DNA of 39,468 nucleotides from Acidobacteriota bacterium (GTDB lineage Bacteria; Acidobacteriota; Terriglobia; UBA7540). Under the pieces are notes generated by a model that worked only from the letters and a program-made list of their open reading frames with translations, did not search any database and was not told the DNA's origin. The position numbers and the translations under genes were made by a program. Shown one piece after another: positions 1 through 39,468 of this stretch. How positions within the stretch are numbered: the stretch's first letter is position 1; the number at the start of each line of letters is the position of its first letter. The DNA lies in assembly GCA_902812365.1 (NCBI GenBank), contig CADDZC010000035.1, forward strand, positions 1 through 39,468, read 5' to 3'.

Positions 1-692
1 GGTCCGCCCCACCACCATCCGCCCCGCCGGTAGGATCGCCGATTCCAGCCGAGCCCCAGAGGAAGGAACGACCCGAGTCCGCCGAACACGGCCAAGGCCA
101 ACAGGATAAGCCCGATCACCGCTGGGTCAAAGGGGGGCGAATTCTGGGAGTTTGGCCGCGCGGTCGGCGGGCCGCCGGCCAACTTGACGCCGCGATCCTG
201 GGCGATGACGCCGGCAATCTGCTGCGTGATCTGGAGCAGGGCGCCGCCGTAGTCGCCGCGGCGGAGCAGCGGCACCATGGCTCGGCCGAAATCCCCGACC
301 TTGCCATCGGGCAGGATGGGTTCAAGCCCGTAACCCACCTCGATCTTATACTTGCGGTCGTCTTTGGCGACGAGGACCAGCACTCCCCGGTCATCGCCTT
401 TGCGGCCGATGCCCCACTGCTGAAAGAGCCTGACGGCGAAATCTTCCGGAGTGTCACCGCCGAGCGTCCGCACTGTGACCACGGCAATTTGGGCTCCGGT
501 CTTTTGGTCGACCTCGGCGCACAGGCTGGCAATATGCTCCCGCGCGGCCGGGTCGATGATCCCGGCGAAATCGTTCACGTACCCTTGCGGCTTGAGCTGC
601 TCGACCTTTTCGGCCCGCGCGGCCGGCAGCAGCAACACGGCCAGCGCGCCCGCCCATGCGACCGATTTCGCCCTCGGAATCCGCCCAACCAC
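1..692 (-). CDS. TPM-domain (YgcG-like) exported membrane protein, 3' end cut by the window
   Basis: The frame opens at a GTG at 692-690 and stays open to the window edge (230 codons), so the C-terminus is missing. No in-frame ATG lies upstream. The N-terminus is a signal peptide with a hydrophobic stretch (AGALAVLLLPAARA). It is followed by a TPM domain beginning at LKPQGYVNDFAGIID and containing GAQIAVVTVRTLGG and a GRKGDDRGVLVLVA stretch. A membrane segment (VIGLILLALAVFGGLG) comes near residue 195, then a Trp/Gly-rich tail, as in YgcG-like proteins. TPM proteins are envelope proteins, some linked to photosystem II repair or phosphatase activity; a specific function here is not known. The gene is divergent from the HDOD gene at 780. 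The overlapping frames in this stretch are shadows. Confidence 0.82.
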   Translation of the reverse strand, partial: MVGRIPRAKSVAWAGALAVLLLPAARAEKVEQLKPQGYVNDFAGIIDPAAREHIASLCAEVDQKTGAQIAVVTVRTLGGDTPEDFAVRLFQQWGIGRKGDDRGVLVLVAKDDRKYKIEVGYGLEPILPDGKVGDFGRAMVPLLRRGDYGGALLQITQQIAGVIAQDRGVKLAGGPPTARPNSQNSPPFDPAVIGLILLALAVFGGLGSFLPLGLGWNRRSYRRGGWWWGG

Positions 693-722
693 GCTTGTCC
701 AGTGTAACAGAGTCGCAAAGAG

Positions 723-750
723 CTGACGATGAAGATGGGAGAAATTTAAT
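723..750 (+). promoter_or_regulatory. Predicted sigma70-type promoter for the HDOD gene
   Basis: CTGACG at 723-728 and TTTAAT at 745-750 are separated by 16 bases. They match the -35 and -10 consensus at four and five of six positions. Transcription would begin near 757, shortly before the start codon at 780. Confidence 0.4.
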
Positions 751-779
751 CCGACAGCGGCTGATAGAACGGGCCGATC

Positions 780-1655
780 ATGCCGATGAAACAGGGTAAG
801 CCTATGTGTGTGCCACTGACCACCCCCTTGACGCGGCCGGGAGAAAAACCCTGGGCGCTGATCAACCTGCCGCCCTTTCCGGCGATCGCCATGAAGATTT
901 TGCAATTGTTGCAGCGCGACAACGTCGGCATGAAGGAACTGAGCGAGGTCATTCGCGCCGACCCGGCCTTTGCGTCGCAAGTGCTGACTCTCGCCAATTC
1001 GCCGCTCGTGGCCGTCCGCCGGGAGGTCAAGAGCATTCTGCAAGCGACGGCGCTGTTGGGCCTGAATCGGGTCAAGGCGCTGGCGCTGACGGTCAGCATG
1101 AAGGTGTATCTCACCGAGTCATTCCAAATCCCGGCGTTGCTGGCGTGCTGGCGGCATACGCTGGCCTGCGCGCTGCTGGCGGAAGAGCTGGCCATGGTCA
1201 GCCTGATGGAGAAGGATGTGGCTTACATGTATGGCCTTCTGCATGACGTGGGCCGGCTCGCGCTCGGCATGATCCGGCCCCTCGAATACACGAATCTGCT
1301 GGCCGCCGCCGATGAGGAGCCCGTGGATATGATGGCGAAAGAACGCGAGATGTTCGGCATGGACCATAGCGAGGCGGGCCGCTGGCTGGCGGAGTCCTGG
1401 AAGCTTCCGCCGGAGTTCGCCGAGGTGGCCGCGCGCCATCACCAAGAACCGAAAGGCAAGTTTGACTTCGTGGCCCTCGTCCACCATAGCTGCGCCATGG
1501 CTGACGCCCTTGGATTTGCCGGGGTGCGGCCGCTGCGCCCCAAGAAATTTCACGAGATTTTGAGCGAGTTGCCGGCCCGCGAGCGCGGGCGATTCGAATC
1601 CGATCCGGAGCGTCTGGCCGCGCGCGTCGCCACCAAGATCCATTCGTTCGAGTGA
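780..1655 (+). CDS. HDOD domain protein
   Basis: This 291-residue protein is a single HDOD domain, a catalytically uncertain relative of HD hydrolases used in bacterial signalling. The domain begins near LPPFPAIAMKILQLL (residue 31), has the usual DPAFASQVLTLANSP stretch (61-75), and carries an HD pair in LLHDVGRLAL (155-156). Residues 209 onward include a second histidine-rich stretch (AARHHQEPKG). Two later starts are possible; the ATG at 804 has an AGGG at 793-796 with better spacing, which would give 283 residues. It converges on the three-gene signalling operon ending at 1696, which contains another HDOD protein, so the two may work together; that is inference. There is no membrane segment. 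Confidence 0.9.
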   Translation: MPMKQGKPMCVPLTTPLTRPGEKPWALINLPPFPAIAMKILQLLQRDNVGMKELSEVIRADPAFASQVLTLANSPLVAVRREVKSILQATALLGLNRVKALALTVSMKVYLTESFQIPALLACWRHTLACALLAEELAMVSLMEKDVAYMYGLLHDVGRLALGMIRPLEYTNLLAAADEEPVDMMAKEREMFGMDHSEAGRWLAESWKLPPEFAEVAARHHQEPKGKFDFVALVHHSCAMADALGFAGVRPLRPKKFHEILSELPARERGRFESDPERLAARVATKIHSFE

Positions 1656-1695
1656 GCGCGCTCGCGGCCCGATTCCCGGCGCCGGAGTCCGGCCG

Positions 1696-2913
1696 TCAGC
1701 CGGCAGGCCGGATGGAACTGGAACCCGAGGCGGGGTTTTCCGCTGCCCCCGGGGCCGACACGATGACGCGGATCGGCTCCCGCACCCCAACTTCCTGGGA
1801 GAAATTCCGGATGCGCTCGGTAAGGCCCGGCGTGACTTCCTGCCCCCGCGCCACCAGCAGCAGCCCCTTGGAGGTGCGCACGTCTTCGGCCAGCACCATT
1901 CCGGTGTGCAGTTGGCTCACCGGCAGCTCCTTGACAATGACCGTCGAGGCGGCGGCCGCGCCGCGAATCCCGGCCAGCGCTTCGAGAAGCGCCGGATCGT
2001 AACTGCCGGATCGACCTCGGAGCGTGTCAAAAGCCATGGGGAGCGGCAAATTCTGCGCTTCCAAAATGTCGAGATCCAGGGCCAGGCGCAGCACGCGCGC
2101 GCCCCACGGAATGGCCGGCCCGCGCACGTCGTCATAAGGCGCGCCGGAGCCATCATAGCTCTTCTGGTGATAGCGAAGAATGTGCCGGACGCTCTCCAAA
2201 CGGGGAATGTTGGCGAGGAGCTCCTCCACAAGGCCGGGCAGGCGCGCGATCATCTCCTGCTCCTTGGCGGTCACGGCCTGACCGTGATAGAGCTTTTCCA
2301 CCGTCGACGGCGGCAGCGCTACGCACCCGATCTGCGACAGCATGGCGGCCACCTCGACCGGCCAGCGCTCGGCGATGGCGAAGTGATCCATCAGCGCGAC
2401 CGCGCTGGCGCGAGCCCGCATGGCCCGGCCGAAGGCGGCCGGGCTGGCGAGAGCGAGAATCTCCGTCAGGGCCCTAATGCTGCCGCGCAAGGTCTCCTCC
2501 AGCAGCACGCGCTCACTGGTCGTCAGCCGATACTGTTCGGCAGCCGCCTCCAGCGCTTTGTGCAGCACCTCGGGCGGGCACGGTTTGGTGAGAAAGCGGA
2601 ACACGGCCCCCTCGTTCACGGCCGCGATGGCGTTCTGAAGGTCGGGTTGGCCGGTGAAAAGCACTCGGATGGTATCCGGGGCCGCCTCTCGAGCCCGATG
2701 CAGGAGCGTAATGCCGTCGATGTCCGGCATCCGCAGGTCGGCGACCACGGCGGCGAAGGGGCCGTCCTGTTGGAGGATCCGGAGGGCGCTCGCCGCGTCG
2801 GTCGCCGTGACGATTTCAAACCGATGGCGGAGGCTGCGCCGATGGGCCTCGAGGATATGGGGCTCATCATCAACCATCAGCACGCGAGGACGGCCGTGAG
2901 AATCCATCATCAC
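1696..2913 (-). CDS. Response regulator with degenerate HD-GYP-like output domain
   Basis: An N-terminal receiver domain covers residues 10-125, with acidic pocket DDE at 15-17, phospho-acceptor Asp59 in ADLRMPDIDG and conserved Lys110 in FLTKP. The C-terminal part resembles HD-GYP c-di-GMP phosphodiesterases. However, the HD pair is replaced by Ser-Gln in MLSQIGCVALP (193-194), and the GYP loop reads HQKSYDGSGAP (249-259). Loss of the metal-binding HD suggests a binding or regulatory module rather than an active hydrolase; this is inferred. The frame begins with GTG at 2913, which overlaps the stop codon of the preceding gene by 4 bases (GTGA); the next in-frame ATG is one codon later. It is the last gene of a three-gene operon starting at 6139. 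Confidence 0.9.
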   Translation of the reverse strand: MMMDSHGRPRVLMVDDEPHILEAHRRSLRHRFEIVTATDAASALRILQQDGPFAAVVADLRMPDIDGITLLHRAREAAPDTIRVLFTGQPDLQNAIAAVNEGAVFRFLTKPCPPEVLHKALEAAAEQYRLTTSERVLLEETLRGSIRALTEILALASPAAFGRAMRARASAVALMDHFAIAERWPVEVAAMLSQIGCVALPPSTVEKLYHGQAVTAKEQEMIARLPGLVEELLANIPRLESVRHILRYHQKSYDGSGAPYDDVRGPAIPWGARVLRLALDLDILEAQNLPLPMAFDTLRGRSGSYDPALLEALAGIRGAAAASTVIVKELPVSQLHTGMVLAEDVRTSKGLLLVARGQEVTPGLTERIRNFSQEVGVREPIRVIVSAPGAAENPASGSSSIRPAG

Positions 2914-4109
2914 GCTCCCGCCACCTCAGCGGCCATTTGCCGCCAAGCCGGCAGCTGTTCGGCGACGCCCAGAGCCTCCAGGTAAGTGGAATCCAGCTCG
3001 GCGTGGGCCAGACCCGATTCCCCGGCGCGCGAGTCTTCAATTTCGTGAGCCAGAAGATTCGCCACGTAAACCGTGGCCAGGGAATCAAAACCCTGATGAG
3101 GTACGCGCGTGGGTGCATGGTGGTAAGCCACCGACTCAATGATGGCAAAGGGCAGCCCCCAAAGTCCAAGCAGATAGGCGCCGATTTCCGCGTGAGTCAC
3201 CCCGGTTAAGCTTTCCTCGATTACGTGCATGGGGCGCCTTTCTTCCCGGACGCCGGCCATAACGCGGAGAAAATGCTTGGGAAGCTTTGCCATCAGGACC
3301 AAGATTCCCACATCATGAAGGAGGGCCGCGACATAAGCGGCATCTCTCAGGTGCCCTTGGGTGGGCAGCCGGGCAGCAATACGGGCCGTCCGATGGGCGT
3401 GCTCATGGAGCTTTTCAGCCGAAAAGCCTTCCACCTTCTCCGCTTCTCCGAACACGCGAAACGTCTCGACCGACAGCACCAGATTTTTCAGCACGTTGAC
3501 GCCCAGGTAGCTGACCGCAGTCTTGACGGTGGCCGCGTGCCGGGCCGCTCCGAACAGGGGCGAATTGACCAGCTGCAGCACCTTGGCGGAAACCGCCACG
3601 TCCTGTTCCACAATGTGCGCGACATGGTTCAAAGAAACGTCCGGGTCGGCCAGGGCCTGGGTCAGAGCGGCATAGGTACGCGGCAGGGCCGGCAGTTCCT
3701 GGATCTCGCTGACGGTGCGCCGCACCAGCCCGCTTCCGAGCAGCGCCTTCAAGCTGCAGGCCCTTTCCACGGCCACCTGCAGCACCCCGGGGTCACAAGG
3801 CTTGGCGAGAAACTGGTGGGCCACGGGGACGGCACGGATCGAGGCTTCGAGCGAGGTGTAGCCGGTGAGAAGGATGCGCACCACGCCGGGAAAGCGGTCG
3901 CGGACGCGGGTCAGGAGTTCCGCGCCATCCATCCCCGGCATCCGCATATCCGACACAATAACGTCAAATGAACCCGTTTCGAGCTGATTCAGCGCCGCTT
4001 CGCCGCTGGCGGCAAACGACATTTCCCATTCCTCTCGCCGCGGCCGGAGCATCCGCTGCAAGGCCTCCAAAATTCTAGGCTCGTCGTCCACGAAAAGAAT
4101 GTGCTTCAT
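2910..4109 (-). CDS. Response regulator with HDOD output domain
   Basis: A receiver domain (residues 1-125) has DDE at 8-10, acceptor Asp54 in VSDMRMPGMDG and Lys103 in FLAKPC. An HDOD domain covers about 138-335, with LPALPRTYAAL at its start, VLQLVNSPLFG (178-188) and HD at 265-266 in AALLHDVGIL. Receiver-HDOD proteins link a phosphorelay to an HDOD module whose biochemistry is mostly unknown. The start ATG at 4109 overlaps the stop of the upstream hybrid kinase gene by 4 bases, and its own stop overlaps the next start by 4 bases. Translation of the three genes is therefore probably coupled. The upstream kinase is the obvious phosphodonor candidate. The protein has no membrane segment and is probably cytosolic. 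Confidence 0.92.
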   Translation of the reverse strand: MKHILFVDDEPRILEALQRMLRPRREEWEMSFAASGEAALNQLETGSFDVIVSDMRMPGMDGAELLTRVRDRFPGVVRILLTGYTSLEASIRAVPVAHQFLAKPCDPGVLQVAVERACSLKALLGSGLVRRTVSEIQELPALPRTYAALTQALADPDVSLNHVAHIVEQDVAVSAKVLQLVNSPLFGAARHAATVKTAVSYLGVNVLKNLVLSVETFRVFGEAEKVEGFSAEKLHEHAHRTARIAARLPTQGHLRDAAYVAALLHDVGILVLMAKLPKHFLRVMAGVREERRPMHVIEESLTGVTHAEIGAYLLGLWGLPFAIIESVAYHHAPTRVPHQGFDSLATVYVANLLAHEIEDSRAGESGLAHAELDSTYLEALGVAEQLPAWRQMAAEVAGA

Positions 4110-6139
4110 CCCTGAGCGCCCTCCTCAAGCCGCGACGGTGACTCCAGTGGAAGCCGAACAACAAACGCCGTGCCGTGACCGACCTCGCTTTCGAAGGTCA
4201 AAGTTCCTCCGTGCTTCTCCACCACAATCGATCGGGCGATCGCCAGCCCCTGGCCCGTTCCCCGCCCCACCTCCTTGGTGGTAAAGAACGGGTCGAAGAT
4301 TTTTGCCCGAATCTCGGGGGGTATTCCGCAGCCCGTGTCGCCGATCGTAACCGTCACGTCGTTGCCGTCCTGCCGCGTCGCCACCCGAATCCGCCCTTTC
4401 TTTCCGGTGCTCTTCACCACCTCTTCGACGGCCTGCGCGGCATTCACCAGAAGATTGAGGAAAACCTGATTAAGATCCCCCAAATGGCAGGGCACGAGGG
4501 GAAGCTCCGCGAAATCGGTCTCCACCTCCGCGACATACTTCAGCTCGTTCCGGGCCACCACCAGGGTACTTTCCAGAGCCTTGTTCAGGTCGGCGGCGAC
4601 TTTCTCGCTGCGGTCGGGGTGCGCAAAGTCCTTGAGGGCGCGCACGATGGTCGCAACGCGCTCGATGCCGTCCAGCGTTTCTCTCACCGCTTTCGGCACC
4701 TCCTCATTCAGATACGGCAGGTCGACCGCTTCCTCCATCCGCCGCAGATCCTCCCACAGTTCGGCATCCTCGGTTCCGGGCTTCGCACCCTGGTACTTGG
4801 CGATCAGGCGCGCTAGTCCCGAGAAGGCTTCCTCGAGAAAGCGAACGTTGTCACCCACGAACTGAATCGGAGTGTTAATCTCGTGGGCAATTCCAGCGGC
4901 CAGGCTTCCGACGGCTTCCAGCTTCTGGGAATGGCGCAATTCCAACTCTAGCCGCCTTTGCTCGGTCACATCTTGCGCCACCACCAAAACCGCTTTCCGG
5001 CCGGCGAAATCGATCGTGTGGGAGCTGACGTTCACATCAATCGTCCGGCCGTCTTTGAGCCGGTGCTGGCAGGGGCCGGTGTTCGGCTCGGCGTTGCGGT
5101 GGGCTTGATGGTCGCCCGCCGGAGCGGCGATCTCTGGCCGAGGCTGGATATCCGTCACCTTCATGTCCAGGAACTCGCTGCGACTGTAACCATAATGAGC
5201 CACCGCCGCATCGTTGACCTCGAGAAACTGCAAGGTGTCCAAATCATAGACCCAAATCGGAACCGGAATCGTTGTGAATAGAAGGTGCGAGCGTTGCTGG
5301 CTTTTCAGAAGCAGTTCTTCGGCGCGCCGGCGCTCCGTGATGTCCTCTGCGATCCCGACGATCCGCACAAAGTTGCCGCCAGCGTCAAACACAGGAAAGG
5401 TCCTGTTCCTGATCCAACGAATCGAGCCGTCCGGGCGCACGACCCGGTAATCGGTATCTGTGGATTCGCCCTTGCGCGAGCGCTCAAATACGCCCAAAGC
5501 CCGCTCCCGATCTTCATCATGGATGGCATCCGTCCAGGTTTCAGGGCGCTCATATACTTTTCGGCGCGACGTGCCCCAAATTTCGTCATAAGCCGGACTC
5601 ACATACGTCACTCGTACCGGCTCCGGCGTGCTGACGAAGAAGACCTCCCGGATGTTTTCAGCCAGATCACGAAACTGTTCCTCGCTCTTGCGCAGCGCCT
5701 CTTCTGCCCGCTGGCGGGCGCGGAGGGCATTTTCCAGCTCGGAAACGCGCCGCGACAGGGCGGTTTGGAGCTGCAGAACGCGCTCGCCGGCTTGGATTCG
5801 GGCTCGTAACTCTCGGGCGTGAAAGGGCTTAATGACGTAATCGTCGGCTCCAGCCTCGAGGCCCTGAACCGTGGCGTCGCGGCTGTCGTGGCTGGTCAAC
5901 AGAATGATATACACGGGAACAGACGAAGAATCCTCTCGCAGGCGGCGCACAACCTGCAAGCCATCCATCCGGGGCATGATCCAATCGAGAATAGCCAGCC
6001 GGGGCGAGTCCGGCCGGATGAGCGCCTCCCAAGCCTGAAGGCCATCGTGGACGGCCTGGACTTCGTAGCCCCACGCCACCAGGGTGGCGCCGAGCCTGAG
6101 ACGGGAGACCGGATCGTCATCGGCGATGAGAATCTTCAT
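4106..6139 (-). CDS. Hybrid sensor: receiver - PAS - PAS - histidine kinase
   Basis: The protein has 677 residues if started at the ATG at 6139, where MKILIADDD begins a receiver domain; the frame also opens at a TTG at 6178, which is less likely. The receiver occupies 1-120 with acceptor Asp52 in LAILDWIMPRMDG and lysine in DDYVIKPF. A short coiled segment leads to two PAS domains. The first ends with a PAC motif RIVGIAEDITERRRAEE, the second with VLVVAQDVTEQRRLE. The kinase core has the H-box AAGIAHEINTPIQF, N-box NLLVNAAQAVEE, G1 box DTGCGIPPEI and the G2 region GRGTGQGLAIA. There is no membrane helix, so it is a cytosolic sensor. Having the receiver at the N-terminus means it may itself be phosphorylated by another kinase. 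It heads an operon with the two response regulators downstream. Confidence 0.93.
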   Translation of the reverse strand: MKILIADDDPVSRLRLGATLVAWGYEVQAVHDGLQAWEALIRPDSPRLAILDWIMPRMDGLQVVRRLREDSSSVPVYIILLTSHDSRDATVQGLEAGADDYVIKPFHARELRARIQAGERVLQLQTALSRRVSELENALRARQRAEEALRKSEEQFRDLAENIREVFFVSTPEPVRVTYVSPAYDEIWGTSRRKVYERPETWTDAIHDEDRERALGVFERSRKGESTDTDYRVVRPDGSIRWIRNRTFPVFDAGGNFVRIVGIAEDITERRRAEELLLKSQQRSHLLFTTIPVPIWVYDLDTLQFLEVNDAAVAHYGYSRSEFLDMKVTDIQPRPEIAAPAGDHQAHRNAEPNTGPCQHRLKDGRTIDVNVSSHTIDFAGRKAVLVVAQDVTEQRRLELELRHSQKLEAVGSLAAGIAHEINTPIQFVGDNVRFLEEAFSGLARLIAKYQGAKPGTEDAELWEDLRRMEEAVDLPYLNEEVPKAVRETLDGIERVATIVRALKDFAHPDRSEKVAADLNKALESTLVVARNELKYVAEVETDFAELPLVPCHLGDLNQVFLNLLVNAAQAVEEVVKSTGKKGRIRVATRQDGNDVTVTIGDTGCGIPPEIRAKIFDPFFTTKEVGRGTGQGLAIARSIVVEKHGGTLTFESEVGHGTAFVVRLPLESPSRLEEGAQG

Positions 6140-6349
6140 AACGGATTCCGGGGGGAGCGCGGAGCACGGTCTGAGCAACGGTTCATTGAGAAGCGGCTCT
6201 CAAATCTCATTTCTCGGCAAACCGTTGAAATCCTTTAACCGAAGAGCATATGCGAACGGTCGATCAGCTTCGGATGTCGGCATGATGGCCCCCCAGCGTC
6301 GATGGCCGGCTTGCCGCGGACCACTTCACCCCTTGTCACCCCGGGCTGA

Positions 6350-6379
6350 TTGACGGCCGACCCGCTTTGCTGGTACATT
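6350..6379 (+). promoter_or_regulatory. Predicted promoter of the phosphofructokinase gene
   Basis: TTGACG at 6350-6355 and TACATT at 6374-6379 are separated by 18 bases. Start of transcription near 6386 would give a leader of about 110 bases carrying the hairpin at 6421-6438. Confidence 0.5.
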
Positions 6380-6420
6380 TGGTTTTGCCTGAAGTTCTAA
6401 GCTTCCTTCTGCGGACCATA

Positions 6421-6438
6421 GGCTCGGCATACCGAGCC
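6421..6438 (+). promoter_or_regulatory. Perfect hairpin in the phosphofructokinase leader
   Basis: GGCTCGG, a CATA loop and CCGAGCC form a perfect 7-bp stem 40 bases upstream of the ribosome binding site. It is followed by only two T residues, so it is not a standard terminator. It could be a structural leader element or a protein binding site. Confidence 0.45.
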
Positions 6439-6494
6439 TTCTGCTCCCAGCGTGACCTTCATAGGGCGGAACACGGGGAGGAAATGTCATCATT

Positions 6495-7541
6495 ATGGAT
6501 ACAAATTCTCAGCGTGTCATTGGAATCCTGACGGGGGGCGGCGATTGCCCGGGCTTGAACGCCGTAATCCGGGCGGTCGTTCGTCGCGCCGACATGTTGG
6601 GTTACAAGGTCTTGGGCGTGAAGAACGGCTGGCTGGGATTAGTCGACGGCATCGCCGAACCTCTCTCTTTGCTCTCCGTTTCAGGAATTCTGCCGCGCGG
6701 CGGAACGATCTTGGGCACGTCGCGCACCAATCCTCTCAAGAGCGAAGAGTCGAAACGGAAGGTGTTAGACAACCTCAAGAAGTTCGGCATCGACTATCTG
6801 ATCGCTGTCGGAGGCGAAGATACGCTCGGTGTCGCGCGTTATTTGGTAAACGAGGGCGTCAAACTGGTAGGGGTTCCCAAAACCATCGACAACGATGTGG
6901 AAGGAACCGACCAGACGTTCGGTTTTGACACCGCCGTGCAAACCGTGACGGAAGCCATTGATCGGCTTCATACCACGGCCGAATCGCACCAGCGGGTGAT
7001 GGTGGTCGAGGTCATGGGACGCCATACCGGCTGGATCGCCACGGTGGCGGGTCTGGCGGGCGGCGCCGATTGTATTCTCATCCCCGAGCAGCCCATGACC
7101 ATCGAAGCGATCTGCGATATTCTCGAAAAGCGGCACGCCCGCGGCCGCGTGTTTTCCATCGTCGTGGTGGCGGAAGGGTTCAAGCTCGCCGGCGCTGCCC
7201 AGGAAGTGACGCGAGACCAGAAGCTGGACGCCTTTGGCCACACCCATCTAGGCGGCATCGGCGAAGTCATCGCCCAGGAGATCGAAAAGCGCACAAAATT
7301 CGAAACTCGGGTCACCGTGCTCGGGCATATCCAGCGGGGAGGCACCCCGACTGCCTTCGATCGCGTTTTGGGCACGCGCTATGGGGTCAAAGCCGTTGAT
7401 CTGATTCACGAGGGCAAGTTTGGCGAGATGGTGTGCTTGAAAGGTACCCAGATTACGTCTATCCCGTTGGGGAAAGCAGTAACAACCCTCAAGCGTGTCG
7501 ATAGCGAGTGGATTCGGACGGCGGAAATCTTTTACGGCTGA
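6495..7541 (+). CDS. 6-phosphofructokinase, PfkA family, probably pyrophosphate-dependent
   Basis: The protein has 348 residues, the usual length of short PfkA enzymes. Family motifs are ILTGGGDCPGLNAVIR (residues 11-26), the substrate loop PKTIDND (128-134) and MGRHTGW (174-180). The nucleotide/PPi site reads GGEDT (106-110). ATP-dependent enzymes such as the E. coli one have glycine at the positions occupied here by Asp109 and Lys129. In this family Asp plus Lys at those sites is the known signature of PPi-dependent phosphofructokinase (EC 2.7.1.90). The enzyme would phosphorylate fructose 6-phosphate reversibly in glycolysis. A GGGGAGG is centred about 15 bases before the ATG, rather far, so a slightly earlier non-ATG start is possible. 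It is transcribed alone from a promoter at 6350. Confidence 0.95.
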   Translation: MDTNSQRVIGILTGGGDCPGLNAVIRAVVRRADMLGYKVLGVKNGWLGLVDGIAEPLSLLSVSGILPRGGTILGTSRTNPLKSEESKRKVLDNLKKFGIDYLIAVGGEDTLGVARYLVNEGVKLVGVPKTIDNDVEGTDQTFGFDTAVQTVTEAIDRLHTTAESHQRVMVVEVMGRHTGWIATVAGLAGGADCILIPEQPMTIEAICDILEKRHARGRVFSIVVVAEGFKLAGAAQEVTRDQKLDAFGHTHLGGIGEVIAQEIEKRTKFETRVTVLGHIQRGGTPTAFDRVLGTRYGVKAVDLIHEGKFGEMVCLKGTQITSIPLGKAVTTLKRVDSEWIRTAEIFYG

Positions 7542-7595
7542 GCCGGCCGGAGCCCGACAGGCGGTCGAATTGGGATGAACGGGGCTGGGGCTCTG

Positions 7596-8327
7596 CTATC
7601 GATCGAGACGTACCGAGCTGACACGGATTCCCCGGTCAAGGATCGATTGGAGATCCTTCGAAAAGGCGTCCAAGGCGGCGTCGGGCATCGACTGCAGGAA
7701 AATCCGGAAGGCCAGCAACGCCTCCTTGGTGATAACGTCAAAATCATGGAAAGCCAAGTCGAGCTGATCCCAGGGTTTCGGGGAGATATCCTGCGCCCGC
7801 TCCGCTTGGCGATGGGTGCGGCGGAAGTCGCTGGTGAGAGTTTCTGTGGCCCGCCGCAGCACGCGCATGTGCAGCTGAAACCGCAAGCGGGAGCGAAAAA
7901 CCAACTGATCCACGAGCTCGTGCGTGCGGGCATAATCGATCATCACCCGAGACTTGAACCGCTGCGCCGACAAACTCCGCGCCGGCAAAGTCGCCGGAAC
8001 CACCGGCAAGTGGTCGGACATGATACCGAGTAGCCGCGCCACCGCCAGCGCTAAACGATCCCATTCGGCTGCGGCTAAGCGCACCATCCGCCAGGCGATA
8101 TCGTAGTTGCCGGCGTTGCGCTCCTCGATGGCATCGTTCAGCGCCACGCCCAGGATCGCCGCCTGCGTCTCGAGCTCAACCACGACCGGCCGGTAAATCG
8201 CGTCACGCGCGGCGTCCAACATTCTCGGAAGGCGGACGGGCCGTTCCCCAGACTCGTTCAGTCGCAGAACGCGGCGAACGACGATACCGACACCGATCAA
8301 GACCAATCCACCGAGACCCCAGTGCAT
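7596..8327 (-). CDS. Hypothetical protein with one N-terminal membrane helix
   Basis: I do not recognise this 243-residue protein. It starts at the ATG at 8327, chosen because AAGGGGA lies 4-10 bases upstream; the frame extends to 8390 but without a better signal. One membrane helix lies at the N-terminus (GLGGLVLIGVGIVV, residues 4-17), followed by basic residues. This suggests a bitopic protein with a soluble, largely helical, charge-rich C-terminal part. A conserved-looking core is LNDAIEERNAGNYDIAWRMV. No cysteine pair, enzyme motif or repeat is visible. The gene has its own promoter at 8362-8390 and ends 54 bases from the convergent phosphofructokinase gene. Although ispA lies just upstream on the same strand, an AT-rich spacer with its own promoter separates the two. 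Confidence 0.8.
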   Translation of the reverse strand: MHWGLGGLVLIGVGIVVRRVLRLNESGERPVRLPRMLDAARDAIYRPVVVELETQAAILGVALNDAIEERNAGNYDIAWRMVRLAAAEWDRLALAVARLLGIMSDHLPVVPATLPARSLSAQRFKSRVMIDYARTHELVDQLVFRSRLRFQLHMRVLRRATETLTSDFRRTHRQAERAQDISPKPWDQLDLAFHDFDVITKEALLAFRIFLQSMPDAALDAFSKDLQSILDRGIRVSSVRLDR

Positions 8328-8361
8328 AGTCCCCTTGCAGTTCCCCAGTACAGCTCGGCCC

Positions 8362-8390
8362 AATGTAAAAAAACCGTTGTTGAAATTCAA
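8362..8390 (-). promoter_or_regulatory. Predicted promoter of the hypothetical membrane protein gene
   Basis: Read on the minus strand, TTGAAT (8390-8385) and TACATT (8367-8362) are separated by exactly 17 bases. The leader would be about 28 bases. Confidence 0.55.
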
Positions 8391-8392
8391 GG

Positions 8393-8445
8393 TTTTTTAA
8401 TTAGTGAATAACTTATATTTATTTAGAACATAAATAAAATTTATA
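8393..8445. repeat. AT-rich island with a perfect 8-bp inverted repeat
   Basis: This stretch of about 50 bases is almost pure A/T in otherwise GC-rich DNA. It contains TTTATTTA (8418-8425), a 5-base loop and TAAATAAA (8431-8438). It lies just downstream of ispA (stop at 8501) and upstream of the next promoter. It could be an UP element, a nucleoid-protein site or a weak transcription end. Confidence 0.5.
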
Positions 8446-8500
8446 GGCGAACCGCCGCCAAGACGCCACCGTCTGCCTCGCCCCGGACGCTCATGATCGA

Positions 8501-9454
8501 TTAGGAGGTTCGGGCCACCACATATCGAGCAATCGCGCGCAGCCGGTTGGCGCGGGCCGCGTAGGGTTCGAGCAGCTCGCATGCCTCCGCGATCAAACGT
8601 CCAGCCTGCCGCTCAGACTCTTCGACCCCGTGCCGGCCGGGGTAGGTGGCCTTTTTCTGGCGACCGTCCTTGTGGACGGTTTTCCCTAGGGCGTTTTGGG
8701 TGCCCAAGACATCAAGTAGGTCATCAGCGATTTGAAAAGCCAGCCCGATTCTATCTCCAAACGCCGAGAGGCGATCTAAGTCGTCTTCCGAGGCTCCGGC
8801 CGCAAGGGCGCCCATCCGGATGGCGGCGCGAATGAAGGCTCCGGTCTTGGCCGTGTGAATGAATTCAAGGGTTGCGGCGTCCACTCCCTCCCCGGCCGTT
8901 TCAAGGTCCACCACTTGGCCTGCCACCATACCGGCCCGGGTACCGATGGCGCGGGCGAGTTCACGAATGAGCCGCAGCCGGCATTCGGCGCCAAGGTGTT
9001 CAACGTCCGTAAGTGTTTCGAATGCAAGGGTTAGCAGCGCATCACCCGCCAGGATGGCAAGGGCTTCACCGAACGCGCGGTGGGCGGTCGGCTTCCCTCG
9101 GCGAAGGTCATCGTTGTCAAGGGCGGGCAGGTCGTCATGAATCAGCGAGTACGTATGAACAAGCTCCAGACTGCTTCCAACCCGCAACAGAATCGCCTCG
9201 TCGCCACCCAGCAACCGCCCAGATTCCATACATAAGATTGACCTTAGCCGCTTGCCACCGGCGAAGATGGAGTAGCGCATCGCCCGGTGGATGGAAAAGG
9301 GATAGGATGACTCGGGGGGAATGATTAGATCGAGTTCGCGGTCGACCCGGCTACGCTGCTGTTGCAGGTAGTACCGGATGCCTTCAAGGTCCGTCACCGT
9401 TGGACGATCGAGACGATCTTGGCGCGTTACCGTATCCTCTGGATTAACAATCAC
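8501..9454 (-). CDS. ispA: Short-chain polyprenyl diphosphate synthase (farnesyl/geranylgeranyl type)
   Basis: The 317-residue protein matches the IspA family of trans-isoprenyl diphosphate synthases, which condense isopentenyl and allylic diphosphates. Motifs visible are the GGKRLR diphosphate-binding site (67-72), the first Asp-rich motif DDLPALDNDD (107-116), LAGDALLTLAFE (135-146), and the second Asp-rich motif QIADDLLD (241-248). Product length cannot be read safely from sequence; farnesyl or geranylgeranyl diphosphate is likely. The frame starts with GTG at 9454, with no better in-frame ATG before the conserved region. It follows xseB by 47 bases on the same strand. The xseB-ispA pairing is common in bacteria and supports both calls. 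Confidence 0.93.
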   Translation of the reverse strand: MIVNPEDTVTRQDRLDRPTVTDLEGIRYYLQQQRSRVDRELDLIIPPESSYPFSIHRAMRYSIFAGGKRLRSILCMESGRLLGGDEAILLRVGSSLELVHTYSLIHDDLPALDNDDLRRGKPTAHRAFGEALAILAGDALLTLAFETLTDVEHLGAECRLRLIRELARAIGTRAGMVAGQVVDLETAGEGVDAATLEFIHTAKTGAFIRAAIRMGALAAGASEDDLDRLSAFGDRIGLAFQIADDLLDVLGTQNALGKTVHKDGRQKKATYPGRHGVEESERQAGRLIAEACELLEPYAARANRLRAIARYVVARTS

Positions 9455-9501
9455 TTAACGAAAAAGCGGCAGGATGCGGAGACCAGAGTCCCACGCCCCT
9501 C

Positions 9502-9762
9502 TCACGCCTCAGTTTCGGCTTCCTCTCCGGGCTTGAACGGCTCCGCGACGACCCCGCCGGCGCGCTTCCTGATGATTTCAACCCTGCCCTCGGCCTCTTG
9601 TAACTGCTTGTAGCACATCGCCGAAAGCTCCATTCCCTCCTCGTACAGTCGCAAGGCCCTCTCAAGCGGCAACTCGGCGCCCTCCAGCTCGTGGACAATC
9701 GCATCCAGGCGTTCCAGGTTCTTCTCAAATGTATCGAGCTTCGGGGACTTAGACTGACTCAT
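9502..9762 (-). CDS. xseB: Exodeoxyribonuclease VII small subunit
   Basis: This 86-residue protein is the typical size of XseB, the small helical subunit that binds XseA to make the single-strand-specific exonuclease VII. The core reads TFEKNLERLDAIVHELEGAE followed by LPLERALRLYEEGMEL and CYKQLQEAEGRVE, the classical XseB pattern. The ATG at 9762 is preferred over the longer frame opening at 9795 because the extra residues do not belong to the family. xseA is not in this window. It forms a unit with ispA, which starts 47 bases downstream. Confidence 0.93.
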   Translation of the reverse strand: MSQSKSPKLDTFEKNLERLDAIVHELEGAELPLERALRLYEEGMELSAMCYKQLQEAEGRVEIIRKRAGGVVAEPFKPGEEAETEA

Positions 9763-9804
9763 ACTCGTTAACGCCGGCGACTGTATTCGAAGCACCCTCG
9801 TCCC

Positions 9805-9833
9805 ATCTTATCAAAGCACCCGCCGCTCCACAA
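9805..9833 (-). promoter_or_regulatory. Predicted promoter of xseB-ispA
   Basis: On the minus strand TTGTGG (9833-9828) and TAAGAT (9810-9805) are separated by 17 bases, giving a leader of about 37 bases before the xseB ATG. Confidence 0.4.
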
Positions 9834-9851
9834 CCCGCGCTCACTTTCCAG

Positions 9852-9880
9852 TTGACGGGCCGCCAAGCCACTTATAGATT
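9852..9880 (+). promoter_or_regulatory. Predicted promoter of the sugar cassette
   Basis: TTGACG at 9852-9857 and TAGATT at 9875-9880 are separated by 17 bases; an alternative TATAGA at 9873 gives 15. It lies back-to-back with the xseB promoter, 18 bases away. Confidence 0.5.
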
Positions 9881-9984
9881 TACCTATCTCCCGGCCCAAC
9901 GGCCATTTCATGTCGGCGGCGAGGGAGCAGCAGGCTAAGGGGCCGCGGAACACGCTCCCCGTGACCGTTAAAAGGAGAAGCTGT

Positions 9985-10944
9985 ATGAGAGTGGGCGTTT
10001 TCACCGCACTGTTCGCCAAACTGAGTCTAGACGAGGTCATCCAGAAAATTAAGCCGCTCGGTATCCAGACGGTCGAACTGGGAACCGGCAATTACCCGGG
10101 TGATCCCCACATCAAACTCGACTGGCTGAACTCACCCGGAAAGCTGAAAGAATTCAAGCAAAAGCTGGACGACGAAGGTATTGCCATCAGCGCGCTCAGT
10201 TGCCATGGCAATGCTCTTCATCCCAACAAGAAATTCGCCCAGTCCTCCGACGAAACCAATCGCAAGACGATCTTGCTGGCCGAGAAGCTGGGCGTCAAGA
10301 CGGTGATTGACTTCTCCGGCTGCCCGGGCGATTCCGACAACGCCAAGTTCCCCAGTTGGTCGCCCACTCCCTGGCCGCCCGATTACCTCGATCTGCTGAA
10401 ATGGCAGTGGGAAAAGAAAGCGATCCCGTGGTGGAAGAAGCGCGCTAAGTTTGCCGAAGACCACGGGGTGCGTATCGCCATCGAGATGCATCCCGGATTC
10501 TTGGTTTATAACCCCGAGACCATGCTGCGGCTGCGCGCTGAAGCCGGCCCGGCGGTGGGCTGCAACTTTGATCCCAGCCATATGTTCTGGCAGGGCATTG
10601 ATCCCTGCGCGGCGGTTCGCGCCCTGGGCGAGGCCGTATTCCACTGCCACGCCAAGGATACCAAGATTTACAGCGTCAATAGCACCGTCAATGGCGTGCT
10701 CGATACGAAGCCGTACAGTGATGAGAAGCACCGGTCGTTTCTCTTCCGCACCGTAGGCTACGGCCATGACGCCGACTTTTGGTGCGATCTGGTCTCGACC
10801 TTGCAAATGGTGGGTTATGACGACGTGCTTTCGATTGAGCACGAAGACAGCCTGATGTCGATCGAGGAGGGCTTCGAGAAGGCCGCCAGGTTTCTCGGGC
10901 AGATCGCCATTAAAGAAAAGCTGAAGGAGATGTGGTGGGCGTGA
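9985..10944 (+). CDS. Sugar phosphate isomerase/epimerase (xylose-isomerase-like TIM barrel)
   Basis: The start at 9985 is set by AAAGGAG eight bases upstream; the frame opens earlier (9910) but those residues are outside the family. The 319-residue protein is an AP-endonuclease-2/xylose-isomerase-like TIM barrel. Likely divalent-metal ligands are Glu167 in AIEMHPG, Asp196 and His199 in NFDPSHM, His222 in HCHAKD and Glu285 in SIEHED. Such enzymes isomerise or epimerise keto-sugars or inositol derivatives; the substrate here is not predictable. It is the first gene of a plus-strand cassette with an oxidoreductase, a carbohydrate kinase and a DUF4380 protein. A terminator-like hairpin overlaps its stop codon, so downstream genes may be expressed at a lower level. 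Confidence 0.92.
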   Translation: MRVGVFTALFAKLSLDEVIQKIKPLGIQTVELGTGNYPGDPHIKLDWLNSPGKLKEFKQKLDDEGIAISALSCHGNALHPNKKFAQSSDETNRKTILLAEKLGVKTVIDFSGCPGDSDNAKFPSWSPTPWPPDYLDLLKWQWEKKAIPWWKKRAKFAEDHGVRIAIEMHPGFLVYNPETMLRLRAEAGPAVGCNFDPSHMFWQGIDPCAAVRALGEAVFHCHAKDTKIYSVNSTVNGVLDTKPYSDEKHRSFLFRTVGYGHDADFWCDLVSTLQMVGYDDVLSIEHEDSLMSIEEGFEKAARFLGQIAIKEKLKEMWWA

Positions 10945-10976
10945 GCGGGCAGCTCAGGCGCGCCCGGCGGTTTTTT
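10937..10976 (+). terminator. Intrinsic-terminator-like hairpin overlapping the isomerase stop codon
   Basis: GGGCGTGAGC (10937-10946) pairs with GCTCA (10952-10956) and CGCCC (10961-10965) across a 4-base bulge. A TTTTTT run follows at 10971-10976. It may attenuate read-through to the next gene. Confidence 0.5.
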
Positions 10977-11067
10977 GCATAAACGGGCTTCAGCAGTTCG
11001 CCGCGCTTGGCGTGCGGACGGCAAGCGGCGGAGCGCGAACGAATTCTCGATCTTCGGGAGGCTGCAG

Positions 11068-12222
11068 ATGCCGGAAATTAACGTGGCGTTGCTCGGTTAC
11101 AAGTTCATGGGCAAGGCTCATTCGAACGCTTACCGCCAAGTCGGCCATTTTTTTCCGTCGAAGTTCACTCCCCGCCTGAGGGTAATCTGCGGGCGCGATC
11201 GGGCTGCGGTCGAAGCCGCCGCGCGCCAGTTCGGCTGGGAAGAGGTCGAGACTGACTGGCGGAAAGTGATCGAGCGTAAAGATATCGACGTGGTGGACGT
11301 CTCCACGCCCGGGCACGTCCACGCCGCGCAGGCCATTGCCGCTGCCGAGGCCGGCAAGCACATCATCTGCGAAAAGCCGCTCGCGAATACGCTGGCCGAC
11401 GCCCAGGCCATGCTTAAGGCCGTCGAGAAAGCGGGCGTGAAACACATGCTTATGCATAATTACCGCAAGATTCCCGCCGTGGTTTTCGCCAAGAGGCTCG
11501 TCGAAGACGGAAAGCTGGGCGATATTTACCATTACCACGGCGCCTATCTGCAGGATTGGATCATGGATCCGAACTTTCCGCTCGTATGGCGCTTGGAAAA
11601 AAAATACGCGGGAAGCGGCGCCCTGGGTGATATCGGCTCCCACGCCGCCGACCTGGCCCGGTATCTCAACAGCGAAGTTGACTCGGTCGTCGGTCATATG
11701 ACCACTTTCATCAAAGAGCGGCCGCTGCCGGGTGCCGGCGCCGGAGCCTGGGGCGCGAAAGGCAGCCAAGGGAAGGGGAAGGTCACCGTGGACGACGACA
11801 CCAACTTCTTGGCGCGCTTTAAAAACGGCAGCGCGGGCGTCTTTGAATCATCCCGCTTCTGCGGAGGGCGGCGCAACTACAACACATTTCAGATGTACGG
11901 CAGCAAAGGATCGATCGCTTTCAACTTGGAGCGAATGAACGAGCTCGAGTTTTATGATCGCACCGATCCCCAAGCCGAACAAGCCTACAAGACAATCATG
12001 GTAACCGAAAGCGTGCATCCTTACGTGGCCGCGTGGTGGCCGCCCGGGCACATCATCGGCTATGAACACACTTTCGTTCACGCCGTACACGATTTCCTTA
12101 TGGCCCTCGAGAAGGACACATTGCCTTCCCCTAACTTTACCGACGGGGTTAAGAATCAAGCGATTTTGGATGCTGTCGAGCGCTCGGCCAAGAGCGGGAA
12201 ATGGGAGAAGGTGAAGCCGTAA
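11068..12222 (+). CDS. Gfo/Idh/MocA family oxidoreductase, cytosolic
   Basis: The start at 11068 is set by CGGGAGG seven bases upstream; the frame is open from 10975. The 384-residue protein has an N-terminal Rossmann fold with VALLGYKFMGKAHSNAY (6-22), where the dinucleotide glycine loop has Gly-Tyr-Lys-Phe-Met-Gly instead of the usual GxGxxG. The signature CEKPL (101-105) includes catalytic Lys103, and GALGDIGSHAADLARYL carries the usual Asp/His pair. These enzymes oxidise or reduce sugars or inositols with NAD(P). It has no signal peptide, unlike the homologue at 24549. It lies between an isomerase and a xylulokinase-like kinase, suggesting dehydrogenation of a sugar before phosphorylation; that is inference. 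Confidence 0.93.
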   Translation: MPEINVALLGYKFMGKAHSNAYRQVGHFFPSKFTPRLRVICGRDRAAVEAAARQFGWEEVETDWRKVIERKDIDVVDVSTPGHVHAAQAIAAAEAGKHIICEKPLANTLADAQAMLKAVEKAGVKHMLMHNYRKIPAVVFAKRLVEDGKLGDIYHYHGAYLQDWIMDPNFPLVWRLEKKYAGSGALGDIGSHAADLARYLNSEVDSVVGHMTTFIKERPLPGAGAGAWGAKGSQGKGKVTVDDDTNFLARFKNGSAGVFESSRFCGGRRNYNTFQMYGSKGSIAFNLERMNELEFYDRTDPQAEQAYKTIMVTESVHPYVAAWWPPGHIIGYEHTFVHAVHDFLMALEKDTLPSPNFTDGVKNQAILDAVERSAKSGKWEKVKP

Positions 12223-12264
12223 AGTCGCGGCCAGCGGGTCCGTGCGGAGTTCATCGTCGCTTGC

Positions 12265-13809
12265 ATGTCGTATCTGTTGGGCATTGACGTCGGCACTTCG
12301 GGCACACGTGCCGTGATCGTGCGGCCTGACGGGCATGTGGTGAGCGCAGCCACGGCCGATCACCAGCCCATGCGCATGCCCAAGCCGGGTTGGGCGGAGC
12401 AGGATCCGGAGGACTGGTGGCAAGCCAGCATCCACGCGGTGCGCGCCGCTCTTGAACAGGCACGCGTCAAGGGCGGCAAGATCGCGGCCGTGGGTCTTTC
12501 CGGCCAGATGCACGGTGTGGCGTTGCTGGACCGGGCCTATACGGTTCTGCGGCCGGCCCTGATCTGGTGCGATCAGCGGAGCCAGCCTCAGTGCGACTGG
12601 ATTACATCGCGCGTGGGGGCCGACAGGCTCATTCAGCTGGTATCGAATCCCGCTCTGACAGGGTTCAGTGCGCCGAAGCTGCTGTGGGTGCGCGACAACG
12701 AACCGGCCCTCTATGATCGTGTGGCCCACTTCCTATTGCCCAAGGACTACGTCCGCTTCCGCCTGACGGGAGAGTTTGCCACGGATGTCTCGGATGCCTC
12801 CGGCACGCTGCTGTTTGACGTCAAACATCGCCGGTGGTCGAGAGAAATGACAGCCGCGCTGGGCGTGGACCCGGGCATTCTGCCCCGCGCTTATGAGTCG
12901 ACGGAAGTGACCGGCCAGATTACGCCCGAAACCGCGCTTTTGACAGGACTGAAAGCGGGAACCCCGGTGGTGGCCGGTGCGGGTGACCAGGCGGCCAGCG
13001 CCGTCGGTAACGGAATCGTCCGCCCCGGGCTAACCTCGGCGACGCTCGGCACCTCGGGAGTGATCTTCGCTTACACGAACTCGCCTAAACTCGACCCGAG
13101 GGGGCGCATTCATACGTTCTGTCATGCCGTGCCTGGCAAGTGGCATGTGATGGGCGTGACCCAGGGGGCCGGCCTGTCACTGCGATGGTTCCGCGAGCAA
13201 CTCGCCGCGCAGGAAACCTGGTATGCGAAACAGATCGACGCCGATGTTTACGACGTGATCGCCAAACAAGCCGAGCGGATTCCGGCCGGCAGCGACGGTC
13301 TGATCTTTCTTCCCTACCTGATGGGCGAGCGCACGCCCCATCTCGACGCCCGGGCGCGCGGCATGTGGTTCGGGTTGACGGCGGCCCACACCCGGGGACA
13401 CCTGATCCGCTCGATCCTGGAAGGTGTCGCTTTCAGCCTGCGCGACTCGCTCGAGATTTTCAAGGAGCTGGCCATTCCGGTCGAACAGATCCGCTTATCA
13501 GGTGGCGGTTCGCGGAGCACCCTCTGGCGGCAAATCCAAGCCGATGTGTACGGCAAGGAAGTCGTCACGCTGCGAGAGTCGGAAGGTTCCGCGTTCGGCG
13601 CAGCCTTGCTGGCGGGCGTAGCCAGCGGCGCCTACTCCTCCGTGAAAGAGTCGTCCGAGCAGGCCGTTCGGCTGCGCGAGCAGATGGTTCCGGACGCGAA
13701 GAACGAGGGCCTGTACGACCGCCAATATGACGTCTACCGGAAGCTTTATCCGGCTGTGCGGGACCTCTCGCATCAGCTGGCGTCGATCAGCAGCGACGGA
13801 ATCGAATAG
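12265..13809 (+). CDS. xylB: Xylulokinase-like FGGY carbohydrate kinase
   Basis: The 514-residue protein is full length for the FGGY family and closest by motif to XylB. The N-terminal ATP-binding strand is LGIDVGTSGTRAVIV (5-19). The XylB-like substrate loop is SGQMHGVALLD (79-89), and the catalytic base is Asp241 in VVAGAGDQAASAVG. The C-terminal nucleotide-binding region has IRLSGGGSRSTLWRQI. XylB phosphorylates D-xylulose to xylulose 5-phosphate, but related kinases act on other ketopentoses or pentitols, so the substrate should be left open. No xylose isomerase gene is present in the window; the upstream TIM-barrel protein could fill that role. It starts 42 bases after the oxidoreductase and is probably cotranscribed with it. 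Confidence 0.93.
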   Translation: MSYLLGIDVGTSGTRAVIVRPDGHVVSAATADHQPMRMPKPGWAEQDPEDWWQASIHAVRAALEQARVKGGKIAAVGLSGQMHGVALLDRAYTVLRPALIWCDQRSQPQCDWITSRVGADRLIQLVSNPALTGFSAPKLLWVRDNEPALYDRVAHFLLPKDYVRFRLTGEFATDVSDASGTLLFDVKHRRWSREMTAALGVDPGILPRAYESTEVTGQITPETALLTGLKAGTPVVAGAGDQAASAVGNGIVRPGLTSATLGTSGVIFAYTNSPKLDPRGRIHTFCHAVPGKWHVMGVTQGAGLSLRWFREQLAAQETWYAKQIDADVYDVIAKQAERIPAGSDGLIFLPYLMGERTPHLDARARGMWFGLTAAHTRGHLIRSILEGVAFSLRDSLEIFKELAIPVEQIRLSGGGSRSTLWRQIQADVYGKEVVTLRESEGSAFGAALLAGVASGAYSSVKESSEQAVRLREQMVPDAKNEGLYDRQYDVYRKLYPAVRDLSHQLASISSDGIE

Positions 13810-13839
13810 CGGCGGCGCCGAGAAGGCCGATCGGCCAGG

Positions 13840-15294
13840 ATGGTCATCGTGAGGGGACGCAAGTGGCTTTCGACGCTGAGGCTGGGAATGACGAGCCTGC
13901 TCGTCTGGGGCTCAGCAGCGCCCGATCGGAGCGTGCACGGCGGTGCCGTGACTAGGCCCGCCGTGGCGATGAGGACGGCCATGGCAAGTCCACATGCTGG
14001 CGCGGCCAGAATCGAAAAGACGCGGTACCGGGGTTGGGACGCCTACCGCCTGACCAATGGCATCATCAGCTTGTATCTCACGCCTCAGATTGGCGGCCGC
14101 GCTATCCAACTGCAACTGGGGGATCAGGAATTCTTCTTCGTCAACCCAGACTTGGCCGGCAAGGTCCTGCCCGAGAGTGAGAACAATCCGAAGAGCGGCT
14201 GGGCCAACTATGGTGGGGACAAGGTGTGGCCGGCACCCGAAGGTTGGACGAACGACGACGAGTGGCCGAGCATCCCCTATTACGTCCTGGACGGAAGCCC
14301 GTTTCAGTTGGCCATCGTTGAGGATGACAGCCGCGAAGTGGCCGCGCGGGTGACCAGTCCGCCCGACCCCCGAACGGGCGTCCAGTTTGAGCGGACGTTT
14401 CACGTCTACGCCGGTGTGACGCGGATCACGGTGGATCAAGTCATGCGCAACATCAGCCGCCGGCGGATTCGCTGGGGCATCTGGCATCTGATCCAAAACG
14501 ATGCCGCCGACATCCACGATCCGTCGAAACCCAACCCGGAGCTGTACATGTACGTGCCGCTGAACCCACACAGCCGGTTCCCGCGCGGATACTACCATCC
14601 TTACGGCGACGTTCGGCACCCGAGTTACGAACTGATCGACGGCGGGCGCATGCTCCGCATTCACTACCTTTACCGGGTGGGGAAAGTGGCGGCCGACTCG
14701 AGTGCCGGCTGGTTCGCGGTGGTCAACGGTCAAAAGCATATTGGCTTGGTTGAGACCTTCCGTTACTTCTCCGGTCTCGAATATCCCGATGACGCGTCGG
14801 TGGAAGAATGGAACAACGGGCCCGGAACGATCTCTCGCGGTCCTTTCGACCAGATCCTCCCGGACGATCCCAGGCAGACGCCCTATTTCATGGAGTCGGA
14901 AGTTTTGAGCCCGTTCGCCACGCTCGATCCCGGCGAGGAGTATAAATTCACGGTTCACTGGTGGCCAACCCGCGTGCCGAACCCGATCGTGGGGGCGACG
15001 TGGGCCGGAGCCATCAGTCAGCCCTTGACCGCCGAGGTCGAGGGATCTCAGGTCATCCTCAAGGGTGTCTTTGGCGTATTCACTCCCGGTACCGCGGAAG
15101 CCACGTTCTACACCCGTCAAGGCGAGGAGCTGAACCGCGTGATGCTCGCCCGCGTTGATCCCCGAGAGGTCTTTCGGCTTGATCAGGCGGTTCCCCGACC
15201 GGCGGCCGCGTTCCGAGTCAACATCGTGCTGCGAGACGAGGAAGGCGAAAACTGCGGCTACTTGGGGAACGTCATCCTGCGCCCGCGGCCGTAA
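13840..15294 (+). CDS. DUF4380 family protein, aldose-epimerase-like beta fold
   Basis: The conserved part begins at residue 56 with ARIEKTRYRGWDAYRLTNG and continues through GGRAIQLQLGDQEFFFVN, GGDKVWPAPEGW and GIWHLIQND. This matches DUF4380 proteins, which resemble galactose mutarotases and may act on sugars. The true start is uncertain. The ATG at 13840 gives 484 residues with a possible secretion signal (LVWGSAA), but lies in a repeat-like element (13843-13892). ATGs at 13969 and 13981 give cytosolic versions, the latter with AGGA at 13972-13975. The gene starts 30 bases after the kinase, so it belongs to the same transcript. It ends 9 bases from the convergent fadE. Function in sugar handling is inferred from context. 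Confidence 0.86.
   Translation: MVIVRGRKWLSTLRLGMTSLLVWGSAAPDRSVHGGAVTRPAVAMRTAMASPHAGAARIEKTRYRGWDAYRLTNGIISLYLTPQIGGRAIQLQLGDQEFFFVNPDLAGKVLPESENNPKSGWANYGGDKVWPAPEGWTNDDEWPSIPYYVLDGSPFQLAIVEDDSREVAARVTSPPDPRTGVQFERTFHVYAGVTRITVDQVMRNISRRRIRWGIWHLIQNDAADIHDPSKPNPELYMYVPLNPHSRFPRGYYHPYGDVRHPSYELIDGGRMLRIHYLYRVGKVAADSSAGWFAVVNGQKHIGLVETFRYFSGLEYPDDASVEEWNNGPGTISRGPFDQILPDDPRQTPYFMESEVLSPFATLDPGEEYKFTVHWWPTRVPNPIVGATWAGAISQPLTAEVEGSQVILKGVFGVFTPGTAEATFYTRQGEELNRVMLARVDPREVFRLDQAVPRPAAAFRVNIVLRDEEGENCGYLGNVILRPRP
13843..13892. repeat. REP-like imperfect inverted repeat bounded by GTCAT/ATGAC
   Basis: The 50-base element opens with GTCATCGTGAGG and closes with CTGAGGCTGGGAATGAC, so both ends read GTCAT inward and each carries a GAG/CAG block. 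This resembles dispersed extragenic palindromes of acidobacteria and related genomes. Only one copy is seen here, so the family is a guess. Confidence 0.4.
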
Positions 15295-15303
15295 TTGCCG
15301 GCC

Positions 15304-17100
15304 TCAGGCAAACGGATACCGTCCCAGTTCAATGGCGCGGCTCGCCACCCGGCGCCGGAGCGCAATCGTGTCGACCGGTGTCCGCCGCAGGAAACGCCGG
15401 AGCACGGCGGTCTCGGTCCGCAGCGTATCACCTTCCGAAATTCTGGCTAGCGCCCGCCGGGCGGCGATTTCCATGCGGTCGGCGGCGTCGAAGATAAAGC
15501 ATCGCACGGCGGCCGCCTCCGTCGCGCAAGCTTCGGGCGAGCTGCGGCCCAGTTTCTTCACCGTTCGGAGCAACGCGCTTTCCATGGCGTACACTTCCAT
15601 GACACAGTCGCTTAACACGCCAATGATCTCTTCCTCTTCGGCGAGAGCCTGCAAGTAAGTCTGCACCGCTCGACCGGCCACCAGCAGGGTGGCTTTCTTC
15701 GCCCCTTCCAGCAGGCGCGACTCTTCCGCCAGCGGCGCACCCTCCTCGCCGCCATCGTCCGGCGGTGCCAGAATCTCATCGGCCAGCCTTTGCGCCGCCC
15801 GCAGCAGACCGAGCTCGCCTTTCATCGCGCGCTTCAACAGCATGTCGGTGATGAGCAGGCGATTGATTTCGTTCGTGCCCTCGAAAATGCGGTTCACCCG
15901 CTGATCGCGGTAGGCGCGCTCGATCGGGTAATCGCTGGAAAATCCGTAACCGCCGTAGATCTGAACGGTCTCATCCGCGACCCAATCGAGCGTCTCGGTG
16001 CCGACGACTTTGAGGATCGAGCATTCCACCGCGTATTCCTGGAGCGCGGCCATGATCTGCCGGCCCGCGTCCGCCGACCCCTGATCCACACCCTGGAGCA
16101 GCCGATCGATCAGGCCGGTCGTGCGGTACGAGATGCTTTCGGCCGCGTAGGTGCGGATGGCCATCTCGCCGAGCTTTTCTTGAATCATCCCAAAGTCGGC
16201 AATCGGGCGCCCGAAAGCCTCGCGCTGCTTGGCCCAACGCACAGCTTCGGCGAATAGGATCTTGGCGCCGCCGACGCAACCGGCACCGAGCTTCAGCCGG
16301 CCCATGTTCAAAATGTTGAAAGCGATCAAGTGTCCCTTGCCGACTTCACCGAGAACGTTCTCGACGGGCACGGGCACGTTGTCAAGGTTAAGTGGCGTCG
16401 TCGAGGACCCCCGGATGCCCATCTTGTGCTCCTCCGCTCCGGGCGAACAACCGGGGAAAGTCCGCTCGACGATAAACGCCGTGAACTTCTCTCCATCCAC
16501 CTTGGCAAACACGATGTAGACGTCGGCAATGCCGCCGTTCGTGATCCACATCTTAGTGCCGTTCAAAATGTAATGCCGGCCGTCGGCCGACAGCGTAGCC
16601 CGGGTCTTGCAGTTCAGGGCGTCCGACGCCGAACCGGCCTCGCTCAAGCAGTACGCGCCCACCCACTCGGCTCTCGCCAGCTTGGGTAAGTACCGGGCCT
16701 TCTGCTCCTCAGTGCCAAAAAAGGCGATCGGCAGGATGCCGATGCCGGCCTGCGCGCCCAGCGTCGCCGCCCAGGCGCCGTCGCGCGCCATTTGCTCGGA
16801 GACGATGATGGAGGAAACCTTGTCCAGCTCGAGGCCCCCGTACCTTTCGGGGACGTCGGTCGCGCAAAGGCCGACCTCGGCGGCCTTCCTCAAAAGCTGC
16901 CGCAACAGACCCGGCTTCTTGTCCTCGATGTCGCGCAAGCGTGGCACGATTTCGTTCTCCACGAACTCTTTGGAGGTCTGGAGGATGAGCCGATGCTGAT
17001 CCGTCAGGTCTTCGGCGGTGAACACGTCCTCCGGCCGGGGATTTTCAATTAAAAAGCTTCCCCCCTTCATCCGCGTCTTGGCTTCCGTCGTCGCCGCCAT
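15304..17100 (-). CDS. fadE: Acyl-CoA dehydrogenase, long FadE type
   Basis: Start at the ATG at 17100, with GGAGG seven bases upstream; the frame opens earlier at 17154. The 598-residue protein has the acyl-CoA dehydrogenase core with CLSEAGSASDALN and KMWITNGGIADVYIVFAK. The C-terminal catalytic region is QIYGGYGFSSDYPIERAYRD followed by RIFEGTNEINRL, whose Glu in FEGT is the expected catalytic base. A C-terminal extension of about 170 residues matches the VLCAD-like FadE seen in Bacillus fadN-fadA-fadE operons. It catalyses the first step of fatty-acid beta-oxidation with FAD. It lies 69 bases after fadA and is the last gene of the operon, converging on the DUF4380 gene. Confidence 0.94.
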   Translation of the reverse strand: MAATTEAKTRMKGGSFLIENPRPEDVFTAEDLTDQHRLILQTSKEFVENEIVPRLRDIEDKKPGLLRQLLRKAAEVGLCATDVPERYGGLELDKVSSIIVSEQMARDGAWAATLGAQAGIGILPIAFFGTEEQKARYLPKLARAEWVGAYCLSEAGSASDALNCKTRATLSADGRHYILNGTKMWITNGGIADVYIVFAKVDGEKFTAFIVERTFPGCSPGAEEHKMGIRGSSTTPLNLDNVPVPVENVLGEVGKGHLIAFNILNMGRLKLGAGCVGGAKILFAEAVRWAKQREAFGRPIADFGMIQEKLGEMAIRTYAAESISYRTTGLIDRLLQGVDQGSADAGRQIMAALQEYAVECSILKVVGTETLDWVADETVQIYGGYGFSSDYPIERAYRDQRVNRIFEGTNEINRLLITDMLLKRAMKGELGLLRAAQRLADEILAPPDDGGEEGAPLAEESRLLEGAKKATLLVAGRAVQTYLQALAEEEEIIGVLSDCVMEVYAMESALLRTVKKLGRSSPEACATEAAAVRCFIFDAADRMEIAARRALARISEGDTLRTETAVLRRFLRRTPVDTIALRRRVASRAIELGRYPFA

Positions 17101-17169
17101 GCCGTCCTCCGGATTCCGTTCTTCGCGGGCGTCCCGACGCCGCTCACGCCCCAACCCTCAGTCGCCGAG

Positions 17170-18372
17170 TCAGTTCTGCAGATTCTCGAATATCCCGGCG
17201 GCGCCCATCCCTCCGCCAATGCACATGGTCACCATCCCGTAACGTGATTGGCGGCGCTGCATCTCGTTTAACAGAGTCGCCGTCAGCTTGGCACCCGTGC
17301 ACCCCAGGGGGTGTCCGAGCGCGACGGCGCCGCCGTTGACGTTAACTCGTTCAACGTCGAGCCCCGCCTCCTGGATCACGGCCAGCGCCTGTACGGCGAA
17401 GGCTTCATTCAACTCGATCACGTCAATATCCGCCAGTTTCAATCCCGCCAGCTTGAGGGCCTTGGGGATAGCGTAGACCGGCCCGAGGCCCATCTCTTCC
17501 GGCAGCGTGCCCGCCGTGGCAAAGCTCACAAAGCGCGCCAAGGGTTTCACGCCGAGCGTCCGAGCCTTTTCGAGAGAGAGCACGACAGCCGCCGCTGCGC
17601 CGTCGCTCATCTGTGATGAATTCCCGGCCGTTACCGTACCATGCGCATGGAAGGCTGGCTTGAGTTTAGCCAATGCCTCCATCGACGTATCCTGGCGCGG
17701 GCCCTCGTCCACCGCAAAGGTGATTCGCCGCGTCTGTGGTTTCCACTTCCCGTCGGCTCCGCACCGTTCCTCCACGCCGACCTCCACCACTTCGAGCGGC
17801 ACGATCTCTCTTTCGAACTTACGTTCTGCAATGGCCGCCAATGCCCGCTGGTGGCTGCGCAGCGCGAAAGCATCGGCCTGCTCGCGCGTCAGGCCGTACT
17901 TGCGCGCCAGGTTCTCTGCCGTCAGTCCCATGCTGAGGTATGCGTCCGGGTAACGGTCGATCAGGTCGGGATTCGGAGAGAAATGGTACCCACCCATCGG
18001 CACCATGCTCATGCTCTCGACGCCCCCAGCCACGATTACTTCCGCGAACCCGGCCATGATACGCTCGGCCGCCAGCGCAATTGCCTGCAAGCCGGACGAG
18101 CAGAAGCGGTTGATCGTCATCGCCGAGCACTGAACCGGCAAGCCTGCCCGCAGCGACGCGATGCGGGCTACGTTGTTTCCCTGCTCAGCTTCCGGCATCG
18201 CGCAGCCCAATATGACGTCCTCGATTTCGCTGGCGTCGAGGCCGGGCACGCGTCGGATAACCTCCTGGACCACTGCCGCCGCCATGTCGTCGGGGCGGGT
18301 CGCTCGCAACGTCCCGCGCGAGGCTTTGCCGACCGCCGTTCGGGCGGCCGAAGCGATGACTGCTTCCTTCAT
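17170..18372 (-). CDS. fadA: Acetyl-CoA acyltransferase (3-ketoacyl-CoA thiolase)
   Basis: The 400-residue protein is a full-length thiolase. The acyl-accepting cysteine is Cys91 in INRFCSSGLQAIALA. The C-terminal motifs are VNGGAVALGHPLGCTGA and MVTMCIGGGMGAAG, whose histidine and cysteine are the catalytic pair. NEAFAVQALAV provides the usual Asn-Glu. It carries out thiolytic release of acetyl-CoA, the last step of beta-oxidation. It sits between a DUF1326 gene (74 bases upstream) and fadE (69 bases downstream), on the same strand as fadN. The order fadN-fadA-fadE favours degradation rather than biosynthetic thiolase activity. The start ATG at 18372 is consistent with the thiolase N-terminus KEAVIASAARTAVGK. 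Confidence 0.95.
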   Translation of the reverse strand: MKEAVIASAARTAVGKASRGTLRATRPDDMAAAVVQEVIRRVPGLDASEIEDVILGCAMPEAEQGNNVARIASLRAGLPVQCSAMTINRFCSSGLQAIALAAERIMAGFAEVIVAGGVESMSMVPMGGYHFSPNPDLIDRYPDAYLSMGLTAENLARKYGLTREQADAFALRSHQRALAAIAERKFEREIVPLEVVEVGVEERCGADGKWKPQTRRITFAVDEGPRQDTSMEALAKLKPAFHAHGTVTAGNSSQMSDGAAAAVVLSLEKARTLGVKPLARFVSFATAGTLPEEMGLGPVYAIPKALKLAGLKLADIDVIELNEAFAVQALAVIQEAGLDVERVNVNGGAVALGHPLGCTGAKLTATLLNEMQRRQSRYGMVTMCIGGGMGAAGIFENLQN

Positions 18373-18446
18373 GACTTACCCTCCTGCCGCGACGCTTGAT
18401 CACCCTCGCTGGGGCTCGACCGATCATGTTTTCCGGCGCCGTGCCG

Positions 18447-19106
18447 TCAAAAGTAGGTCTTCGTCTCGTCTGTCCAATCAAACCTACCCTGGTTTCCGTT
18501 GGATCCGTTGGCGTCGATCTTGTTTCCGTAAGGATCGGCGTAGTGAAGCGTTTTCGTCTTGGTTTTAATCGACCGCGGAATATTCCAGGAGGTATTGTTC
18601 TCGACCACCACTGGATGCGTCCGATCCATGCCCATGATGTAATCGGCCTCAAAGCCGCCCCAGCCCCCTACTTTCAGTTCATTACTCTTCTCGCCCACGA
18701 TCTGCGTGATCACCGCCCTATCAAAGTAGACCTTCCCGCGCCGCGGACCTTGCATGTGGTGGGCGATGGCCTGGAGCGCGGCGGCCTGCTCGGGCGTCGC
18801 GCCCGCGTCGATAAACCAGACGTCGCCCTTTTTCCCATGCGCACCCGCCAAGTGCAACCCGTCCAGCCTCACGCGGCCGTAATGCCCCTTCTCGATATCG
18901 ACCGCGAACAGCGAGTGACAGTAGTGGCGGGGTGATGGCCCCTGGCCAAAATTGCAACTGCACGGCACCGCGCACGTGCACGCTTCGGTCAGTTCTCCGA
19001 CAATCTCCCAGTGGGTCTTCGGAGCGTTCATCGCACCGGCGCTTAACAGAATAGCAGGAAGCGAGAGAACGGTCCGGATTGCGATCTGCCAAGGCAGCGC
19101 TGGCAT
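18447..19106 (-). CDS. DUF1326 domain protein with signal peptide
   Basis: Start at the ATG at 19106, chosen for the strong GGGAGGAAGG just upstream and for the signal peptide it exposes (QIAIRTVLSLPAILLSAGA, residues 8-26). The mature 190-residue protein has a cysteine-rich start with Cys43, Cys45, Cys49 and Cys51 in EACTCAVPCSCNFG, and Cys63 in HYCHSLF. That pattern is typical of DUF1326. A DVWFIDAGATPEQAAAL stretch follows. The function of the family is unknown; the cysteines suggest metal binding or redox activity in the envelope. It is inserted between fadN and fadA. A weak TTGACG-17-TATTCG on the minus strand upstream could give it a separate promoter, so membership in the fad transcript is likely but unproven. 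Confidence 0.85.
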   Translation of the reverse strand: MPALPWQIAIRTVLSLPAILLSAGAMNAPKTHWEIVGELTEACTCAVPCSCNFGQGPSPRHYCHSLFAVDIEKGHYGRVRLDGLHLAGAHGKKGDVWFIDAGATPEQAAALQAIAHHMQGPRRGKVYFDRAVITQIVGEKSNELKVGGWGGFEADYIMGMDRTHPVVVENNTSWNIPRSIKTKTKTLHYADPYGNKIDANGSNGNQGRFDWTDETKTYF

Positions 19107-19201
19107 GGCCTTCCTCCCTTGCTCGGCTTCGTTCTCCATTAGCCCGAAACATCGAATACGGAAATGGCTGGCAACCGTCAACTGCCGGCTCTTTCTACCC
19201 G

Positions 19202-21613
19202 TCAATTCCGCAGCGGCTTCCCGGTTTTCAGCATGTGCTGGATCCGCTCGATCGTCTTCTTCTGCCCGCACAGGCTGACGAAGGCTTCGCGCTCCAGGTC
19301 CAGCAGATAAGCTTCCGAGACCCGCTGCGGCGAAGTAAACTCGCCGCCGCCGGAAAGGACCTTCGCGAGCTGCGTGCCGACCACCACATCATGATCCGAG
19401 ATGCGCTCGGCCCGGCGCAGAAGATGCAAGGCGAGCTTCATCTGCGCGAAGGCGGCCCGGCCCAGCACGGGAACGTCGTCGCGGGGTTTTCCTGGGCGAT
19501 GGCCGAGCCTGGCGAGAGCGAGCGCCAGTTGCTTCGCCTCCGCGATTTGCCGGTCGCGGTTCATGCCGATGGTATCGCGCAGCGAAAGGTACCCCAGTCG
19601 GCGGGCCTCGGCAGCGCTCGTCGAAACCTTCGCCATACCGATATGGGCGAAAATATCTTTGATGAAAACAAACGGGTCCGCCTGCGGGTCTGCAGGCGCC
19701 GCATCCATCGCCCGTACCAGCATCTCCTTCGCACCGCCGCCGGCCGGAATGAGCCCCACGCCGGCTTCTACCAGCCCCATGTATGTTTCGGCCGCCGCGT
19801 GAACGCGGGTCGAATGCAGCGCAATCTCCAAACCCCCGCCCAGCGTCAGGCCGAAAGGAGCGGCAACGACGGGTTTGGCAGCGTACTTCAGAGCCATGTT
19901 CGCGTTTTGAAACCGGCGCACGGCCTGATGGAGTTCATCCCATTCGTTCTCCTGGATTGCCATGAGCACTAGCATCAGATTGGCACCGACGGAAAAATTG
20001 CTCGCCTCGTTGCCGATCACCATGCCCTCAAAGTCTTCGCTCAAAGCCCGAAGGCCGGCGTGGATCATTTGGACCGTGTCAGCGCCAATGGTGTTCATCT
20101 TGGAATGGAACTCGAGGCAGAGGACGCCGTCGCCCAGGTCAATCAGGCTTGCACCCGGATTCTTTTTGATCTCGCGCTGTCGATCTTTAAGGCTGCGGAG
20201 CAGGATCACGTCGCGCCGCTCTTCGATCGGATGGTAGCCGGCGCTCGCGAGGTCAAAGTAATGCGTCGTGCCCTCGCGGCGGACGTAGAAGGTCTTATAG
20301 CCGGAAGCGAGCAGTTTCTCGACCAGCGGCGGGACACCCCGATTCTCTTGGCCCCACCTGTCCACGATCTTCTCAATGCCCACGGCATCCCACAGCTCGA
20401 ACACTCCGCATTCCCAGTTAAAACCCCACTTCATCGCGTTGTCGATCGAAACGATGTCGTCGGAAATCTCCGGGACGCGATTGGCCGCGTAGTGAAAGAG
20501 GTCCGGAAGGAGGCGGCGATAAAAGTCTCCAGCGCGATCGGGAGCCTGAAAGAGCTGCACTACGCGCCGGCGCGCGTCGTCGAGACTGCGGACCATTTCC
20601 AGCGATGTAAAATTTGGCTGCTGGCGCGGGCGGTAGTTCCAGGTTGCTGGGTCCAGGGTCAGGATTTCCGTTTCGCCCTCCTTCGTCTGCACCTTTTGGT
20701 AGAAACCGCGGCCGGTTTTGTCGCCCCATAGCTTACGTTCCATCATTCCGCGCACCCATTCGGGGAGCTCAAAAATGTCGCGGCGCTCGTCGTTCGGCAG
20801 CGACGCGCGCAAGTTCGTGATGACGTGAGCCATCACATCCAGCCCGACGATGTCCAGAGTGCGGAAGGTCGCGGACTTGGGTAATCCGATGGCCGGCCCA
20901 GTCAGGGCGTCGATTTCCTCAATCGTGTATCCCTCTTGTTGCATAATGCGAAGCACGCAGAGCGTAACAAACGTGCCGATGCGGTTGGCGATGAAGTTGG
21001 GCGTGTCTTTGGCGATCACAATCCCTTTGCCCAGCACGAGTTCGCCAAACCGCGCTATGGATTGGACGACTTCCGGCAGCGTCTCCGGCGTCGGGATGAC
21101 TTCTAGCAGCTTCATGTACCGCGGCGGATTGAAGAAATGGGTACCCAGCCAATGCCGGCGAAGTTCTTCGGAGGCTCCCTCGACGATACTGCCGATGGCA
21201 ATGCCGGAAGTGTTCGAGCTGAAGATCGTGTCCGGGGAACGGAACGATTGAACCCTTTCGACTAGCGCGCGCTTGACGCTGCGATCCTCGGTAACGGCTT
21301 CGATAATCCAATCGCAGTTTTTGACCCAGTCGAGATGATCTTCAAAATTTCCTACCGTAATCAGGCGTGAGGCTTCCGGCACGAAGAACGCCGGGGGGCG
21401 CGACGTCAGGGCCGCAGCCAATCCGGCCTGGGCGACGCGATTTCGGACTCGCGGATCGTTGAGGCTGAGCCCCTGAGCTTTTTCTTCCGGGGTCAGATCC
21501 CGGGGGACGATATCGAGCAGCACTGACGGAACGTTGGCATTGGCGAGGTGAGCGGCAATACGAGCGCCCATGGTCCCCGCGCCGAGGACGGCAACTCTGC
21601 GAATGTCGCGCAA
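19202..21613 (-). CDS. fadN: 3-hydroxyacyl-CoA dehydrogenase / enoyl-CoA hydratase fusion, FadN type
   Basis: The 803-residue protein has the dehydrogenase part first and the hydratase part last, the reverse of FadB/FadJ and the arrangement of Bacillus FadN. The NAD-binding site is VAVLGAGTMGARIAAHL at the N-terminus. The C-terminal dehydrogenase domain includes THFFNPPRYMKLLEVI. The crotonase domain (about 490-690) has FSVGANLMLVL for the first oxyanion loop and GLTLGGGLEIALH, with the usual EAGVGLIPAGGG. It performs the middle steps of beta-oxidation. The frame starts with TTG at 21613, preceded by GGGGG at suitable spacing, and no in-frame ATG or GTG lies nearby before the NAD site. It is the first gene of the fad operon, about 26 bases from the predicted transcription start. 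Confidence 0.94.
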   Translation of the reverse strand: MRDIRRVAVLGAGTMGARIAAHLANANVPSVLLDIVPRDLTPEEKAQGLSLNDPRVRNRVAQAGLAAALTSRPPAFFVPEASRLITVGNFEDHLDWVKNCDWIIEAVTEDRSVKRALVERVQSFRSPDTIFSSNTSGIAIGSIVEGASEELRRHWLGTHFFNPPRYMKLLEVIPTPETLPEVVQSIARFGELVLGKGIVIAKDTPNFIANRIGTFVTLCVLRIMQQEGYTIEEIDALTGPAIGLPKSATFRTLDIVGLDVMAHVITNLRASLPNDERRDIFELPEWVRGMMERKLWGDKTGRGFYQKVQTKEGETEILTLDPATWNYRPRQQPNFTSLEMVRSLDDARRRVVQLFQAPDRAGDFYRRLLPDLFHYAANRVPEISDDIVSIDNAMKWGFNWECGVFELWDAVGIEKIVDRWGQENRGVPPLVEKLLASGYKTFYVRREGTTHYFDLASAGYHPIEERRDVILLRSLKDRQREIKKNPGASLIDLGDGVLCLEFHSKMNTIGADTVQMIHAGLRALSEDFEGMVIGNEASNFSVGANLMLVLMAIQENEWDELHQAVRRFQNANMALKYAAKPVVAAPFGLTLGGGLEIALHSTRVHAAAETYMGLVEAGVGLIPAGGGAKEMLVRAMDAAPADPQADPFVFIKDIFAHIGMAKVSTSAAEARRLGYLSLRDTIGMNRDRQIAEAKQLALALARLGHRPGKPRDDVPVLGRAAFAQMKLALHLLRRAERISDHDVVVGTQLAKVLSGGGEFTSPQRVSEAYLLDLEREAFVSLCGQKKTIERIQHMLKTGKPLRN

Positions 21614-22107
21614 AATAACCCCCTGAATGAGCGCCCGTAGGCTTGATTATCTCGGAAGCCCTGGGCGAGGTCAAGCGAGGAGGGTCTGAAGCCTGCTGTT
21701 GACGAACAGCGCGAGAGGGGTTTCGCCAATCGGTTGGCTGCATAAGGTCGCGCTAACGGATCGGACCCCGCTTCCATGTGATAACGCTTTCACCGGCGAG
21801 AGTCCGGCAACCGTGGCTGAACCCCCGGGAAGGATCCGCGGTAGTTCTAACAAGCGGCGGCCGTGCTGTTTGCGATCACGAGCCGGCAACCTGTTTAAAA
21901 TCCGTGAGTTGAATTGAAAGTGCTGGATCATGGGCCGAGCAACGCGGCGCGAGCGGGAACCGCGACGCAGGCAGGAACGGCTCGGGACGGACAAAACCAT
22001 CCCACCTACACACCCGTTTAGAATCAACACGATAGACGTTATACCGGTAGACGGTTGGCCTTCCGGATCACTACCCCGCCCTCCGGCACGCCGCCACCGG
22101 TCGTTTT
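21614..22107. other. 494-base intergenic region upstream of fadN
   Basis: I see no supported gene; the frames across it (for example a 119-residue one at 21671-22030, minus) have no domain and poor starts. The fadN promoter is at 21646-21674. The rest, including the GC-rich stretch around 21780-21850, has no riboswitch or tRNA that I can recognise. Confidence 0.6.
21646..21674 (-). promoter_or_regulatory. Predicted promoter of the fadN-DUF1326-fadA-fadE operon
   Basis: On the minus strand TTGACC (21674-21669) and GATAAT (21651-21646) are separated by exactly 17 bases, matching the sigma70 consensus at five of six positions each. Transcription would start near 21639. No clear palindromic operator for a fatty-acid regulator overlaps it. 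Confidence 0.65.
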
Positions 22108-24441
22108 CTACGGCCGCCCAAGATTTACTCGGATTCCAGCTCGAAACAGGATTGGGGGCCCAAGGTTCAGCGTCGGCGTCTCCGCCACGGGATAGCGTTG
22201 ATCGAACAGATTTTCGGCGGCGGCAAACAGTTCGAGGCCCTGCTTCAAACGGCGCGAAACGATGGCGTCCAAGGTAGAGTAGGGGCCGAGGCGCAAAGTG
22301 TTGAGGTCGTCGTCGTACGCGGCGCTTTCCGCCCGCCCCTCGATTCCCAGGGTTACACCTGATGGATGCGCATAGGTAACGCGCCAGGTGACTTCGTGGC
22401 GGGGCACTTCAGGAACGCGGAGTCCAACCAACCCGAGGTTGGCGGGAAAGCTCAGCACCGTGGCGTCGGTGAACTGGTAACCGCCCGAAATGCCCAGCGC
22501 AGAAGTGATGCGGCCTGTGAAGTCCACATCGACACCGCGCGAGCGCGTGCGTCCCAGATTCTGGCGCTGGCGAGTGACGAGCGTGGGTGTGAGGGTCAGC
22601 GTAACGTTGGCGATGGGCCGGCTGATCTCGCTCCAGAAAAAGGTGCCGCGCGCCGCCAGCCGGTCGCGAAAAACGCTCGCCGCGGCTCCGACCTCCGCGC
22701 CCGTCAACCGTTCTGCCCGCAGGTTGTTATTGGCCAGGGTCACAATGTTGCCCAGACGGAATGACCGGTACAGCTCGTTGAGGGTCGGGGCGCGAAAGGC
22801 TTGATACGCAGCGGTGTAAAGCGACAGGTTGGAGGTCAGCCGGTGCAAAACAGCCACGCGGGGACTGAGAGCGCTCTCCGTCCGACCGGGAAAACTTGTT
22901 ACCGCCACGGTCCCGCGCGGCCGCAGGGATCGCGTCGTAGAAAGTCCACGGTTGTTACTCCAGCGGTCAATTCGTCCGCTGGCGGTCAGAATCCAGTCCG
23001 GAGTCAGGCGGATCGTGTTCTCGCCATAGATGCCGACGATATCCTGGCGGCCCCCGGCTCCCACCGCCGAAACGAGCGGAGGATTTAACCCGCTGCACGC
23101 GCCGGGCGGAGCCGGGCAACGGCCAAAAATCAACTCATCACTCGCGCCCCGGACGCCTTCGCCCTCAATTCCCGCCACCCAGGTCTGCCGGTCTCCCACC
23201 GGCCGCGACCACTGGGCTGAGCCGCCCAGCCCACGCGAAGGCACGCGCTGAACCCGCGTCAAGCTCTCGCGGGCCCGATCGAGAGCGACCGAAAAAAAGT
23301 TCTGATCGAAAATTTCCGGGCCGCCGTCAGCGCGCACCGAGAATGCTCCCGCCCCCTGCCACTGCCAATCGGCTCCTGCCGCCAGTTGGCGCGAGTGAGT
23401 CCGGTTGCTTTGGTCGATCGTCCCGTTGGCGCGCCCTTCGCCAAAGTAGGAACCGCGGGCGAACGCGCGCGCCGTATGGGAGATTTCGCGCTCCAGCCTG
23501 AAATCAAGAGTTCGATCGTCGGAGCCGGCAGGGACATCGACGCTTCCCCGCGCGTCCCTGGGCACGAGGATGTACCCGTCCGTATGGAACGCTTCGCCCG
23601 AGACTCCCGCCGCCCACCGTCCCCGGCGCGTGCTGGCGGAGAGCGAAGCATCGGGAGTGTTTTCATTGCCGTAGGAGCTTTCAAACGAAAGAACCGATTC
23701 GTTGATCCGCCGGGTGAGGACGTTGATAACGCCACCCATGGCGTCGCTGCCGTACAGGCTCGACGCTCCGCCTCGCACCACCTCGACATCGCGAACGGAT
23801 TCGCGAGGCACACGGTCCCAGTACACCCAGCCGCCGAAGGGATCGTTGAGCGGAACTCCGTCTTCGAGCACTAACGCCCGGCTGGCTCCACTCGCTCCGG
23901 TACCTCGCAGCGAGACTCCCTGCGACGTGGGATTGGCCGTGCGGCTGCCAGAGCGGCGGAACAGGCGGAAACCTGGCAGTTGACGCAACTTGTCATCCAG
24001 CGTCAAGGCGGGCGTCGCGTCGAGGTCCTGCGCCGTCAGCACAACTGTATCCGCCGCCGTTTCACTCAAGCGAGTCGGCGTGCGGGTGGCGGTGACGGTG
24101 ATGCGCTCGGTGAGGGGCGCGGGCGCCAGCACAATTCGCAGGTCGTGCGCGTTCTCCACGTCGATTGTCCGCTCCGTAGCCGTAAAGCCCGCCGCCCGCA
24201 CGCTGATCTGAACATGGCGGGACGGCACATGCTCGATGCGGAAGCGACCCCGAGAATCGGTGGTTTGTGTCACGGTCGAGCCATCCGCAGTGACGGTCAC
24301 CGCGGCCCCTCGGATGACCGCACCGGTCTGGTCCTCGACGAGGCCGGAAATGCTCCCCGTAGCACCCATCCCTTGGCCGGCTAAGCCTCCCCCTGAGACG
24401 CAGGCAATCCACAGAACCACCATCCGCGATGAACGATTCAT
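22108..24441 (-). CDS. TonB-dependent outer-membrane receptor with N-terminal carboxypeptidase-regulatory-like domain
   Basis: Start at the ATG at 24441, which exposes a signal peptide (MVVLWIACVSGGGLAG); the frame opens further upstream but those residues look non-coding. The 777-residue protein has a CarboxypepD_reg-like Ig domain (GSISGLVEDQTGAVIRGAAV). A linker ITVTATRTPTRLSETA leads to a plug domain with QLPGFRLFRRSGSRT and VSLRGTGASGASRALVLEDG, ending in VEVVRGGASSLYGSDAMGGVINV. A long beta-barrel follows. It moves a substrate such as a siderophore, vitamin or oligosaccharide across the outer membrane using TonB energy; the substrate is not predictable. No TonB, ExbB/D or ABC importer gene is adjacent. 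It is divergent from a Tat-exported oxidoreductase gene. Confidence 0.93.
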   Translation of the reverse strand: MNRSSRMVVLWIACVSGGGLAGQGMGATGSISGLVEDQTGAVIRGAAVTVTADGSTVTQTTDSRGRFRIEHVPSRHVQISVRAAGFTATERTIDVENAHDLRIVLAPAPLTERITVTATRTPTRLSETAADTVVLTAQDLDATPALTLDDKLRQLPGFRLFRRSGSRTANPTSQGVSLRGTGASGASRALVLEDGVPLNDPFGGWVYWDRVPRESVRDVEVVRGGASSLYGSDAMGGVINVLTRRINESVLSFESSYGNENTPDASLSASTRRGRWAAGVSGEAFHTDGYILVPRDARGSVDVPAGSDDRTLDFRLEREISHTARAFARGSYFGEGRANGTIDQSNRTHSRQLAAGADWQWQGAGAFSVRADGGPEIFDQNFFSVALDRARESLTRVQRVPSRGLGGSAQWSRPVGDRQTWVAGIEGEGVRGASDELIFGRCPAPPGACSGLNPPLVSAVGAGGRQDIVGIYGENTIRLTPDWILTASGRIDRWSNNRGLSTTRSLRPRGTVAVTSFPGRTESALSPRVAVLHRLTSNLSLYTAAYQAFRAPTLNELYRSFRLGNIVTLANNNLRAERLTGAEVGAAASVFRDRLAARGTFFWSEISRPIANVTLTLTPTLVTRQRQNLGRTRSRGVDVDFTGRITSALGISGGYQFTDATVLSFPANLGLVGLRVPEVPRHEVTWRVTYAHPSGVTLGIEGRAESAAYDDDLNTLRLGPYSTLDAIVSRRLKQGLELFAAAENLFDQRYPVAETPTLNLGPPILFRAGIRVNLGRP

Positions 24442-24548
24442 GTTGCGTAACCCGCCCAATTGTGTAAGACTCGCGGCCTTCGGCCGGACCCTGACGCGGG
24501 TCCGTGGCCGATCACGCTGCCCTAGCGCCACGAGAGTGAAGGTCCATT

Positions 24549-25787
24549 ATGGAACAGAAGTCGCGGGTTTCACGTCGGGAATTCCTGAAGGGATCGGCAG
24601 CGGCCGGTGCCGCCGGGGCAGCCGCCTTCGGTGGATTGCCCCCGGCGCGAGTGCTGGGGGCCAATGACCGCATTCGGCTGGCAGTGCTCGGTGCTGGCGA
24701 ACGCGCCCAATATGATATGTCTCTGTTCCAGAAGTTCCCCGAGGTCGAAATCGTCGCCGTGTGCGACGTCTACGAACCGCACCGGGAGCAGGCGCGCTTG
24801 AAGGCGGGGAAGACCTGTCAGGCGTATCTGGACTACCGCGAGGTGCTTGACCGGAACGATATCGACGCCGTCCTGATTGGCAGCCCCGACCACTGGCACA
24901 AGCCCATGCTCGTCGATGCCGTCCATGCCGGTAAGGACGCCTATTGCGAAAAACCGATCATGCACTCGATACCGGAGGGCTTGGCGATGGTAGCGGCGGT
25001 GGAAGAGACGCGGCGCATCGTCCAGACGGGTACTCAGCAGCGAAGCTGGCCCCACTATAGGTTGGGCAAGGAAATTGTGGATTCGGGCCGACTTGGCAGG
25101 ATCTCCTTTGTCTATACGTACTGGTATCAAAACTACTACCGGCACGAAGGCTGGATGGGGATGCCGGAAATTGATCCTTCCAAACTCAACTGGAAGATGT
25201 TTTTGGGTGATGCGCCCGACCAGCCGTTTTCTGCCGAGAAGTACGTCTGGTGGCGCTTCTATTGGGACTTCGGCGGCGGCATCCTCACGGATCTACTAAC
25301 CCACTGGATCGACATCATCCAATGGTATCTGGGCCAGCCCGCGCCCCAGACGGCCACCACAGTGGGCGATCTCTACCTGATGAACTGGCAGTGTCCCGAT
25401 ACCATTACCGCCGTCTACGAGTTTCCGGGCCATTTCAACGTTACCTTCAACGGGGCTCTCAACGACTCGATCGACGACGGAGGAATCGAGTTTAGGGGCA
25501 GCGCCGCCACGCTGAAGATCGACCGCTCCCATTTGGCGCTGTATCCCGAGGGCGTGAGATGGACTCCAGGCTCCAACGCCCCTGAACCCGAGGTCTTCGC
25601 CCGGTCCGAGCGTGACGGCACCTATGACCATATCGGGAACTTTCTCGACTGCATGAGGAGTCGCAAACCTCCCCATGCCGATATTCATGCGGGTTTTGAG
25701 GCGGCTCGCACATCGTGGCTGGGCAATATCGCCCTGAAGCGCGGAATGAAGACGGTTTTCGATGCCGCCGCCAACAGGGTCAGTTAG
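24549..25787 (+). CDS. Tat-exported Gfo/Idh/MocA family oxidoreductase
   Basis: The 412-residue protein opens with a twin-arginine signal SRREFLKGSAA (8-18) followed by an Ala-rich hydrophobic stretch ending near residue 38. The Rossmann fold then begins with RLAVLGAGERAQYDM. The signature CEKPI follows in GKDAYCEKPIMH, and GGGILTDLLTHWID is the active-site loop with Asp and His. Such periplasmic members are common in acidobacteria and planctomycetes; a tightly bound NAD(P) carried through the Tat system would explain folding before export. The substrate is unknown. It starts on the opposite strand to the TonB receptor, 108 bases away, so they may share control. It ends 117 bases before the convergent TPR gene. 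Confidence 0.93.
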   Translation: MEQKSRVSRREFLKGSAAAGAAGAAAFGGLPPARVLGANDRIRLAVLGAGERAQYDMSLFQKFPEVEIVAVCDVYEPHREQARLKAGKTCQAYLDYREVLDRNDIDAVLIGSPDHWHKPMLVDAVHAGKDAYCEKPIMHSIPEGLAMVAAVEETRRIVQTGTQQRSWPHYRLGKEIVDSGRLGRISFVYTYWYQNYYRHEGWMGMPEIDPSKLNWKMFLGDAPDQPFSAEKYVWWRFYWDFGGGILTDLLTHWIDIIQWYLGQPAPQTATTVGDLYLMNWQCPDTITAVYEFPGHFNVTFNGALNDSIDDGGIEFRGSAATLKIDRSHLALYPEGVRWTPGSNAPEPEVFARSERDGTYDHIGNFLDCMRSRKPPHADIHAGFEAARTSWLGNIALKRGMKTVFDAAANRVS

Positions 25788-25859
25788 CAGCGTACCTTGC
25801 GCGCCGGACCATCGCCACGCCCTTCACTGGCCGCCAAGCCGTGGGCCCGGCAGCCTTTT

Positions 25860-25881
25860 GGCGGCCGCCCGCCGGGCCGCC
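25860..25881. repeat. GC-rich inverted repeat between convergent genes
   Basis: GGCGGCC (25860-25866) and GGCCGCC (25875-25881) form a 7-bp stem with an 8-base loop. No T-run follows on either strand, so a terminator role for the flanking convergent genes is possible but weak. Confidence 0.3.
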
Positions 25882-25904
25882 ATTGCCAATCGCCACTTGG
25901 GCCC

Positions 25905-28295
25905 CTACCCCTTGCCGCGCAACTTCTTCAGCCGAGCCCGCACCTGACCAGCATCCGGGGCGTCCGGAGCGAGCTGCAAATAGGTCGTGTACTCCTGAAG
26001 GGCGCGATGGGTGTCTCCGGCGGCGTCAAGAGCCACGGCGAGATCGTGGTGAGCGCCGGGCAGGTCGGGCTCGAGTCGGGTGGCCGCTTCGCACTCGCGG
26101 ATGGCTCCCGGAAGGTCGTGGCGTGACCGCAGCACGGCCGCCAGGTCCAGATGCACCGCGGCGTCCCCCGGGTGCGAACGCAGATAGTCCTCATAGCTGG
26201 CCGCCGCACCGTCCAAATCTCCTTTCTTCTCGAGCGCCCGCGCCAGCGCCAGCCGCGCCTTGACATCGTCCGGTCGTCCGCGTAACGCCTCCTGAAATTG
26301 CCGGATGGCCGAATCCGGTTTTCCCAGGGCCAGCCACGCCTCGCCGAGCTCATAATGAGCGTCGGAATTGTTCGGTACGATGGCCAGCGCAGCCTGAGCC
26401 TCCTCGGTGGCTTGGGCCCAGTCCCCCACCTTCAACAGCGCTTGGGCGAGCTGCAGATGCGCCTCCGGCCAGGTCGTTCGTGATTTCACAACTTGGCGGA
26501 ACACCTCGACGGCGTTTGCAAAGTCACCCGCATGCATGAGCGCAAGCCCCAGATCGTCCTCCACATCGGCGTCGCCGGGCCGACGGTCGAGGCTGGCTCG
26601 GAATGCTTTGATGGCGGCCGCGTAGTCGCCTTTGGCGGCCAAAGTCCGCCCCAGGGCTCGCTCGTCATCGGCGCTTTCGGGCGCCACTCGGGCCGCCTCT
26701 CGCCTTTCGGCGACGGCCGCTTCCAGATCGCCGCTCTTCTCGAGCGCCTGAGCTAGCCGTTCGTGGAGCGTCGCGTCTTCAGGTCGCAACTTGATCGCGT
26801 CGCGGTAGGTAGCTATCGCCAGTGCATAATCTCTCTCGCCGACCAATACATCGCCAAGCGCCGCCAGCGCCTCCGGGAAATCCGGGCGTAGTTCTACGGC
26901 CCGCGTCAGTTCTGGCTTGGCTTCGGCGCTTTTGCCCATGCTCTCGAGCGCCATTCCCAGGCGGTAATGGAACTCGGGGCTGGCGGGCCGGAGCTTCACC
27001 GCTTGGCGATATTCCGCAACCGCGTTTTCCAGCCTCCCCGCCGATTCGTAGGCATTGGCCAGATGAAAACGAGCGTCCGCATCGTCCGGCCTCAGTCGTA
27101 CTTCCTCACGATATTCGGCGATGAATCCCGGAATATCACCGACGGCGCCGAGCGATTCGGCCAGATTGCGATGATAATCGGCAGATTTGGGCTCGATTTG
27201 CGCCGCTTTGCGCAGCTCCGCGATCGCCTCGACCAAATCGCCGGTTTTGCGCAGCACGAGTCCCAGACTCTCGTGGAGGGCGGCGTCATCCGGCTTCAGC
27301 CGCACCGCCTCGCGATATTGGGCCACGGCCGCCGCATGATTGCCGGTCGACAGGTATGCGGCCGCCAATTCCGAGTGCGCAGCGGCGTCCTCAGGGTGCC
27401 GGCGGGTAATCTCCCTCAGTTCCTGGATGGCGTCGCCATAATCGCCGGCCTGCCGCAGCGCCAGCGCCAAAGCGTAACGATAATCAACTTGGTCGGGCCG
27501 CAGAACCACCGCCTGGCGGTACTCCTCGATGGCATCGATCAAATCGCCGGAGGCGAGCAGAGCGTTGGCAAGACTGAGGTGCAGTTCGGGGTCACTCGGT
27601 CGCAGATGGACGGCTAGTTGGTATTCCGCAATACCCTGGCCGAGTTGGCCCGCCTCGGTCAGGGCGTTGGCGAGGCCGGCATGCAGATCGGCGTCGTTCG
27701 GAGCGCCGGCGATGGCGGCCTGCCACTGTTGGGCGGCGGCGGCCGCATCGCCGGCCTGCAACAGCGCTCCTGCAAAGGCCGCACGAATCTGAATATCGCC
27801 GGGCTTGAGGTGGAGCGCCTTCTGATATTCCTGGCTGGCCTCGGCAAACTGGCGCGAGGCGGCCAGCGCTCCAGCCAAAGCGGCGTGAGCTTCGGCGCTG
27901 GAGGGTTGAAGTTGCGCTTCCGCGCGGAACTGCTGGACGGCTTCCGGAATGCGACCTTCGGATTGGTAGAGGGCGCCGAGCCCGGCATGCACGCCCTGAA
28001 AGTCCGGCCGGAGCCGGAGGGCCATCTGGTATTCTCGTGTGGCGTCCTCGAGCTGTCCCAGGCCTAGGTAAGCGTTGCCGAGGTCATAGTGAAGGGCGGG
28101 ATCGTCAGGCCGCAGCGCCGCAGCCTTCTTGTACTCGGCCAGCGCTTGCTCCCACTTCCCGACTCTGCCCAGCTCATTGCCGCGCGCGGCCAGTTCCGCA
28201 ACGCTCGAAGTCGCTTCCTGGGCCCGTGCCGGCTCCGCGATCGACCGAACCGCGAGCATCAGCCCAAAGACGACGATGAACCGAGGCCACCGCAT
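25905..28295 (-). CDS. Secreted protein of 22 tandem TPR repeats
   Basis: Start at the ATG at 28295, which exposes a signal peptide (RFIVVFGLMLAVRSIA, ending in PARAQEA); the frame opens earlier at 28370. The mature part is almost entirely 34-residue tetratricopeptide repeats. I count 22 full units, beginning with ELGRVGKWEQALAEYKKAAA and ending with ALQEYTTYLQLAPDAPDA, then a short basic tail RLKKLRGKG. The unit spacing is regular throughout, with the usual W/L, G, Y, A and P positions. TPR arrays act as peptide-binding scaffolds, here in the periplasm or on the outside; no enzymatic domain is present. The partner cannot be inferred. It stands alone, convergent with the oxidoreductase gene at 24549. 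Confidence 0.92.
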   Translation of the reverse strand: MRWPRFIVVFGLMLAVRSIAEPARAQEATSSVAELAARGNELGRVGKWEQALAEYKKAAALRPDDPALHYDLGNAYLGLGQLEDATREYQMALRLRPDFQGVHAGLGALYQSEGRIPEAVQQFRAEAQLQPSSAEAHAALAGALAASRQFAEASQEYQKALHLKPGDIQIRAAFAGALLQAGDAAAAAQQWQAAIAGAPNDADLHAGLANALTEAGQLGQGIAEYQLAVHLRPSDPELHLSLANALLASGDLIDAIEEYRQAVVLRPDQVDYRYALALALRQAGDYGDAIQELREITRRHPEDAAAHSELAAAYLSTGNHAAAVAQYREAVRLKPDDAALHESLGLVLRKTGDLVEAIAELRKAAQIEPKSADYHRNLAESLGAVGDIPGFIAEYREEVRLRPDDADARFHLANAYESAGRLENAVAEYRQAVKLRPASPEFHYRLGMALESMGKSAEAKPELTRAVELRPDFPEALAALGDVLVGERDYALAIATYRDAIKLRPEDATLHERLAQALEKSGDLEAAVAERREAARVAPESADDERALGRTLAAKGDYAAAIKAFRASLDRRPGDADVEDDLGLALMHAGDFANAVEVFRQVVKSRTTWPEAHLQLAQALLKVGDWAQATEEAQAALAIVPNNSDAHYELGEAWLALGKPDSAIRQFQEALRGRPDDVKARLALARALEKKGDLDGAAASYEDYLRSHPGDAAVHLDLAAVLRSRHDLPGAIRECEAATRLEPDLPGAHHDLAVALDAAGDTHRALQEYTTYLQLAPDAPDAGQVRARLKKLRGKG

Positions 28296-28425
28296 CTCAC
28301 CACCAAGTTGACTCCTGGGGCCCGGGGCTTTTCCGACGCGCTCTCGGCCGGCGCGCCCCAAGCCTCTCACCCACTAGCATACACCCGGCGAAAACGATCA
28401 GCGACCTCCCGGGCCAGACAAGCGG

Positions 28426-28454
28426 TTGAAACACAGGCTCACCTCCGGTACATT
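28426..28454 (+). promoter_or_regulatory. Predicted promoter of the Dph6-like gene
   Basis: TTGAAA at 28426-28431 and TACATT at 28449-28454 are separated by 17 bases. The leader to the ATG at 28517 would be about 56 bases. Confidence 0.55.
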
Positions 28455-28516
28455 GTTGCGTCCGTCCGAGGTGGGGGGCGGCGGACTCGCACGGGGTGGC
28501 GCGAGGCGTGGGTGCG

Positions 28517-29203
28517 ATGAGCAAACCGAAGGCGTGGGTATCGTGGAGTACGGGGAAGGACAGCGCATGGGCACTCTACACGGTGCAGGAACGGGCCGAT
28601 GTGGAGTTGGCCGGCCTGCTCACCACCGTCAACACCACCCACGGTCGCGTGGCCATGCATGCCGTTCGGGAAAGCCTTCTCGAACAGCAGGCCGAGGCCC
28701 TTCGCCTCCCGCTCATCAGGGTTCCCCTCCCCTGGCCCTGCCCGAACGCGGCGTACGAGCGGGCCATGTCGGAAGCCATGACTCGCGCGCGCCAGGAGGG
28801 CGTCACCTCCATCGTGTTCGGGGATTTGTTCCTGGAAGATGTGCGGAAATACCGCGAGGAGAAACTTCGCGGTACCGGCATAACTCCGTTATTCCCGCTT
28901 TGGGGATTGGACACGACAGAGCTGGCAAGACAGATGGTAGCCCGTGGCTTGCGGGCATATGTGACGTGTGTGGATCCCCGAAAACTCGATCGTCGTTTTG
29001 CAGGATGCGTCTTCGACTCCTCGTTCCTCGACGATCTGCCCGGCAAAGTGGATGCTTGCGGCGAGAACGGTGAGTTTCATACATTCGTCTACGCAGGGCC
29101 GATGTTTTCCGCCCCGATCCCCGTGGAAGCGGGCGAGATCGTCGAGCGGGACGGATTTGTGTTCGCCGACCTCCGGTCGGCGGCATCGGCCAACGGACGA
29201 TAG
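28517..29203 (+). CDS. PP-loop ATPase, Dph6/diphthine-ammonia-ligase-like
   Basis: Start at the ATG at 28517; the frame opens with GTG at 28496. The 228-residue protein has the ATP-pyrophosphatase loop SWSTGKDSAW (9-18) near its N-terminus. It shows family stretches GVTSIVFGDLFLEDVRKYRE and TPLFPLWGLDTTELARQMV, and a C-terminal CGENGEFHTFVYAGP followed by DGFVFADL. This is the archaeal MJ0570/Dph6 type. Eukaryotic Dph6 amidates diphthine on EF2; bacteria lack diphthamide, so the bacterial role is unknown. The last 115 bases overlap, on the opposite strand, the 3' end of the ygfZ-like gene. Because the conserved DGFVFADL sits in the overlap, this gene is probably not over-extended. Confidence 0.88.
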   Translation: MSKPKAWVSWSTGKDSAWALYTVQERADVELAGLLTTVNTTHGRVAMHAVRESLLEQQAEALRLPLIRVPLPWPCPNAAYERAMSEAMTRARQEGVTSIVFGDLFLEDVRKYREEKLRGTGITPLFPLWGLDTTELARQMVARGLRAYVTCVDPRKLDRRFAGCVFDSSFLDDLPGKVDACGENGEFHTFVYAGPMFSAPIPVEAGEIVERDGFVFADLRSAASANGR

Positions 29204-30252
29204 AACGGGAGCGAAACAACTTCCGCCACTCCACCACCGCCGCGGATCAGTTTGGTACCGCTCTCGGCAACCTCCCGCCTCACGTAGGCCAGCGCAATCG
29301 GTTTCCCCAGGGCAGGCGAGAGGCAGCAACTGGTCACTTCGGCAATCGTCTTTCCCTCCCTCTCGATCTTCTCGCCCGGCAAGAACGGCCCGCCGTCTTC
29401 CGCCACCAGGCCCATCAACCGCCAGTTGACGTGACCCCGACTGCGCGCCCGCTCCACAATTTCCTGCCCAATGTAGCAACCCTTGTTGAAACTCAAGGCT
29501 TCCAGCAGGTTCGCCTCCAACGGCAGGGTGTCTTCGCCGAGATCGGCCCCGTAGCGCGGTAGGCCAGCCTCAATGCGCAGCCATTCGAGTGCTTCCACGC
29601 CGCAGGGAACCGCGCCCGCAGCCTCGAAAGTCTTCCACAGCGTCTCGACTGCGTCCGGCGTCGCCCACAATTCGTAACCTGGTTCCCCGGTGCTGCTGCG
29701 CCGCGCCAGCCGGATCACGGCGCCCTCACGCTCTATCGCTCGATGGTCGCCTTCGTTCGTCAAGGATGATACGTCGCCATTGAGGACCCCTTGAGTGATC
29801 TGGCGCGCGCGCGCTCCCTGAATGGCCAAAGCGTAGTCATTAACGCTCTCCAAGTGCACGCGGTCGCCAACAATGTATTTCTGTAAACCTCGCATCGCCT
29901 TATCCGCGAGGTCAGCATCCGTGTCCACGATCAAGCAATCGCCGGCGTTGTATATCCGCATATCCACCAGGATGTGGCCCTGCGGATTCAGCAGCGTGGC
30001 GTAAGTGCCACGCCCGACACCCAGGTTTTTGATATCATTCGAGACAATGCGGTGGAGAAACGGAACGCGGTGCTCGCCCCTAACCAGAAACCTCGCCCGA
30101 AACGAAAAATCGAACAGCCCGGCACCGTTCCGCACCGCCCGATATTCCTCCCAAGGATCACCAAAACGGGCCGGCACCTCCGCCCCATGGTAGGCCATCA
30201 AGGTGGCGCCCGCAGCGATGTGTCGGTCAGCAAGCGGAGTTTGCCTCATCAT
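29089..30252 (-). CDS. ygfZ: YgfZ-like folate-binding protein (GcvT fold), iron-sulfur cluster maintenance
   Basis: The 387-residue protein has the aminomethyltransferase (GcvT) fold: GAGLFDFSFRARFLVRG (43-59), FLHRIVSNDIKNL and LLNPQGHILVDMRIY. The YgfZ signature is KGCYIGQEIVERARSRGH (257-274), with the conserved Cys259. YgfZ proteins use folate and help assemble or repair certain iron-sulfur proteins. Its position after the suf genes and an Rrf2 regulator supports that role. It starts 77 bases after the regulator gene. The last 36 or so residues are low-complexity and are read through the opposite strand of the Dph6-like gene, so the C-terminus may be a recent extension. A terminator is not visible. 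Confidence 0.9.
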   Translation of the reverse strand: MMRQTPLADRHIAAGATLMAYHGAEVPARFGDPWEEYRAVRNGAGLFDFSFRARFLVRGEHRVPFLHRIVSNDIKNLGVGRGTYATLLNPQGHILVDMRIYNAGDCLIVDTDADLADKAMRGLQKYIVGDRVHLESVNDYALAIQGARARQITQGVLNGDVSSLTNEGDHRAIEREGAVIRLARRSSTGEPGYELWATPDAVETLWKTFEAAGAVPCGVEALEWLRIEAGLPRYGADLGEDTLPLEANLLEALSFNKGCYIGQEIVERARSRGHVNWRLMGLVAEDGGPFLPGEKIEREGKTIAEVTSCCLSPALGKPIALAYVRREVAESGTKLIRGGGGVAEVVSLPFYRPLADAADRRSANTNPSRSTISPASTGIGAENIGPA

Positions 30253-30329
30253 CGGCGTTCAACCACGAAAAAGCCGCAACTTCAGCGGCGCCGCAGCGCA
30301 ACCGGGCTCGTCTGGCCCGCGATCGGCCG

Positions 30330-30812
30330 CTATTGACTTCTGGCTTGCGGCTTCTGATCGATGTTGACGAGCTGCCCGACCCAGGCCGCCATTTCCCGCT
30401 CATTACTGACCAGGTCGCGCAAGGTTGTTTGGGAGAGCACCTGGTCGACAACCAATTGCAAGGCGCGCCAAAGTGAACGGATCGAGCAGTCCACCGTCTG
30501 GGTACACATCTTCTCGTGGCCGGCATGCTCAATGCAGAAGTCCGGCTCGTATAGACGCCCCCCCAGCAGCGCCAACGTCTCGCCCACAATAATCTGCTCG
30601 GCCGGGCGCGCCAGCGTGTAACCGCCGGCCTGCCCGCGCGCGCTCTTGACGAATCCACCGCGCCGCAGGACGCGCAGCAGTTTGGCCGCGTAATGGGTCG
30701 AGATGCCTTCCATCTGGCTGATTTCAGGAATGGTGAGGCTCTTGCCCGGCCCACAGCGGGCGATGCGCAGCAGGCAGCGCAGGCCGTATTCCTCCTGGGA
30801 AGTCAATTTCAT
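30330..30812 (-). CDS. Rrf2 family transcriptional regulator with three cysteines
   Basis: The 160-residue protein begins with the standard Rrf2 winged-helix: MKLTSQEEYGLRCLLRIA, then IPEISQMEGISTHYAAKLLRVLRRGGFVKSARGQAGGYTLA. The effector segment has Cys93, Cys103 and Cys109 (spacing C-x9-C-x5-C), followed by SIRSLW, as in IscR where the cysteines hold a 2Fe-2S cluster. The first spacing is wider than in E. coli IscR (x5). It is encoded inside the suf-ygfZ gene run, between sufT and ygfZ, so it most likely senses iron-sulfur status and controls the operon; that is inference. Candidate sites are in the sufB leader at 37269-37467. Confidence 0.92.
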   Translation of the reverse strand: MKLTSQEEYGLRCLLRIARCGPGKSLTIPEISQMEGISTHYAAKLLRVLRRGGFVKSARGQAGGYTLARPAEQIIVGETLALLGGRLYEPDFCIEHAGHEKMCTQTVDCSIRSLWRALQLVVDQVLSQTTLRDLVSNEREMAAWVGQLVNIDQKPQARSQ

Positions 30813-30943
30813 CGTCGAACCTCTACGCTTTCGCTCGCCCTCTTAACCCAGCGCCGGGTTAAGCCTTCCACCATCCTCTCCGCGCCGCTCCGGGCGTCGC
30901 ACGCAACGGTATTCGAACTCCATCACCCGGACTGTCCCGCCGC

Positions 30944-31360
30944 TCACAGCATGCCCAGTTGCAGCTTCGCCGCTTCGCTCATCTTGCTGGGATCCCACGG
31001 GGGATCAAAAGTGATTTCCACGTTGGCTTCCGTTACGCGCGGTAACATCTCAATCTTGTCTTTGACCTCCGCGGGCAGCGACGCAGCCGCGGGACAGTTC
31101 GGAGCTGTCAAGGTCATCTTGACGTTGACTCGGCCCGAAGGCTCCACCGTCACCCCGTAAATCAATCCCAATTCGTAGATGTCGACCGGAATCTCCGGGT
31201 CGTAGCAGGTGTGCAATGTCTCGATCACTTGATCGTATACCTCCACCTGCTCCATGCCGCTTAAGGCCGGCGTCCCTGCCTCGCCCATGGCGGCCGTCAT
31301 CGGTTCGGCCGGTTGCGAAACCGCCTTCCCTTCCGGATGCCTTACGGAATCGCTGTCCAT
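30944..31360 (-). CDS. sufT: SufT-like DUF59/MIP18 iron-sulfur assembly factor
   Basis: The 138-residue protein has a divergent N-terminal leader of about 40 residues and then a DUF59 domain: QVIETLHTCYDPEIPVDIYE, LGLIYGVTVEPSGRVNVKM and TLTAPNCPAAASLP with Cys89. DUF59 proteins (SufT, MIP18) assist maturation of iron-sulfur proteins. It follows sufU by 52 bases on the same strand and precedes the Rrf2 gene by 131 bases. The start could also be the internal Met at residue 21, 25 or 36, since the leader is not conserved in the family; the ATG at 31360 is kept as the longest option. The sequence ends in EAAKLQLGML, typical of the family. Confidence 0.9.
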   Translation of the reverse strand: MDSDSVRHPEGKAVSQPAEPMTAAMGEAGTPALSGMEQVEVYDQVIETLHTCYDPEIPVDIYELGLIYGVTVEPSGRVNVKMTLTAPNCPAAASLPAEVKDKIEMLPRVTEANVEITFDPPWDPSKMSEAAKLQLGML

Positions 31361-31412
31361 CTCACGCTCTCTCCTCCCCGATCTCCATCCCTCAAACAGC
31401 CCGCCGAGCCTG

Positions 31413-31886
31413 CTAGCGCGCAGCCACGTCTTCGTCGTCCTCGCCTTCAGTCGAAACGGTTCCGCCCCCCTCGAGCGCGCTCTTCAGCGTATGCCAGGCG
31501 AGCGTGGCGCACTTGACCCGAGCCGGAAACTCCGACACGCCGCCAAAGACCTCGAGCTTGCCAAGGTCCGAACCTTCGGGCGCGGCCTTGCCCGTCACCA
31601 AATCGTGGAAGCGCCCGAACAACGCGTCCGCTTCAGCCCGGGTCTTGCCCTTTACGATCTCCGTAAGAATGGATGCCGAAGAAGTGGAAATGGCGCACCC
31701 GGAGCCCCGAAAGCTCACGTCGGAAATGCGGTCACCATCGAGCCTCAGGTAGATGGTCACTTTGTCGCCGCAGAGGGGGTTGTAACCGTCGGCCCGTCGG
31801 TCGGCGGCCTCGATCACGCGAAAGTTCCGCGGACGCCGGCTGTGATCCAGGATCACGTCCTGATAAAGGCCACGCAGATCGGGCAT
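31413..31886 (-). CDS. sufU: SufU-type iron-sulfur assembly / zinc sulfur-transfer protein
   Basis: Start at the ATG at 31886, with GAGGT upstream; the frame opens at 32033 inside the 3' end of sufS. The 157-residue protein is an IscU-fold scaffold. Cys39 and Asp41 lie in NPLCGD, Cys64 in RGSGCAIS and Cys126 in RVKCATLAW. The insertion between the second and third cysteines (EADALFGRFHDLVTG) marks SufU rather than IscU. SufU usually accepts sulfur from SufS through bound zinc. It lies 118 bases after sufS, which agrees with that pairing. The acidic C-terminal tail (EGEDDEDVAAR) is unremarkable. Confidence 0.94.
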   Translation of the reverse strand: MPDLRGLYQDVILDHSRRPRNFRVIEAADRRADGYNPLCGDKVTIYLRLDGDRISDVSFRGSGCAISTSSASILTEIVKGKTRAEADALFGRFHDLVTGKAAPEGSDLGKLEVFGGVSEFPARVKCATLAWHTLKSALEGGGTVSTEGEDDEDVAAR

Positions 31887-32004
31887 TACGACCTCGAGGC
31901 GAAGACTCGCAGCGCGGGGCCGATCACCGCATCCTGCACGGATGCAGACCTCGCGCCCGGCGGCCGGTATCGGCGCCGGACGCCCGTCGAGGGTGGCGAC
32001 TCCT

Positions 32005-33282
32005 TCACCCCAATAACTCCACGACTTTTCCAATCCCCGTCACGAGCGCGTCGACCTCTTCCCGAGTATTGTAAAACGCCAGCGAGGCTCGCGCCGTCGC
32101 CGGCACCCCAAAGCGCTCCATCAGCGGCTGAGCGCAATGGTGACCGGTGCGAATGGCGATGCCTTCCTGGTCGAGAATGGTGCCCACATCATGGGCGTGA
32201 ATACCTTCGAGAACAAAGGAGATAACGCCGGCCTTGTCCTTGGCGGTGCCAATCATCCGCAAGCCGGGAATTTGGGAAAGCTGCTCGGTTGCGTACGCCA
32301 GCAGCTGCCGCTCGTAAGCGGCCAGGACATCGAAACCGAGCCGATGCACGTAGTCAATGGCGGCGCCGAGGCCGATGGTGGCGGCAATGTTGGGGGTGCC
32401 AGCCTCGAATTTGTAAGGAATCGCGTTGTAAAGCGTCTTTTCGAACGTCACGGAGCGGATCATGTCGCCGCCACCCTGATAAGGCGGCATCCTCTCCAGC
32501 CACTCGGCCTTCCCGTAGAGGACTCCGACGCCGGTCGGTCCGAAAATCTTGTGGCTGGACAGGGCATAGAAGTCGCAGTCGATCTGCTGGACGTCCACCT
32601 TCAGATGCGGGACCGCCTGCGCGCCATCGAGCAGCACCGGAATCCCGCGTCGATGCGCCGCGGCCACGATCTCGCGCACGGGATTGATGGTGCCCAAAAC
32701 GTTCGAGACGTGAACCGTCGCCACCAGCTTCGTGCGCGGGCCGAGTAGCCGCTCGTATTCTTCGAAAATGAGTTCACCCCGGTCGCTGATCGGAGCCACG
32801 CGCAGCCTCGCACCCTTTTCTTCACAGAGGATCTGCCATGGCACAATGTTCGAGTGATGTTCCATGGCGGAGATCAGAATTTCGTCGCCCGCCTGGATGT
32901 TCCTGCGCCCAAAGCTGCTTGCCACCAAATTAATCGCCTCGGTCGTGCCCCGCACGAAGACGATTTCGCGCGGCTCGCGGGCGTTCAGCCATCGCTGCAC
33001 CTTGACCCGGACCTCTTCATAGGCCTTCGTGGCCCGCTCGCTCAGCGCGTGGACACCGCGATGAATATTGGAGTTATCGCGGAGGTAAAAATCGCGCTCG
33101 GCGTCGATCACGGCCAGCGGCTTCTGACTGGTGGCGGCGTTATCGAGGTAAACCAACGGTTTCCCGTGGACGGTCTGGTGAAGGATGGGAAAGTCTTCGC
33201 GGACGCGCCGAACGTCAAACGCCGCAGGGTTGGAGCTCGGTGTATCGCTCGTCCAATCGGTGGTCGTTGCCGCGGTCGCCAT
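32005..33282 (-). CDS. sufS: Cysteine desulfurase SufS
   Basis: The 425-residue protein matches group II cysteine desulfurases. It starts at the ATG at 33282 (a GTG immediately before is also open), with GGGAGG upstream. Motifs are VYLDNAATSQKPLAVID, the PLP-binding lysine (245) in ALSSHKIFGPTGVG and the sulfur-carrying Cys383 in IRTGHHCAQPLMERF. It removes sulfur from cysteine and hands it to SufU, encoded next. It is the fourth gene in the operon, 136 bases after sufD. The N-terminal leader (residues 1-22) is low-complexity and may be dispensable. Confidence 0.96.
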   Translation of the reverse strand: MATAATTTDWTSDTPSSNPAAFDVRRVREDFPILHQTVHGKPLVYLDNAATSQKPLAVIDAERDFYLRDNSNIHRGVHALSERATKAYEEVRVKVQRWLNAREPREIVFVRGTTEAINLVASSFGRRNIQAGDEILISAMEHHSNIVPWQILCEEKGARLRVAPISDRGELIFEEYERLLGPRTKLVATVHVSNVLGTINPVREIVAAAHRRGIPVLLDGAQAVPHLKVDVQQIDCDFYALSSHKIFGPTGVGVLYGKAEWLERMPPYQGGGDMIRSVTFEKTLYNAIPYKFEAGTPNIAATIGLGAAIDYVHRLGFDVLAAYERQLLAYATEQLSQIPGLRMIGTAKDKAGVISFVLEGIHAHDVGTILDQEGIAIRTGHHCAQPLMERFGVPATARASLAFYNTREEVDALVTGIGKVVELLG

Positions 33283-33418
33283 CACGCCTCCCTCTGGCTC
33301 GCTTCGGCCGAGCAGCCGGCCTTGCCCAGCCCCATCGTCCGCCAGCCCTGAAGCCCGGGCCCGACCTGCTTGAGTGCTGCCGCCCGACTCCGTTTCGAAT
33401 GCCTGACCCGGCCGGAAA

Positions 33419-34816
33419 CTATGCCTCTTCCACCAGCACCGATACCCGTTCTCCGGCAGGCGACGCGCCCGTGCCCGCCGGCTGGCCCTTGGCGGCCAGC
33501 TTGTCAGTCAGGGCGCGCTGCAGGCGCGTCCGCAAAGGTGCCAACGGGATGCGGTCCAGGATATCGTTCGCGAACGCCTCGATCAGCATGGCCCGAGCTT
33601 CTTCAAGACCGATGCCGCGCGAGCGGAGATAAAACACTGCCTCCGGATCCATCTGTCCGATCGTGGCCCCGTGGGTGCACTTGACGTCATCGGCATAGAT
33701 CTCCAGTTGCGGCTTGGTGTTGATAACGGCGCTCTCCGAGAGCAGCAGGTTCTTATTGCTCTGCTTGGAATCGGTCTTCTGGGCGCCTCTGCGGACGATG
33801 ATCTTGCCGTTGAAGACCCCGTTCGAGGCGCCATCGAGCACTCCCTTGTAAAGCTCGCGACTCGAGCAGTGCGGCTGAGCGTGATCAATGGTCGTGTGGT
33901 TATCCACGTGCTGCCGGCCGTGGATGACGTACAGTCCCTGCAACAAGCTTTCAGCGCCCTCGCCGTCAAGCACCGTGCAAGTATCTTCGCGGTTGAGCAC
34001 CCCGCCGAGGGCCACGACGCGCGTGGTCACGCTCGAGAAGCGCGCCTGGTGGACCTGGACCGTGGCGATATGGTACGCATCGCCGCTTTCCTGCTGCACT
34101 TTCGTATAGTCCAGCCGGGCGTTGTCACCCACCACGGCTTCCGTGACCGCGTTCGTAAAGTATCCAGCTCCCCCCGCACTCAGGTAATGTTCCACCACCG
34201 TTGCCTGGCTGCCCCGCCCGACGACGATCAGATTGCGCGGATGGTACGCGGCCGGAGCCGATTTCCCCGGCAGCGGCGCGGCCAGGAACAGAAGATAGAT
34301 GGGCCTTTCGAGCGCCACGTCCTTGCCCACCTCGACAAAGGCTCCGTCCTCCATCAGGGCGGTATTGAGCGCCGCAAACGCGTTCCGCTCGAAGGGCACA
34401 TAGCGCGCCAAGTGGGGTTCAAGCGTCTCCGGCTCCGAAGCCAGCGCCGCCCTCAGGCTGCGAACCCGAACGCCCGCCGGCAGGCCGTTCGGCGAAGCTA
34501 ACTCCTCCACGTAGCGGCCATTCACGAAAACCAGAAGCGTACAGTGGGCAAAATCCGCGCGCTCGGATTGGCCAAAACGCGCATCAGCGGGGGAAACGCG
34601 TTCCGGCGGCGGGCGGAATGCCCTCCGCGCAATCGGCGCCACGCTGGTAAATCTCCACTCTTCGTCGCGGGTTGTCGGGAAGCCGAGATCGCCGAACCGC
34701 TCGATGGCCGACTTGCGCACCGCCCGGAGCCACTCCGGTTCTGTCCCGGACAGGCGCTCTTCGAGCGCCGCGAAGTGAGCGAAATATTGGTCTTGTTGTC
34801 CCTTCACCGCAGTCAT
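33419..34816 (-). CDS. sufD: SufD, Fe-S cluster assembly complex subunit
   Basis: Start at the ATG at 34816, with AAGGAAA upstream; the frame opens at 34843. The 465-residue protein has the SufBD beta-helix domain, with LVVFVNGRYVEEL-like strands in the N-terminal part, HPRNLIVVGRGSQATVVEHY, and the C-terminal GATIGQMDPEAVFYLRSRG. It continues with GLEEARAMLIEAFANDIL, typical of SufB/SufD. SufD combines with SufB and the ATPase SufC to build iron-sulfur clusters in the cytosol. It sits 66 bases after sufC and 136 bases before sufS. It is distinguished from SufB by its shorter N-terminus and neighbouring gene order. Confidence 0.94.
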   Translation of the reverse strand: MTAVKGQQDQYFAHFAALEERLSGTEPEWLRAVRKSAIERFGDLGFPTTRDEEWRFTSVAPIARRAFRPPPERVSPADARFGQSERADFAHCTLLVFVNGRYVEELASPNGLPAGVRVRSLRAALASEPETLEPHLARYVPFERNAFAALNTALMEDGAFVEVGKDVALERPIYLLFLAAPLPGKSAPAAYHPRNLIVVGRGSQATVVEHYLSAGGAGYFTNAVTEAVVGDNARLDYTKVQQESGDAYHIATVQVHQARFSSVTTRVVALGGVLNREDTCTVLDGEGAESLLQGLYVIHGRQHVDNHTTIDHAQPHCSSRELYKGVLDGASNGVFNGKIIVRRGAQKTDSKQSNKNLLLSESAVINTKPQLEIYADDVKCTHGATIGQMDPEAVFYLRSRGIGLEEARAMLIEAFANDILDRIPLAPLRTRLQRALTDKLAAKGQPAGTGASPAGERVSVLVEEA

Positions 34817-34882
34817 AGATTTCCTTGATCGGGTTGCCGGCACCAGTCTGTTCGGAGGGCCGGTCTGAACCGGCGAGCGGCG

Positions 34883-35650
<768 letters not shown>

Positions 35651-35771
35651 CAGCTCTCCTTCGAATCTCCGGATGAAATCCGCCTCTTCGCGCAACCCTC
35701 CAACCGCCGAGAACGTTTGGACTGTCGCCGAGCCTTTCCCTCAGCGCTGACCCGGTGCCGCAGCCGTGCGC

Positions 35772-37211
35772 CTACCCCACACTCCCTTCCAAACTCACGC
35801 TGAGCAACTTTTGCGCCTCGACAGCGAACTCCATCGGCAGCTCCTTGAACACCTGCTTGCAGAAGCCGTTGACGATCATCGAGACGGCGTCCTCGGTGGA
35901 GATGCCGCGCTGGCGGCAGTAGAAAATCTGGTCCTCGCCGATCTTGGAGGTGGACGCCTCATGTTCCACGGTCGCCGTCGGGTTACGCACCTCGAGGTAA
36001 GGGAAGGTGTGGGCTCCACACTGATCGCCGAGCAGCAGCGAATCACACTGCGAGTAGTTCCGCGCGTTCTGGGCGCCTTGCAGAATCTTCACCATGCCGC
36101 GATAGCTGTTCTGCCCGTGGCCCGCCGAAATACCCTTGGAGACGATGGTGCTCTTAGTGTTTTTCCCGATGTGGATCATCTTCGTGCCGGTGTCGGCTTG
36201 CTGATAGTGGTTGGTGAGAGCCACGGAATAGAATTCGCCCACCGAGCCCTCGCCCTGCAGGATGCAGCTCGGATACTTCCACGTGATGGCCGAGCCGGTC
36301 TCGACCTGGGTCCAACTGATCTTCGAGTTCTTCCCCAGGCATTTGCCTCGCTTGGTCACGAAGTTATAAATGCCACCCCGGCCCTGCTTGTCACCCGGGT
36401 ACCAGTTCTGAACGGTCGAGTACTTGATGGTGGCGTTGTCGAGGGCAATGAGCTCCACGACGGCGGCATGCAATTGATGGGTGTCGCGCATCGGGGCCGT
36501 ACAGCCTTCCAGATAGCTGACATAAGCGCCCTCGTCGGCGATGATCAAGGTGCGTTCAAACTGCCCGCTGTTCTTGGCGTTGATGCGGAAGTAGGTGGAT
36601 AATTCCATCGGACAGCGGACGCCCTTGGGCACGTAACAGAACGATCCGTCGCTGAAGACGGCGGAATTGAGCGTGGCGAAGAAATTGTCCGTGTAGGGGA
36701 CCACCGAGCCCAGCCACTTGCGGACCAGGTCAGGGTGCTCCTGCACGGCCTCGGAGAACGAACAGAAGATAATCCCCATTTCCTTGAGTTTGTCTTTAAA
36801 CGTAGTTGCCACCGAGACGCTGTCGAACACCGCGTCCACCGCTACGCCTGCCAGCAACTCCCTCTCTTGCAAAGGGATACCCAACTTTTCATAGGTCCGA
36901 AGTAGCTCCGGGTCGATCTGCTTGCTCCCGCTGGCTGCGCTCTTGGGGGCGACGTAATATACGTAATCCTGGTAAGGAATCGGGGGGTAATGGACATTCG
37001 CCCAGGTAGGCTCTTTCATGGTAAGCCAATACCGGTATGATTTCAGCCGCCATTCCAGCAGCCAGTCCGGTTCTCGCTTTTTGGCGGCGATCAGCCGGAT
37101 GATCTCCTCGCTCAGCCCCGGAGGTACCGAATCGGTTTCGATCTCGGTCACGAAACCGTACTTATATTCTTGATTGGCCAGCTCTTCGACGTTACTCACC
37201 GGAGTCGGCAT
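35772..37211 (-). CDS. sufB: SufB, Fe-S cluster assembly complex subunit
   Basis: Start at the ATG at 37211 with GGAGGAGG upstream; the frame opens at 37259 but the extra residues are not SufB-like. The 479-residue protein is full length for SufB. Conserved stretches include [79 protein letters not shown] and the [17 protein letters not shown] region. SufB is the scaffold subunit where clusters form. It is the first gene of the operon; its leader is about 220 bases, with a promoter at 37438-37466. Confidence 0.96.
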
Positions 37212-37435
37212 CGGATTTCCTCCTCCACAGATGTACCCAGCTGCGGCCTCGAACGGCACGGCAGCCAGCTTGACTCTTGGCGCTCGTGACGTTCCCCGGG
37301 CGCACGCGGAATCTTCGGACCTGCGATCCTCTGCAATCTATACGTCAGGGTCAAGATTCCATCGCCGAATGGCTTCTGATCGCGCCTGAACGTCAACCGG
37401 GGCTCGTCGAACTGAACGGCTCCCCCAACCCACAA

Positions 37436-37454
37436 TAAATGTAGCTTAAATGTA
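37436..37454. repeat. Direct repeat TAAATGTA phased by 11 bases at the suf promoter
   Basis: TAAATGTA occurs at 37436-37443 and again at 37447-37454, exactly one DNA turn apart, so both face the same side of the helix. The first copy contains the -10 box and the second lies in the spacer. This is a plausible operator. Confidence 0.5.
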
Positions 37455-37466
37455 CAAAAGAGTCAA
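37438..37466 (-). promoter_or_regulatory. Predicted promoter of the suf operon
   Basis: On the minus strand TTGACT (37466-37461) and TACATT (37443-37438) are separated by exactly 17 bases. Transcription would start near 37431, giving a 220-base leader before the sufB ATG. Confidence 0.65.
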
Positions 37467-37571
37467 GATTCTTTTTCCCCGCTTCGACGACCCGGACGTC
37501 GGGAATCCGTCCACACGAGACTCCAACTGCAGAGCCCTGTTCGCCACCCGGTGAGACCGAGCTCCGCTGGC

Positions 37572-38282
37572 TCAATCCAAAGGGCTTTGCCAGACAGCCT
37601 TGCCCACAAAAAAAGGTCCCATCCGCTCGATATAGGTCGAGGTTTGTCGCGTCCGGCGCATCTGTTGGACGCAGGCGGAAAGGGGATACAGCTCGGGGCC
37701 CACGAGGCCGATCACAAAATCGTTGTCGCTCTTATCCAAGCCGAAACAGGCCAGCCGAATATCCTGGGCATAGCCGGCCTCGCCAAACGCGTGGCCGATC
37801 CGGCCATGCTCGCCCAGAATAGACGCTTGCTCTTCGGGGGGGAGGGCGGAAAATGATCCCGCGCGACGCAGCGGATACCACACCGCCCACGGCCACCCGC
37901 GATTCAAAACCGTGCGGCGGGGACGGTTGAGGAGCCAATCTTCGAGATCCGGCTCGTAGCCGAGCGCGTACGTCCGGCCGAGCATGGTGTATTCAAGCTT
38001 CAAATCGAGCCCCTCGAAGGGCGGGCGGCCGAGAAACCGCCGCAGTGTGGCCACGAAGAAATCCGGCTGCTCGCTGAAGGTTAACAGGCCGACACCCCGG
38101 GCGTCATTGGCATCCTCATAGAGCACGCTGGGGAATCCGGCCGAGGCCAGCGACTCCACCAGCGGCTTTGCGTCCGGGCAGCCACCAAAGGCCAGAAACT
38201 GCATAAAGAGCCGGCGATCGGAAACTTGCGGCCGGCCGTTGCGAACGCCGCCCCTCTCGGCAATATCCAGCTTTTCCCTCAT
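37572..38282 (-). CDS. hemQ: Chlorite-dismutase-family protein, HemQ-like
   Basis: The 236-residue protein matches the chlorite dismutase family, in particular HemQ, the coproheme decarboxylase that makes heme b in the coproporphyrin-dependent pathway. Expected features are present: a YPLRR stretch with Tyr136, the candidate catalytic tyrosine, and ILGEHGRIGHAFG, whose His159 is the likely axial heme ligand. The C-terminal TSTYIERMGPFFVGK is also typical. True chlorite dismutase activity is unlikely given the YPLRR motif. It has an unusual N-terminal tail of about 22 residues. It starts 59 bases after the MetF-like gene on the same strand. The ATG at 38282 is preceded by GGAAGA. Confidence 0.85.
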   Translation of the reverse strand: MREKLDIAERGGVRNGRPQVSDRRLFMQFLAFGGCPDAKPLVESLASAGFPSVLYEDANDARGVGLLTFSEQPDFFVATLRRFLGRPPFEGLDLKLEYTMLGRTYALGYEPDLEDWLLNRPRRTVLNRGWPWAVWYPLRRAGSFSALPPEEQASILGEHGRIGHAFGEAGYAQDIRLACFGLDKSDNDFVIGLVGPELYPLSACVQQMRRTRQTSTYIERMGPFFVGKAVWQSPLD

Positions 38283-38341
38283 ACCCGGTCTTCCTCACTC
38301 AGTGCCGGCGAATGCGGGTTGCGCTGTTTCACGCCATCGCG

Positions 38342-39265
38342 CTACACACGCGCCCGCGCGAGAACTAAGTCCGCGTACAGATTTCCCAAACGCTCGAGCA
38401 TAGCCATCGCCGGTGCCCAGTTGCGGCGGTTAATGTGCTCGACGTTCAGCCCGATCAGCGGCGGATCGGGCGGCAGGTTGTCGAACACCTCCATCAGGAT
38501 GCGCTGAGCCAGGTCAAGCGAGCGCTCGAGACAGCGCTCCGGCGGGGCCAACCTCCGGCCGTCATCGAGCAGCAGAAAGCGATCGAGATCCGGCGGAATG
38601 TCGGCCCCGAGCCAACGCAAAAACTCCAGATCGCGCGGATGGCTCACCGGCGCGAAACTCAGAAAAATGCGGGCCTCGAGACCGTTCAGCCGCTGGATCA
38701 GCCAAACAATGTCATTGGGATCGAACAGAATCTGCGTGGTGAAGAATGTCAGCCCGGCGGCGTGCTTGCGCCGGATGCGCTCGGCCTCGCGCACCCGACT
38801 GGGAATCGTGATGCCCCCAAGCGAGATCGGAAGCTGTGCGGCGCGCACCTGTTCGGCCGCATCGGTGACGCTCGGGCCGGGATAGGCGATCCGGCTCGAT
38901 TCCCTCCCCACCAGCACCACGTCTGCGATGCCATACGCAGCGTGAGTCTCGCGGAACCAGGGCAGGGGGTCCGGCTCATAAACCACCGCGCGGTTAACCA
39001 CCACCTCCACGCCCAGTTCGCGCCGAAGGCGCGCTCCGAGTGTGCGCGGCTCGACTCTGGGGACGAATGCGCTCGTCCGTGCGCCGCCCCGCGACGGCGA
39101 TTCGTCGCGAATCTCGGGTAGGTTAATCGCGTCGGCCAGTAGCCGCACCCGTCCCATCTCCGCCACCATCGCCTCCACTGCCTCGGGCTTGTTCGCGGCC
39201 GGAGGAACGACCTCGAAAAAGACCACCGGCAGGGACGGATTCAAAAGCTTGGCTCCCAAGCTCAT
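38342..39265 (-). CDS. Methylenetetrahydrofolate-reductase-like protein
   Basis: The 307-residue protein resembles the MetF (5,10-methylenetetrahydrofolate reductase) TIM barrel. VVFFEVVPPAANKPEAVEA opens the fold, and the central GGITIPSR is followed by ERIRRKHAAGLTFFTTQILFD, the usual FFxTQ region, with IFLSFAPVSHP beyond it. The usual glycine-rich FAD segment after the third strand is replaced by VVLVGRESSRIAYPGPSV, so FAD binding is less certain. It may be a divergent MetF or a relative with another folate-linked role. The ATG at 39265 has AGGAAG upstream. It is followed by the HemQ-like gene 59 bases downstream, probably cotranscribed. Confidence 0.82.
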   Translation of the reverse strand: MSLGAKLLNPSLPVVFFEVVPPAANKPEAVEAMVAEMGRVRLLADAINLPEIRDESPSRGGARTSAFVPRVEPRTLGARLRRELGVEVVVNRAVVYEPDPLPWFRETHAAYGIADVVLVGRESSRIAYPGPSVTDAAEQVRAAQLPISLGGITIPSRVREAERIRRKHAAGLTFFTTQILFDPNDIVWLIQRLNGLEARIFLSFAPVSHPRDLEFLRWLGADIPPDLDRFLLLDDGRRLAPPERCLERSLDLAQRILMEVFDNLPPDPPLIGLNVEHINRRNWAPAMAMLERLGNLYADLVLARARV

Positions 39266-39298
39266 GCAGAACTTCCTAGCGTGCGGTTTAACTTCTTC

Positions 39299-39327
39299 AG
39301 CCTAAAACGAACGGGCGCAAACTGCAA
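39299..39327 (-). promoter_or_regulatory. Possible promoter of the MetF-like/HemQ-like pair
   Basis: On the minus strand TTGCAG (39327-39322) and TAGGCT (39304-39299) are separated by 17 bases. The -10 match is weak, so this is tentative. Confidence 0.3.
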
Positions 39328-39348
39328 GGACGACCCGCGCCGGTGACG

Positions 39349-39468
39349 TCAAGCTTGTGTAAAAAGGCGGAGGGTACGGTTCCGGCATTGGTGCTGCTCG
39401 TTGTAACCATGGAAGATGGCATCGATGATCCGGTCCACGCTTTCCACGTTCACGAACGAGACCATCGG
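39349..39468 (-). CDS. Possible 3' end of a further gene, cut by the window
   Basis: The minus strand is open from the window edge to a TGA at 39351-39349, giving 39 residues. They include VSFVNVESVDRIIDAIFHG and end with TLRLFTQA. The composition is protein-like, with alternating hydrophobic residues and an acidic/basic mix, and it ends 83 bases before the MetF-like start on the same strand. I do not recognise the family, and a frame this short could be chance. Confidence 0.4.
   Translation of the reverse strand, partial: PMVSFVNVESVDRIIDAIFHGYNEQHQCRNRTLRLFTQA

Follow-up and report, generated by a model that had tools for sequence, protein, structure and literature searches.

Two predicted tandem operators for an operon-encoded Rrf2 regulator in the suf leader of an acidobacterium

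What controls the suf genes of this acidobacterium, and which bases of their leader would a regulator read? The window, the whole stretch of 39,468 nucleotides that was analyzed, carries sufB-sufC-sufD-sufS-sufU-sufT-rrf2-ygfZ in this order on its minus strand, from 37211 down to 29089. Gaps between neighboring genes are 39–133 bp, and the run is presumably co-transcribed. Profile scores, given in bits against the family cut-off, identify sufB (35772–37211; NF008773, 911.5 against 717), sufC (34883–35695; TIGR01978, 370.4 against 212.8), sufD (33419–34843; TIGR01981, 294.4 against 222), the cysteine desulfurase gene sufS (32005–33285; TIGR01979, 611.5 against 475.1) and sufU (31413–31937; TIGR01994, 155.8 against 92.5), whose start is tentative as the reading frame may open further upstream. 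The sufT-like gene (30944–31360) scores 140.7 with TIGR02945, slightly below the cut-off of 143.4, and its product is probably a DUF59-type SUF-associated protein. It is followed by rrf2 (30330–30812) and by a ygfZ/gcvT-like gene that ends the run (29089–30252; TIGR03317, 76 against 49). The sufB start at 37211 is preceded by a Shine-Dalgarno sequence, GGAGGAGG, read from the leader at 37219–37226 on the minus strand. A leader of 360 bp separates sufB from the preceding gene, which is weakly HemQ-like (37572–38282, minus strand); a weakly MetF-like gene lies beyond it on the same strand (38342–39265), and both score far under their NCBIfam cut-offs. No Rfam family reached its gathering score in 30000–39468, which leaves the leader with no described RNA family.

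A sequence-only reading had placed operators for the operon's own Rrf2 in this leader, naming a TAAATGTA direct repeat phased by 11 bases and three GTCAAG-core sites, one of them on the -35 box, and had judged such clustering unlikely by chance. All of these strings are present. The TAAATGTA copies lie on the plus strand at 37436–37443 and 37447–37454 (37436–37454 overall), offset by 11 bp. GTCAAG occurs on the plus strand at 37350 and 37462, and the third core, at 37269–37274, reads CTTGAC on the plus strand and GTCAAG on the minus strand. Chance was estimated by shuffling the 360-bp leader 4000 times with its dinucleotides preserved. At least three GTCAAG/CTTGAC strings occurred at a frequency of 0.0005. 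Exact repetition of an 8-mer at an 11-bp offset had a frequency of 0.0055, which rose to 0.0855 when any spacing of 8–22 bp was allowed. These frequencies show that the clustering of cores exceeds chance, whereas the octamer repeat is weak evidence once its spacing is left free. The octamer is found in only 1 of 40 sufB upstream regions, the window's own; it was rejected as an operator and looks like chance. The third core lies in the opposite orientation with no surrounding inverted repeat, and was likewise rejected as an operator and judged incidental. A promoter, P1, is predicted by consensus match on the minus strand at 37438–37466, with a -35 TTGACT (37461–37466), a 17-bp spacer and a -10 TACATT (37438–37443). 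It is the sole sigma70-like site detected in 37100–37700, where shuffles average 0.2.

The element that emerges from the sufB upstream regions of relatives is a different one. It is an imperfect inverted repeat of 24 bp with 9-bp arms, AATCTTGAC-N6-GTAYAGATT, and in relatives the -10 usually lies 3 bp past it. The pattern was derived from these regions, which therefore provide no independent test of it. Two predicted operators in the leader match the pattern on the minus strand. Site 2, the proximal one, is AATCTTGACCCTGACGTATAGATT at 37335–37358, 147 bp ahead of the sufB ATG, with 0 of 18 mismatches. Site 1, the distal one, is AATCTTGACTCTTTTGTACATTTA at 37447–37470, with 3 mismatches, and covers the -35 of P1, so the core placed on a -35 box does lie on one. 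The right half of site 1 is degenerate, which counts against an operator there. The two plus-strand GTCAAG cores correspond to the left halves of sites 1 and 2; of the TAAATGTA copies, one forms the P1 -10 region and the other makes up the degenerate right half of site 1. That the phased octamer and the three cores are the operators themselves is scarcely credible: their low shuffle frequencies favor it, but the octamer is a singleton, one core is reversed and unpaired, and relatives keep the 24-bp repeat instead. The sequence-only reading thus had the right place and the likely actor with the wrong parts list; it had listed the better site, 37335–37358, as a core and overlooked its palindrome.

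In the whole genome, the pattern finds site 2 at 0 mismatches, site 1 at 3, and two further places at 3, and the reversed pattern gives 0 matches. The full motif is therefore nearly confined to suf in its own genome. At least two sites at up to 5 mismatches are present in 16 of 40 sufB upstream regions, the second often weak. Tandem spacings are 22, 25, 26, 34, 43, 92, 98–100, 112, 133 and 216 bp. Helical phasing of the pairs was considered and rejected, as the spacings show no common phase when judged by eye. Four genomes have spacings of 25–26 bp, as do two adjacent IscR sites of Pseudomonas aeruginosa (PMC6599224, partial text). The window's 112-bp spacing fits two promoters, each with its operator, though the second -10 is weak. 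This possible promoter, P2 (37326–37354, minus strand), may use TTGACC inside site 2, a 17-bp spacer and the weak -10 GAGGAT; it does not appear in the output of the sigma70-like promoter scan.

The distribution of the repeat was compared with that of the regulator in 61 related genomes. Operon-type Rrf2 was called at E < 1e-28 in 32 of them. Two of these carriers (G013 and G028), along with G036, were left out of the site count because the sufB upstream region is missing on the contig. Conservation above sufB in relatives that keep the regulator holds for the 24-bp repeat, with a site in 28 of 30 readable carriers at up to 3 mismatches and 30 of 30 at up to 5, but not for TAAATGTA (0 of 39 other regions). 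The two carriers with 5-mismatch sites only (G030, G033) are at a level sometimes reached by shuffled regions. Among genomes that have sufB and no detected Rrf2 copy, a site is found in 1 of 10 at up to 3 mismatches and 2 of 10 at up to 5. Fisher's test at 3 mismatches gives 2e-6 with kinship ignored, the counts being uncorrected for relatedness. The Rrf2 search spanned whole genomes, and the contig continues past the suf genes in G009, G034, G051 and G058; absence is less sure in G002, G018, G020, G027 and G043 because contigs end in or near the suf genes. The 3-mismatch exception, G015, is 83% complete and has its suf genes on several contigs. G020 has a 5-mismatch candidate at -125, and the congeneric G004 has a 1-mismatch site at -127. 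The reversed pattern matches 0–4 times per related genome at 3 mismatches, so a 3-mismatch motif is weak evidence by itself and gains meaning by position and gene context only.

A second collection, of eighty named loci, was assembled with an Rrf2 profile; 18 were dropped (sufB start unmatched or less than 150 bp upstream) and 62, labeled Acidobacteriota, Ignavibacteria or Bacteroidetes, were kept. Of the 62, L186 alone lacks the motif in the 500 bp ahead of sufB; the other 61 have it there. Sixteen of the 62 are genomes already in the relatives set, and 45 of the 46 further loci have the site. Across all 80 loci, the 73 strand-wise matches collapse to 65 distinct places. Of these, 64 fall in the 500 bp ahead of sufB and the remaining one is in L170; the reversed pattern has no match in 1.26 Mb. 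The four rrf2 loci with no matched suf gene (L167, L170, L180, L184) yield one 3-mismatch site, that of L170, about 425 bp upstream of rrf2. Five loci (L164, L176, L188, L189, L192) show a GCCAC...GTGG hairpin-like repeat between the operator and sufB.

Farther afield the association loosens. In an even phylum sample (n = 247) searched at 1 mismatch, 30 genomes carry the homologue (E 1e-30) and 4 of them have the site; of the 7 genomes with the site, 3 have no homologue at that threshold. Sixteen of the 30 carriers were examined individually. Searched at 3 mismatches, seven show a site at a suf or rrf2 promoter and nine show none; in 8 of these 9, TTGAC-N6-GT(A/C) lies within 260 bp upstream of rrf2, where mononucleotide shuffles predict 0.05. 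These counts indicate that the code drifts past the close lineage, or that some distant homologues use other sites. Where gene order is altered in distant relatives, the site shifts to the first suf or rrf2 gene. The repeat stands ahead of sufC in L222 and L224, ahead of both sufB and sufC in L221, and ahead of rrf2 in L230 (a perfect palindrome), L231 and L234; in L235/L228 it precedes sufB, with rrf2 on a separate contig. Two genomes of another family that lack a close Rrf2 homologue carry AATCTTTACTTTTTTGTATAGATT (G181:C1:60892–60915 and G268:C16:3892–3915; L237, L238). In L234 (G299, 5512–8025) and L239 (G189, 9079–11586), sufB is matched in two segments separated by about 1.1 kb, which could reflect an insertion such as an intein.

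The repeat could instead be the operator of a regulator other than the operon-encoded Rrf2, which we consider unlikely. The site occurs with no detected homologue in G015 and in three genomes of the phylum sample, and the tie between Rrf2 and repeat comes from sequence comparison. Close relatives, however, have the site and the Rrf2 lineage together, and the site stays with the first suf or rrf2 gene when gene order changes. Repeats of similar size at suf and isc promoters are bound by Rrf2 proteins (PMC9973013 and PMC6599224, partial texts). The genome has two Rrf2 genes in all, and only the operon's encodes the three-cysteine signature.

Several members of the family have another Rrf2 gene, here called rrfX, ahead of sufB. 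Two rrfX proteins score 100.4 and 83.6 bits with TIGR02944, below its cut-off of 110.65. Of 12 rrfX genes examined, 10 (at L101, L102, L106–L110 and L112–L114) are preceded by an inverted repeat of their own, ATATCCGAC-N7-GTCGGATAT or a related form, with 8–9 of 9 arm positions paired. This repeat resembles the IscR type 1 consensus (PMC6599224, partial text). Two genomes, G004 and G016, have both regulators, and in these the window-type operator lies between rrfX and sufB.

One of the two further places in the window's genome (G000:C6:6220–6243; L196:1335–1358) lies upstream of genes for a putative outer-membrane protein and a small cytochrome c, with 3 mismatches. The first protein of this second target has no NCBIfam match. 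Fifteen genomes match it, and four of them (G000, G010, G013, G014), all carriers of the regulator, have the repeat there with 1–3 mismatches; in G013 and G014 a Fur-family gene stands first. The carriers G001, G004, G006 and G007 have the locus with no repeat. The promoter of this second target, read by eye, is TTGACA-17-TAATCT (18-bp spacer in G000), and the repeat overlaps its -10. Repeats of the TGCGAC-GTCGCA or TGCGAA-TTCGCA type adjoin the Rrf2-type site in L197, L207 (upstream of the Fur-family gene) and L204, and are perhaps the Fur-family protein's own operator. The fourth motif place in the genome (G000:C7:16782–16805; L034:1501–1524; 3 mismatches) lies between a minus-strand ORF and a cytochrome-oxidase-like ORF.

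The conserved block might be a mere strong sigma70 promoter, with a TTGAC -35, conserved spacer bases and no repressor. Most sites do include TTGAC and a TAnnnT-like -10 at 17 bp (43 of 51 and 29 of 51 Acidobacteriota loci, respectively). However, AATC upstream of the -35 and GTAYAGATT in the spacer are foreign to promoter elements, yet they are conserved as strongly as the -35. In 8 of the 10 loci labeled Bacteroidetes or Ignavibacteria the -10 reads TAnnTTTG, a form seen in 0 of 51 Acidobacteriota loci, whereas the repeat is the same in both groups. TAnnTTTG is the Bacteroidetes -7 box (PMC7366714, partial text). Seven loci, six labeled Bryobacterales and one Terriglobia, have AATGTATAC or AATGTGTAC as left arm; they lose TTGAC, this arm pairs better with the right one, and no -35/-10 is evident around the repeat. 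Paired arm positions average 7.5 of 9 in the 8 distinct sites lacking TTGAC, compared to 6.2 in 41 TTGAC sites. The repeat is independent of the promoter register: it stays constant while the -10 tracks the host phylum, and it lies on the -10 at the second target. These data argue that the repeat is an operator and more than a promoter element. The near confinement of the motif to suf and its absence where relatives use another regulator point the same way, and a promoter with no repressor is very unlikely.

The operon does encode its own likely regulator. Its Rrf2 scores 107.7 bits with both superfamily models (cut-offs 73.3 for TIGR00738 and 30 for PF02082) and is likely an Fe-S-binding protein. 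Cys93, Cys103 and Cys109 are kept by every aligned sequence (16 of 16 and 50 of 50); C-x9-C-x5-C is present in 78 of 78 loci, which were themselves partly found via a DCS pattern. The predicted model has a mean pLDDT of 82, with blocks at 91–110 of only 56–63. It adopts the winged-helix fold of known Rrf2 structures, matching CymR with Z 16.9 (126 aligned, rmsd 2.1), IscR up to 15.0, RsrR 14.7 and NsrR 14.3.

The best explanation, to which we assign a probability of about 0.8, is that the Rrf2 of this gene run acts on two tandem operators in the leader, its Fe-S-loaded form repressing its own suf operon. An Rrf2 dimer would bind AATCTTGAC-N6-GTAYAGATT. The left half of the repeat would double as the -35 hexamer and the right half would occupy the promoter spacer, so bound Rrf2 would exclude RNA polymerase. 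By analogy with RisR of Myxococcus, the Fe-S-loaded protein would repress, and cluster loss under iron shortage or oxidants would free sufBCDSUT-rrf2-ygfZ. Because rrf2 lies within the operon, the circuit would be one of negative feedback. The element is a well-supported predicted operator for a regulator of known kind, with a sequence code of its own.

A broader picture is offered tentatively, at somewhat less than even odds for its parts taken jointly. In it, AATCTTGAC-N6-GTAYAGATT is the Rrf2 lineage's own operator code, kept nearly letter for letter in Acidobacteriota, Ignavibacteria and Bacteroidetes with each host's -10 fitted around it; in one acidobacterial family, control of suf has changed hands between two dissimilar Rrf2 proteins that each have an operator of their own; and the window-type regulator also sits above the Fur-family/outer-membrane/cytochrome c locus, so that part of iron regulation would depend on Fe-S status. 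For suf regulation, the repeat provides an exact candidate operator that can be tested, both in Acidobacteriota and in the related loci of Ignavibacteria and Bacteroidetes. Natural exchanges of regulator together with operator, and the two genomes with both, offer a route to how Rrf2 proteins choose DNA and how Fe-S feedback is rewired.

Among known systems, the Xanthomonas-type SUF regulator TIGR02944 does not describe the operon's Rrf2 (59.3 bits against 110.65). The TIGR02944-like rrfX shares with it an Rrf2 gene beside sufB, but is 25–32% identical to the window's Rrf2 and has C-x6-C-x5-C, as read from L016. Assignment as the IscR equivalog was also rejected (TIGR02010, 73.5 against 207.55). 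The isc system of P. aeruginosa (PMC6599224, partial text) shares feedback on Fe-S assembly genes, two tandem promoter sites and a half-site with GACT. It differs in the IscR cysteines, C-x5-C-x5-C, and in its 25-bp type 1 site with GACT-N5-AGTC; the type 1 site ATASYYGACTRWWWYAGTCRRSTAT was rejected as a description of the leader sites, with at least 9 mismatches at its best match. The closest account that we found is that of RisR, the Rrf2 of an Fe-S assembly locus of Myxococcus xanthus; this protein represses isc and suf when it carries its cluster, and its footprint spans the suf -35/-10 (PMC9973013, partial text). The operator given there, TtGAC-N7-GTCCt, was rejected for the leader sites, where the best core match has 3 mismatches and the spacing is N6. 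The RisR core, GAC-N7-GTC, is one base wider than GAC-N6-GTA here, which has conserved AATC/GATT flanks in addition. The likenesses are an imperfect palindrome that begins with TtGAC over the suf -35/-10 and the spacing C-x9-C-x5-C, with RisR cysteines 92, 102 and 108 corresponding to 93, 103 and 109 here. In the same partial text, the RisR subgroup, IS6, is said to take in Acidobacteria and Chlorobi, and on cysteine spacing it is plausible that the operon's Rrf2 belongs to it.
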